Notes under the pieces: generated by a model
Told to the model about the DNA's origin: nothing
The model's database searches: none
Seen by the model: the letters and a program-made list of their open reading frames with translations, nothing else
Position numbers and translations under genes: made by a program
Assembly: GCA_903813345.2 (NCBI GenBank)
Contig: CAIIXF020000003.1
Span: 14,584,931-14,648,930, forward strand
DNA: 64,000 bases
Direction: 5' to 3'
Source: Owenia fusiformis
Taxonomy: Eukaryota > Annelida > Polychaeta > Sabellida > Oweniidae
Shown here: positions 1 through 64,000 of the stretch, one piece after another
Numbering within the stretch: position 1 is the stretch's first letter
Layout of the letters: each line of letters begins with the position of its first letter

Positions 1-1313
1 TTCCACCCATTTTACCTTTATCTTGATATTTTTCATGTGTGATTTTTAAATGAAAGAACAATTGGTTGTCTGTTTGACAGAACTCAGGTGCTAAGACCAA
101 GTTTAGAGGTTCAATTAAAACAGTGTGAAACGCTATATTAATTTACAATTGGCAAGTCATTGGAGATGACTTTAATAGTTTGAGAGATTAAAGCTCATCT
201 GTTTTGTTTATTGGATGAGATTGAAAGCAATTTGTATTGAAGCATATCTGAGTTATTTTAATATGATGCAATCTGTGTTATCATTATTGTGATATTCTCT
301 TGATCAGACATGGAGCATTCTCAATCAGACGATTTCCGTTTGATCTATGATGAATTCGTAAAATTCTCGATAAAAATTGGAAGAGGTGACCAAGATTTTT
401 GCATTTTTTCACAATTTGAGGTCTAGGCTTTGTACTCCTGTTTGTGATTTTAAGCTGACTTCTTGAATTAATGGAGTATTTTCAATTTAAAAACATGACC
501 GTTTGAGCAATTTGTGTGAGGGTGATTATGACAAAACGCCTGACCTGACAAGTGAAGTAGGGGTATATCACAAGTAATCATCATTCATCTTCATATAAAA
601 CAACACAGCACCAGATAAACACTCTTTTACCCCATACTGGCAGTCTTCTGTGAAAATTTACAAGCTGTTGCCGTAGCAACCGCAAGTACAATTGGAACAA
701 TCTCCCTTAATTACACATTGTGAAAGATTTATGCGCGTTTCAAACCATAAGTCACTCATGTAATTTGAATTTTGGAAAGGTGCCATTCAGACAATATTTT
801 GTGAGACGCTTTATGCGATAAACGACTATAAATCCATCTAAAAATCTAATATATGAGCATCTGCCTTTTTAAACGAGAGGTCCTATCTTATTTATGACCA
901 TTAGGGAGATTTTTATAAGGTAATGTGCAATTTTCATTCTAGTCGCGATTTTTCATATGTTTTATGTGTCTCTATAGAGAAAACTGGACAGGGAAACCAA
1001 GCATGACTATTGGTCATTCTACCCGTTGTTATGCCAACAACATCAGATAAATTGAAGATGATTCTATTTTCTGAATGTGTTAATTAAATGTATGTCAATT
1101 ATACTTTTACTTAAGTTCCGGGATATTCATCGAGGTCATTTATGGGGTCATTATGTAAATTGTATAGTTTAGAGTTAAAAGGATGCATCAAACACTCTAG
1201 CAATTGTCATAAACTATTGTTTTGATTCACTTTAGCAAATCAAAAGTGATCATAAATGAGCAACATTCCTTTTAGTCAATCCTCACAAAAGAGTCGTAAA
1301 TTACAAAAATGTC
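1..1313. other. AT-rich intergenic DNA, nothing recognised
   Basis: I see no gene or repeat family member here. A near-perfect RFX-type X-box, GTTGCCGTAGCAAC, lies at 667-680. Confidence 0.5.
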
Positions 1314-1373
1314 TACCCTTTGCACTCTAAAAGAGAGATTTGTAGTTTAAAACTAGACTCTGCATGAGGGGTA
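1314..1373. mobile_element. Family D, 60-bp internally deleted copy
   Basis: It begins TACCCTTTGCACTC and ends CTAGACTCTGCATG then AGGGGTA. Both ends match the 371-bp element at 55439-55809, including the AAAAGAGAG next to the left end, but nearly all of the interior is absent. No target duplication is evident. Confidence 0.6.
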
Positions 1374-1754
1374 AAAAAAAATTAACAGTCTAAAGCATAA
1401 ATAGGGATTTTTTTATTGATCATTTAAAATTATTATTATTTATTTCATTGATATAGTTTTAAAATACAATTACAATAGCATCCCTAAATCGCCAGAGGGC
1501 ATTATATAGGAATGGTGAGAGGCAGGGGGGTGACAGGCAGACAGGGTCAGAAATAGGGATAAAAGATCTTCACAATAAATCCTGGCTCCATTTGTTTAAT
1601 AAATGAAACTGAGGGGTACATATTATTGACTATATTTATAAGGTCATATTAAATACTCTGCAGTCTGCAATTTTGTAGTTAAAATTGTTAGAAATTAACA
1701 ATAAATTAATCCTACATGAACATATACCCTGAGACTAAAAATGACATCATAACC

Positions 1755-1887
1755 CAGTGTTCTCCACAGGATTTTTTCTCAAGTGGGTGCAAAATTCTCA
1801 TTTTCAAAATTCAGACTAAAATTGGTCAAAATATGCCGCCCGGCCATGCTGCTGCACCCACTTGCTTTAATGCTAGGGCGAACATTG
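1755..1887 (+). mobile_element. Family E, hAT-like miniature element
   Basis: The ends are CAGTGTTCTCC and, inverted, CAATGTTCGCCC. Internally it shares TTTTTTCTCAAGTGGGTGC and the GCACCCACTT segment with the reverse-oriented copy at 52901-53106. CAGTG ends fit the hAT superfamily. An 8-bp duplication is not visible. Confidence 0.5.
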
Positions 1888-2870
1888 TAACAAATAGGTG
1901 GCAGGATTTACTGAATTCGTTTATTTAAGCTCTTCTCTATTAACCCATATAAATGAATGACGGGGGGAGGGGTGTCTCATATTGCTGTCTGCCAAACTGA
2001 GTACACAAACTACTTTAACAGTTAACACACAAGCAGGTGTATATTTAAAAAATATATAGATGGCTACTATTACATGTAGAGAGAGTACCTTTAATTAAGA
2101 ATTTGAAGAGATTGGGACCACAATTTTTCCACTTTAGACATAACAAGAATGGTTTAACGCATTAGTTAATTATTATTTCCCACTTTTGTAAATCGCTATT
2201 TTACACCTTCGTGAATTATCATTTTACATCATCATTATTGAATCTTATCATTTAACTCACAAGTGAATATGCATTTTACACCATGGACTACCTTTCCATA
2301 AATGAATATCTCATTATTATATCGCTATTAAGCTTTAAGTTGCATGATTGGTTAAAACCAGTCACATGTCATGAAATATCAGGCGGTGTTAACAAGCCAT
2401 ATTGATCAAATTAGATAACCAATGAATAACTAGCATTATTCACCATTATAAGGAATTTTAAAAAGGAATTTATTTTGTTCATTGGAGATATAAAGATTAT
2501 AAAGATATAACATATAAATGTATAATATTGATGCTGATCATTCGATAGTAATATAATAAAACAAATATTATTCTATTTCCAGTGAATGCCTGTGATATCG
2601 TGCTACCCCTTTGGGCTTGATGGAATATAACTTGTAAAAGATGCACAGCTATTCACCTCAATTGATTCCTACAACAATTTCAGTCAGTCCCCATAGTATT
2701 TCATTTTTGAGGGTTTACTGCACAATCAATAATGTTTAAATTAGATTTTTTCCAAAATTTCAATTGGTCTTGATGACAACCAATTATAACAGCATCCTGG
2801 GAAAGTTCCTCCTTTGCAATAGGGGTAAACTAACTTATAGTTATAAATGAAAACTGACATACAATGGCAA
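1888..2870. other. AT-rich intergenic DNA, nothing recognised
   Basis: Only scattered near-repeats of ATTTTACA (2190-2285) stand out, without a clean period. Confidence 0.45.
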
Positions 2871-2918
2871 TAAAATGTCTATCTGCTCATGATTATTTCA
2901 TGGGATTTCTCTCTAAAA
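2871..2918 (-). repeat. Family A copy, left part (split by insertion)
   Basis: AAAATGTCTATCTGCTCATG to CTCTCTAAAA is the terminal part of a reverse-oriented family A copy. The copy resumes at 3308. Confidence 0.65.
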
Positions 2919-3307
2919 GGACGATTCTCGGTTTGGAGAACGAAGTTCATCAATCTAAATGAGCATTATCCCTGCTTCGGACAAATTTGATTTTTTTTAC
3001 ATAATATAGATTTGAATGTCCTCTTTTGAATAGTCATAATTTAATTTGGGTAATATTTCTAGATTTTTCGCAAAAAAATATTCGCGCAGTACACTGATGA
3101 ACTTCTTTCCCCAAATCGAGACTTGTAATTTATTGAATCGGTCAAATTGAGCGTTATCCCTGCTTCAGACCAATTTGTTATTTTTACATCTTGTAGATCT
3201 AAATGTCCTCTTTTGAATATTCATAGTTTAATTTGGGTAATATTTCTATATTTTTCATGAAAAAAATTATTAGCCCAGGAGACCGTTCTCCAAACCGAGA
3301 ATCGTCC
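2919..3307. mobile_element. Spy-like miniature transposon inserted between AAA and TTT
   Basis: The 389-bp element has perfect 24-bp terminal inverted repeats (2919-2942 and 3284-3307), starting GGACGATTCTCGG. The flanks AAAA and TTT join to restore the family A consensus exactly, so there is no target duplication. Insertion precisely between AAA and TTT without duplication is the published behaviour of Spy transposons (ISL2EU/PIF-related). Inside are two tandem parts of about 180 bp sharing TTATCCCTGCTTC and GTCCTCTTTTGAATA. A degraded inverted copy of the terminus lies at 3093-3122. No transposase is present. Confidence 0.75.
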
Positions 3308-3443
3308 TTTGAATAAACTGCCTGATTTTCTTATATTTCTGTACAATTTAGAGTATTATCTACATGCCTATTTACTTCATTTCTTGTTAATTCCTTGAAT
3401 TTCCACTCAAATTTACGTTCGAAAACATCATCCCCATGGCATT
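3308..3443 (-). repeat. Family A copy, right part
   Basis: It continues TTTGAATAAACTGCCTGATT through the CATGCCTATTTACTTCATTT segment. Together with 2871-2918 it makes one copy. Confidence 0.65.
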
Positions 3444-5357
3444 TTTCTCGAGGGCTGGCATACATTGTCAGTGTAAATATCACATGTGGGTACTTATCAA
3501 ATTTTCCAGGCTTCATTGACGATTTATGAGACCACGTCACACAGAACATCATAAATTTGCTTATTTTTCTATAAGATAGACAGGTTTATGGGTAAATCGG
3601 CATCATCAGAAGACTATGTCGCGATGAATAGATGAATCACCGAGCCTTGAGGAGGGACACAGACAAAATATAATTTGCTGATCGTGATTTTTGTCCGTTT
3701 GATTATAATTAATCAGAATCAAATATTCTTAATATAAAAAGGCAGATTTTCTTGTTTTAGGTGTTGAAAAGGCGTCCTACATTTGACAATTGTTTTTCAA
3801 TAGGATGTATTGTATTATTGTTAAAACTAACGTACATATAAATATAGGGAATATTAGTTAATCTCAAAGATTAACAAAACAAAGTCTCGCAATATAGAGA
3901 GAATACATGTACATGAAAACAAAATTTTCAAAATAACGTTTTGAAAAAATCAATCACTTTAACATCAATTTTTGAAAATTAAGTTGTCAAATCTTTTGAT
4001 TTTTTCAGTTGGAATGACTTAAAATGGAAAATGTCGGATTAATGAGATTTAAGTATGGCTTAACAGAGTGAGCCAGAGTGGTGGTTTAGTGCATGAAAAC
4101 TGACATAGAAATACTGCAAGCTCCACAAATCAAGTTCAACGTCATACCTTCAATAACTTAACCCCGGAAAAATAAATTCTAGCGCTAATCAAGACATTAT
4201 TTGAAAAACTAAGGAGCACATGCAAGTTAGGTTTTAACATTCAGACATTTTAGTCAGAAATCATTTCGCAGTTTGATAAGCATAGAATTATAGCCCTGTA
4301 TTTCAGCCTAATCTGACTTCGATGCCATAAATTCACTGATTTATACAGAAATGCCAAAAAAGTTATCAATAAATTTTCCTAATTTTGAATAAGCTGTCTA
4401 CGTAATTGCAGAAGAGTGGAGTGATAGCCGATCTGCTTAGTGTTATGTAAAGAGGCTAGAGCTTCAAGTAGGCACTCTTACGTCAACTTTCCTGTATTTC
4501 ACACAATAACGAACAAGAATAGATGAAACATTATGACAAATTGCACTAAAAAAGCATTTGTGGTGTATTGAATCAACTACATAACATTTTGTTTCAGCAA
4601 GAATGAGTTATTGGGGTCACAGTGTCCCAATTGTATTTATTTGCAAGGGAGATGACTGATTTAAAAACTTTATGAACTTTTTGACATTTAGGTTGAACAT
4701 CTCTTTTAGTTGTTATTGTCGGAAACATTTTTGAAGGTACTGAAAGATGTAGAACATGCACAAAGAAATTATCCTTAAACTGAGAATAGATAATTCTACA
4801 GTCACACTCTGGGTAGTCAAGAGGTTAATATTCTGATTGGTTTGGGCTAAGGAATATTTTGAACATGCACAACTATCCTTAAACTGAAAGGTTAGTAAAT
4901 AATTCCCATCATCTGACTAGAATAGATAATTTTTCAGTTTTGAAGCTGGTCAGATTTCAAGAAGCTGTCATGATATTGATGAGAGTTGGGGTTTGAACCC
5001 CACTTGGCCAAAAATGTTTTTGAAATCAGGTACTTAAGGCCAAAAAAATTTAGTGAGTCCTATTTTTATTGAATAGTTGAATTTTATAAACCCTATTCTT
5101 TATATTCTGATTGGTTAAGGCTAAATTAAAGGATCATCTCTAACTCCAAGAGTATAGATGAAGCTTTCTTTTAGAGCAGATAAATGAAACTTTTAGAAAT
5201 AATAAGTTGAGCTAATTTATGCATATAAGTAATTGACACAAACAGGTCAAGGTCAACAGAAAACTGAAAGATGGAATATTCAAAATCAATGACATATCTA
5301 ATCATGTTTAAAGGTTTCAATGCTAAATGTCCATGCAAGGTCATTCTGGTTTATCAA
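3444..5357. other. AT-rich intergenic DNA with a diffuse internal duplication
   Basis: No gene is seen. Segments at 4756-4803 and 4863-4938 share ACATGCACAA, ATCCTTAAACTGA and AGAATAGATAATT. TATTCTGATTGGTT occurs at 4831 and again near 5102. A tRNA-like B box is discussed among the rejected items. Confidence 0.45.
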
Positions 5358-5359
5358 TA

Positions 5360-5546
5360 CAGTGAAACCTGTATATCTGAACACCTCTCTAATCCGAACA
5401 TCCCTCATTGTGAACACTTTTTCTTGGTCCCAAATTTGTTATCTTCCATTGACTTAGATGTTTATAAAACCTTGAAATGTGAACACTTGCTAATTTGAAC
5501 ACTTTTGGCGGGTCCCAGAAGTGTTCAGATTCGACAGATTTTACTG
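5360..5546. mobile_element. Family B pogo-like MITE, complete copy
   Basis: It starts CAGTGAAACCTGT and ends ACAGATTTTACTG, and the inverted similarity extends through TCTGAACAC. TA flanks both ends (5358-5359, 5547-5548), the target duplication of Tc1/mariner-pogo elements. The 187 bp encode nothing. The interior GGTCCC/GGGTCCC and GTGTTC motifs are shared by the other family B copies. Confidence 0.75.
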
Positions 5547-5862
5547 TACAACACTGAAAGGTCCAACACTATTAAGGAACAAGAAAGTGAGACACGCTTC
5601 AGGGGCCATATCAAGATTATCGCCTATTATAGGATAAGTGTTAAGTTAAAAATGATATATTTATGGCACAGAAATCCCGTCAAAGATAAGTTAGCAGAAG
5701 TTCTTGCTAGGGTTCCAGATACAAACAAAAACATTGAATTTAATAAGGAATGAATTTTATATTACCCATCATTCAGTTTTATGACAATGCAGTCCATTTC
5801 ATTCACTTTAATCAACCCTAAGGCTGTCTGTCTACCTGAGCTAAATATGCTAAATTATTTCG

Positions 5863-5985
5863 CCATTTAATCTAATTTTCATGGATTTCTAAACAATTTA
5901 GAGTGTTGACCTCATGTTCAGTAACTTAATTCCTTGTTAATATCACTCTTATTCCCCCCTGCTTTGATATTAAAATATAACCCCT
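5863..5985 (-). repeat. Family A copy, diverged
   Basis: AACAATTTAGAGTGTTGACC and TAATTCCTTGTTAATA are recognisable. The left end is worn. Confidence 0.5.
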
Positions 5986-6401
5986 CCCTTCCTTTTCAGT
6001 CATCTTGTGAATGTATGTATACTTTGCCATACCTTGGTAATTACAAATTTCCCCTCTATATGATAAATACAATGTATACCTAAGATATGCAAAACAATTT
6101 TGACCCTTCTACACTGCCATAGATTAAAACATAAATTAGCATTAAAATCATTACCCTATCTCGAAAGAATAGTGGGTTAGGCTGTTGTTGTATAAAACAC
6201 ATAACCATAAAACCTACTTATTATGACGCTTTCGGTTGATATATGACGGAGTAAATCACATCATGCTCTTCACTACAAGACAAATATTCTAAAAGCTAAA
6301 TTTATTGGCAATTAAGAATTGTTTTAATCCCCTCGGGAGAGATTGAAGAAGAAAAGGAATACAGACCAAGATATATCACCAACCATAAATAAAACATGGT
6401 C

Positions 6402-6570
6402 AGGGTCACCATTTAAAATGTAAAATAAAGCAGATAAGAGTGAAATCAGCAAGGAATAAAATAAATAGGCATGTAGCTTAGACTTCAAATTGTATAGAAA
6501 TTCAAGAAAGTCGGGTACTTTATTCAAATATTAAAGAGTAAAAAGTAATAATTCAAACAGACAGACATTT
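6402..6570 (+). repeat. Family A copy, near full length
   Basis: It runs from CACCATTTAAAATGTAAAAT through AAATTGTATAGAAAT and ACTTTATTCAAAT to CAGACAGACATTTT. Confidence 0.65.
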
Positions 6571-6837
6571 TAATTAGAAGGTACGAATTACTGCATGGCT
6601 GAGTGGATGAAAAGAACCAACACTAAGTTTACAAAGATATATATATACATGTACATACATCTTCTACTGGTTTCATTGTTATTTTGGAAACAAAACAAAT
6701 CTATTTCAAAAGATCCACCCGAGAGGTTAAACACAAGATTGGGCCATTGTAGTAGGGTTATTGGGTAATTTGTCACAAAGATATCTTTTGGGTTTCATTA
6801 AAGGAACCTATTTTGTTAGATAACAGAATTTCAGATA

Positions 6838-6895
6838 CTCTATTGACTTCTGTATAAATTACCCTCTGTAGTGAACACCTACCAACACTGAAAGA
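6838..6895. mobile_element. Family B interior fragment
   Basis: TATTGACTTCTGTA, TTACC and GTGAACACCTACCAA match the interior of the copy at 8812-8975. The ends are missing. Confidence 0.5.
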
Positions 6896-7210
6896 AAAAA
6901 AAAGAAAAAATGAGAAATTGTTTTTCTCAATCTTTCCTCATGTTGCACTATTTATCTGTAATATCTGAATATTAAGCAGTTGTATATGGCATGAAGATGA
7001 TTTATTTTGATTTCCTAACATCTGTATTTGAATTCTATTTGTAAATATTACTTAAGATAATTTGTTTTGTAATGTAATAAATGTTAGAAAAATGTCAATG
7101 TATGAATGAAAGAATCAATAAATTAAAAATGACACCATATAAGTACATAACAAAAAAAGTACATATATATGATTATATGTACATGCTCCCAACACTCTAA
7201 GAAATATAAC

Positions 7211-7339
7211 CAGGCATTAACATGCAAAATGTCACTACATGCCATTTGTTACAGACACCAACTGCCTAACACCATAAGCCAAAAAAACATCCACAAAAAA
7301 GTTGGAGCTGTCATCACTTGTGGTGGTGACATAAAATGC
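7211..7339 (+). repeat. Family C (GTCACC-type) copy
   Basis: It runs from GGCATTAACATGCAAAATGT to GTGGTGGTGACATAAAATGC. The interior has CCA-rich near-repeats such as CACCAACTGCC and AACACC. Confidence 0.55.
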
Positions 7340-7411
7340 AGAAAAATGAAACACTTCATTCAAATCTTAGATAGAAATGGAAGGTATAAGCATGAGCAGA
7401 GGGACATTGTA
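7333..7411 (+). repeat. Family A copy, 3' half only
   Basis: It retains ACACTTCATTCAAATCTTAG and AAGCATGAGCAGAGGGACAT and directly abuts the family C copy. Confidence 0.55.
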
Positions 7412-7594
7412 GCATTGAGCGTCCTAATCTCAGGTATATTTACAAATCATAAGAATACTCCTCAAAAAAAAGGTCAACTCTCATTTGCTTGCAAAAAATA
7501 GGGTCCATGGTATTAATTTCTCCCAAAAGAGTAATTACAAATTGGAAACACAGAAAGATATACAAACAGAGATTCTGGACAAATCATGTCATTA

Positions 7595-7735
7595 AGAAAC
7601 AAGGCATTAGCATGCAAAATGTCACCACCTGTCATTTACCACCAAATGTGTCCAATGCCAAACACCATCCATCCACGAAAAAGTTGGAGACTGTAAAAAT
7701 ATGTCACCACAAAAAATGGTCAAAATGGTTGTCTT
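7595..7735 (+). repeat. Family C copy
   Basis: It shares ACAAGGCATTAGCATGCAAA, GTCACCACCTG and CCAAACACCATCC with the copy at 7211 and with the reverse copies at 51003 and 58333. Confidence 0.55.
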
Positions 7736-7739
7736 GATA

Positions 7740-8284
7740 GCCAAAAATGTTCAGAGCCAAATCATAATACCTGAAACATACCATATGAAGTACTTCAGAA
7801 TTTAGCTACACTTTAAAGATTTTCACTGGAAATGAAAACTGATGGGATAAATAGGAGGAATTAAATTAAATGAAGCGATGAAGTTTAAATGTCATAATGT
7901 CAGTACAACATGGTAGGAATTTATTACAATTAAGATTAAAGTACTCATTTAATTTCAAATCATTCAACTAAAGTTCATTTGAATCTAATTCATCATGTTT
8001 TAACGAGCGAAATGAACATCCCTGATAAACAAAGTAATTAGTTATAAAATGTCTGTCTGTTAAGCGTAATTGTTTTACATCATTCTCTTGAAAATTTGAA
8101 TCAATATCGATAGTCTCCTCAATACAATAGTACAACTACATGCTGCATACCCATTTCAAAATTCCTTGGCAAAATCAGATTTTTAGGAGCAATTTTGAAA
8201 TTTTTCAGGCAGAGAAAATGATTTGGGCTTCCCTCACTTTTATTGTGCCATTTGACATTGTAGTTCATTAACTAAATACATGTA
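7740..8284. other. AT-rich intergenic DNA, nothing recognised
   Basis: No open frame, tandem repeat or family member is seen between the family C copy and the family B fragment. Confidence 0.45.
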
Positions 8285-8340
8285 CAGTAAAACCAGTCTA
8301 GGTGGAACACCTTTGGGTCTAGCAGGTATTGATGAAAATG
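8285..8340. mobile_element. Family B, single left end
   Basis: TA then CAGTAAAACCAGTCTAGG and GGAACACC, with no matching right end nearby. Confidence 0.45.
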
Positions 8341-8811
8341 AATTTTACTTCTCAGTTTCTCTTCTATAAAAACATGCACACTCCCTCCAAAGGTTTGGTG
8401 CACTAAACTCTATTAGATAGCATTAAACATCAACAGTATGTAAAATTTATGAATGGAACAAATAAAAGGTTTCGTTCTAAGAATTTTCATCAATGCATGC
8501 TAGATGTATCTAATAACAACTTCAATATTGAAAACTCAAGTGACACATAAATGACTATTTATTGCACTCAGTTTATATTCCTTATACCCACATAATATAC
8601 ATTTCATTTGAATATAATTAATGTACATTTACAAAGAGCACTATTTCATCTTTGACATGAGATAACTTACTTTACAGAAAGAATGTAAGGGGTCAGCTCA
8701 AATAGCAATGTACTTTACGAGTGATTGATACTGTATGTTGACAAAATACATGAATATTTTGAAATGGCCCCTACTGTACACAATATCATGCTGGCCTCGT
8801 GGCTGGCTATA

Positions 8812-8975
8812 CAGTAAAACCTGTCTTAATGAACGAACACTTGTCTTGAGGAGACACCCTTCCTCTGCACATACTTTATTGACTTCTGTACAATTACCAT
8901 CTCTGAAGTGAACACCTACCAAGACTGAACATTTTTTCTTGGTAAAAAAGTGTTCAATATTCACAGGTTTTAGTG
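8812..8975. mobile_element. Family B pogo-like MITE, complete copy in presumed gene 1 3' region
   Basis: The 164-bp element starts CAGTAAAACCTGT and ends ACAGGTTTTAGTG, with one mismatch between termini. TA flanks it at 8810-8811 and 8976-8977. It contains the first AATAAA downstream of gene 1. Confidence 0.75.
8875..8880 (-). terminator. Candidate polyadenylation signal for gene 1
   Basis: This is the first AATAAA downstream of the gene 1 stop on the minus strand, giving a 3' UTR of about 435 nt plus the cleavage distance. GT-rich sequence follows. It lies inside a family B element. Another AATAAA lies at 8558-8563. Confidence 0.3.
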
Positions 8976-9314
8976 TATTTCCATCTTTACACATTAAGCA
9001 TTGCCCATCAGATGGACTCAAGTATATGATAATATCTGTGAAAGACAGTGGTTCAAGACTTAAACAACATTAAGTTAATTATTTCTCAAAAATGCAATCT
9101 TTTTTGCTATATATACATATGCAGGAACAGTAAATATTAAATTATGGAATGGATTTTTCATTTATGTTATGTTTCAAAAATGCGAGAGATGTGTCTCATT
9201 TTTTGCAGAAAGAGAACTGACTTAAAGGCTAATTATCTTATTTCTCGCCAATTCCACTCATTCCTTTGCTATTTTCTACTTTGCATTTTAAAACCTAATT
9301 CTGTTGATGATATA

Positions 9315-11363
9315 CTATATTTCAATATTCTCCCCTAACATATCCAGCGAGTGTATTTCAAGTTGCTCTTCATATATATCGCTCTCACTAGGTGTCACCA
9401 CTAGGTCGGAATAATTATGCTCGTTAGTCTTTTTCTTTACTACTGGTTGACATAGCATTTGTCTTGGTTGACGTTCCGGTAATGGGAGAGCCTTTGAGCC
9501 TTCTGGAACTTTGCGAATGTCCTTTCTGGGGTCGTATATTCCGCTGTATAAACCGCAGATGATTGCAGATTCTGGGGTGTTACCTATAATGCTACTATGG
9601 GCCTCCATGAGGTGTCTTTTGAATACTGCGGTGTCATTTGTACTACAGCCTTCTCCGCAAGGTGGATCAGCCTTGGCACATATCTGGCAGACGTAAACGA
9701 ATGCATTTGGATGACGGTTTGTTTTCAGGATGTGTTTACGAAAGTTTTCAAGTGTTCGTGACGAGTGGTCGCAATAGAGGCATTTATAAGGAGAGGCACC
9801 AGTGTGAGATTTCATATGTCGCGCTAGGTTTGTGCTATTCGTAGCTTTATACTGGCAATATTCGCAATGGAAGTTTTTCTCCCCAGTATGGGTCCGTCTG
9901 TGGCGTGTTAACTGTTGTTGCAGTTTCCCGCGGTAACCACAAAGATCGCATAGAAAAGGCCTTTCTCCAGTATGTACCCGCGCATGCGCAATGAGGGCAG
10001 CTTTATCAGCGAATCTGGTAGAGCATCCGGAGAAACTACATGCATAAAATTTACTATGGGTTCTCTCATGGGCTTTCAACTGCTGTTGGCTTACACATTC
10101 CTTTCCGCAGAAACTACAAATGAAAAACTTGGAATCTTCAGTTTTGATGAAATGTTTCCGATCAATGTGCTCATTCATCTTTGCTTTACGTATAAATGTC
10201 AAATCACATTGTGGACATTCGTAGCGTTTGTCTTGCAGGTGTAATCGTTTATGCATTAAATACTGCCCCGGGTCATGCATCGTTTTCTTACATCCGGGAA
10301 ACTTACACATAAATGGACTGATATCATTGTGTATGTTGAGATGCGTGACAATGTATGATAGGCATAACGATTTATCACATTCCGGACAATTGACTTTCTT
10401 ACTGCCTCCACGGCCACCTAGTACTTCATGTCCTTCCTCCGTTCTTTCTCGCTCTATATTATCGAAAAAATCTTTGTATTTAGCATACAACACTGTATTT
10501 GATTGAAAATGTAGCTGTTCATGAGTCAAAAGGCAATTTTCATCTTTATCTGTTTTTTGATAGAAAAGCTTACTGCAGTAGCGACACTTTGTGGCAGGAA
10601 TACCTTCATCGCGAAGTTCTTGGTTATGAATATGTTTCCGACTTTTTCGGTGTTTTGCTAAATATTGTTTCGGAAGAGAAATTCCACATATTTCACACCC
10701 CTGAAGGCCGACACCATGTACTTTGATATAATGTGGTCTCAGAGCTTGATATGTGGGTGCAACATAATCACATTTATTGCACTTGGATCTATTTGGATCA
10801 AACGGAAGTTTTGGTCGCCCACGTCCTCGTTTCTTAACCTCGGGTTCTGTTTCCATGGCAACAGGTGGTTCTGGGTACATAATCCGCAAATGGGATTTGC
10901 TCTTTTTGTGCAAAGATAAGGTATATTTGTCGCAAAATTGTGTTTGGCAAGGCTCACATTTGAATGGACGTTCCTTTGTATGTTTACGTCTTATATGTAC
11001 TGTCATTGCAAACACAGACTGGCATTCCACAGCACAATATGGGCATTTTGGACAATTGCGACCACGACGTCGACCTAGATTTAACGTTAATGATGAGTCA
11101 ACACTATGTTTGCTTTGCATATGTGATAATAGTTTTGAAGCACTATGCATGGCCTTGTCGCATAATTTACAACGTATTCGATACCTGCATTCTTTTACAG
11201 TACACGGTCTCTTACTCCCCTCAGCAGTTGTTGTGTGGGGGGCACTTTGGATGTGATTGAGCATCTCAGTATTTGTGTCACATTTATAGTTGCATAAAAC
11301 ACACAATAGAGGGCCCAAAAGGTTGCAGCATTTATCATTGTGGGCTTGGCTCTTCATATGCAC
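9315..11363 (-). CDS. Gene 1, coding exon 2 (last): C2H2 zinc-finger array with AT-hook
   Basis: This exon encodes residues 476-1157 of a predicted nuclear DNA-binding regulator, ending at a TAG at 9315-9317. The acceptor reads TCTGCAG/GTGCAT. The first residues, VHMKSQAH, supply the two histidines (H477, H483) of a finger whose cysteines lie in exon 1. Sixteen further C2H2-like fingers follow, from CVLC (496) to CQIC, whose last histidine is about residue 1064. Spacing varies: several have five residues between the histidines and two have a four-residue Cys-Cys loop (CKFPGC, CSFSGC). TGERPF and TGEKNF linkers near the middle-to-late fingers suggest sequence-specific DNA contact. KKRGRGRPK (652-660) is an AT-hook core. 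The last 90 or so residues are acidic and finger-free. ZFAT and ZNF407 share the many-finger style, but I cannot assign an orthologue. Confidence in the gene is high, in its name nil. Confidence 0.93.
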   Translation of the reverse strand: MHMKSQAHNDKCCNLLGPLLCVLCNYKCDTNTEMLNHIQSAPHTTTAEGSKRPCTVKECRYRIRCKLCDKAMHSASKLLSHMQSKHSVDSSLTLNLGRRRGRNCPKCPYCAVECQSVFAMTVHIRRKHTKERPFKCEPCQTQFCDKYTLSLHKKSKSHLRIMYPEPPVAMETEPEVKKRGRGRPKLPFDPNRSKCNKCDYVAPTYQALRPHYIKVHGVGLQGCEICGISLPKQYLAKHRKSRKHIHNQELRDEGIPATKCRYCSKLFYQKTDKDENCLLTHEQLHFQSNTVLYAKYKDFFDNIERERTEEGHEVLGGRGGSKKVNCPECDKSLCLSYIVTHLNIHNDISPFMCKFPGCKKTMHDPGQYLMHKRLHLQDKRYECPQCDLTFIRKAKMNEHIDRKHFIKTEDSKFFICSFCGKECVSQQQLKAHERTHSKFYACSFSGCSTRFADKAALIAHARVHTGERPFLCDLCGYRGKLQQQLTRHRRTHTGEKNFHCEYCQYKATNSTNLARHMKSHTGASPYKCLYCDHSSRTLENFRKHILKTNRHPNAFVYVCQICAKADPPCGEGCSTNDTAVFKRHLMEAHSSIIGNTPESAIICGLYSGIYDPRKDIRKVPEGSKALPLPERQPRQMLCQPVVKKKTNEHNYSDLVVTPSESDIYEEQLEIHSLDMLGENIEI

Positions 11364-11371
11364 CTGCAGAT

Positions 11372-11475
11372 AGAAAACAAGGTGATAACATGACAAAAGG
11401 TCACCACTTGTTACAGGTGCAAATGCTTTACAGTGGTCACAAAATGGGATGGCTTAACAATATGTCACCACTTCT
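11372..11475 (+). repeat. Family C copy abutting the gene 1 splice acceptor
   Basis: AAAACAAGGTGATAACATG and GGTCACCACTTG match the family start. It ends about eight bases from the exon 2 acceptor. Confidence 0.5.
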
Positions 11476-11599
11476 TGATGGCGGCACAAAAAAGAAACTA
11501 AAAATTCCAGAAGTTTCTTATTTATCATATAAGAGTCATAAATAAAAAATAATACCCTTTTTTAATAACCAAAGCTACAACAAGAATGCCTAAGTCACA

Positions 11600-11722
11600 G
11601 GCGTAGCCAGGCATTTGCGATGGGTGCGAACGAATCATTTTTTGCAAAATTCAAAATAGATCTATAAAAAAGGCTCACTTATGCCACTATCGCACCACCC
11701 CTGACTGAAAGCTGGCTACCCC
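11600..11722. mobile_element. Small GTAGCCAG-ended element in gene 1 intron
   Basis: GTAGCCAG at 11603-11610 is inverted as CTGGCTAC at 11712-11719, next to a run of C. GCGTAGCCAGG ends are common in invertebrate miniature transposons. The superfamily is not determined. Confidence 0.4.
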
Positions 11723-13720
11723 CCCCCCCCTGCAAGTGAACGAATATTACCTTTAAACCAAAGCATTCATCTCATAGCGTTTTGAGCTTACATGCTGCTT
11801 ACTTGGTAAGCTATATGTAAGCTTTGAATTATTCAAATAGAAGGTTAAGTATCATATAATTCATGTATTACTTCTTGACATAACCTTAATAATAACTTAC
11901 AGCAATATGTCAAATATATCTTTTCATCTACCAACATAACGTTCAGAAAAAACATCATAAAAAAATTAGGCATTATTTTTGAAGCTTTGATAATTAAAGG
12001 GTGTTATTTATTTATGCCTCTTAAACCTGTACATTGCCTCAGAACGCAATATGTGGACATATATTATTTTTACATTTTCATACAGCCAACAAGATTATTA
12101 ATGACTAATATAAAGTTGGGGTGGTTATTAATTGTTGTTTCTGCGTAATATCAAAGCACAACCATTTACCAGTGCACATCATTTTAAAAGCTCTAATTCA
12201 GTAGTGACATCATATTCTAAATTTAGAAATCAATTTGTCACCGACAATCCAAGCAATCGAAGAAACAATCGTCATAATGACACATTGTTCAGAGATTTAG
12301 GGGTTGACAATTCGTATAATTAAAGGTATTTGGGAATATATATATATATCTATATAACATTTTCATAAAAATATTTTGGGAGTGGAAATTATGTGAACTT
12401 GAACCTGGAGTGTGATTTTTCCCTAGGCCTTAGTAATATCAATGCCAAGTCCCCTTCAGACTTAAAGAACTGTCCAAGTCTAAAACTTAATGTTTTAGAA
12501 TTCCGAGGGCCGCTCCACTTACATCGATATTTTCAAATTTTATACAAAAAAGCCTAGATTTATGTCATTCGAAATTTCTCCATAAAAATGATCTAAATTT
12601 TTTCTTAAAGTTTTTAAACAATTGCCCAAATATTACAAATATCTTTCTGAACTACAGTGATCTTTATTTTGGGCTCCCATCTCAGTGAATGCCCTTCTTA
12701 TCATTAAATTTCATAGGAATTAATATTCTGCCTTCAATGATCTTTAATGATTTGCACTTTAGTACATGTAGGTTTCTATGGAATTCAGAGTGATTACTCC
12801 ATTTCAAAGAAGCCATGCCATTTATTTTACAGTACAACACTCAATTTTCTGGCATTACTTATTCATTACTTCAATGACTTGTGTAGGAGAAGCAACTTTG
12901 AATTATGGGCTTTAATGAAAAGTCATTTCTACCTTGTACATCCCTTCTCTACATTAATCAATGCTACACTACTCCCCCTCTTTTACTTTAAAGTACACAT
13001 TTCAGGCCAGTGTAGCTAACTTTTGCCAAGGGGGAATTCACTATTCAAAAAATCGTAGATTCTTCACATTAGACATTAGACAACTTAGGCCAAAAATCAC
13101 TTGAAAAGAGCTCAGAATGGCGAAAAACTGAATAATTTTTTACAATTTTTGGCCAACCTCTGAACTTTCCAAAATGGCTATGATGATCTCTCTGAGTGAT
13201 CTCTTGTGATGAGTGGTTATACTTAACTTTCAAGTTGATTCAAGATGTAAAACTCAATTTAGAATGACAACATGTAGTTTTATAACACTTTTACACATGG
13301 GGAACAATATTGTACCTTAAAATCAGAAAAATAGCTACCTTCAAATTTCTCAACATGCCCAAAATCTAATCAGTCCTGAAGCTTTATAGTACCAAGAAAT
13401 ATTCTAGAAAATCTTGCCACCACCAACCAAACCATTGCTGATTTCATAAAAGTCAGCATTATTTTATTATTTGAGCAAGACCTAAGATCTGAAAAACAGC
13501 AATCATAAATTTTGATGAAGCTCTTCAGTCACATTTTGAAAGAAGAGTCCAGACCTGGTTTATATCAACAGTTAAGTCTATTACCGGAATGATTCATTTG
13601 TTAAGCAGGAATAATATTTGAAAAAGCTTTTTTTCATTTTAAAAGATGTACCAAAATGAAAGATAAGTCCCAAAAATTTTTCAGGTGACAAGATACTACC
13701 ACACATACAATTCATTACTA

Positions 13721-13820
13721 TTAAAAATGCATTCTGTAAGAGTAAAATACATTTCTACAAGTGTAAAATGCATTTTGTAATTGTAAAATGCATTTTTGTA
13801 AGTGTAAAATGCATTTTTCA
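13721..13820. repeat. 21-bp minisatellite beside the gene 1 splice donor
   Basis: There are about five units of TAAAATGCATTTTTGTAAGTG with small variations. The array ends 30 bp inside the intron from the exon 1 donor at 13850. Confidence 0.75.
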
Positions 13821-13850
13821 AACTTGATTTGGCACAATGATGTACATTAC

Positions 13851-15275
13851 CTGTAAAGTTTCTGCTGTATTGCAGTAGAAGTTGCAGACTCCACACTGCT
13901 GCGGACTCAGTTTCGTCATTGCCAGCTGGTACTGTTGTATATACTTAAACTTGTCTGGATGCCCCATGGCCCTACGTTGATGATACGTTGTCATCAAATG
14001 CTTCGCCATATTGTATTTATCCTCGATTGTTTTGTCACAGATGGTACAAACGAAAGACTGTTTTGGTCGGATTTCTTCTCGAGGGCTCTCTCCAGAATTC
14101 GGTTGTGTTTTGAGGCTGTTGAGATGTTTTGCTGTTCGGATATGGATTTTCAGATAGTCGGGTGATTTGAAGGCCTTAGCACAAATGTCACAGTAATTTT
14201 CTTTCTCATCACTACTTAGATTAGATTTTTTTGTGGATTGAAGTTTTCGTTTTTTGGATAATGGCATTGGTTTGTAGTTACGTTCAAATGCAGGATTATT
14301 GTCTTCATCATTGCTAGAATCTGAATCGCTATTGACATTTTTGAGCTGATCTATGGGGATATCAGATGACCATTTTTTCCCGCCTGTTGGCTCTTCCCTC
14401 ACTGTAGGTCCCTCATCTTCTGTTGTTTCGTTAGTGATTTGTTTACCATGAGGCAGCCATTTACCCCTGTGACGTGCTTGTTTGCCCCCTGGTCTCCACC
14501 TCACCCTCGTTATCCCAGATCCAGAATAAGGCCCTGACCCTGGTTTCCATTTGCCGCCACTTTGAGGCGGTCGCCCACAATCTGAATCAGAGTCCAAATC
14601 TGAGTAAAAATCAGAATTGTAATTTTCAGAGTCGCTACTAAACCCCAAATCTGTGAGAATATTTGCAATTCTTAGAGATTTCTCATCGGGAAGATCGATA
14701 TCTGATAAGTCGTCTACTTCACCGTCATGCTCATCATCATTCTGGTCAAATGTTTCCTTACTTTTTAACTCTAATGACGAGAAAAAATCGCTGACATTTT
14801 TGTTAGTGTTTTGCTCTAGTATCATATTAGGGTTAATAACATTTGAGCTGGGGCTGAGGCAGCCTTCCACAAAAGCATTGACATGATCCGGGACATCCAC
14901 ATCCAGGCCTTGATGGGGGTTACTATGGTTACTATTAATTGTTGCATTCCCATATTCTTGGTTCACATTGATAGTTTGATCATTTAAGTTTTGTCTATGA
15001 TTCACATTTAAGTCCTGATGATTCACATTTAGTTGTTGTTCATTCACATTTAGCTGTTGCTGATTCACATTTAGCTCTTGAAGCTGATGATTCACATTCA
15101 CATTTAAAGAATTAGTACTTAGAGAGGATGGATTATTCTGTGAGTTTGAAGGAGTGAAGGTTTGACTCCTAGCCGGACACAGCGATTTTTTATGGGTAAT
15201 ATAGTTCATCAATCCGACGATCGTTGACTGACAGTTGACGCAGAAGTGAGTATCGAATTCCTCTTCTAGCTCCAT
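13851..15275 (-). CDS. Gene 1, coding exon 1: C2HC finger, LNVN repeats, acidic linker, first C2H2 fingers
   Basis: This exon encodes residues 1-475 and ends in phase 0 at a donor reading TTTACAG/GTAATG. It begins MELEEEFDTHFC and forms a C2HC finger (C12, C15, H28, C33). An Asn/Gln/Val-rich tract with LNVN every seven residues covers 57-106. An acidic Ser/Asp stretch follows, then a Gly/Arg/Lys/Trp-rich segment with repeated GKW motifs. KKRK at 341-344 is a likely nuclear localisation signal. Two C2H2 fingers with five residues between the histidines lie at 362-384 and 410-432. C461 and C464 begin a third finger, completed by exon 2. The start is the first Met of the open frame, but the frame stays open back to the acceptor at 15313, so an N-terminal extension from an unseen upstream exon is possible. 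Splicing to exon 2 gives 1157 residues. Confidence 0.92.
14958..15107 (-). repeat. In-frame 21-bp coding minisatellite (LNVN repeats)
   Basis: Within gene 1 exon 1 the sequence ATTCACATTTAG and close variants recur. The cleanest units are 21 bp apart and give LNVNQQQ, LNVNEQQ and LNVNHQD in register at residues 68-88, with looser units on both sides. The period is a multiple of three, so copy-number change keeps the frame. Confidence 0.8.
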
Positions 15276-15313
15276 CTTTTGAGAAAAATCGGCACTACGA
15301 AGGCTTACTGCTC
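15276..15313 (-). other. Gene 1, probable 5' UTR part of exon 1, with splice acceptor
   Basis: These 38 bases lie between a good acceptor (TTTTTCCAG ending at 15314) and the chosen ATG at 15275. They imply at least one further upstream exon, probably untranslated, that I cannot locate. No in-frame stop lies within the 38 bases, so they could instead be coding. Confidence 0.55.
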
Positions 15314-17144
15314 CTGGAAAAACGTAAAAGAATCAAATGATAGATAAGGATAAATAATTAAAGTTGTCTCTCATGACAACCCCTGTATCATATTACTACT
15401 TAAATAGATAAAAGACAATGTTTTTAAGAATAGCAGATTCATCAAAGAACATTTCATAATATCAATATCCCGAGTGTAACTTCCCTTGCAAAACAAGATA
15501 TAGGTACTCCTAAAATCTATTAATTTCTGAAAGAGAAATACATACAGGAAAATACAAAAGATAATCTCTCTGAATCTTCTTTACTAGAATATTACTTCAG
15601 TTACAATGGGTTAAACATGTGTTAAATGCAAGTTTTCCGTGCTGGTTCCTTTTTCCTCGATGTCTCGTTATTTAAAGGGAAAAGAATTAATTCAAAGATA
15701 TTTTACACCAAAGGAATTAATCACACCTACTGATTGTACATGAAGTGTTTTATCTTAATTAGCATGTAATACCCTGGTAGAAAATTTTTGACAAATTATT
15801 TCTGCAATTTTTTGCTTTCAATGCTGGCTTTTTGGGACATTCACATTAAAATGCAGACTTTTATACTTTTTCTTAATTCCTTGCTCATTAAAACTCTAGG
15901 TTATCAAGGTGGATAAAAACTAAACGAAATTGATATTTCTTCCAGTGGTTACGTAAATCAGCAAAGAGATAGCGTTGATTGGATATATAATATCAAAAAT
16001 ATGATCTCAGAAAATGACTGTTGACTACACACAGTTGAGAATTTGAAAGTGACATTTTTCCCTGTTGAAAAAAACAGAAAATTTTGACATGTCCTTAAAA
16101 CATTTGCTTTGCGAATTTTTAGAGTAAAGGAATAACGGTCACAATTTTGGTCAAATTGGCATTTTTAAAATCAAATTTGGTATATTTCATTTAAATGGCA
16201 AAATTCGGAACTCCATTGAAAGAATAGAGTCCCCTCTGAGTAGTTAGAGCACCTCTTAAAGTTCCTAATAAAAGCTGACTAAAGGCCTAGTGACCCATCG
16301 TTCCAATGCCAATGCCCATTATAAAAGGGGGCTCAAGCCGCCCAAGCCTTCAATAAAATATTTTCACAAAAACAAAAAATATATTGATATATAATATTCA
16401 TTTCAAAGCTTTAAAGAAGAGGGGAAGGCATATGTAATCCATCAATAAAACTCTAAAATATCAATATAAACTTTTTCAAGTTTTTTTGATAATTCAGTTC
16501 ACTTGACATCAAGGGCATAAAACAATGAAAATAGTTGGAATCCATCGATATAATCATCGAATCATTCATTTCTATTTATTTGATAAAATCCAAAAATTGA
16601 CAAGAAATTACATTCAATAATTATTAAGGTACACATGTGCGCTATAGTATTCTAATATCTGAGATCAAAGTTGGAAGGCGTCAAAACTGACGCGTTGAAA
16701 AATTACGTTCAACCCCATCAGCAATTAATTAGGCACCCCATGTGTATAGAACAGCTTTATAATGAATATATATTCTGTGACATTCAAATCATCACAAATT
16801 ACACCGATTTCACAATATCTGTACTACTATCAATTGCAGATCAAGTCACAAAGGTAATTATCAATACTTGATAGGCTGTTTCCAATCATTGACATCTTTC
16901 AAATTTGACATGCTTTTAATTGTTTCCCTTTGTTTAATGAGCGCAAAAAGCCTAATGTCAGAGATGATATTTGGTAACCTGTCATGATATTATGTAGGTG
17001 TTTTTAATGACCGTTTTGTTGACAGATATTATTTAATGACTTTGCTCATCTAACATGCTTTAAGCCTCAGTTACATTTGAAAAAGAAATTTCTGAAATTG
17101 AAAATTTGGCCAAAAATTAAAAAATAAAGGACCCACGGTCCTGT
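15314..17144. other. Intergenic region between the two genes, part 1
   Basis: AT-rich, nothing recognised. It should contain the upstream exon and promoter of gene 1, or part of its first intron, but no signal singles them out. Confidence 0.4.
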
Positions 17145-18048
17145 GCTCACACAGTTTGGAACCTTCAGAGGAATATATATCCTGACTTTCAAACAAAAAT
17201 ATTGATTTGTATTTGTAGTCTCGAACTTTGAGAAACTTAGATAGCACAGTTGTGTGACCTAGTTTGATGACCTTTGACCTTGAAAATTTTACTTATTCAG
17301 AGATTACTAAGGTCTTTTGTGATTAAGCTGACCAAAATTTACATCTAAAAATCAATTTAAAAAAGCAACTTGTTTGACCTTTCGAAGGCCACTGAAGGTC
17401 AAGAAAACATATCCTAAAACTAATGTCAAATTTGAACTCCTGGCAACTTGTAGATGATTTTCAAAAAAAATTTGGTCAAATTGAAGCAAGTTGAAAAATA
17501 ACTTATATTTACTGTTTTTTGACGTCAAATATCTCAAAAACGGTAAAGATTTGATGCTGAAATAAATATGTAGGGAATGCTTAAATCTAGTAATGATGTA
17601 ATTCATTGCAAGAAATGATCAAGTATAAGGCAAACTTTGAGAAACTTATCAATCACAAAACCTGCCATTGACTTTATACATGAGAAAGTTTCCTGAAAAT
17701 GAAACTTTGAGAGCTTTGAAATCTTCAGAGGACATAAGTTGCATATACAGCAACTACTACAAGTTATTTGAAAGTTCTACTTCAACAAAGTGTCTAGTAT
17801 TTACAGAAAATTTGACTTTTTGACGTCAAAATCAGCAATTTCTCGGAAACCGGGCGAACTTGGGAAATGGCGATGATAGGTCAAATAGGAATTATGGATA
17901 TGCATAAAATGAATGTAGATATGACTCAATCCGAAAAGCAGTTTTAATTTGTGCGGCCAATGTTGACGGATGGACAGACAGACCAACAGACGGATGGACG
18001 GACCAATGGACGGACGCCTAGTCAATCCCATAGGCTCACTGTGTGAGC
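17145..18048. mobile_element. 0.9-kb element with GCTCACACAGT ends and a GACGGA tract
   Basis: GCTCACACAGT at 17145-17155 is perfectly inverted at 18038-18048. Two interior parts share AACTTTGAGAAACTTA and TTTTTGACGTCAAA. Near the right end GGACGGAC-type tetranucleotide repeats occupy 17968-18016. Its right end also forms a GGCTCAC...GTGAGCC hairpin. No transposase is seen. The true boundaries may be wider. Confidence 0.5.
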
Positions 18049-18160
18049 CAATAAGGCCTAAAAAGGCCCAATTATGCCAAAAAGGCCCACTAATTGAGGC
18101 CCTAAAAATGGAGAGGGGCTGGACCCTGGGCCCCTTAAACCCCCAGTGTAATGAACAGTG
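18049..18160. repeat. GGCC-rich stretch beside the 0.9-kb element
   Basis: AAGGCCTAAAAAGGCCC and related GGCC motifs recur, unlike the AT-rich flanks. It may belong to the neighbouring element. Confidence 0.35.
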
Positions 18161-18367
18161 ATAATTGCATGAAACCTATATATTTTAATAAGATAGTTTT
18201 GTAATTTTTCCATTTTCTTTCATGACAGGGCCATGAGTACAACTTGTAATCTTCAAACTGACAATGTTTGAGAAACAAGGACTATCACTTGCTGATGCCC
18301 ATCCATATCTTCTCGAAAATCAAGACCACTTTTCTACAAAGGCCCATTTTCTCAAAAATGGATATCA

Positions 18368-18421
18368 TTTGCATTCATTCAACTTAGCTTCTTAAAAGAG
18401 AGCTTCATCTTCACTCTTTCA
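18368..18421. mobile_element. Family D left-part fragment
   Basis: CTTAAAAGAGAGCTTCATCT and CACTCTTTCA match 55444-55497 with few differences. The right part is absent. Confidence 0.55.
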
Positions 18422-20373
18422 GTGAATTCTATCTGAATCCCGAAATACTTTCTTCGATGTTAAATGTTAAATGAAAAAGTAAATACCCCCTCCTCCATTC
18501 ACTAACGGCAAGATATGATAGGCCACCTTAGCATGAACTTAAAATAGCAGAAATATATACATACCAACATGTACATTCAAATAAGATTTATTGATATGTT
18601 TTGCAAGCTAATAAGTCAACCAGCCCAACCTTTATACTTTTTCAACTCATATATCAACTCCAGAACTAATAAATAACTCAAAAATCTAATTATAAGTCAG
18701 AGAAGAGGCATATATTAATGGTAATATTAAAGGAATTTCTATGATAAGCTGTACTGAAACTAAACACAATTTGTACATGTGATGTGCCTATATTCAGGAA
18801 TTACTAGGAATCAACTCCTGAAGTCAATAGGCTCTCGTGAAAGCCCATGATGAAATAAAATCATCTGCCCCATGGCTCTTAAGAGTTCTTGTAACTCTAC
18901 ATCAATTTTGTTTGCAGTTGCTGGTCAGGTACAAGGACCTTCACTGTTGCTAGCATTAATTCAATGGATGATGGCTAAGTTTTGTACTATCACTGCCAAA
19001 CTAAGATAAAGCATAATAAGGAGCAAAATTCTACCAATCTGTGATACCTTTTAATGACAAAATGAGGGACACCCATTTGATTTTCTACGATGGTATCAAC
19101 CTTTTGACGTTTACCTTTTCCAAATTATAGCAAAGCAGCATTAATACTTACACAATTTTTTTTCCTGATTTTTAGCAACCTGTTTAAGGCAAATTGATGA
19201 GAACTGTAGATAATCTAATGTTGCATTGATAATATTTATTTTATATATTTAATATTTATATTTATTATATCCTTAACAATTTTAAAATTCAGAAATGAAC
19301 CTTTTTGATGTCACATATATATTTGTATTACATGTTGGTTGAAATGAAACATGACAACATACGGCTGTCATGGTAATGATGAAAACGGGCTCCATGGTGA
19401 TAATGAAAACAGACTCCATGATGATAATGAAAACGGGCTCCATGGGCCTACTTTTCCATTGACCCAAACAAGTCATTGCTATTATATACAACATTAATCT
19501 CTATAGCCCTCATAATATAACATCCAATACGCTACTGCCATCTTTCTTCAGACTGAAGCACTAAAGTTAATTAGATAGCATCCTTTATTACATATACTGT
19601 AATCTAAAATTGTTTTAATAGCTACGATAAGTTATAGGCTTTCTCTCTAGAAAAGTGATCAAAATAAAGGTAAATCATGTCGCTGCCGCCTTTATAATTA
19701 TTAGGATAGGCTGCATAAAACAGAATTATGAGTCAATCGCAATATGCTGGACAAAACCTTGTTATGATTCAACCTTAACAACAGTAAATCATCTAGATAT
19801 AAGATTATAATTATGGGCAGTTATACAACCCCCCCCCCTCCCTGGGATATTGTAGCCTGTGTAGTCTAGTCTAAGAGAAACATCAGAACTCTCCCCACAT
19901 TGGAATCTCTGAGGTACTGAGTCAGCTCCTCCATAATACAAAAATGCACTCTAATATTTCTAAGTGCTGCTAAAATCCTCCATACAAAACAAAAAACGAG
20001 ATTCCTCAAATATTGCACTAAAAATTCCAAAACCGAAAATAACTGCATATAATCAGTGCTCTCTCCCAATTTTTGTGTGGAGGATTTTGTTACTTTTAAG
20101 TGCATAGTTTTAGAATTTGCAACATTTTATGCAACATTTTAGGACTTTTTTAGCAATATTTTAGGTTCTGTATTTTTGTGCAACATTTTAGGATTTTTTG
20201 ATTTGGACTAGTTTTCACTAGCAGAATCCTGGGGTAGGACCATATATGGAGTTTTGAAATACCTAGCCTGTCTGTTATTAGCAATTGTATAGTAAATGAA
20301 TTGAAACATGTAACTTCTGTAAATTGAACATTTGAAATATTTCTTATATATTCATATGTTTGGGGAATAAAAT
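18422..20373. other. Intergenic region between the two genes, part 2
   Basis: AT-rich, apart from a 24-bp tandem repeat at 19369, a C-run at 19830 and near-repeats of GCAACATTTTA at 20118-20195. Confidence 0.4.
19369..19440. repeat. 24-bp tandem repeat, three units
   Basis: Three units of exactly 24 bp begin CATGGTAATGATGAAAACGG with a few substitutions. The next six bases begin a fourth. Confidence 0.85.
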
Positions 20374-20743
20374 ACATATGTGCAAATGGAACACCCTTGG
20401 TGTACTAAAAATTGTTCCATGCATGGGCGTAGCGCTATTTTTATGAGTAGTATGCCACAGAAGGGAACACGAGTTGAATGAAGCAAAAAATGAGCATTTG
20501 TGGGGGTCTGGGGTTTTGTCCCCCAGAAAATTTTGAAATTTGGTTGTATTTGGAGTGTATTTGCAACCACCTGTGTATACCAGGCGTACCTGCCCATGCC
20601 GTATATGAGGTACATTTTACTCATAGAGGTCTAATTATCTTTAAGTCAGTGGGTTATATAAGTTTAAAAAATGTTCCAGTTCTAAAGGTGTTCTGTTTAT
20701 AAAGGTGTTCTGCTTATTAAGGTGTTTCACTAAAGGTTTTACT
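20374..20743. mobile_element. Family B, long variant
   Basis: The left end shows AAATGGAACACCCTTGG. The right end shows AAGGTGTTCTG twice and closes with AAAGGTTTTACTG. The CAGT left terminus is lost or diverged, and the interior includes GGGCGTAGCGC. Confidence 0.4.
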
Positions 20744-21183
20744 GGGACACATCGAACTGAGATTTGTATGAGATTACTTCCTCATGGGTTCGACCATGGG
20801 GTTATTTCGACCATGGACGTATATTGATATATGTCCATATTTCCACCAAAAATAATGATCTCACATATGATGGACTTGATCAAAGGCTTGAAGAGTATAT
20901 AACTGTCTCCCATCCTCGCAAAATAGAGTATGGAAGTTGTTTGGATGCTGAATAACTGTTGTATGACCCCCAGGGTCTATTTTTGTGCAGTACAGAAATA
21001 AGTTGATAATGCAGGATTTTTATAAGAAAACAATAGATTTATAACATGTTGGAATGTGAAATACAACATCTTATGATGATGAATACGGGAACTAACAACT
21101 AGGCTTACCAAGAATTGACGAAAAATTGGGCAAAAAAGAAAAAAATCTAAAAATTCAAAACAATTTGTCCAATCTCGCGGCAT
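20744..21183. other. AT-rich DNA upstream of gene 2, nothing recognised
   Basis: There is a duplicated TTCGACCATGG at 20790-20818 and otherwise no structure. Confidence 0.4.
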
Positions 21184-21522
21184 TATGAGCTAGTCAGAAA
21201 ATAAGTCAGTAATATACTCACACAACAATATTCCCCAATAAACAGCGCTACTTCATATTCATCGCTGATGTGACCTGCTGGCTGATTTATGAGATATTCA
21301 GCTAAATTTATGAGAAAATCCATCTACTTTTGTAGTTCTAATTTTACTCAATGGAGGGCGACACTTTCGAAATCCCCCACAATGCACTGAACATGACACA
21401 ATTTCCGGAGGTTTTGGAGGCTGGTTTGGAATTCAGAGCTCCGTGTTTGAAACAAGATTTCTGCAGTTCTACAGGAGACACGCACATAAACTAATGTATA
21501 CAAGGAGATAAATATATAGATA
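21184..21522 (+). promoter_or_regulatory. Presumed promoter and 5' leader of gene 2
   Basis: This stretch just upstream of the 13-codon exon is less AT-rich than its flanks, most clearly at 21350-21485. I see no convincing TATA box or initiator, so the transcription start is not fixed. The CAG at 21467 or at 21475 could be an acceptor of a further 5' exon, which would move the promoter upstream. Confidence 0.3.
21351..21494 (+). CDS. Candidate upstream ORF in gene 2 leader (47 codons)
   Basis: The frame starts ATGGAGGGCGAC, with G at +4, and closes at TAA 21492-21494, 28 nt before the gene 2 ATG. A stop just upstream (21339-21341) makes 21351 its first Met. The peptide starts MEGDTFEIPHNALNM and ends GDTHIN, and matches no family I know. 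The local sequence is richer in G+C than its surroundings, as expected of a transcribed leader. If translated it would probably reduce initiation at 21523. It could equally be a chance frame. Confidence 0.35.
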   Translation: MEGDTFEIPHNALNMTQFPEVLEAGLEFRAPCLKQDFCSSTGDTHIN

Positions 21523-21562
21523 ATGCCGAGACGCAAACAAATCTGCCCAAAACGGATGAAAT
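21523..21562 (+). CDS. Gene 2, first coding exon (13 codons + 1 nt): RRKQ NuRD-motif N-terminus
   Basis: The exon reads ATG CCG AGA CGC AAA CAA ..., giving MPRRKQICPKRMK, then one base and a strong donor (AAT/GTAAGT). An in-frame TAG at 21517-21519 fixes this ATG as the start of the frame, and an A at -3 favours initiation. Several zinc-finger repressors begin with M(S/P)RRKQxxP, a short motif that binds RBBP4/7 and recruits the NuRD deacetylase complex: SALL, BCL11, FOG, ZNF423/521, TSHZ and ZNF827. The MP start and the P-K-R that follows are closest, from memory, to TSHZ and ZNF827. A first coding exon of about 13 codons followed by a very large intron also fits such genes. No downstream exon is visible, so family membership is inferred from 13 residues only. 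Confidence 0.72.
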
Positions 21563-24500
21563 GTAAGTATATCTTTGTCTAAGTGCTTGGAAATATTTTC
21601 GAGGATTTGACTGAATCAGTCAGTTTGATATGTTTCTACAATCTTTGTTTACATATATATCAGGCATCGTGAGGACCAATTAATCAATGTGGAGTGGAAT
21701 GTATGTATGATTTTGAGATAGCAAGGAGTGTTAGGTTGAAAATTGATGATTTCTTACAAGGGTACAACTTGGCGTCTCTCTATTATAACACTGAAGACTT
21801 CACAGTTTGGATCAATCATCATTTCATCTCAACTGTCAATCAATGTCACTTTTAACTTGTGCAACAAGGGGAACAATCAATGCCGGTCATGCCCATAATG
21901 GAAACTGCAGGGCAAAAAACCCTTGATGTATTTGCATCATTCTTAGTAACATTTCACAGAGCTCTTGTATTAATGTATAGTTGACAGCACTGAATGAGTA
22001 GAGCGAAAAAGCAAATATAGAATTTTGCCGATTGACAGACAGACCTTTTATTGGCTTAACAAATGGCAAAGTTATATTTGAGTGAAGGACTAATTTACTG
22101 GTTATATTCTCTGCTAATAATCAATGCATTGGTACTTATTCTATAAATAAATGATGACATCTTGATCAAATGTTATATTTTGCGTTAATAATGTTATTAG
22201 AGACAAGACATTATGCAACTTAATTAATTTCTAACCTGGGTATTGTAACATATAAAACTTATAATAAAAGGTTACATTTTAAATTGCCAATTGAGATGCA
22301 ACTTGCGAAAAATTGGATGAGTAAGTGTTAAATATTAATAAAGGGTTCAGGTGATTATGTATGCATGGTACCAACTGTACTGTACGTAGATAAGTAGAAA
22401 ATGTTAGTGGCGTTTGATTGATGGGATCTGTTATCAGCGGCATGCTCACAAATAATGCCATTTATATTTCATAGTTGTCACTTTCTAGGCAAATAAATAA
22501 CACTTAATGGCTTCGATTCTGGGAAACATTGCCTATGTTATTTTTTTATTACTCAAAGTATGGTGTGGCACAATGGCAATGTATACTTGAGTTAACTACT
22601 TTGGAAGTACAAGTTCTTTTCATATACTATGCCAGTTCAACTTTTCCTCGTTGTAAAATATAACATTATGTCACTGTGAATTGGGGATTCTATTTTCCTG
22701 TGGTTACGGAGCTCTGTAGGGTCACATGAGTAATTATCTATTGTTCAGTAGGAGGCATTTATTGGCTGTGAAAGATAGTAGGCTATATTGATTTGACAGC
22801 GTGCTGAAAAACTCGCTAAAGTTACAATAATATCAATTGATGAAATTGGCAAGTAAAACAAGTAATTAGTCGAGTTTGTTATCCCACAAATCTTAATTTT
22901 TCTCTTATTGCTTGTCGAATCATAAGTGTGTTCGCGACACTTGAATAGAAATCTAATTCCTATGTCATTCTTTTCAATTAGGTAGTGAAACCTAGATGAA
23001 GGTAAACATCTTTCTGAAGTGACAGTCTCAAATGAATACTTATCTCTTTCAGACTATCTCTACATATTCAGGTTCAAAGGTCTATTATTCCTCAATTATT
23101 CCCATTTACACAATTGGTTCCTATTTTAACAGTTCAATAAATGTGAATACATTCAAATGTTGGACTCTACCTAGTTGTTCATTTCAGCGATGTTTTTGTT
23201 TTATGTAATCAGTAAAGTCAACTCATCGTGGATTGTTTTGGTGTTAGATCACTAGGTATAAATGTCAAAGTTAAAAAAGTTTGACTAAATCAGTTATCTC
23301 TCATAATGTCAAAATTTAACGGAGGTTTAGATTTAGAAGGTACAAACATTGATATACTCTTTTAGATAGAATTTAAGATAATTGAACAATATTCTTGATA
23401 TTTGGAATTTGTTTATATATAATTAACATTTTCCATATGGACACATGTAGTTTAACATTATTTTTTACTATTTTTCATGGTTGTTATATATAAAAATACA
23501 GTGAAAAATGAGAAATAAATGAAATATGTCACCAACAATAAAAATTGTATATGGATTATGGAAGAAAACAACACAATCAATTAGAACATCAAAGACAAAC
23601 AGCACATAATAGACTCAAATAGATTTTTTGCTTGTATGTAAAATTGTTTGGATCAATAAATCTTTATCGAAATAACCTAAAAAAAATACAAAGGACATTT
23701 AGGCATGGGCAGTAAATATAATGCCAGGTATATATTTTGAAGAGCATAGTCACGTCAATGGAGATGTCACTTTGTATGTCAGAGACCATTACCTGTTTTT
23801 ACCTGTTCGCAAAAACTAGTATTGTACATATGAAAAAGTATTGGAATTTGTAAGGTTTGGACTAGAGGTTTTAAGCACTTGGACTGTCACTAATTGTCAA
23901 CTCAAATGTCAAAACATATTTTGAAGATTAAACAATTTCTATTTACTATATAATCTAAATGTTGAAATTGCATTGGTTTTTATAATATCTGATTTTGAAC
24001 CTTGGCACTAAAAGTTATTAGTTTAAATCTGATTTTTGTGATATGAGAAATGCTGTTGTTTTACTAAATTGTAAATAATAGTGATTTGTCATGCCTTATG
24101 TCAGATTAGGCCCTTACATGTTATTGTTTATTTAGCAGATCTTTAGTGAAAAGACCAAACCATCTGTCTTTTTGCTTTAGAATATAGAATATATATCAAT
24201 ATGTATGTTTCACAATGATAAAACCCCAGAAATGTCAGACAATAGATGTTTTTGATTGATCAAATAGGTACTATTAAACAGATATTTATTTGTAAGGTCC
24301 TGAGTAAGATAAGATATGTGTAATAATCTCAATGTTTTTATTGGCAGGTGGTCACCTTGTGTACTATAATTGTAAAATCCAATATTTGTGTCTTCAAAAC
24401 AAAAAAGGTCAAGTATATGTACAAGGATACTGGAAAAACAAAACAAATCAAATCTATACATATAAATAATAGGTATCCATATTGAACCAATATTACGAAA

Positions 24501-24679
24501 AGTCAACAATTTTAGCACAAATGGCAACATTTGAATATATATCAGATATCAATATTTTCATTTTGCCATATTTATTACTATTTATACAATCAAAAGAGAA
24601 GAGGTGAATTCCATAGAATAGAAAGTTATTATATTAGTCCTTTATCACGCTTTACCAGCCTAAGGTTGTCGGTATACTT

Positions 24680-24843
24680 TAGTGTCGTCTGATGTGATAC
24701 TTATTCCCCTCCATTTCTCGATAAAATTTCAAAGAACTGGCTCTTTTTCTCGCATTTCAACATAACTTTTAGTGTTATTTACATTATTTCACTTTATTCC
24801 TTGCTAATTTCTCCCTTGTTCACTCTATATTTTGCAAAACAAA
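24680..24843 (-). repeat. Family A copy, diverged full length
   Basis: It runs from GTCGTCTGATGTG to CACTCTATATTTTGCAAAAC. ACTTTATTCCTTGCTAATTT is well kept. Confidence 0.55.
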
Positions 24844-25225
24844 AATGGGCACTTCGACATATCTTCGCAGTTGAGTGTCACATATCTGTCATATCTTGAC
24901 ATTTCATAAACCTACAATCGACACTCAACACACTATTATATAAACACGCAGTGTTTTCCAATAAGTTAGTTGTGATGTCTAATATAAAATAATGAATATC
25001 ATATTCGTAATAACATCTTATTAATACACAAATATACCAGAAATTGCCACGTTTTTTCCAACTTAACCTAAAGTCGCTTTTCTCAAGAATTTGATTTGAC
25101 ATTTTCAGGTATTTCTACAATTTTGAGTGTCATTTTTATGGCCAAATCTTCTACCAATTTGTTTATGCCAAGATGAAAATATGACCCCATTTAGAAAAGT
25201 ATTTAGTTCTTACCTGTCTTACAAA

Positions 25226-25290
25226 GAGACATTAAAAATGCAAAATAGAGTGAAAAAATGAGAAATTATTTGAAAAAGTAAATAAGCAAG
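25226..25290 (+). repeat. Family A copy, 5' half only
   Basis: AATGCAAAATAGAGTGAAAA and AAATAAGCAAG are kept. The AGAGAGAAAT/GCAGACGG end is absent. Confidence 0.45.
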
Positions 25291-25730
25291 AAACAAAATT
25301 CAAAATTCCTGTCATACTAGATAAAAAGTACAGTAGAAAAGGATGACAATTATTGTGATAGGATAATTAGATAAAAATTCACAATTAATATCAGTACATC
25401 ATGGCAATAGAATTTCTTTGTCTATCGTAAAAAATAAGATGTGGTGAAAATCCGCCTGGAATTTTACAAGAAATGAGGGGTTTCAATAAAATGTAATAAA
25501 GTTAGACTACCTTTGTATGCATTCAAAGTTATATTGACCAAGGTGAGATTTTATTCATGTACGTTCCAGTGTAGATCGCCAACAACCTGTCATTCTGAGA
25601 CAATAAGTACAGACACCTGTCATTCTGTTCAATATTTGTTGATTTTATTATTGTCGAGTGTAGACCTCTCTTAGAAGTGTCCCGAGACCGAAATGAATTG
25701 TTAAAGTCTCGTTACTTGGGTTTCTAATTA

Positions 25731-26288
25731 GACAGGTTCCAATTTCAGAATATCTCAAGGGAAAGGGTTTTTGAGGCATTTTTTAGAAAAAGCAACAGAG
25801 CTATTTTTTCTGGATCAGTTTTTCATGCTGATAAAGATATTAAAAGATGACAGCTCAACGGGGTGGTCACGACACTGAATTTTAGCGTTTTTACCCCCCT
25901 AGGGAATTATTTTAGGGGGTACTATAATATTAGTTCATAACTCAAAGGATATATAAACTATTGTTCTGAGTTCTACAGCATACATTGTTAGTACAAAGAT
26001 GAATACTACCTTAAAGTTATAGGTTGATATCTTTGTTGGTTTCGGAAAAATACAATTAATTAGAAAAAAATATGCAATTTTTGTCATTTTTTTCTTGCTT
26101 ATTTTATATTTGTAGCTTCAAGCAAATTATGATAACTTAAACAGCTCAAGGTAGTATTCTAACAACATTCCCAAGCTATGTGTGATATTGTAATACATCT
26201 ATTATAGTGATGAAGTACTATTTTGTAATTTTAATATGACTTTATAGTGCCCTACCCCTGGTAAATAGAAGAAAGTTGGTGTGGTTTT
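25731..26288 (+). repeat. Left arm of the long inverted repeat
   Basis: Landmarks are ATTAAAAGATGACAGCTCAA, GGGGTGGTCACGACACT and CATAACTCAAAGGATATAT. The similarity to the right arm ends just after GAAGAAAGTTGGTGTGG. Confidence 0.8.
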
Positions 26289-26603
26289 CTTCTGGTTTTA
26301 ACATTTTATTGTCTTCTTAGTTGAAGATACAATCAATTCTGTCAGCTAACCATGAGAAGCTTTACAATGGTTAACTATTCCCATGAATAGAGGGTTGGGA
26401 CCTCAAAAATACCAGAACTGTTAAGTTGCATCCTTGGGCAACCCTCTTCAGAGCATTTTCCTTATATCATCCGATAAAATCTGCAGGGGACACTATAATA
26501 AACCTATATATCTAAGATACTAGTAATGAAGATACTGAATTCAAATTTTCAGGATTTGGTCCTGGTATGATAGGTAATCTGTATGACAAAAAGAAAAAAC
26601 TCT

Positions 26604-26617
26604 GTTGCCATAGTAAC
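26604..26617. promoter_or_regulatory. Perfect RFX-type X-box
   Basis: GTTGCCATAGTAAC fits the RYYRCCATRGYAAC consensus at every position. It lies in the interior of the long inverted-repeat element. Binding is not shown. Confidence 0.4.
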
Positions 26618-28120
26618 AAGAATACGACACTATTTGTTTCCGAAGAAATGTGTTTTAAGAGGTTTTGTCATTCTCTTCATATTTTTAATTCTAAATATGT
26701 CTACAATGTGGGATGATTAAAATTATGGTAAAGTAATCTTTTCTATTGTTCTATTGTTCTCTAAAACAGAAGTTGCTACGCTCTATTTGTCAGGAAATTA
26801 AAATGGAAACTGAAAAATGAGTTTCTTCCTACTGAATAGCAATTTGGTAGACCAAGGCTGACACGCACAGGAGAAAACGTCTATCAGTTCTATGTCATTT
26901 TGTTGTTATTTTTTTTTATTTATCGTGCTCTAGGACTTATAACACCTAATGCCGAATCTTTCCAACTGCAAAGGAAGGCAAGATTTTAATAATGAACATT
27001 CATATATCTCAAATATATCAACAAAGATTTGGACAATGATGATGAAACTCTAAGGGAAAATTAGACGAAACATTAATGTGAGTGGTCCAAAAATAACACT
27101 TACATGTTTTGAAAAAGTTATGCTCTCGGGTGAATCAGTGCTCATTTAAGGATAGTCTGAATCAGGTGAATTTTTTAACCTAATTGTACCCCTCCCCCAA
27201 ACCCCCAAATTTTGACAATTGTCGAAAAGTGGCAAACAACAATTAAACAAACATCATTAAAGTTCAATATGGCTATTTTGCTTCTCTGTCATAAAGATAT
27301 GGTAAGATCTCAGGTCAATCAATAAATTTCAAAGTGACATTTTTAAAGTGACACTCTATCTTATGAAGAAAATATTATCGTATTTGAAGACATGTCAAAA
27401 TTTGGTTGAAATAATTTTGTCACTCCTGATTTGACCTGGAAAGGTTCAGGTAAGTTATCACAAACAATTTCAGACAGTTATATCTTTAATTATGACTATT
27501 TTCTGACCATGAAGACAGGAATACAGGGAAAATAAAGTCAATCGGACTCGGAGATATTTCACTAGCAATCAACCCATCAATATATTTTTTCAAAGTTGTT
27601 GACCTCATTTTCACCAAAAATGCAATCATTTTAACAATGTTTAATGCATTACTATTCTTTATTTTAATGTATCAAATAGCTCTTGAAAAGAAAACTGAAT
27701 TCCCTAAGATTAGTGTTCCCCATGTTATTTCCCCTTTGAAAAAATTCATGCTATCCATTGGTTTCAGTTCATTTTGGTCATCCAAATTCAGTGTCTTTAA
27801 AGTCCCTGGAGCAATCCACTTTTCCTCTTAGGAAATAGAACATGTCTCAAAGCATATTCTAATTATGCATTCAACAATATAATTAAAGGTTGCATCTTTG
27901 GTAAAAATTAGGTCAACATTTTTAGTAAAAAGTATGTTGATTGGGCCATTCCCTTTAATATCACTTAGGTCTGATTAATCATTATATTTACTTTTCTTAA
28001 AGATAATGAATAGATCTAAAAGATATACCCATGTTCATGGTCAGAAAATATTCATAATTCAAGTTAGAATTGTCTGAAGTTGTTTGCGATAACCTACATG
28101 CTCCTTTATAACATTATTAT

Positions 28121-28954
28121 GTAAATACCTGTGTAAGTGGAACACTCTCCGTTCTGCGTTCCACTTACTAGAAGATGTTCCACTTACAGAGGTTTTGGGT
28201 TCACAGGGAACATACAAAATCAAATATAGGATTTATATGTATCATTGGAAATATGATTCTCCCTTCATTACAGGGCAGGTATATACCATTAATAATCCAT
28301 TTATTTAACTCAAAAAGGTATCCGACATTCTTAATCCTCCTCATTCTGCCAAAAATGTTTTCTGATATTCTTAATCCTCCTTATTGTGCCAGTCTCAGGT
28401 ACAAGGATTAGGCAATTAAGTTTTAAAGACTTGTTCCGACTGTTAATAATTCAATTGTTTTTAAAGGACATTTTTAATCTTACTTATTAAGTTTGAAACA
28501 AACAGCAAGGGAGATATTAATTAGTGGTAGCATCACGTGTCCAGTTCTACAGGAGGTTAATCCAATTTTCTGAATGAAAATCTTATGAAATCTTAATTTG
28601 CTGATAATCAAATTAATTATTGGTTGCATCACATGTTGACCTCTACAGGAGGTTAATCCATTAAAATCCTAATTTGCCAATTATCACAGTATTACCTGTT
28701 TTCATACCCAGATATCATTGAAGGAGATTAATTCTGTTTACATATATCAATATTGAAATCTATGGAAATTGACTATTCCACTTAGCAGGTTAATTTTTCA
28801 ATATGGGGTGTTCACTGTTCAAGTTTGGAGGTGTTCCACTTACAGAGATTCAATTAACATTAAGTCAATGGGTTTTTAAAACGGGACTTTGAAAAGGCGT
28901 TCCACTTGGGAGGTGTTCCACTTACAGAGGTGTTCCACTTAGCAGGTTCTACTG
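28121..28954. mobile_element. Family B, ~830-bp variant nested in the long inverted-repeat element
   Basis: The left end is ACCTGTGTAAGTGGAACAC and the right end is GTTCCACTTAGCAGGTTCT then ACTG. Inside are two short tandem duplications, at 28321-28400 (TATTCTTAATCCTCCT) and 28520-28680 (ACAGGAGGTTAATCCA). Confidence 0.55.
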
Positions 28955-29253
28955 AACATTACTTGTGCATGATGACCACCGTAGTCTAGTTGCTCAAATG
29001 AGATCAATTGATGATTATAATGTTTAGACTTTATGTCAATGTCCAGACTGTATGCCAACCTCTCTAGTATGTGATTTCACTAGATTTCATTATGATACAT
29101 GTACTTAATTGAAAACTTACATATAAAATATCTTAAGTCCTATATTCTAGTAATAAATGAATTAGAATGTCACCTAACATTTGATGATGGTATGAATTTA
29201 TTGATTTGGTGTCTTTCAATACATGTTTCTAACTTAATGCTGCAAAATGATAA

Positions 29254-29794
29254 AATTCACCACATCCACTTTCTTCAATTTTCCAGGGGTAGGGCACTAT
29301 AAAGTCATATTAAAATTACAAAATAGTACTTCATAACTAAAATAGATGTATTACAATACCACACATAGCTTAGAAATGTTTTTAGAATACTACTATGAGC
29401 TGTTAAAGCTGTCATATTGTGCTTGAAGCTACAAATATAAAATTGGCAAGACAAAAATTGCGTATCTTTTTCCTGTTTTTTGTATTTTTCTGAGACCAAT
29501 AAGGGTATCAACCCATAACTTTAGGATAGTATTCATATTTGTACTAGCAATGTATGGTGTACAACTCAGAACAATAGCTCATATATCCTTTGAGTTATGA
29601 ACTAGTTTCATAGTACCCCCTAGAATATTTTCCTAGGGGGGTAAAAATGCCAAAATTTAGTGTCGTGACCACCCCGTTGAGCTGTCATCTTTTAATATCT
29701 TTATCAGCATGAAAAACTGATCTAGTAAAAATAGGTCTGTTGCTTTTTCTAAAAAATGCCTCAAAAACTTGAATTATTAGAATTGGAACCTGTC
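29254..29794 (-). repeat. Right arm of the long inverted repeat
   Basis: It is the reverse complement of the left arm. The GGGGTAGGGCACTATAAAGT at its inner end matches the left arm's inner end. Confidence 0.8.
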
Positions 29795-30015
29795 TAAATC
29801 CTAAGTTGAGAATGCGGCAATTTAATCAATATTCCTATCAAATTGGAGTAAAATCATTCGTGGCAATGCTCAAAAACACAAAACAAACCTTAATTACATG
29901 TAGTTTAGTTTCATTATGGCCATTGGAATTTCATTGATGTTTTTCATGCTTTTCTACCTTGAAACACCCTGGACAATTTTTTGAGATATTTCCTAAAATC
30001 CAATCTCACAATCAT

Positions 30016-30170
30016 AGATTACAGACTATATAGAATATATAGCCTGTATAGAAGTACAATAGACTACAGACTATATAGACTACACACTATATAGACTACA
30101 TAGCCTGTATAGAAGTACTATAGACTACAGACTATATAGATTACAGACTATATATAGACTTCTGACTACA
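30016..30170. repeat. AGACTATATAG-type minisatellite
   Basis: ATTACAGACTATATAGA and variants recur about every 17 bases. A longer block containing AGCCTGTATAGAAGTAC occurs twice, about 68 bases apart. Confidence 0.75.
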
Positions 30171-30229
30171 TGTCTGATTGCTCTATTCCTTGTCAAGTCC
30201 AATGAACTCAAATTCCACACTTTTTAACG

Positions 30230-30480
30230 AGATCGTTGTGACATCAATTTCACTTACTTCATCTTGAGATCTCCGTGTTAACACAATTGATCGACTGATA
30301 CAGCTTTTGTTGATTTTTATTCAATCTTTGATTGACAAGACGTCAATATGGTCTGATCCCACAGGCAATGCCAGCCTCTGAAAGCTCTTATAGAAAATGG
30401 CACATCGACGTAGATATCTTTTTCATTCAAGATAACAACATAAATAAATCTAATCGATAGATTTTAGACTTACTTAGAAA
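30230..30480. promoter_or_regulatory. Candidate intronic regulatory element
   Basis: This unique, repeat-free stretch has clustered transcription-factor-like words: TCTTTGAT (TCF/LEF-like), GACGTCA (CRE-like), TTTTATT and ATCGATAGAT. It is purely a motif impression. No conservation was tested. Confidence 0.2.
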
Positions 30481-30939
30481 TGCTATTGAGTCTTACATAG
30501 AAGTGATGAAAAATGGAAAGCTCGTTTTGGTATTTTTATTTTAAATATGCGATCAGCGATACAATTATTTGGAAGGAAGCTGAAGTAATCAACTTATCAT
30601 ATATTCTAGTAGAATCGGCAACCTTTTCATTTTCTTAGACATTTTGCACCACTAGAGGGTAAGTGTTTCTCGTATATATTTTCATATTAGTTTGAGAGTC
30701 GAAATAGACATACATTAGCTATATGCATGCATATATATATGTTAGATGTGCATGCACTTGTAGATGCATGGCAGATGCACAATGCACATGCACAAAAGAA
30801 GGAATTTATTTTTTCATTACTTGTTTTATTAAAAATACAATTCAATTATAAGTTGTTTATAGATATATGATGTGCATTTGATTGATCCAAACTTTATAGA
30901 ATTACCAAGATAAATACTTGAAAATAACGTTCTGTCAGT

Positions 30940-31113
30940 CATATTTTTAAACTTGAAATAGGACAGAAAAAAGTTTAAACTAAGAATAGAGTAAACAGAT
31001 ATGAAGTACATACTTTAAATTGTACAGACGTGTCAGAAAATCAGACACTTCATTCAAATTTTAGAGAGAAATTGAGTGAAATAAGCATGAGCAGACGGAC
31101 ATTTTAATGTTAA
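30940..31113 (+). repeat. Family A copy, one of the best preserved
   Basis: TTCAAATTTTAGAGAGAAAT is followed by GAGTGAAATAAGCATGAGCA and GACGGACATTTT. The 5' third is more diverged. Confidence 0.7.
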
Positions 31114-31354
31114 GTTTAATTTGATAACTTGGAGTGCCTGCCTTGCTAAAATACTTGTTGACATAATTTTAACAAAGCCACAAATGTCATTCTGTCAAAT
31201 GAGACATATAACAAATGCAATGGTAACTGGTAACAGTATGTGTTTATGAGAAGTTGACGCAGAGATGTAACTTATCCAAAAACGCATGCATAAAGCAGCC
31301 AAAATTGTCAAAACTGTCAAAGCATTTCCTCAAGTGGTCCCCTGAGAAATTTAT

Positions 31355-31522
31355 GCAATGGTCATGTTTAAAATGCAAAATATAGTGGAAAGGAGTGGAG
31401 TTAGTAAGATGGGAGTAAACCATGTGTGAAGAACATATGTTAAAGTATATAGAAATGCCAAAAAATCAGACACTTCTTTCAAATTTTGTGGAGAAATAGC
31501 GAGAAATAAGCATGTTGAGAGT
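31355..31522 (+). repeat. Family A copy
   Basis: GGTCATGTTTAAAATGCAAA marks the start and GAAATAAGCATG the end. The GCAGACGG end is altered. Confidence 0.65.
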
Positions 31523-31933
31523 GTGTTTTTGCATCGGGAAGTTTTTAGCTGGATATGGTTTTTAGCTAATACTTCAGAATATTATTCATTAATTGATGTA
31601 GTTTCATGGGAATAATTGCGATTACGATATTTTTGAAATTCAGACGATACAAAATTTCAAAAATGAGTCAAATCTGGATGAAACCGGTTTGCGTTAATCA
31701 TCTTCCCAAGGAGCAATTTCTCGTTATTTTAAAAATTTGCAGATTCCAGTAATATCAATACATCATTTCAAGGAATGAAAAATATTTTATTTGTGATATT
31801 TCATAAAGTTGGGAATTCCATGTGAGTATAAAATTTAGATTTATTTTGATGTTTATTAAATGATTTTGACTCTTTTTGTCTGTAACAATCGAAATATACC
31901 TCTGCTAAAATAACTTACAATGGGTGCACATAA

Positions 31934-32008
31934 ACATAAATATAAACTTTAAAGTATATAAAAATGGATAAAATCAGTCAGTTTTCAAATTTGAGGGAGA
32001 AATGATAA
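31934..32008 (+). repeat. Family A copy, central fragment
   Basis: Only the AAAGTATATAAAAATGGATA to GGGAGAAATG part is recognisable. Confidence 0.4.
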
Positions 32009-32775
32009 GATTATTGCATTGCTCATTTCATTTTAGTTCATTTATATTAATTAACATATCACATTTTTCTGTAATACATCTCAAATTGTTCAATATTATA
32101 ATGAAAAACAGTGGAAAAGGTAGAGATTTCAAGGAATATTATATCTAGGCATGTTATTAAAATGCCATATATTATCTGCCCCAATATGCTTAGCATATTA
32201 AGACTGGAGAGAACATAACTAGGGTGTCATTTTCGTGAATGAATTCAAATATGCAATACGTCTATCTGCAGACTCTTGACTTCGAGATAGAGTTGGCGGG
32301 TTTAAACCAAATATGCCAGTCATTCACTCTGAATTTCGACATGGAGAAAAAAGGGCACAAAAATTATTTGATTTATTATGGCATCATAGCAATTTGCAGA
32401 AGGCTATATTTTTTCATGTTACCTCTAACAGGGGGCTCGGTGTTATCAATCAAGTGAAACTTTGGTAGAATCACCCTTATTGATGTATAGTTGTTAATTT
32501 GTCATTTGACAGGCTTAAAAAGGAACATATCAAATAAATCATACTTAGAAACGAAAACATGCAGATGTGTTTTTAAGAGCAATTTTTAACTGCCATTGTT
32601 ACAATTGTTTGAATCATCAACATTAGAAGGGTCTCGACGTATTTTGAAAAAATGACGATTTTTTCCAAATTAACTCGACATTAATCAATCATATATGGAT
32701 CATTTGACTTAAAATGTGAAAAGGTTTTCTGTGGAAGCTGAAGGCGCTTTTACATTATCACAAAATCCCTATCAG

Positions 32776-32920
32776 TAAAATCTCATTTTAAAATACAAAA
32801 TATAGTTAAACAGAGTGAATAAACAAAAAACGAGATAAATAAACAAATAATCTAGATTCTATATTATGTAGAAATGTCTAAAAAATTGATACTTCAGTCA
32901 AACAAAAAGAGAAACTCAAC
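32776..32920 (+). repeat. Family A copy, diverged
   Basis: TTTTAAAATACAAAATATAG and TATGTAGAAATGTCTAAAAA are kept. Confidence 0.5.
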
Positions 32921-33081
32921 AGAATAAAAATTGAAGATGTATTTTTCAGCTTAGGTATTCTGATAACTAATGGGTTTGTATCAATTTCAGTTAGGCAGCC
33001 ATTAATAAATCTTCTATGGAGGAAATTCTTTGTTTGACTACAGTGTTCCCAAGTCTAAAATCACTCTCAATTCTTGTCAGT

Positions 33082-33240
33082 TCCACGCAATTTCTCCCTT
33101 AAAATTGAATGAACTGCTTAACTTTTTAGTTTTTTTATACAGTTTAAAGCGCGAACTCCATGCCTGTGTCTTTATTCCTTGCGACTTCCACTCCGTTTTG
33201 CTCAATTCTGGATTTGAAAATATGACCCGTGACGGTTTTA
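33082..33240 (-). repeat. Family A copy
   Basis: TTGAATGAACTGCTTAACTT, CATGCCTGTGTCTTTATTCC and ATATGACCCGTGACGG span the element. Confidence 0.6.
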
Positions 33241-34867
33241 TTTGGCGTACATACAGATATTTCAGTTAAGCGAGAATACAATGTGACAAAGGTGCTGTTG
33301 CATCTGCCTATATTATGCCATAACCATGTAACCAGCCTATTAGTTATGATCTACCTAGACACTATTAATACCCTGTGTTAAGTAGACTGGTTGTCGAACG
33401 AATTTGTGTTGATAGACAAGATTGATAGGTGTCCTTCTATCTTACTTACCATATTAAGTTAAGCAAGATGTAAGTTACATCGTAAATTAACCTAGAAGAT
33501 CTTTCTAGTGAATATAAATTTGGTCCCAGGGTATTTCTTCATTTCTAACCATTCATGCACAGGTGAATCTTGGAGAATTATTTTGTTTTTTTGATATGGG
33601 CCAGGGGGGGGGCTTTAATCCCTATATGTTAGACTAATCCAAGGTGAAAGGGACCTTCTATACATATAAACTAGCAGACTGAAATTCCTCAGAGTCTAGT
33701 TATGGTTATTCATAATCCGATTCTTAAAAAGGGTCATTCAATCCTATTTATTACATCATTTCTCAATTCCCTTTCCATTCTGTAGTTTGCATCTTGAAAT
33801 GTCACTACCCTGATGTTTAAACCAAAAGATACACTCTCAATATGAGCCATGATCTTCATTACCCCTAATTTGGATTCATTTAACTTGTCTTCTGAAAAGA
33901 TCGCTTTATCGACACTTTTTAAGTTTAAGAGAAACCTTTGAACTTGCAAAACGAATCAAGGCTGTGACAGCCATCGGCAGTGGGGGAGGGGCTTCTGAAC
34001 TTTAAAATTGTCTTAATTATTCAGAGGGTATTTTAGAACTAACCTCTGCTCAGGGTAATCCTGCATTTGTACGTCAAGAATATATGATACACAGCTACCT
34101 CTTCAAATGCCACCATCCCAATCTCAACTGCCAGTAATTTCCAAAATTTAACGTCGCTATATTTTATTTTGCGTAATTTATAATGCTTTAAATTACATCT
34201 CTTGTATGGTTATAGGGCCATCTTGACTGAGGAATGTTGGGTTTTTGAAGAGTTTTCGGGATTTATTAGACTATTTATTGCAAGTTATAGATGATCCCTT
34301 TCATCTTGGCAATAGCTGAGGATTTATTATCGAGATATGGTGAAGGCGGAAAAAATCACCCGTCTATGTTTGTGAAGTATTTTGCACTTTGGTTATATGA
34401 CTTGATCCACGTAGTTCATATAGAATTATACTATGACGTGTTTGTTAATTCGGATTATGTAGTATAAAAATGTGAAGGAATATGTTTAGTTCTTGATTTA
34501 TGTTCAGGACATGTCTTGAAAAATTACCAATGATATTTATGAGGGTTGTGAATATGGCAAAGTTGATTGAAGTTCAAGGTCAAATTTTTAACTGTTTGAA
34601 TAGCATGCTGTTTTCATTTTATTTCTCTTTTAATTTTCAAGCAGTGATATATATTCTTACTTTTCTTGATTTTTAAGAAATCTAGGCTACAGATGTAAAT
34701 ATTGTATTCCTCAGAATATTCTAAGATTGCCTCAATTGATCGCTGTTTTTGCCATAAATGAAGAATATTGACATGCATGTTAGCTATATTTTGAGAGTGA
34801 GTAAAAGTCATATTCTTTTGAATAAATGTTGTGTTCCTCGAAACAGTTTTTAGATCCAATAAATTTT

Positions 34868-34942
34868 ATTGATACTTATTTGCACCCAGTTGATACCCCA
34901 TTTGCACCTAATTGATACCATACCTTATTTGCACCCAGTTGG
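34868..34942. repeat. Short tandem repeat TTTGCACCCAGTTGATACC
   Basis: There are about three imperfect units. The TTGCACCCACTTG-like core resembles the inside of family E, so this may be a family E remnant. Confidence 0.45.
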
Positions 34943-35411
34943 GAATTGTGAAAATCATAAAATATATTTTGAAGTTGAATTTTTAAATTGAATTTAGAAA
35001 TTTCCTAGTCAAGATGGCATTTTTTATACGCCCCATCTAATTTATATCTGTGTTTCACATCACTCTTCTTCTTCCAGTTCAAGAAAACTGTAAGCATTAT
35101 TTCTTGGGTAATCCTAGATATGAGGTTAGACTTCCTATTCCCAATTTCAAAGAAGTTAGTTGTTAATAATTGTACAGATATAAAATATGGAACAATCTTT
35201 GTAATAGATAAAGGAATTATTTGATGAGTCTTTTTGATATGATCCCCTCATATGGTATTATAATGATGGACGTATTTCAGGTATTGATCTCGGGGTGTCT
35301 AGGTAATTGACACATATGACAACCTTTATTATGTTACATAGATCTCTCAGTGTATGTGTATCTTATGGGTTGATCTGAGCATGTCACTTTCATATGGTCG
35401 CGATTATTACA

Positions 35412-35565
35412 ATAATTCTCTGTTAAATTTGAATAAAGTACCCGATTTTCTGCCATTTCTGTACAATTTAGAGTGTTAACTACATGCTTATCTGCTTTAT
35501 TTCTCAAAAATTCCACACATTTTCACTGTATTTTGTATTTTAAACATGACTGTCACAACCATTTT
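35412..35565 (-). repeat. Family A copy
   Basis: TTAAATTTGAATAAAGTACC, CAATTTAGAGTGTTAACTAC and AAACATGACTGTC are in order. Confidence 0.65.
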
Positions 35566-36491
35566 TCATGACTGATCTATATCTGTATTCAAAGAGCCAT
35601 TCATGTATGTTATTTAACTCGTTTGAAGTAACTCAGCTGTAAGCAGGTGGAAGTAAGGTGGAAATAAATTGAAATAATTAATCGTGGATGATTTTTCAAA
35701 TTTTTTTCGCTTCCCGCTTTGACTAATTTAATTGTTCAGTGTCATTTCTCATTGAATTAGAATGCTGCATTACGCATAAATCAAATAGACGATTAATTTT
35801 TCTCATCTTTTTTTATTTTTTAAATTCAAAGGCTGATAAACTGATCAACCTTGACGAATCGGAAATCCTTTTAAAGCATACACTAAGGCTCGAGCAGGTA
35901 ACATTAACCTTTCTCATTATGTTTTTGTAGGAGTTGATAAAATAGAATTCGACTTTGATGTATTTTAACATATCATTTGTTTACAAAGAGATTTGGTTGC
36001 GATGATTGAAACTGTTTAAGTCAACAGAGAGTTTGAGCATTATCTTTAACATATCCATCCGCCGTATCTTTTACAATAATTTGATATTCTATCAATTTCT
36101 CTTCTGTCACTTATAATACTTTTCACATATTGGCGCTTTTGTAACAGATAGATAAGATGCTTTTTAGACCTGCATATACAAATATTATTTTCACACAACA
36201 AAAGAATGAAATATTATTTATGGTTCACTTTTCATTACAATTTTATAAAAGAAGATAGCAAATAGAAAATTACGGGAATTAAAGTCTGGTTGATTATGCC
36301 ACCGCAAAACAGCATTTGAGCTAAAAAAATTTCAAATAGTTAATATCTTCTTGTTAAACATATGACCAACACGATTTAGCCTAAGTGTGAATTCATAACG
36401 GATAAGTTGATTGACAATGTGCTTCTACTTGATGGTTCTCAACTTGATGGATCGCTATATAGAGTGACTAAAAAGATACACCACTGGGTGA

Positions 36492-36678
36492 ACTGTCGTC
36501 TGCTCTCACTTATTCCATTCCATTCTCTCTAAAATTTGAATAAAGTGTCTGATTTTCTTGCATTTCTATATAATTTAGAGTCTAACCTACATGCCTGTTT
36601 ACTTTATTTCATGCTATTTCCACTCTTTTTCACTCTATTTTGTATTTTAAAACACGACCCTTGTGGCATTTTATCAAA
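36492..36678 (-). repeat. Family A copy, full length and used as reference
   Basis: GTCGTCTGCTCAC, CTCTCTAAAATTTGAATAAA, CTACATGCCTGTTTACTTTA, CACTCTATTTTGTATTTTAA and CATTTTATC follow in order over about 187 bp. Confidence 0.75.
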
Positions 36679-36892
36679 GGGCAGTGTTATCTCTGACATA
36701 TTGAACATGATTCTCATGTGACTTATAGAAAATAACAACGAAGCTGTCCTTGCAACAAAAGAGAAAAGAATGTAATTTACAGATTAGATACAATCCTGTC
36801 AAATTTCTGACAAATACTTGAATTTGGCCTAAATAAAGGAATAGTTGGTCAGAATAGAATTTTCAAATTCAAATTTCTTCTATGATATGTGT

Positions 36893-37010
36893 TTATTATG
36901 TCACCACCACATAATGTTATAGTGTCCAACTTTTTGTGGATGGTGTTTGACATTCTTTGTTTGGCAATTGGTGTTTGGCATTCAGTGGTCATCGTCTGTC
37001 AGAGAAGTAT
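36893..37010 (-). repeat. Family C copy
   Basis: It starts TTATTATGTCACCACCACA and contains GGATGGTGTTTGACATTC and TTGGTGTTTGGCATTC, the reverse of the 7.2- and 7.6-kb copies. Confidence 0.55.
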
Positions 37011-37599
37011 ATCTCTTATTTGACTAATTTGGTGCTAGGGTCAGGAAAAAGGCAGGGAAAATCAAAATGGTTTTCTTAACCTTGAAAGATCAGGGAATTT
37101 CAGAATTCCTTCAAAATGGCTAAAATGTTCAGGTGATTTTAGAATTATAGGAGCTCAGGAATTTAAAGTGGGTAGAATTTTGAAATAAGGGAATTTTGAT
37201 TTAAAAATGTTGTGGCAACTCTATAATCTCCAAACATAGTTGACATTGTCACTATATAATTCTCTAAAGTAATTTGACGGATACAGCTGAATAAATTATC
37301 AGCAATTCAACACTTCAGAAAAATCCCTTCAGTGATTTGTTTAAAAAAAGGAAAGTTCATTTTACAGATGAAAATGCTGAAGTGTGACTGTCTGAATGGA
37401 TACAGACAATGAAATCAGATTTTGTCAGATTATGCAGTTTTTTTTCCTGAGAAGGAAACTAGCATCCATTTAGTATGTATTGTTTTATTTTGGCATTTTA
37501 TCAGAATATACAGATGAACATCTTGAGAGTGAACACTGCCAAGATCAGCTTTATATGCATATAACAGTTCAGATTAACAAGTTGTGATTTCATGGCTGG

Positions 37600-37690
37600 C
37601 TAGCCAGACAATGTGACCCAAAGTGTTCACATTGTGAGTCTTTCACATTGTGAGTCTTTCTCATTGTGAGTCTTTCTCATTCACAAGTTT
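37600..37690. repeat. Family B fragment with 18-19-bp tandem repeat
   Basis: CATTGTGAGTCTTTCTCAT is repeated three times after CCCAAAGTGTTCAC, a family B interior motif. Confidence 0.5.
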
Positions 37691-37754
37691 AGCTGTATCA
37701 TATAGAAAATATATGAAGGATGAATGGGGGACAAAGGTTCACATATAACATACA

Positions 37755-37931
37755 CAGTTAAACCTGTATACAGTATATTGAACATTTTTTGCCAAGAAAA
37801 AACCTCCAGTGTTGTAGGTGGTCATTGCAGGGAGGGTAATTAGTACAGAAGTCGATAGAGTATGGTGTAAGGGTGTCTACTAGAGACAGGTGTTCACTAG
37901 AGAGAGGTGTTCACTAAGACAGGTTTTACTG
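37755..37931. mobile_element. Family B pogo-like MITE
   Basis: CAGTTAAACCTGT opens and ACAGGTTTTACTG closes the element. TA follows on the right. The left flank is CA instead of TA. AGGTGTTCACTA is repeated near the right end. Confidence 0.7.
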
Positions 37932-38059
37932 TAGTAGTATTCTCCTCTGTATCATTTGAGTCAGTATCCTCTGCCACTACCTCCCCGGTAGTCCTTAAGT
38001 TTACCTAGATTCCTTAATCATTGTCTCTTCATCCTCCTAATCAGGTGTCCAGAATCCGT

Positions 38060-38290
38060 ACCTCCTTCTTCCCCCTGCTATAACCAATTTGGAAGCGCCC
38101 GATTTAACTGAATCACGTGATCTAATTATGCACAATGACTTACACATGATTTCTGTCGCAGTGTTGCGACAGCCAATCAGAATGCGAGTTCTTAATCGGG
38201 GAAATGCTAATTGCTTATCGTAGGGGGTAAAAAGAAAGAATATAGTCTGGATTTTGAAGCCCTGCGATCGGAGGATGTTGTCTCTTATTC
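38060..38290. promoter_or_regulatory. Candidate intronic enhancer
   Basis: This stretch, less AT-rich and repeat-free, has densely placed motifs: TCACGTGA E-box (38113-38120), CTAATTATGCA, and a perfect 7-bp-stem hairpin TGTCGCA-GTGT-TGCGACA (38154-38171). A CCAAT box follows immediately, then TTAATCGGGG and ATGCTAATTGC (POU/homeodomain-like). Such clusters are typical of regulatory DNA in introns of developmental regulators. Function is inferred only. Confidence 0.3.
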
Positions 38291-38897
38291 CCTACTTTTG
38301 TATATAATACATACATACATAATACAAGTTTCCCTTTCCCATTTTCAATTGACCCTCTGATAAGGCATCTTTCTTACACTAATTTTAGTTCAATTACATG
38401 GCAACAATCCTTAATCTCTGTCTCCCTCAACCCCCCAATCCCATCCATTAACTGTGATACATTTTATATCCAACGTTAAGACTCTTCTCTGAACATCAGC
38501 GGTTTGTCTTTCTTTTTATGTTTGATGTCCTCATGTCCCACTGAGCGTTAGGCTATATCTATACATATCCACAATTCTGTCGAATTTATCAATTGTCTAT
38601 TATTAAATTAGGCGACAGCAAATGACAGAACTTTGCAAAGATATGATAGGTGTACGAAAAGCGTATATGAAGTCATTAATTAAAATGTAGCATATGTTTT
38701 TCGCTCACGCAATAATGTCATTATCGTGAAGAACTGACGAGGCTAGATATCATCTCATCGGTCTTTTATACTTCTATCTGTCAATTTTCATTTTACGCTA
38801 AAATACATGTCAGTTATGAATAGTGCCACAATGTTCGCAACTGTGTTTAATTCAATAGGCTTGCTTAATACTAAATTCTCAGTACCTTGCTATTCTG

Positions 38898-39015
38898 TCA
38901 AAATTTGTAAAAGAGTGGAATTAGCAAGGAATAAAGTAAACAGGCATGACGTGTAAACTCCATATGCAATAAAATTAAACATTTCATTCAAATCTCACAG
39001 AGAAAGGCAAAAATC
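38898..39015 (+). repeat. Family A copy, central and 3' part
   Basis: AAGAGTGGAATTAGCAAGGA, ATAAAGTAAACAGGCATGA and TTTCATTCAAATCTCACAGA are kept. Confidence 0.6.
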
Positions 39016-39332
39016 GTTTTGTGTAGACAATCATCTAGAAAATGTTCATGGGGATTTTCTGAGTGATGACCCTAGTATAGATAAAGCCTTTAATAGTAGG
39101 AAATATCATGTACTAATCGATCATTTCATCACTAATGTCAGAGTCCGAGTCTATCTAATGCGAACTGTCAATCATAACAAATTATAAGCATAGTTTTATC
39201 TCCAATAACAGCACATAAATACTTTAACAAAATGTCAAAGTGTCAGAGTGTTATATCTTCGGGTAATTTACTATGAACTTGGTCAATATAGTGAAGTACG
39301 TGTGTTGGTCACTAGTTTCGAAATTACAACAA

Positions 39333-39503
39333 ATAGTTAAACCTGTGTACAGTGAACACCTATGGAGCCACAAAAATGTGAATACTACAGGTTGGTGTTT
39401 GCTACAGAGAGACAATTTTATACAGAGCTCAGTGGAGTATGTGCTGAGAAGAGGTGTTCACTAAACATAGGTGTTCGAGGTGTTCATTAAGACATGGTTA
39501 CCT
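39333..39503. mobile_element. Family B MITE, worn ends
   Basis: TAGTTAAACCTGTGTACAG opens it. GAGGTGTTCACTAA and AGGTGTTCATTAAGACATGG close it. Confidence 0.55.
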
Positions 39504-40379
39504 GTCATTTGTATTCATGGACTTAGTTAGCTATAAGATGTTACTTACATTTTACAAAAAAAATTTAAAAGTCTCTTTGCTGAAACTTGATATTATGCAA
39601 CATGGAGTTAAATAACATCCTCTTTGCCTCAAGTTTTACCTCGCCCTTATTTATATTTGCCTCTCCTATTCTTTTGATCCTGGTTGTGCCCCTGGTATTG
39701 AATATTTATGACTTTAAGGTTGTCCAAGCTTTGATCTTTGATAGGATTGCATACTGACATCTTGTCAAAACAATCCCAAAGTTGTTCTTCCCTTCCTACC
39801 TTAAGGGCAACAAAGTTTGAAATAAATGTAGGTGGTTTTACATGGCAGATGTCTAATTGCAGAGGAATGCATAAAACACATTATTTTTGTCTGGATAATG
39901 CCACAAGATAATTTAACGTCATTGTCTTAAAGTTTGAACTTCAAGATATTTATATGAACAGTACAGTGAAATTATCATCTGCTTAATATGATACAGTATA
40001 GGAAAGCAATTGTAGGAAGGCTTGCGCTTAAGGTGTCCCTTTTCTACAAAATTTAGAGTATAACTGTTTCTTTGCTTATCTCAGTCATATGCATTGTGAA
40101 ACTTGACTGTTGACTGTTTTGACATTTTTGCTTCTCTTGTAGCAGTTTTCTAAAAACTCAAAATCAATTGAATGTTGAATTAGACATTTGTAGATTTAAG
40201 CAGTCTGAGAAGAGTGTACATGTAAATGTAGACACTGTTATTCTCAAGTATTGATAAAAATATTTGATTAGAATGTCTATTGGATTGAAGTGTTTGAAGT
40301 TGTCCATCACCTGTTTGAGTGACGCCGGGGCATAATTCCTGAGAAGAAAATCACACGATAGATACGTTAAAAACATCAA

Positions 40380-40532
40380 ATAGAAAGGAATAGAAAGATA
40401 TTAGCAAGAAATGAAATTGGTATCCATGAAGTATAAACTCTATATTTGATAAAAATTAAATCAAAATAGACACTTTATTCAAATTCTAGAGAGAAATTGA
40501 CGAGATTAAAATATGAGCAGACGGACATTTTT
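40380..40532 (+). repeat. Family A copy
   Basis: ACACTTTATTCAAATTCTAG, AGAGAAATTGACGAG and GAGCAGACGGACATTTTT are intact. Confidence 0.65.
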
Positions 40533-40639
40533 AGAATTAGGTTGAGACAGGCAGATGGTGAAGATGACACTGTCTTTCACAAACGTCTTAAATCAATCTG
40601 TAAAAATATTATCTAATAAGATAATAATAGTGATAATAG

Positions 40640-40808
40640 CGCATAAGCCATCTGTTGAAATGTACCGAATATAATTATTGATTTGTGTTTCTTGTCATGT
40701 CTTAAAATGTAAGGTAAATGGGGAATAAGCATTGATAAATGTGAATAAAAAGCCAATTTGTGATTCTTGTCATGTATTAAAGTGCAAGGTAAATGGGGCA
40801 TAAGCATT
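40640..40808. repeat. Tandem duplication of ~70 bp
   Basis: TTCTTGTCATGTCTTAAAAT then GTAAGGTAAATGGGGAATAA recurs as TTCTTGTCATGTATTAAAGT then GCAAGGTAAATGGGGCATAA. Confidence 0.65.
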
Positions 40809-40814
40809 AGGTAA

Positions 40815-40925
40815 TGTGAATAGAAATGGTATCGAAAATAAAATCAAGTACAACTCTAAATCGTGCAAAAATACCAGAAAATTGGGAAATTCTGTTATAT
40901 TGGAGAGGAATTCAAAAGTAGTTGA
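40815..40925 (+). repeat. Family A copy, diverged
   Basis: AAATAAAATCAAGTA, CTAAATCGTGCAAAAATACC and GAGAGGAATTC retain the order of family landmarks. Confidence 0.4.
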
Positions 40926-42179
40926 TATAGCTGCTTTTTAACAGAATAATAGGTTTACTTTAAAATGACTGAGGAAATAAGTAAACAGTGTTGAAGAGAA
41001 CTTGTCATGAAATGTAAAATTGTTAACTTTTATTAATATCATCGAGATTGGGTGTCATTACTCATTGGTATAAAGTATACTACTACATGACCCACAAACT
41101 TTTGAACTATAGAATTTCTGCCATTTATGAAGTAAAATATATTGTTCATGTCAACACAATAGGTAAATAAATTACCCTATCATTGAGCATAAGGCTGTAA
41201 AACAAACCCCTAAGTTATTAATCAAGGCAAAAATTATCTAAAATACTTTTTACACGGCACCTCCCAAAACATTTATTCTTTCAAACGTGAGTTTTTTTGT
41301 TTTTCATGCTCTAAAATCTGTAAATGTTTATTTTGTTGAAATTATGAAATAACTATTGATTAAACTTGTTTGTTAGTATTATCTAATGGTATCTTCATTC
41401 TTGTTTTAATGTAAAGGTTTGACAAAAATGTTCCCATGTGATATTTTTTGTAAAGGAATAACATATATGATTTCATGCATATGAATCATACTCTATAATG
41501 TTGCAATAAATATATAAATTGAAATAAATTATTTTTATTCGCAATTGTTATAATATATGGGCCTGTATGATTAACTGAATATGGAAACAATAGAAATAAT
41601 AATAACAAAAGCAATTTATAATAAATCCAGTTAGTATTTTTTTAATTACAACATCTCAATATCAATATGTCATTCTCATTTCTTTCACTGGAGTTTTGAA
41701 TGAGATACCAAATTTTCCTTTACTCCTCTATAATGTTGTTCTCAATGTCAGTTTTGTGACTGTTTATTGCAATCTTTAGACTATGAATACAACTTTCTCT
41801 CTGTAATTGCAATTTCAAAGATGATCTCATTGTCATTTACAATCTCATTGTCGTTTACACATTTTATCAAGGTCATGCCTGTGTACAATTTTAAGATCTC
41901 TATCAAAGTATAAAGTTAACACATCTAAGCAAGAGAGAACTGTACATGGGTTGAAAACGTTGGAAACATGGGTTCATTAAACTTACCCACAGGCTGCCGA
42001 GGCAACAAATCATATGGAATCATTGAAAAAGTTCAGAAAATGTCAGATAATGAGTTAAATGTCACGTCATTGATAAATTGGGGAACTCAATATGCACATC
42101 TATCAGTGTTGGATGATGTGATATTGTACACACTCTCTCATCCATCTTACACTGATCTTTGCTGCCCTCAGGTGCCTTA

Positions 42180-42475
42180 GGGGTTCTTTGGGGATTTTTG
42201 GTGCTCTCATAGTCCTTTGGAGATCTCTCGAGGTTCTTTGGGGATGTTTGTTGCCTCCAGAGTCCTTTGGGGATCTTGCATCTTGCAGGGTCCTAGGGGT
42301 TCTTTGGGAATGTTTGGTACTCTCAGAGTCCTTTTGGATCTTTTTGGGTGCTTTGGTGATGTTTAGTGCTCCCAGAGTCATTTGGGGATCTTGCGGGTTC
42401 CTTAGGGTTCTTTGGGGATGTTTAGTGCTCCCAGAATCTTTTGGGGGTATTTTAATGTCCTTGGGGGTTGTTTTG
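42180..42475. repeat. GGTTCTTTGGGGATGTTT minisatellite, ~5 units of 50-65 bp
   Basis: Units contain GGTTCTTTGGGGATG, AGTGCTCCCAGAGTC and TTTGGGGATCTTGC. The array is G-rich on the plus strand and stop-poor. Open frames of 125 and 157 codons on opposite strands cover it and have no family resemblance. Confidence 0.8.
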
Positions 42476-43059
42476 GACAAATGTCATCCATGGGCATCAA
42501 TATGGCCATGGTATTCTTTGGGGACTGTCAAGAACAGAATGCAAGTAGTAAGAGGTATGGTGTCAAAATTCCAAATTAGACAAAAAGACAAAATGTTCAG
42601 AAGTGGAAATCAGATAAACAATAATATGAGCACTTTTGATATGTATAATATATCAAATTAGTTTTATTGTCATTTGAAATTTGAGGAGCTTCAGTTTCCA
42701 GACATTAACAGTTTTCACCAATGATGACAATGGACCGTTTGATATTACACACAAAGATCTCATTCAAGTATAAACGTATATATCATTGTGTTTTAATAGT
42801 AGCCTAATGTCATTTCCTTTGAAAGAAAGCTTGGTGAATTCTAGAATGAAGGACAAGGATAAGTAATATTGATGTCATTTATTTCATTTATTTTATTTTT
42901 GTAGCAAAGTTTGATTGAAATACCTGATAATAGGCTACGGCTATAGCCCCCCCTCCCCCTTATATTTTTCTCGGGTATTTGTATTATGCATGACTATTGT
43001 ATGGTTAATTCATAGAAATCTCGCTCAAATATAAAGTGACAGGGCAAGATTGAAAGGTA

Positions 43060-43250
43060 CCAGATTCCCTTGTTCTGGTATGGGGCCTTCTACTTAACTT
43101 CCCGCTTTATGAACAAATGGCACATCACCATGGAAACGACAGTGATAAATAAGTAATAAGTATGATAAATTTCCCACAGTGTGGAAGCCATTTTTTCTCC
43201 CCGAGCATTATTTTCGTAGTCATCTGACATTAAACTGGCACTTCTAAATA
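43060..43250. promoter_or_regulatory. Candidate regulatory stretch
   Basis: A non-repetitive, less AT-rich segment with CCATGGAAAC (half X-box), TGTGGAAGCC and GTAGTCATCTGAC. Weak, motif-only evidence. Confidence 0.15.
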
Positions 43251-43399
43251 ACTTTCAATTTTTCATTTGTGATCGTAACAGACATTTGTAAATATCAACT
43301 ACTCAGGACAGCCACTCAATTTAATATGCCCTTAAACAGGGAATGGGCATGATCTCAGGCCTACCCCTACATATGAAATCATGACAGATATGTTCTTAA

Positions 43400-43552
43400 A
43401 TTCTAAATCGCAACGAGATAAAATGATTTATTGATAAATTAGTTAGATAGGCATGAAGGTAACACATTAAATTATATAAAAATGACAAAAAATCAGACAC
43501 TTTATTCAAATTTTATTGAAAAGGAGTGGAATGAGCTCGAGCAGACAGAGAA
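43400..43552 (+). repeat. Family A copy
   Basis: AAATTATATAAAAATGACAA and CAGACACTTTATTCAAATTT are kept, ending CGAGCAGACAG. Confidence 0.6.
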
Positions 43553-43962
43553 TTTCTGCATGTACTTCATTTCGAAGGTCTCTGAATTTTTGAAGTATGA
43601 TTCATATTTGCTTCGACATTAATTAATTTTGTTTTGAAATCGCTACTTAGATTGATTTATTGAGGAGGAACTTAGTAAGTATGTCTAGTTTCCATTTTGG
43701 TTATACTCAGAGATGACCCAAACAATCAACCTCCTCTTTTGGTTCTTGATTATGATTGGTCATGCCAGGTCACATGATTGTCCGAATGAATTTTGGGCAA
43801 GTGGTTTGTTTGGTTTGTGAATATGTATTTTTTGGTTAATAGATTGTGAGCATATGCTTGGAGAGGCATGTAACACTTGATAACATGTTTGATGAATAGT
43901 CAGCACTCCTCATCAATTTCTATTACCTTTGCGTTGCATATCTGAGACATAAAAGCGTAACG

Positions 43963-44125
43963 GCCATGATTTGAAATGCAAAATAGAGTAGGACAGACAG
44001 ACATGAGGGACAAATGACATACATACATATGTAGTAGATACTCTAAATTGTATAGAAATCACAAAATTCCAAGCACTTTAATCAAATTTAAGAGAGGAAT
44101 TATGTGATATCAGCGTGACCAGATT
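43963..44125 (+). repeat. Family A copy
   Basis: GGCCATGATTTGAAATGCAA, AATAGAGTAGG and CTAAATTGTATAGAAATCAC mark it. Confidence 0.6.
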
Positions 44126-45337
44126 TTGTTTTATGCGAAGGTTTGTATTTCACATGAGACTCGCCCTATGGTGTTAACCCATCATTCATAGAGATATCCA
44201 ACTCTGGGGACAACAACCGAAGTAACGTTTCACTTGTCATGCATCAACAATATGTTTGTTCTTTTCATAAAACTATATCTTACAAACTGCAGACACCTTA
44301 TCATACTCCAATTAGGAAATCATTTAGATTTCATACATCATGTTGTTGTTTTTGTGTTTCCTCTTTTTCATTGGAATCTTGAGGAAAATCATCTGCTTTT
44401 GTCTTTAAAATAAACTTGTTGTAAGGAACTTGAAGATTGACAAGACAGAATAAGTCTTGTATTACTTTCTTCAGTTTTTGTGTCTGTTATCGCATATTAC
44501 ACAAAGACTTAATTTAACTTAACAATCTCAAGATTGCAATGGAAAAAAATAAAAAGATAATGAAGAATCTTACATGTTACATCTGTAGTTACAGTATCAT
44601 AGGAGTATTAATTAAGTGAAAAATGAATGTTTTTTAGAGAATCGTTATTAATGACATTTATGATATGAAGTGTCGGTAAGAATATTTTGGCCTTCCCTGG
44701 AGCAATGTCTATCATTCAAATCTTCATTTCGCCCTCTAGAGAAAAGATTCCATGAAAATTTTGCCGTTTTTTACATTTTGGTGCTCATCATTTATTCTAT
44801 TCACTTTCTGTAACGACGTCCATCAAGGCTTGTCATTCATGTGGGATTTCCATGTCAGTAATGTTTCATACTTTGCATAAGCGTCTGATCAACATTTTGT
44901 TATTTGTATATTTTCCGAAAGATATATGAGGCCTATTACTTTAAGAAGTGGATGGAAAGCCAGATAAGGGAAAGTTGGCAGGCAGTTTATCCCAATGACG
45001 ACTACTCAGGGGAGGGGGGTTATGGTCTTTCAGCTAGCCTCTTTTTCAAATCAAATCCGTCTGCATGCAAGATTGGCTTAGTTTACAGTCTGGGTTGCTG
45101 AGTTATGGATGTCTTATTTAATGGAAAGGTATCACTCATCTCTATCATGTCCAAACTTGGTGCGTTTAACCCACAAAGAAGTGATCTGCATCTTGCAGTT
45201 TCACATATATGGTTTGGGTCACATGACCCTGCTAAGGCTCATGGAAGTTGACATCCTCCTTTAAGTAAAATATATTTAGATCAATCAAGACATATACATG
45301 TCAGATATTATATGGCATGAGTCAGCATGTGAAAATA

Positions 45338-45510
45338 ACACCAAGTGTCATGTTTTTAAATGAAAAATAGAGCATAAAAGAGAGGAAAAGCCAAGGAATA
45401 AAATAAACTGGTATATCATGCAAACATTAAATTGTAAAGAAATACTAAAAAATCAAATAGTTCATTCATTTTTTATTGAGAAATGACAGGAAAAGCAAAC
45501 AGTATGAATT
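45338..45510 (+). repeat. Family A copy
   Basis: GTCATGTTTTTAAATGAAAA, CAAGGAATAAAATAAAC and TTTATTGAGAAATGA are in order. Confidence 0.6.
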
Positions 45511-45854
45511 ACATTTTTTGAAATTTATCTGTCTCTCCACATCCTGTTGCTTGATTTCACCTTACCATTTATCAAATATTTATATAAACAGATGAAAAAA
45601 TGCTTCCCCTTTCATGATTATTCCGAGCATATTGTCTCCGAAAACATTACCAAATTGTTTCTCGTCTACCACATTTTTAATCTGATTACGAGCATTTCTT
45701 TTATTTTTTTGCATTAAATTCCTGTTACTAGTTCCTCTTTTTTACTAACATATCGTATAAAGTATTTTCAAATGATAACCAGAGTCTCAGTGGAACTTTT
45801 GATGTGGGCGATAAATTAATGACTGTTTAGGTGATTTGTTTTGGTAAGTATATT

Positions 45855-46230
45855 AGACAGGACATAACTGGCAGAAATTGATGGTCTACAGGTGAAGATT
45901 GGATGGGTAGTTGAAGGAGGGGGGGGGGGGCACAAAATATGGGGTACAGAAATGGGGAAAAATTGAGGGGGTGAGGGAGGGTAGGGTTGGTAAGTGAAGC
46001 AGGCTGGATAATAAGTGGCAGAAATTGATATTATACCGTTGAAGATTCGATTGGTAGTTGAAGAGGGGGATGTATACGCAATAGGGGTACAGGAATGGGG
46101 AACATTTGAGGGGGTGGTACAGGAATGGGGAACATTTGAGGGGGTGAGGGAGGGTAGGGTTGGTAAGTGAAGCAGACTTGATAATAAGTGGCAGAAATTG
46201 ATATTATACAGGTGAAATGTGAATATAGGC
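45855..46230. repeat. ~170-bp tandem duplication with G-quadruplex motifs
   Basis: GGCAGAAATTGATATTATAC and TTGGTAAGTGAAGCAG recur about 175 bp apart, with a further 34-bp duplication of GGTACAGGAATGGGGAACAT at 46089-46140. GGGGGTGAGGGAGGGTAGGG, a canonical four-tract quadruplex motif, occurs at 45967-45986 and 46140-46159. Confidence 0.8.
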
Positions 46231-46310
46231 TTGAATTGATTTTGGTTACAGTGAAGGTGGCGCTGACATATGATAGAATATTATGGCATGGAGAGGATAG
46301 ATTCAACTTG

Positions 46311-47080
46311 AGGGTACAGAGAAAGCCTAACCTAGTCATTAAGGTTATGAAGAAGTACAGGGCGACCCCAAAAATGTAACTCTCTAATTTGAAATAACTT
46401 TCAAGTTAGGAGTACAGAGAAAGCTAGCTAGTCATTAGTGTTATTAAGAAGTACAGGGTGATCCCAAAAAATGTAACTCTCCCATTTGAAATAACTTTCA
46501 AGTTGGGATTACAGAGAAAGCTAGCTAGTCATTAAGGTTATAAAGAAGTACAGGGTGATGCCAAAAATGTAACTCTCTCATTTGAAATGAGTTTCAAGTC
46601 GAGGGTACAGAGAAAGCTAGCTAGTCATAAGGGTTATGAGGAAGTACAGGGTGATCCCAAAAATGTAACTCTAATTTGAAATAACTTTCAAGCTGGGGGT
46701 ACAGAGAAAGCTAGCTAGTCATTAAGGTTATAAAGAAGTACAGGGTGATCCCAAAAAATGTAACTCTCCCATTTGAAATAACTTTCAAGTTGGGATTACA
46801 GAGAAAGCTAGCTAGTCATTAAGGTTATAAAGAAGTACAGGGTGACGCCAAAAATGTAACTCTCTCATTTGAAATGAGTTTCAAGTCGAGGGTACAGAGA
46901 AAGCTAGCTAGTCATAAGGGTTATGAGGAAGTACAGGGTGACCCCAAAAATATAACTCTCATTTGAAATAACTTTCAAGTCGGGGGTACAGAGAAAGCTA
47001 GCTAGTCAAAAGAATTATGAGGAAATACAGGGTGACTCCAAATAAGTAACATTTTAATTTGAAATACTTTCTCAATTGTG
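46311..47080. repeat. ~95-bp tandem array, 8 units, three-unit higher-order period
   Basis: Each unit runs from TACAGAGAAAGCTAGCTAGT through TACAGGGTGATCCCAAAAAT and GTAACTCTC to AACTTTCAAG. Units 2-3-4 (46408-46694) and 5-6-7 (46695-46981) match each other better than they match their neighbours, sharing TTACAGAG in the second unit and TGAGTTTCAAGTCG at its end. This gives a period of about 287 bp. Units 1 and 8 are diverged, as expected at array edges. ACAGGGTG...CCCAAAA resembles mariner-type terminal repeats. Confidence 0.88.
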
Positions 47081-47445
47081 GTAGAATCTTCTTGAATTTC
47101 ATGTTTAGATAAACTGCTAACTGTGACAATGTTGTATGATACTCTTAATTGCATGAAAATTTCGAGATTTGGAGATTCCGAAATCAGAGTATAACATTTT
47201 GGGCCACCTTGTAAACTAAAAGAATATACCATACTTGGGGCACTAGAGGTGCCATATGCCAACATTTTATATGGCATTTTCTAATGGCAATAGTACTTAT
47301 TCATTGATACATCTCTATATGCACTTATTATAAAATATTTAAGAGCATTTCTAATAATGTGACATGTGTCAGACAGACGCATTTTATTATGGATAATAAA
47401 AAGATTTGACACGTTTACTGACACATATAAATTATATTTTGCATA

Positions 47446-47622
47446 CAGTAAAGCTTGTATAGAAGAGCACCTCTGTAAGTGGAATACCTTCATGAAGAAA
47501 ACACTTTTCAGAATTTTACAAGCATTTGACTTTGTGTCGAATTGACTTCTGTAAGAGGAATACCTCCTGAATGGAACACCTTTTATAGGGACCAAAGTGT
47601 TCCACTAATGCAAGTTTTAATG
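47446..47622. mobile_element. Family B pogo-like MITE
   Basis: CAGTAAAGCTTGT opens after a TA, and GCAAGTTTTAATG closes it. GGACCAAAGTGTTCC is the shared interior word. The right TA is mutated to CA. Confidence 0.65.
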
Positions 47623-48550
47623 CAATTTCAATTAATTTCATAAGTATTGAGTGTTAGACCAGTCGCTATTCCATTTTTATATATCATTGCTGAATTAAGG
47701 ACATCGCTGATGGCCAAATAGCAAGAAATGAAAATAAGAAAATAATTGTAAAGAATATGCCATTTTCTGTTCAATTATATGAAATTATACTTTATACAGA
47801 TGTTTTTGTTAATTGTTATGAATTAATAATCATGATTGCAACTTATTTAACTTATCAATAGCTGTCTATCATGGATATTAATTAAAATCCAATTATCTTG
47901 TAAAAAGTTCATTTTATGACGTTTGAAAACCAATACTCATTAGTAAGCTATTTAAACTCCATAAAGATGTTAGCATGCAATATTGTCACTTGCATGAGAA
48001 ATATGGATATAAATATAAATAAATATAACTTTTTCACATTGTTTATATCTCATTTTTGATCACACAGTTAGAATTTGTTGTAAAAAAGTTAATAAGGTGG
48101 GACAAACGTGTTTGTTTTTATAATGATAATATGTGTACACAGATCCCAAATTTATCCCACTCTGTTTTCCTTAAGATGAAATTTGTTGACTTGTACTAAT
48201 CCCTAGTAATGAGAATAGCATTGTCTTAAAGGTGACATGATGCTCTTTGTAATTTGCAGATAATTTTGTTTTATGTTTCTATTAATGTATGATCGGGTGT
48301 GAAATTTCACACTTATTGGTTCATAGAGTAAGATAGATTACAACAGAATGCATTGTAATAATGCTTGCAATTATCTTTACGAATCAACATCCGTCCATCA
48401 AAACAGTCATCAAATTATATTTCTTAAATTCTGATTTGTCATTTGTGGGCATGTGGTCCATTGATGCATTATGGGTAATCCTTTCTTTTGTTTCTGCTGA
48501 TTTTGTAAGGGAATCATCATAATGTAGATCACATAGCATCTGCTGATGCG

Positions 48551-48727
48551 TAAACCGTCGTCTGCTCATTCTTAATTCGCATCATTTCTCTCTAAAATTT
48601 GAATAAAGTGGCAAATTTTCTTGCATTTTTATACACTTTAGACTGTCCTCTACAAGAATATTTAATCAATTCCTTTTTAATTTCACCAATTTCCTGTCTA
48701 TTTTTAATTTTAAAAGATGACTGTCAA
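48551..48727 (-). repeat. Family A copy, full length
   Basis: GTCGTCTGCTCATTC, CTCTCTAAAATTTGAATAAA and TTAAAAGATGACTGTC span it. Confidence 0.7.
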
Positions 48728-49109
48728 TAGAAATTATTCACGGATGGTCTACATAGATTGATGGTGATTGAGATTATAATGGGTAGTAATATGTTGTGAT
48801 GGAACCTTGCCATCAATCACTCAGATGTTTACATGACAATATGGGAATTCATTCCTTATGGAAGTCCATTCCAGAATTATCCGATGTTTTACTTCCTGCT
48901 CAGTGACCAATAATAAACCTTTAGGGAACATCACGACACGACTCATCTTAAAAGCGGCTGAAAAATTGATAGAATTGATATGCAATGACTGCCCCCTCTC
49001 ATACCTCTATTTGACTGATTATGACATGCTGAAGCAGAACTTTTTCTCTCTTTTTAGTGAGTCTGTTCTTGCTATTTCACATTTTCTCTGCATTCAGTAT
49101 GACATGTCA

Positions 49110-49232
49110 AGATTTCCGAATGTCATTCCTATATAATTTAGGTTATTGGCCAAACGCCTATTTACTCATTCTTTGCTGAATTCAGTCTTTTTTACTTTAC
49201 TGGCTTCAAAAACATGTCCAGTGTGACCATTT
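49110..49232 (-). repeat. Family A copy, 5' part lost
   Basis: CCTATATAATTTAGGTTATT, CGCCTATTTACTCATTCTTT and AAACATGTCCAGTGTGACC are recognisable. Confidence 0.5.
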
Positions 49233-49344
49233 TCTTTTGGGTGAGGACATTTTATCTATAGGCAATACATCATCTTAATCATACCGACTGTTTCTATCAA
49301 AGACGATTGTGAAATATAAGAGTGCCCAGCTGTATATTATCAAT

Positions 49345-49517
49345 AAGATCTCATTCCAAATACAATCTAGAGAGATAAATAATGAAATTAACAAGAAATA
49401 ATACAGACAGACATATAATCAACACTGTAAATTATACAAAAATGCCCAAAAATCAGACAGTTTATTCAAATTTTTGAGAGAAATCATGTGAAATATACTT
49501 GAGCAGACGGATATTTC
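49345..49517 (+). repeat. Family A copy
   Basis: AAATTATACAAAAATGCCCA, CAGTTTATTCAAATTTTTGA and GAGCAGACGGATATTTC are kept. Confidence 0.65.
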
Positions 49518-49651
49518 ATTTGGGTGTTATAAGAGTAATAATATTTTCATTCTCGACTGTCACATCATATTATACTGCATTGGACATTTGACGAGAGCTA
49601 CTTTAATTGTGATAATTGATCCGCTCCTTCAGAGTGGATGGAATTTCTCCA

Positions 49652-50285
49652 TCTTGAAATGTTACCCCATATGTTTTTTATAAATCATGTATACTTTATT
49701 CAAAATGAACATTTTGACCACAAATGTCATATTGACATCAAAACAGGTAATGGTCAGTATTTAAAGCCACTATATTTGCTTAAACCTTGTATGAGTATCT
49801 ACTAGTTTCTTAGAAACCTTGAAATGACACATTCCATATGTTTTTTATAAATCATGTATACTTTATTCAAAATAAACATTTTGATTACAAATGTCATATT
49901 GACATTGAAACAGGTATTGGTCAGTTCTTTAAAGCCACTATACTTGCTTAAACCTTGTATGAGTATCTACTAGTTTCTTAGAAACCTTGAAATGACACAT
50001 TCCATGTTTTTTATAACTCATGTATACTTTATTCAAAATAAACATTTTGACCACAAATGTCAGATTGACATTAAAACAGGTAATGGTCAGTATTTAAAGC
50101 CACTACTTGCTTAAACCTTGTATGAGTATCTACTAGTTTCTTAGAAACCTTGAAATGACACATTCCATATGTTTTTTATAACTCATGTATACTTTATTCA
50201 AAATGAACATTTTGACCACAAATGTCATATTGACATTAAAACAGGTATTGGTCAGTACTTTAAAACCACTAAACTTGCTTGTCTT
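49652..50285. repeat. ~166-bp tandem array, four units
   Basis: ATGTTTTTTATAAATCATGT begins units at 49671, 49838, 50004 and 50169. Each continues ACTTTATTCAAAATGAACAT, AACAGGTAATGGTCAGT and ACCTTGTATGAGTATCTACT. The last unit is cut short near 50285. Units are nearly identical, so the array is young. Confidence 0.9.
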
Positions 50286-51002
50286 ATGTCTAGTATCTAG
50301 ACCCCCCTCCCCCTCCCCGTTTCAACATCAAATGGAGGCATTCTGATTTATCAAGATTCCCTCTATATCTGATGCTTGAAAGGGGCTTGTATTCCAAGGG
50401 ATAGTACAGGCTGTAGATAGATCCCACAATGATGTTGCGGTAATATGTACATGTGGGGATGTCACAAGGGCTATATAGAAGCAAGACTGCATTATAACAT
50501 TTTCAACTTGACTTTAAATTTTAAGATTGATGTTTAATATATAGCAAGGTTATTTGTCTGACATACTGATCTACTCCCCTTGTATATCCTGAGGGACCGG
50601 GCCTAGTACATACGGAAGATCAAACTATTAAAAAGAGGACACAGAATTGACCTCATTCTCCATATATATTTTTATTTAGTCATCAGGGAAGTCACATGTG
50701 TATAAGTAATATCATTATTTGAGATGTTATAATTCTTTAATTGATATCATGAAGTCATTGACAACAACATATATAAGTCAGGATATGATGATATTTAATC
50801 CTCTCAGTTGGAGAAACTTGACAGCTGAAATTGAGATGTGTGCATAATGACATCATCTTATATGACAGATGGGTGTGAAGAAACATTGATATTATAAGGT
50901 TGTTATTTGAGGGGATATCTACTTTTCGCCCCCTGAACAACAACTGCTACGACTCCTCGACCCTGAACAACAATTCTAAACAAGCTTACTGAAGGAAGAT
51001 TT

Positions 51003-51150
51003 TTATGTCACCAAACCAGCGTGTATTTTTATGGTCTCGTTTTTTGTAGACAGTGTTTGGTGTTTGATGTTTGGCATTTGGTGGTTGGCAGTCGGTGTTC
51101 GGTGTCTGTAACAAATGGCATGTTAATGCCTTGTTACTCATTTGTGGTAT
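51003..51150 (-). repeat. Family C copy
   Basis: TTTTATGTCACCAAACC, GTGTTTGATGTTTGGCATTT and ACAAATGGCATGTTAATGCC follow in order. Confidence 0.6.
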
Positions 51151-52379
51151 TGTCTTGATTACATATATCTTATACATGTGTAATACAGGCCTCTGGTTAA
51201 AATTTGTATGAAGTATATGAATATCTGGCACGTGGAAAGTGATATGTTTTTGTTGTCTTGTGCCAATGGGTCATCTTGATTCACAAGGTTTCAGTTGCTC
51301 CCATAACACCGTGGAAGTCGAAGATGCTAATGGGTAGATGGGTAGGTGGGAAATCTTAGTCATCAAGATAATAAGCTCATCTAGCTACGGTTCACCCCGC
51401 GTGGTGAGTTTTTCAGGTAATTTTGTCATTTTCAATTACAAATATTAATGGAATTCTGCTGTGTGATATTTATGTGTTATTATATAAATAGTTCAAAATC
51501 AAAATATTTGAAATGACTTATCCTGTAAAGTCCGTCTTGGGTCCAGTTTTGAGCTAAAATAAGAAGGTGTAAAGAGGCTTTTCTTAGAAACCAATTATTC
51601 CCTTGTGATTTTGTATTTCAAGACTCAAACTAAAATTGATCACAATTCTATTATTCCTGAGAAAAGATCACATTTGTCAGGGATTATACACATTCCTGGG
51701 GCCCGGGCTGAAACTATGTGGCCAGGATTATGGATATCCAGTATTTGTTGAAACATACAGATGTAAAGATAATTGGCGTTAATTGAAAAGGAGGCTATTG
51801 CGGTCACTTCATGGGATGAATGTCAATTGTATAAAAGTCTCCATTGACGCTTTTGTTATAAAAAAATGTTAACGAGACCCTGCTTTCTTCTATCGTTCAC
51901 CTCTATTGAAGACCTTTACTCCAGTAATATATAAGAAGTAAAACATTATGAGTGATAATACTGATGTAGTTTATAACAGGAATATTCATGTATCTTTTTC
52001 TTGCCAATTTTCTATGTATTCTATTATATTTTATAACATCTAAAATCAGGTGATGCTTCTATAATTTTTAAATATTCGCCTTAATATGGATTACTATTGT
52101 AGGCCTGAACTACTTTTGGAAGCACTAATTACTCATTTTAGCCAAATTATAGCCCTCTAATAGGACAATCCTTGCTTCTCTTGTCAGAGACAAAAATCTT
52201 AAAAGCAAATTTTTTTCAATAATGCATGAAGCTCCTATTGTGACTTGTTTTAGTTAAGCCATAAATTAGTTATTAACGTCAAATCTGGTACTTTATGATT
52301 CAAAATCGGCAATACAATAGCGCTATATATCATGAGTGACTAACTTTTGAGGCTATTATCCACAATAGCACAGAGGCTT

Positions 52380-52740
52380 ACATTTAAGTTTTTTACCGTT
52401 GCTCATTTTTTAACGTGGACAAATTGCATTATGATTGGCTGTGATGGCTATGGATTGTGGGATAGTGCGCTAACGCCATTATTTCGCCTAACACTGTCTA
52501 ACTAAGATTAATGACCCTGTCCTTTGTCAGAATCCAGGCTCATTTAAATATAAATATTCGGTATAGAGATTAATCGGTGGAAGGAAATTTGTTAATTTGA
52601 CGATTTTCCATTCACATTCATAACCATACATTAATCCTCATTTCGGCTGAGAAAGAAAATTGTCGATTTTAATTCAATGTTCAGTCATTTATGTCTTAAA
52701 TTAATTATTGCAGAGGCACATTTGTTAGACATGTCCTTCA
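52380..52740. promoter_or_regulatory. Candidate intronic regulatory element
   Basis: Repeat-free DNA with AACGTGGAC, CCTTTGTC (SOX-like), AAGATTAATGACC, TAATCC (paired/bicoid-like) and TTAAATTAATTATTGC. Motif density only, conservation unknown. Confidence 0.2.
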
Positions 52741-52900
52741 CTACTAGTTATGGTTCGGAGTTTGATTATGTTGGAAATATTTCTATAAAATAGACTTGTC
52801 TTACAGAACAAATCGAGTTTCTTGTCACACATACTTTACCGCCATCTACTTCCTGTGGAAGAAGCTGTAAACATAGAAAGGAATACCTATTACTCCAACA

Positions 52901-53106
52901 ACAGTGATCTCCCTAGCATTAAAGCACATGGGCGCAGCACCCACCTTAGATTTTGAAAATAGACTTGCACCCACCTGAAAATCCATTTGCACCCACTTGA
53001 AAGTGAGAAAAATCATGAAAAATTGGCATTTTTTGACCAATTTTGGTCTGAATTGTGAAAATGAGAATTTTGCACTTACTTGAGAAAAAATCCTGTGGAG
53101 ATCACT
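52901..53106 (-). mobile_element. Family E, hAT-like miniature element, better copy
   Basis: AGTGATCTCC at 52902-52911 is perfectly inverted at 53097-53106, preceded by C on the left (CAGTG). CACCCACTTGAAAG and TTTTTGACCAATTTTGGTCT match the 1755-1887 copy in reverse. Confidence 0.6.
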
Positions 53107-53817
53107 CGACAAGTTTTACTTTTCTAATATTCTTTAATGACATTCTTGCTCTGCTATGTTCTCTGATGCTTTACTTACTCTCTGCTACTTGTATTTACTC
53201 AAGTCATTTCTGTATATAAAATATAAATCAAGTTTACTGAATAATAAATCTCTTTTGCCTTCAACAGTAGGTCTACCTTGGTCATTATGGGACTTTTGTC
53301 CTTTGGTGGAGGGGGGAGGGTTTAACGCACTACAATGAAAATGACAGGTTCATCCAGTCTAGTTTAGTTAAAAAAATACATGAAAATAATCTTGTGTATT
53401 TAAGTTGTTAATCGACCATTATCAATTTGCATAACATTCTTTTGCTCTCATCTATATTATAATTGCTTTATATCGAAGTCACAGTGATCTTCAACATATG
53501 TCGCAATTTGTTGATTTCACTTATTGACATTCTAATTATTATAAGCTCCCAAATTAACATTGATTAATGGGTATCCTGATTAATTACAATTTTTTAAAAA
53601 CTTTTTTCAAAATTTGATTTTTGGATGTGGGTCCATTGAATATTTCAGAATATAAGAATTGGGATTGACATCTGATTTATATCGTTTGAAATAATGCTGA
53701 AATTGTGACAAAACCGTTTTATGGTCCCTAAAACAAGTTACTATATACAGAATGTTAATCTTGGTTTAAAAAGGGTGAAAAATGATGTTATATCAAAGAA
53801 TACAGTTTTCCAAAAGG

Positions 53818-53902
53818 AATGAAGTATGTACTCTAAATAGATACAAAGAATAAGAATTTCAGACATTTAATTCAAGTTACAGAGCAAAAATGGCAAAATT
53901 AA
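53818..53902 (+). repeat. Family A copy, 3' half, diverged
   Basis: ATGAAGTATGTACTCTAAAT and CAGACATTTAATTCAAGTTA are recognisable. Confidence 0.45.
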
Positions 53903-54091
53903 ATTTTTGAACTTTTTGCGATGGAAATAAATATATGTGTCTATATTTGAACATGATTGAAAGCACTTGTAATATTTTTCATTATTTTTCAACTTAGAAG
54001 GCTCGATAATGAACCTTGAGCCTCTTTCTGGCAGATGTCATCCTTACAACGAAACATCGACGGAGTCTGATTTGTTTTCTATCAATACATA

Positions 54092-54208
54092 AAACCAGAG
54101 AGAAATTTCCAAAGAATATTCAAACCAATATGAAGTAATCATGCGCAATTGTCATAAAATACCAGAAATTCAAACACTTCTTTTAAAATTTGCGGAGAAC
54201 ATCATGAA
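54092..54208 (+). repeat. Family A copy, diverged
   Basis: CCAATATGAAGTAATCATG and CAAACACTTCTTTTAAAATT keep the order of landmarks. Confidence 0.45.
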
Positions 54209-54559
54209 ATTGTGATATTTGATGAATTGTTTGGAAGGATTTTATATTACGAGTGAGGCCCCATTCTTCTTAAGCCCTCTCTAGCTGTCAATCATTTCAA
54301 AATAAATCGAATATATGTTGAGATAACGGATTTTATTGATTGATATGTACATGATTTAATGATAGTACCATGTACCATGTATATTTATCAAACCCTTATC
54401 AATATATTTGGGCTCAATTCAATGTTTGAGAACTAGTTCTATAACATAAGGTTTCGACAGAATTTTCGACAGTTAGTACTTTCATTTGTACCTTCTCAAT
54501 AGTTTGATATCAACGTACTTCCGTTTGTATCTTTCTGAAGCATGTGGTTTCACTTAAAA

Positions 54560-54830
54560 AGGACTCTTTAAGAAATTAAAAATAAGCATGATAAACAGAT
54601 ATTTCTAAAGCTCAAACTCAAGCCTGCTTATCAAGACCCCTGATATTTGTTAACATTGATGCAACTGTAATTAAAATTAATTGAGTTGTGAGATAAATTA
54701 CAAAAGGAGATGTTCAGATGGTTATTAAGGAGCGTTGTCAATTAAATTAGAATTTAAGGCTTTGATAGTTATTTAAGCTTCCGTCAAATGTGTTCTATTC
54801 ATAAATAAATGTTTGAGACTATCGTTAGAT
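54560..54830. promoter_or_regulatory. Candidate intronic regulatory element
   Basis: Homeodomain-like words (TTAAAATTAATTGAG, GTCAATTAAATTAG), CTTTGATAG and CAGATGG E-box lie together in repeat-free DNA. Speculative. Confidence 0.18.
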
Positions 54831-54835
54831 TGAAA

Positions 54836-54985
54836 TGTGAAATAAAGTAGAAACAATTGCTATCACTGACAATAAAGAAAATAGGCATGATGTGTACCTT
54901 TCAAATTGTATAGAAATCCCAAAAAATGAGAAATTTTATTCAAATTTTAGAGAGAAAAAGCGCGAAATAGAATGACGAGCAGACG
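54836..54985 (+). repeat. Family A copy
   Basis: AAATTGTATAGAAATCCCAA, TTATTCAAATTTTAGAGAGA and GAGCAGACGACATT are kept. Confidence 0.7.
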
Positions 54986-55205
54986 ACATTCCCAGCAGGG
55001 TGTCGCATATTTATCCAGGTATATAATATGAGGTAAAATCATCAAAAGAAATCAATGATGCTCAATTAATCTTTTCAACATGTTTTTATGACAATTTGTC
55101 TGATTGATATTTGTAATTATCAATTGAAAATTCCCCATCGCAACTAAATCACTTAATTCATTAAGTCAGTGATCGGGCATATCTTTAATTGTACTTTCTA
55201 TAAAC

Positions 55206-55374
55206 TATATCCGTCTGCTCTTGATTAGCACACAGAATTTCTCTGTAAAATTTGAATGAAGTGAATAATTTTCCTGCATATATATTCACTTTAAAGTGTT
55301 AGTTACACATCTGGCCATTTCATTTGTTGGTAATTTTTCTGTGTTTCGCCTATTTTACATTTTAAAACATACTT
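55206..55374 (-). repeat. Family A copy, immediately left of the family D element
   Basis: ATCCGTCTGCTCTTG, CTGTAAAATTTGAATGAAGT and ACATTTTAAAACATAC span it. Confidence 0.65.
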
Positions 55375-55429
55375 ACCCTTATTAACATGTATTTTATTGA
55401 TTGTTACATCATATTACTATTACAAATAT

Positions 55430-55438
55430 ATATTTTTC
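55430..55438. repeat. Left 9-bp target-site duplication
   Basis: ATATTTTTC, repeated exactly at 55810-55818 on the other side of the family D element. Confidence 0.75.
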
Positions 55439-55809
55439 TACCCTTTGCATTCGTTTGACTTCACTTCTTAAAAGAGAGCTTCGTCTTCACTCTTTCAAAC
55501 TAAAATAAACCTGTGAACAAACCGCGCCAATCAGTGTTCGTCGGCCAAATTTGACCGACGTTCTTTATATGGTCATTCCTTCTGACGTCATCGTTGAGCC
55601 CGGAATTGACCAATGACATGTGCATATTTAATTAGAACGCATTTGGCGTATGTTTCTTCAAGCTCGCTGATTGGTGGAAGGTCAGCGCGTAGGTCAAAAG
55701 TGATTTACCCAAACTGTCGCCAGTACCCGTCGTGGGGGCGGGGCTACTAAACTGTAATATGGTCTCTGCTAGGCAGAGTGTAGTTTAACTAGACTCTGCA
55801 CGCAGGGTA
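55439..55809. mobile_element. Family D full copy (371 bp), MULE-like, carrying promoter-type motifs
   Basis: The ends are TACCCTTTGCA and, inverted, TACCCTGCGTGCA, flanked by the 9-bp direct repeat ATATTTTTC. A 9-bp duplication fits Mutator-like elements. The interior is far more GC-rich than the surroundings. It holds CCAAT boxes at 55527 and 55610 and reversed at 55670, TGACGTCA at 55583-55590, GGGGGCGGGGC at 55734-55744 and a 22-bp near-palindrome at 55539-55560. No coding frame. Relatives are at 1314-1373 and 18368-18421. Confidence 0.7.
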
Positions 55810-55818
55810 ATATTTTTC
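55810..55818. repeat. Right 9-bp target-site duplication
   Basis: ATATTTTTC, the partner of 55430-55438. Confidence 0.75.
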
Positions 55819-56154
55819 TATGCTTTTTTTATTATACACATAGTATTATCATGGGCTTTCAACTAGAATTGAGAGCCCATGATATTATGGAAAAGTAACC
55901 TATTGAAAACATTTATGATGTAATTTGTGATATGTCTCCTATAAGATCATTTAAATAAATATATAGGGGCATGAAGTTAATTGGGTGGGGGGATTGTGAA
56001 CATTTTGAAGAATAGCCTTGAGTAAATCCATCAAGAGGACAGATTAGATAAATTATAAGCTTCCTAGGGGTAAGGTATTGTGAACCTTAACCATTTTATG
56101 CATAATAACTTCAAAAAACATTCTAGTATCAGAGCAAAGGTCAGAAACCATAAT

Positions 56155-56335
56155 ATTGTCCATTTGTTCATGCTTATTTCACATCATTTCTTTCTTAAAT
56201 TTGACTGAACTGCTTGATTTTCTCACATTTCCATACAATTTAGTGTCTGTTCTTTATTTCTAACTATTTCACTTCTTGCTTATTCCTCTTTATATCACCC
56301 AATTTCGCATTTTAAAGCATAACCACCATTTTGAA
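56155..56335 (-). repeat. Family A copy
   Basis: GTCCATTTGTTCATGCTTAT, TTTGACTGAACTGCTTGATT and CATAACCACCATTTTG are in order. Confidence 0.6.
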
Positions 56336-57061
56336 AAGCCAGTGGATTGTGGCCATGTTGGTTATGATTTGAGTGCTGTTGCCACTGGCAGGTCTTTCAT
56401 CATCATCAATTGTTCATTAATCCATGTCACAGTCGTGATAACTCATAATTAATGGTGCCAAATACTCCAGTGTATATATCTTAGTTCAAACTGTGCTTAT
56501 TCAGACTCATATTTTCTTCCCAACCTTTTTTTGTTTTTTCATTCGATCTAAAGCATACATGGATTTCCTCGTTTTTGGGTATATCTCTTGTCACTGTTCT
56601 ATTTTGGCTCTTTGGGGTGAGGATTTCAAAATCAGTTTCTGGACGTGAGCATGCATTTTTTGCTTTGTTTGTTAAGCCATAAGTTCAGACTCATATTTAT
56701 CTTTTAGGTAAAACCTCCTTGCCTTATCTCATATTAGGGTCAACATGAGACCATATATTTGGATGAATTTTAAATTCCAACCATGCCATTCAACTAACTA
56801 ACTACTGTTTTTACTTATCCTTGAGGATTTCTTTTTGCAATAGGACTGAATATCTAACTTAAAGTGATCCATCAAAGAGATCCACAATTCTTTCTATCAC
56901 ACCCATGTGATCAGAGTTTATTGCAAAATGATGGGCCGATATTTCATTGCGTTGTCATGTATCTTTCACGCCATCCTTCAAGCATATGTATCTTAAGATA
57001 ATCAATGTGTTTTGTGGAAAACTGTTATTTAGATTCCCGTGAATAAAATCATAAGATATCC

Positions 57062-57215
57062 AGTGGTCATGGTTTAAAATGCAAAATAGAGTGAAAAAGC
57101 GGAAGAAACGGGGAGTAAAGCATACAGGTATTCGGTTGACACCCTAAATTACTTGAAATAAATGAAAAAACAGGCACATCAATAAAATTTTAGAGTGAAA
57201 TTCTACTGAATGGTA
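57062..57215 (+). repeat. Family A copy, best-kept 5' half
   Basis: GGTCATGGTTTAAAATGCAA and AATAGAGTGAAAAAGCGG are kept. The 3' end is diverged. Confidence 0.6.
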
Positions 57216-57575
57216 TAAACAGACTTAAATCCAGGTCAAGAAAGTAATTTTTGCCATCATGAAAGTTTGTTGGTCATTCTTTAATTTTAGAATTCTTAGA
57301 TAAAAAGATGCTATAGAATGCCATGGTAAGTATTAATTCATCATTTCAAGTAGATCGTCATTTTACGTTTATTCCGAGAAAATGTAGTCATTCCTTTCCG
57401 CTTGTTTATTCATGTAGAACAGAGGACCAAGTGTTAATAAAGTCTGCCTCATTGAGAATATACAAATTAATAAATTGATATGTTTAATATATAATGAATA
57501 ACTCCATATTCAATTTAAAGATCTGTAGAAATAATTTGATAATGTTAAATTACTAATTTGAGGTATAATATATAC

Positions 57576-57750
57576 CTGAATAATTTGATTCGTAAAATGA
57601 TTCAGTTGAGAGATATACTGAATAACGTGATATGCAAAATGAATAATTTGATATGTAAAATGAATTTGATATTTAAAATGAATAATTTGATATGCAAACT
57701 GAATGATATGATATGCAAAATGATGATATTTAAAATGAACAATTTGAGTT
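57576..57750. repeat. ~20-bp minisatellite AATTTGATATGCAAAATGA
   Basis: Eight or so imperfect units. Frames on both strands stay open across it and give Tyr/His/Ile- or Asn/Met-rich repeats, a by-product of the unit. Confidence 0.75.
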
Positions 57751-58332
57751 ACAACCTGTTTTTTAATGTACATATATCAACGCGAGCAAAAACATGTAAA
57801 GAGACACAAGTGCAATTACAACTAGAAAAATAGCTTATGTCAATCAGTTAAGTAAAGTTAAGCCGACCTTATATCAATAAACTTATAAGTTTAAAACTAT
57901 TTTTATTTGAAAACACATTTATCATACAGCATTAATCTCTATTATTCATATAAATAAATTGAACTAATCAAATCATTGATTAGCTTCGACAAGATAACAT
58001 ACAACTTGAAACGTAATTTTTAATTGATATAAAAGTAATATATCAATTCAGAGACAAAAGAACCAGACAAAATCAATTAAATTATATTTATAGCTTATTG
58101 TGTAAGCAATTATACATAGATGCTATTGAGGATATTGTATATTCATTTTCATAATTCAAGTTTAGAAATTGATGTGAGAATATAACCTGACTGACTACCT
58201 ATAGTATATCCCTATCGGGGGGGGGGATTTTTATGGGTGGGGGGTTTTTAGGTAGCAAAGAAGATAAGGTTGAGTCCAATTAAAATGACATTAAACTGCA
58301 GGTTAAGTAAACTTTTGAATCATTGTAGTCAT

Positions 58333-58480
58333 TTTTATGTCACTACCAGAATTGGTGACATATTGTTATTGTCTCAGCGGTTGATGTTTGGTGGTTAGCA
58401 TTTGGTAGGTGGTGTTCACCAGTCTGTGTCTGCAACAAATGGCAGGTGATGACATTTTGCATGTTAATGCCTTGTTTATG
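58333..58480 (-). repeat. Family C copy
   Basis: TTTTATGTCACTACC, GTTGATGTTTGGTGGTTAGC, GCAACAAATGGCAGGTG and CATGTTAATGCCTTGTT. Confidence 0.6.
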
Positions 58481-58510
58481 GTCTTGATGTCCTATTTTAT
58501 CATTCTCTAG

Positions 58511-58690
58511 CAGTAAGCCCTGTATAGGTGAAAATCTAATCTGAAATGAACACCCTCCAAATGGGATTACATTGGAAATATTCCAAATGGGAAAACAATG
58601 GGGATAATGAGTGAACTCACATTTAGTCCCATTCAATCAGAAACTGCTTAATATGAACACCTCTCAAAGTGAATATTTCTAGTGTTAATC
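58511..58690. mobile_element. Family B MITE, right end unclear
   Basis: CAGTAAGCCCTGTATAGG starts it. GAACACCTCTCAAAGTG is near the other end, whose terminus is worn. Confidence 0.45.
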
Positions 58691-59546
58691 TTTCAGAAAA
58701 TGTTTATCTTGTTTGCCCCGGCATTCCTCCTTCAGTTCATTTTTCAATTAGATCTGCTAAAAACAGTTGAATAAATCATCCATTCTAATTGGTCAGGCAT
58801 TAATGATTGAGCCTAACAAATAGGCTATGTCGGCTATCATGTCAAAAAGACGGTTGTTCACTGAAGTGAATAAGGTGTCATGTTTCATGAAAAAATATGG
58901 CCTTTAAACTTAGAGTTTGATGATTTGGTCATTAGTTATGTGTCTAGCTATCTCGTTTAATGAATAACAATCCCATTGGTCATCGCTCGGAGAAAAATTT
59001 GGAAGTTTCTACTTAATCCGCCTATAATTGGTAGGAGGAAAAATTGGCAATGGGGAGAGAGGGGGTAGGGCAGTTTATTCCTAATGGGGGGGTGTAAGCT
59101 AGATGGCATGATTGTTTCTAATTTTCATCCTGAAGAGATTGAGTTTACAGGAATTTTTGCATTATTATTTTATTCATATACTGATGTATGATGAAAATTC
59201 ATTAACAGTAACATTGCATTTTGTAAAACACATCTCGTTAACAATTGCTACGTTTTTTTTATGGCTATTTGTACGGGAAATATGCTGAGGATGTCAATCA
59301 GACTTCACTAGTTCGATGTCATGGAGTTAATGAAATAAAAGCTAACTATTGACATACATCTCTGAACAAACGAATTGACAGATTCTAAATATTTAAAGTA
59401 AATTATACATACATTGAAATGCGAAATTGATATTTTCAATTAAGTTTCAAAAAATTGCTAGTTCTTTGATGTTTGACTTTTGACAATCGGTGACATGTAG
59501 TTATTGTTTTTATGTCTCATTTTGTGACTGTACGTATGTAAAATGT

Positions 59547-59724
59547 CTGACGGTCATGTTTTAGAATGTAAAATACAGTGGAAAAATGGGAAATAAGCAA
59601 TGAATAAAATAAACAAGCATGAGCATGATATACTAAATTGTTTAGATATGTCAAAAAATTAGGTCACTCATCCAAATTTTATTGAGAAATCATATGAAAT
59701 TGACACAAGCAGACGGCGATTTTA
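59547..59724 (+). repeat. Family A copy
   Basis: GGTCATGTTTTAGAATGTAA, AATACAGTGG and AAGCAGACGGCGATTTT bound it. Confidence 0.65.
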
Positions 59725-60059
59725 AGAATGACAAACTGTCAGTTTCATGACAGTCACTATATTTCATATTTCTGTTATCAATATATTGTTTGTAATCAGG
59801 TTTTAAATGAAATTTCATTATGCTAGAATGATTGTTAAAATGAGATTGATTTTTGAGTTTGAATTGTAATAAAAATCGTATAGAATATAAATATATTTTA
59901 GCCATAAAACTGCTCAGCTGTCACATAATTTACTGGATTAGTTGATGAATTATCTCTTACATTTTTATGGCAAATCAATAGACATTATTAGAGGGGTTGT
60001 TTGTATCCCAAGTTACTTTAAGCACAGAGTTGATTGTAAGTAAACCTTGGGAAAGTAAG

Positions 60060-60300
60060 ACCTCCTTTGCTGAACACCTGACACACATCATAGTGAACAC
60101 TTCTCTAGTGAACTCTTCTCAATCTGGTGAACACTTTTCTTAAAACAGCTCTTCTGGTAAACATATGGTTTTGGTAAACACTTATTTCTAAGTACATATT
60201 TCTGGTAAACACTTTTCCTTATTAGATACTCATACTTATGCATTGGTAAACTCTTCTTTAGAGAATATTCTATTTCTGTTAAGCACTACTTTAGTTGCAA
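60060..60300. repeat. Degenerate GGTAAACACTTTTC tandem repeat
   Basis: GTGAACAC and TGGTAAACACTT recur irregularly. It probably expanded from a family B interior. Confidence 0.45.
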
Positions 60301-60654
60301 ATCGTACTTCTGCCTTTATTCCAATTAGATATCATTCGACTAAATATTAGCGGAGATCAAACAGAATTTCAAAATTTCCATTAGGATGTTTTTGAGATCA
60401 AACATGGAAACAGTCTTGATATGTCCTTGGAATTATATTGACAGATGGGATGGGGCCATTCCTCAGCCAGCAATGTCACTGTCAAAATACATTTTCATCC
60501 CGTTGAAACAAGACACAAATTTGATAAATTGGTGTAAGCACGTATTAACTGATTGCTACATAGTAATTCAATTTTGTACAAATCATTTTCAGAATCAGTC
60601 ATCGGAAAAAGTTAAGTTGAATCTCAATGCTGATATGGAATGACAGCGATCCAT

Positions 60655-60835
60655 GGTGAAAAATTGTCTGTCTGTTCATGCTTATTTCCCTATTTTTTCT
60701 CTAAAATTTGAATGAAGTGTCTAATTTTCTTGCTTATTTGTATACCTCAGAATGTCAGCTTTATGCCTATATAGTTCATTCCTTGTTAATTTCTCTCAAA
60801 TTCTCTCTATTTTGTATATTAATATGTGACCCTGT
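60655..60835 (-). repeat. Family A copy, full length
   Basis: TGTCTGTCTGTTCATGCTTA, CTCTAAAATTTGAATGAAGT and TATGTGACCCTGTGC span it. Confidence 0.7.
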
Positions 60836-61611
60836 GCTGTTTTATCGGGAGTTTGGTCCTATATTGAGGCTTAATGCCAGTCACTTGCTAAATCAGCCTT
60901 AGACATGTGCCTGACGTTAATATGGATTACATCGTGCCATTATTTCATATTAGTTGTCCGTCAGATAAAAGGATGTCAAAAACATCATGTAAAAGCTGTA
61001 TTATGTCTGCTTAATCAAGACTATTTCACCAATTTGTTTTCCGTTCTGACAATTAGTTTCTCGAAATCAGAAAAATTACCGTGAAAATAGCGGAATTTCA
61101 TAAGAAAAATACAACTGAATTAATCACCTGTTTTTGATTACATATATGTGTGTATAGGATTGAAATATATTTTAATTTTTGTTTGATATTCATGCAATAC
61201 CAGATGTCAAATGTCTGGTTTTTTCAAGGGATCTAAAACGAATTAGTAAATCTAGTTGGTCGTTTAATTGGTCCATTATGACCACTGTAACTATCAAGCA
61301 CTCTAAAATTTGCATTTTTATAACCATTTTATACCCGTCAGATTTCCTTATTTCCCTCAGTATCACAAGAATTTAGACGGATGTTTATAGAATGATATGT
61401 TTTATTGGAGTAAATCTGAGTTATTTATTAGTCTGTTTATCTCCATTCTCACTTTTTACAGTAACTTTTTGACATTTGTAATTTGTCTGTCAAAAATAGG
61501 AATGGTTATTTAACTATAATTCACGCTGATTGTAAATATGATCAACAGTGATGCATTTTATATAAATACCTACGTTTAAAAAGTTACCCTGATCTTCCTT
61601 GTTTTTATAAA

Positions 61612-61757
61612 TTTCCTTTCATAAATATAAATTGAATGCCTGATTTTCTTGCATTTTTATACAATTTAGATTGTTCACGACGTGTCTATTTACTTTATTC
61701 CTTGCTAATTCCACTATTTGCTAATCCTTTTTATTTTTAAGTGTTTGACCATGACTA
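61612..61757 (-). repeat. Family A copy, left end lost
   Basis: GCCTGATTTTCTTGCATTTT, ATTTACTTTATTCCTTGCTA and TTTGACCATGAC are well kept. Confidence 0.65.
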
Positions 61758-62002
61758 GTGCGGTGACACTTTTAATAGCCATCAATGTCATAGATTGTTG
61801 GCAACTAAGACACGTAATGACCTTCAATGCTATTTATAATTTTTGATATAATTAAAGATTGCGAGATTTGAATAAAGTGCTCTCTAATATTTCGTCACAT
61901 ATCTCTAGAATTTGGATTGCGATTCATTTGCATTCCACTCTTCTTTCTCTATAGGCCATGGCAACCATTTCAACTATATGCATAATTAAATCGTCAATGT
62001 TT

Positions 62003-62164
62003 CAAAATGCAAATTAATCAGAACAGAAAAGAATTAAATGTGGATTAAACGAAACAGACATGAAGTCGATTTTTAAAATTTCATAAAAATGCAAGAAAAT
62101 GAGTTACTTCTTTCAAATTTTATAGAGAAATTGAGCGAAATAAGCATGAGCAGACGGACACTTT
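62003..62164 (+). repeat. Family A copy, well preserved 3' half
   Basis: TTCAAATTTTATAGAGAAAT then GAGCGAAATAAGCATGAGCA and GACGGACACTTTG. Confidence 0.7.
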
Positions 62165-64000
62165 GCTCATATGAACTCTTCAGAAGTGAAGATCAAAGAA
62201 TGATGCCCATCCATCATTCTCGTCTGAACCTCTCCAGAACCCCTCCATAGATGATGTATCACCTATTCCCTTTTCCAAAAGATATTTCTGCAATCTTGTT
62301 GATTTTCACAATTTCTCAAAAAATATTGAATAAACTGTCTGAAATTTTGACATGCTCCTTAAGCTTGAAGTAGATATTATACATCTGTTTCGTGAATTTC
62401 ATGATACTTCCCCGTTAACTTAGGATTTTGTGATCTAGATTATGACCATAATAGATTTTGGTGTGAAGGTCCTCAATACATATCAGGCCATGACCCTTTG
62501 AGCAAATGAATGCTACAAATTCAATATTGGAACATTCAACAAATGTTATATTAGCACAATTCAAATTGATGATAAAACAAAGAAATATTATTATAGAATC
62601 GCTAGGTGAGTTAGATTAAGATGAATTAGTGAAATAATCACAAAGTCTTCCTCTTCATTTGGCTGATATCAATCAAGCGTAGACATACAGGTTGTAACTT
62701 TATATACATGTCATGTTTTGTTGTTCAATGTTTCGTTTGTTTGTGTGTTTTTTTTCTGATTGTATGTACCGATGCTATACCACAATGTACCTGGAAGCCC
62801 AAAGGCTAGTCTCGCTTCATCCCCCCACTACTTCAACAACAACTTGGGGGTCCAGGGTCTTGAAGTAGGACTACTCAATGGCATGTTGCAACTGAAGTTC
62901 TCTTGAAAAAATGAAATAATTTAAATCAAGCTAATGAAAAGAGTGGACAGCCAAAGTAAAGTTAAGCCAAATGAATATCCCATTATCTCCTGGAGGAGAA
63001 GTCTCCCTTGATCACTACCTAAAATCAAAATCACGTTTGCTTACATAACCTGGCTACTCAAACAGGACACGCATTGTACAAAATCTAAAAACAGATTGAC
63101 TTCATGTTTTGTAGTTGGAGTAGGGACTTTAAGACAGAAAATATGATGTTTTCATTATCTTGATGCTGTATGCATGGTGCTCGTTAGTCAGTAAGAGAGC
63201 CACTGTTATATTGATGTGTTGTGTTTTTGAAAGTGAACTCATAAACAGAATTACATTGATTAATGTAACTGTCAGTGGAGATAATAATGATGAATTACAC
63301 AGACACCTGTGGGTTAGTTTTAGTCATTATTATTTTCACGGGGAGTTGTCAGGTTTTGTCTTTGCTTCGATTGCTATTTGACATGATTAGAGTTGTGTTG
63401 CGATGTTATCTAAATCGTATTGACACTATCTACAAATTCGTTACGATCCCAATAGACATGTATCTGCATGGCTGATTGACCAGGTTCATAGATCTACAGT
63501 AGGTATGCACTTGTTCACAAACATATGTTTCCTAAACTGCTATGCTGGGCTAATTGAAAAATTGAAATATTAACCTATATCTGACTAATTAGTATTTAGA
63601 ATGAATACCTATCACTCACTAAGAGCATGTAGGATCATTTTTAGTGATCCAGCATGCGTTATACAAGATTTTGATCATTTGGGATCATTTCGATCGAATT
63701 TTGATCTCGGTAGTTCATCAGCTGTTTCTTCACATTTTGAGATTGAGTAATATGTGATAACATTATGTACAATTATCAATGAGTCATTTCAAAAATGAAC
63801 ATTTTGTATATCAATTCTTTGATTTCAAGAGAATCCCTGGGAATTCACCAGTATTCCTTGGTATTTTATATGAGATTAGATATCAATATACTGGCATTTA
63901 ATTAGACAGAAATTGCAATTATTCTGATGAAGTGTAATGAGTAGGATCAAAGTGCCTGAAATAATCATTATTTATCTGCGAGTGAAATAAAAATTATATC

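Follow-up and report, generated by a model that had tools for sequence, protein, structure and literature searches.

The 40 bases at positions 21523-21562 of the Owenia fusiformis DNA analysed here (the window, a stretch of 64,000 nucleotides; G000:C3:14584931-14648930 of the 498 Mb genome) are very probably the first coding exon of the single-copy teashirt gene (tsh/TSHZ), predicted to be spliced from 21562 to 88290 and to recruit the NuRD complex. Positions beyond the end of the window are given in continued window numbering.

A probable short first exon encoding a NuRD-interaction motif

The coding part of the exon was found to consist of an ATG and 12 sense codons, with a single base left over to start codon 14 (Table 1). 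The earlier note on this DNA had described a 13-codon frame that begins after an in-frame stop and runs into GTAAGT, and this was confirmed by the TAG, separated from the ATG by a single codon, and by the donor, which directly abuts the 40-base exon. Across all six reading frames, this exon gave the only match to M[SP][RK][RK]K in the window, and the 46-base sequence of exon plus donor occurs once in the 498 Mb genome.

The first residues, MPRRKQICP, place RRKQxxP at the extreme N-terminus. In the accessible part of PMC11602157, this N-terminal consensus is described as binding the acidic pocket of RBBP4, and FOG-1, SALL1, SALL4, BCL11A, ZNF296 and ZNF827 are named as its carriers; the same RBBP4-binding motif is reported for BCL11B in the part of PMC6644156 available. 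Neither TSHZ nor teashirt occurs (0 occurrences of each) in that part of PMC11602157.

Expected numbers were calculated using a first-order Markov model of the window composition, counting both strands and any frame. The model predicts 2.7e-5 occurrences of M[SP]RRKQxxP per window, falling to 2.2e-8 when a strong donor is also required at precisely 13 codons plus 1 base, though these window-based figures overstate the surprise somewhat because the spot was chosen after the whole window had been read. GTRAGT was found at +40 after 1 of 3051 ATGs in the window (both strands). The Teashirt frame located downstream, with its acceptor of matching phase, is evidence independent of how the exon was picked. 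A PDB search with the short MPRRKQICPKRMK peptide, which covered chains of at least 20 residues and hence no RBBP4-bound peptides, gave no match, nor did tRNA and Rfam searches.

Table 1. Features of the predicted teashirt gene and further genomic loci matching M[SP]RRKQxxP
Feature	Position	Strand	Description
In-frame TAG	21517..21519	+	One codon (ATA) before the start codon
First exon, coding part	21523..21562	+	MPRRKQICPKRMK plus T of codon 14; N-terminal NuRD/RBBP4 motif RRKQxxP
Splice donor	21563..21568	+	GTAAGT, predicted to open phase-1 intron 1
Intron 1, part in window	21563..64000	+	Part of a predicted 66,727-base intron; no convincing plus-strand C2H2 exon
Second exon	88290-91927 (G000:C3:14673220-14676857; L004:4290-7927)	+	Predicted; split codon followed by 1211 codons and a stop; PLDLS and Teashirt zinc fingers
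L023			MSRRKQLKPHHYL; putative first exon, 13 codons + 1 base + GTRAGT
L024			MSRRKQSNPKPIK; putative first exon, 13 codons + 1 base + GTRAGT
L025			MPRRKQICPKRMK, the teashirt exon; 13 codons + 1 base + GTAAGT
L027			MPRRKQANPTAVK; putative first exon, 13 codons + 1 base + GTRAGT
L044			MSRRKQAKPRLWK; putative first exon, 13 codons + 1 base + GTRAGT
L028			MSRRKQAKPRHFQEDED...; M[SP]RRKQxxP, frame open over the stretch shown
L039			M[SP]RRKQxxP; GTATGT after 17 codons + 1 base, phase 1

A Teashirt reading frame downstream

The 242 kb downstream of the exon (the remainder of the window and the next 200 kb) was scanned for zinc-finger frames, and one plus-strand frame with core-type zinc fingers was identified, a Teashirt open frame spanning 88088-91927. 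A hydrophobic-core finger pattern gave 2 plus-strand hits, both in this frame, and 19 minus-strand hits, with 0 in a reversed control. Looser plus-strand matches in the window at 29034, 29040 (overlapping) and 48354 were rejected as zinc-finger exons as they lack the hydrophobic core, the first two being additionally flanked by stops. The earlier note had named the absence of a downstream plus-strand zinc-finger exon, together with a lack of spliced reads from 21562, as a finding that would speak against it; no convincing exon of this kind is present inside the window, and the Teashirt frame lies beyond its end.

The best solved relative of the exon-2 peptide was Teashirt homolog 3 (PDB 2dmi; E 5.2e-12; residues 410-496), followed by a second-best PDB match with an E value of 0.059. 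Finger-pattern hits were located at residues 426-447, 484-506, 537-559 and 1160-1181, and visual inspection placed a C2HC finger, CESCGDKIDTSVFVEHVRLC, after the third and before the last of these. According to the part of PMC8173736 available, the Tio/Tsh proteins of panarthropods have a unique five-finger set, four of them N-terminal (ZF4 being C2HC) and one C-terminal. The Owenia frame shares with Teashirt/Tiptop (TSHZ) this layout, with the C2HC finger fourth and a C-terminal fifth, as well as a TSHZ3-like finger pair, a PLDLS motif (the CtBP motif; residue 245) and its single-copy status (a search of the 498 Mb genome gave 1 match, with all 7 candidates scored). The family of the zinc-finger gene behind the NuRD-motif exon is very probably Teashirt. 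The earlier note had left the family open while favouring a ZNF827- or TSHZ-like gene; the phase-1 acceptor leading into the Teashirt frame bears out the latter, and the ZNF827 guess was not upheld.

Vertebrate TSHZ proteins have a homeobox. In contrast, no homeobox was found in exon 2 among 13 Pfam families at E values up to 1, therefore the Owenia gene is not of the vertebrate TSHZ form, which is the only form that this result excludes. The abstract of PMC8173736 terms Drosophila Tsh homeodomain-containing, while the results section, as far as available, defines the family by the five fingers. Set against that description of Drosophila Tsh, the missing homeobox is a loose end.

The predicted splice junction

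The acceptor at 88290 (TTGCAG/GT) is in phase 1, the same phase as the donor at 21562, and the intron between donor 21563 and acceptor 88290 would measure 66,727 bases. A phase-1 acceptor followed by a C2H2 exon, which the earlier note had proposed to look for downstream, was thus found 66.7 kb beyond the donor and outside the window, and the phase-matched Teashirt frame supports, in class, size, phase and donor, its reading of the 13 codons as a first exon that gives a zinc-finger protein its NuRD motif. Among the 18 in-frame phase-1 AGs listed between 88182 and 88644, the acceptor context AGTTGTCCTTTATGTATACTTGCAG/GT came out top in pyrimidine share (0.70) and is a CAG, and the GC content steps from 0.25 in the 202 bases before 88290 to 0.42 in exon 2. 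Joining 21562 to 88290 creates a TGT codon (Cys14) and one frame of 1225 residues, the predicted protein beginning MPRRKQICPKRMK-C-LEDGSEGKDD...

Other features were observed in the window part of the intron. Tandem arrays are present at 46302-47071 and 49671-50280, with units of ~96 and ~165 bases, respectively. Long open frames on both strands at 42103-42661 overlie a 115-base tandem repeat (42178-42394), and are for that reason probably not genes.

RBBP4 and the predicted recruitment of NuRD

An RBBP4 orthologue was located in the same genome at G000:C11:12.025 Mb. In its first coding stretch, 47 of 49 residues are identical to a solved RBBP4 chain and the remaining 2 are similar. The available part of PMC11602157 names E126, N128, E179, E231, N277 and E319 as the RBBP4 contacts of the motif, and all six were found to be conserved in a comparison with human RBBP4. 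Both the motif peptide and a matching RBBP4 pocket are therefore encoded in one genome, as judged from sequence.

Transcription would run rightward, with the GTAAGT at 21563 spliced over 66.7 kb to the TTGCAG/GT at 88290. If translation begins at the ATG of the short exon, the exposed N-terminal peptide would dock in the acidic pocket of RBBP4, which could then bring the NuRD deacetylase/remodelling complex to sites that are bound by the Teashirt fingers or to which these are recruited, and repression would be the predicted outcome. PLDLS in exon 2 is a separate motif that may bring CtBP; in the part of PMC12469452 available, Tsh is reported to have PLDLS and to co-immunoprecipitate with CtBP.

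In FOG-1, SALL1/4, BCL11A/B, ZNF827 and ZNF296, as in the Owenia exon, RRKQxxP stands right after an N-terminal Met-Ser/Pro, and the Owenia genome also encodes a matching RBBP4 pocket, to which the exon peptide is predicted to bind, whereas the zinc-finger body of these proteins is unlike that of Teashirt. Drosophila Ush-B, the FOG homologue, is similar in that a short N-terminus, isoform-specific in the fly, supplies the motif before a common zinc-finger body, but it belongs to another gene family (PMC7891773, in the part available). In the same part of that paper, the motif is attributed to two Drosophila proteins, Ush and OAZ, and the word teashirt is absent from the paper.

Alternative readings of the exon

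Optional use of the NuRD exon in teashirt is plausible. Alternative promoters would then yield Teashirt proteins with and without the motif, a refinement of the best explanation that we consider a reasonable possibility though short of probable. The exon-2 frame stays open for 202 bases upstream of the acceptor and includes in-frame ATGs, thus a protein lacking the NuRD-motif exon could also arise from it, but the stretch concerned is intron-like in composition (GC 0.25). Precedents are available in the accessible parts of two papers: the gene structure of Drosophila ush predicts alternative promoters and splicing, with only Ush-B, which has a unique short N-terminus with the FOG motif, binding dNuRD (PMC7891773), and the transcripts of mouse Tshz2 come in forms with two and with three exons (PMC8760052). 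It is also conceivable, but unlikely, that the exon belongs to teashirt with at least one further small exon between 21562 and 88290, in which case the junction would differ. An intron of 66.7 kb leaves room for unseen short exons and the scan covered C2H2-bearing or long frames only; however, donor and acceptor agree in phase without any further exon, which is what a direct splice from 21562 to 88290 would need.

Assignment of the exon to another gene of the NuRD type further to the right, such as a ZNF827 relative, would fit the MP start and PKR, which we take to be ZNF827-like as well, but it is improbable given that the Teashirt frame is alone on the plus strand of the 242 kb in having core-type zinc fingers. 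Least credible of all is a chance open frame or dead remnant. Thirteen codons alone are weak evidence, but the motif and donor are expected together so rarely in the window, and are followed by a matching acceptor and a Teashirt frame, that this reading has very little to recommend it.

Other putative motif exons in the genome

The genome was searched with MxRRKQxxP, Ser being permitted at the Arg positions, and 25 matches were found compared with 12 in a backwards control, many of the 25 on repeats. Readings resembling MYRRKQSGP-, MKSRKQSGP- or M*RRKQSGP- account for the repeat-borne loci L022, L026, L029-L033, L036-L038, L040-L043 and L046, and a reverse-transcriptase-like GPLCFLL.IND...ADDS was seen on the opposite strand at L029, L030, L037 and L041. 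M[SP]RRKQxxP was present in 7 of the 25, compared with an expected 0.21 if the whole genome had the composition of the window. In five of these seven, including the teashirt exon (L025), exactly 13 codons plus 1 base are followed by GTAAGT or GTGAGT (Table 1), an arrangement with GTRAGT expected 1.7e-4 times genome-wide, again from the window composition. A looser search that did not require the proline yielded 11 matches, with 9 in the control; these were the same seven and four more, none of which (0/4) has a donor at +40.

The 60-base flanks of the seven motif exons are 17-43% identical in pairwise comparisons, indicating that they are not recent copies. The six motif loci other than the teashirt exon are at C1:12880456(+), C3:4131388(+), C3:23093730(-), C3:24804616(-), C8:38130233(-) and C15:5613(-). 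At L028, a 1183-residue C2H2 frame is located ~50 kb downstream on the same strand, while L044 sits on a contig of 50 kb, of which 5.6 kb lie downstream. L024 looks FOG-like by its motif alone; a search of the genome for FOG with a PR-domain model and a FOG finger, neither of which had a positive control, gave no match. A haemocyanin model, again run without a positive control, likewise had no match in the genome.

Genomic neighbourhood of teashirt

To the right of teashirt, a cluster of minus-strand C2H2 exons (L007-L011) extends over 119.7-162.3 kb in continued window numbering. This cluster looked ZNF236-like; however, a ZNF236 block matched best at C8:27468974 and the cluster was only 14th in the list, thus this test does not support ZNF236 as the neighbour. 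To the left of the teashirt exon, multi-finger frames were observed on the opposite strand (8698-15332). Among the genome matches listed for a human ZNF407 block (140 of 1746 candidates scored), the best was at 9585-10379 with 161.6 bits, the next reaching 142.1. The deletion table in PMC5057431 lists the human genes ZNF407 ZADH2 TSHZ1 SMIM21 ZNF516 ZNF236. As ZNF407 and TSHZ1 thus lie close together in the human genome, the pairing of a ZNF407-like frame with teashirt may be an ancient linkage.

Implications for the Teashirt family

NuRD-motif exons are already known as a kind, and the Teashirt exon adds a further member. Titles and the starts of abstracts were surveyed, covering few subscription papers, and in these no tie between Teashirt and NuRD through RRKQxxP, no NuRD motif in a homeobox-less Teashirt and no uniform 13-codon phase-1 exon shape was found to be described; nor did these titles and abstract starts mention any Teashirt of an invertebrate as carrying the NuRD motif. 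Two points could surprise specialists: the motif occurs in a Teashirt lacking a homeobox, and the five putative exons are uniform in having 13 codons and ending in phase 1.

Vertebrate TSHZ proteins presumably also start with MPRRKQ, encoded by an exon of the same size. Gene callers readily overlook exons of only 13 codons, and Teashirt models from such genomes may therefore omit the NuRD-binding end. The motif in an invertebrate Teashirt suggests a direct link between this selector gene and NuRD outside the vertebrates.

The five M[SP]RRKQxxP exons may front different zinc-finger genes, the 13-codon phase-1 exon being an old portable module that acts as an optional NuRD switch, a proposal that we make tentatively and regard as somewhat doubtful. 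The identical size and phase of the five exons make it testable whether one exon spread among zinc-finger genes. If the proposal is true, one exon would have been copied among zinc-finger families before the main animal lineages split, spreading NuRD recruitment, and Teashirt would already have had this exon by that time.
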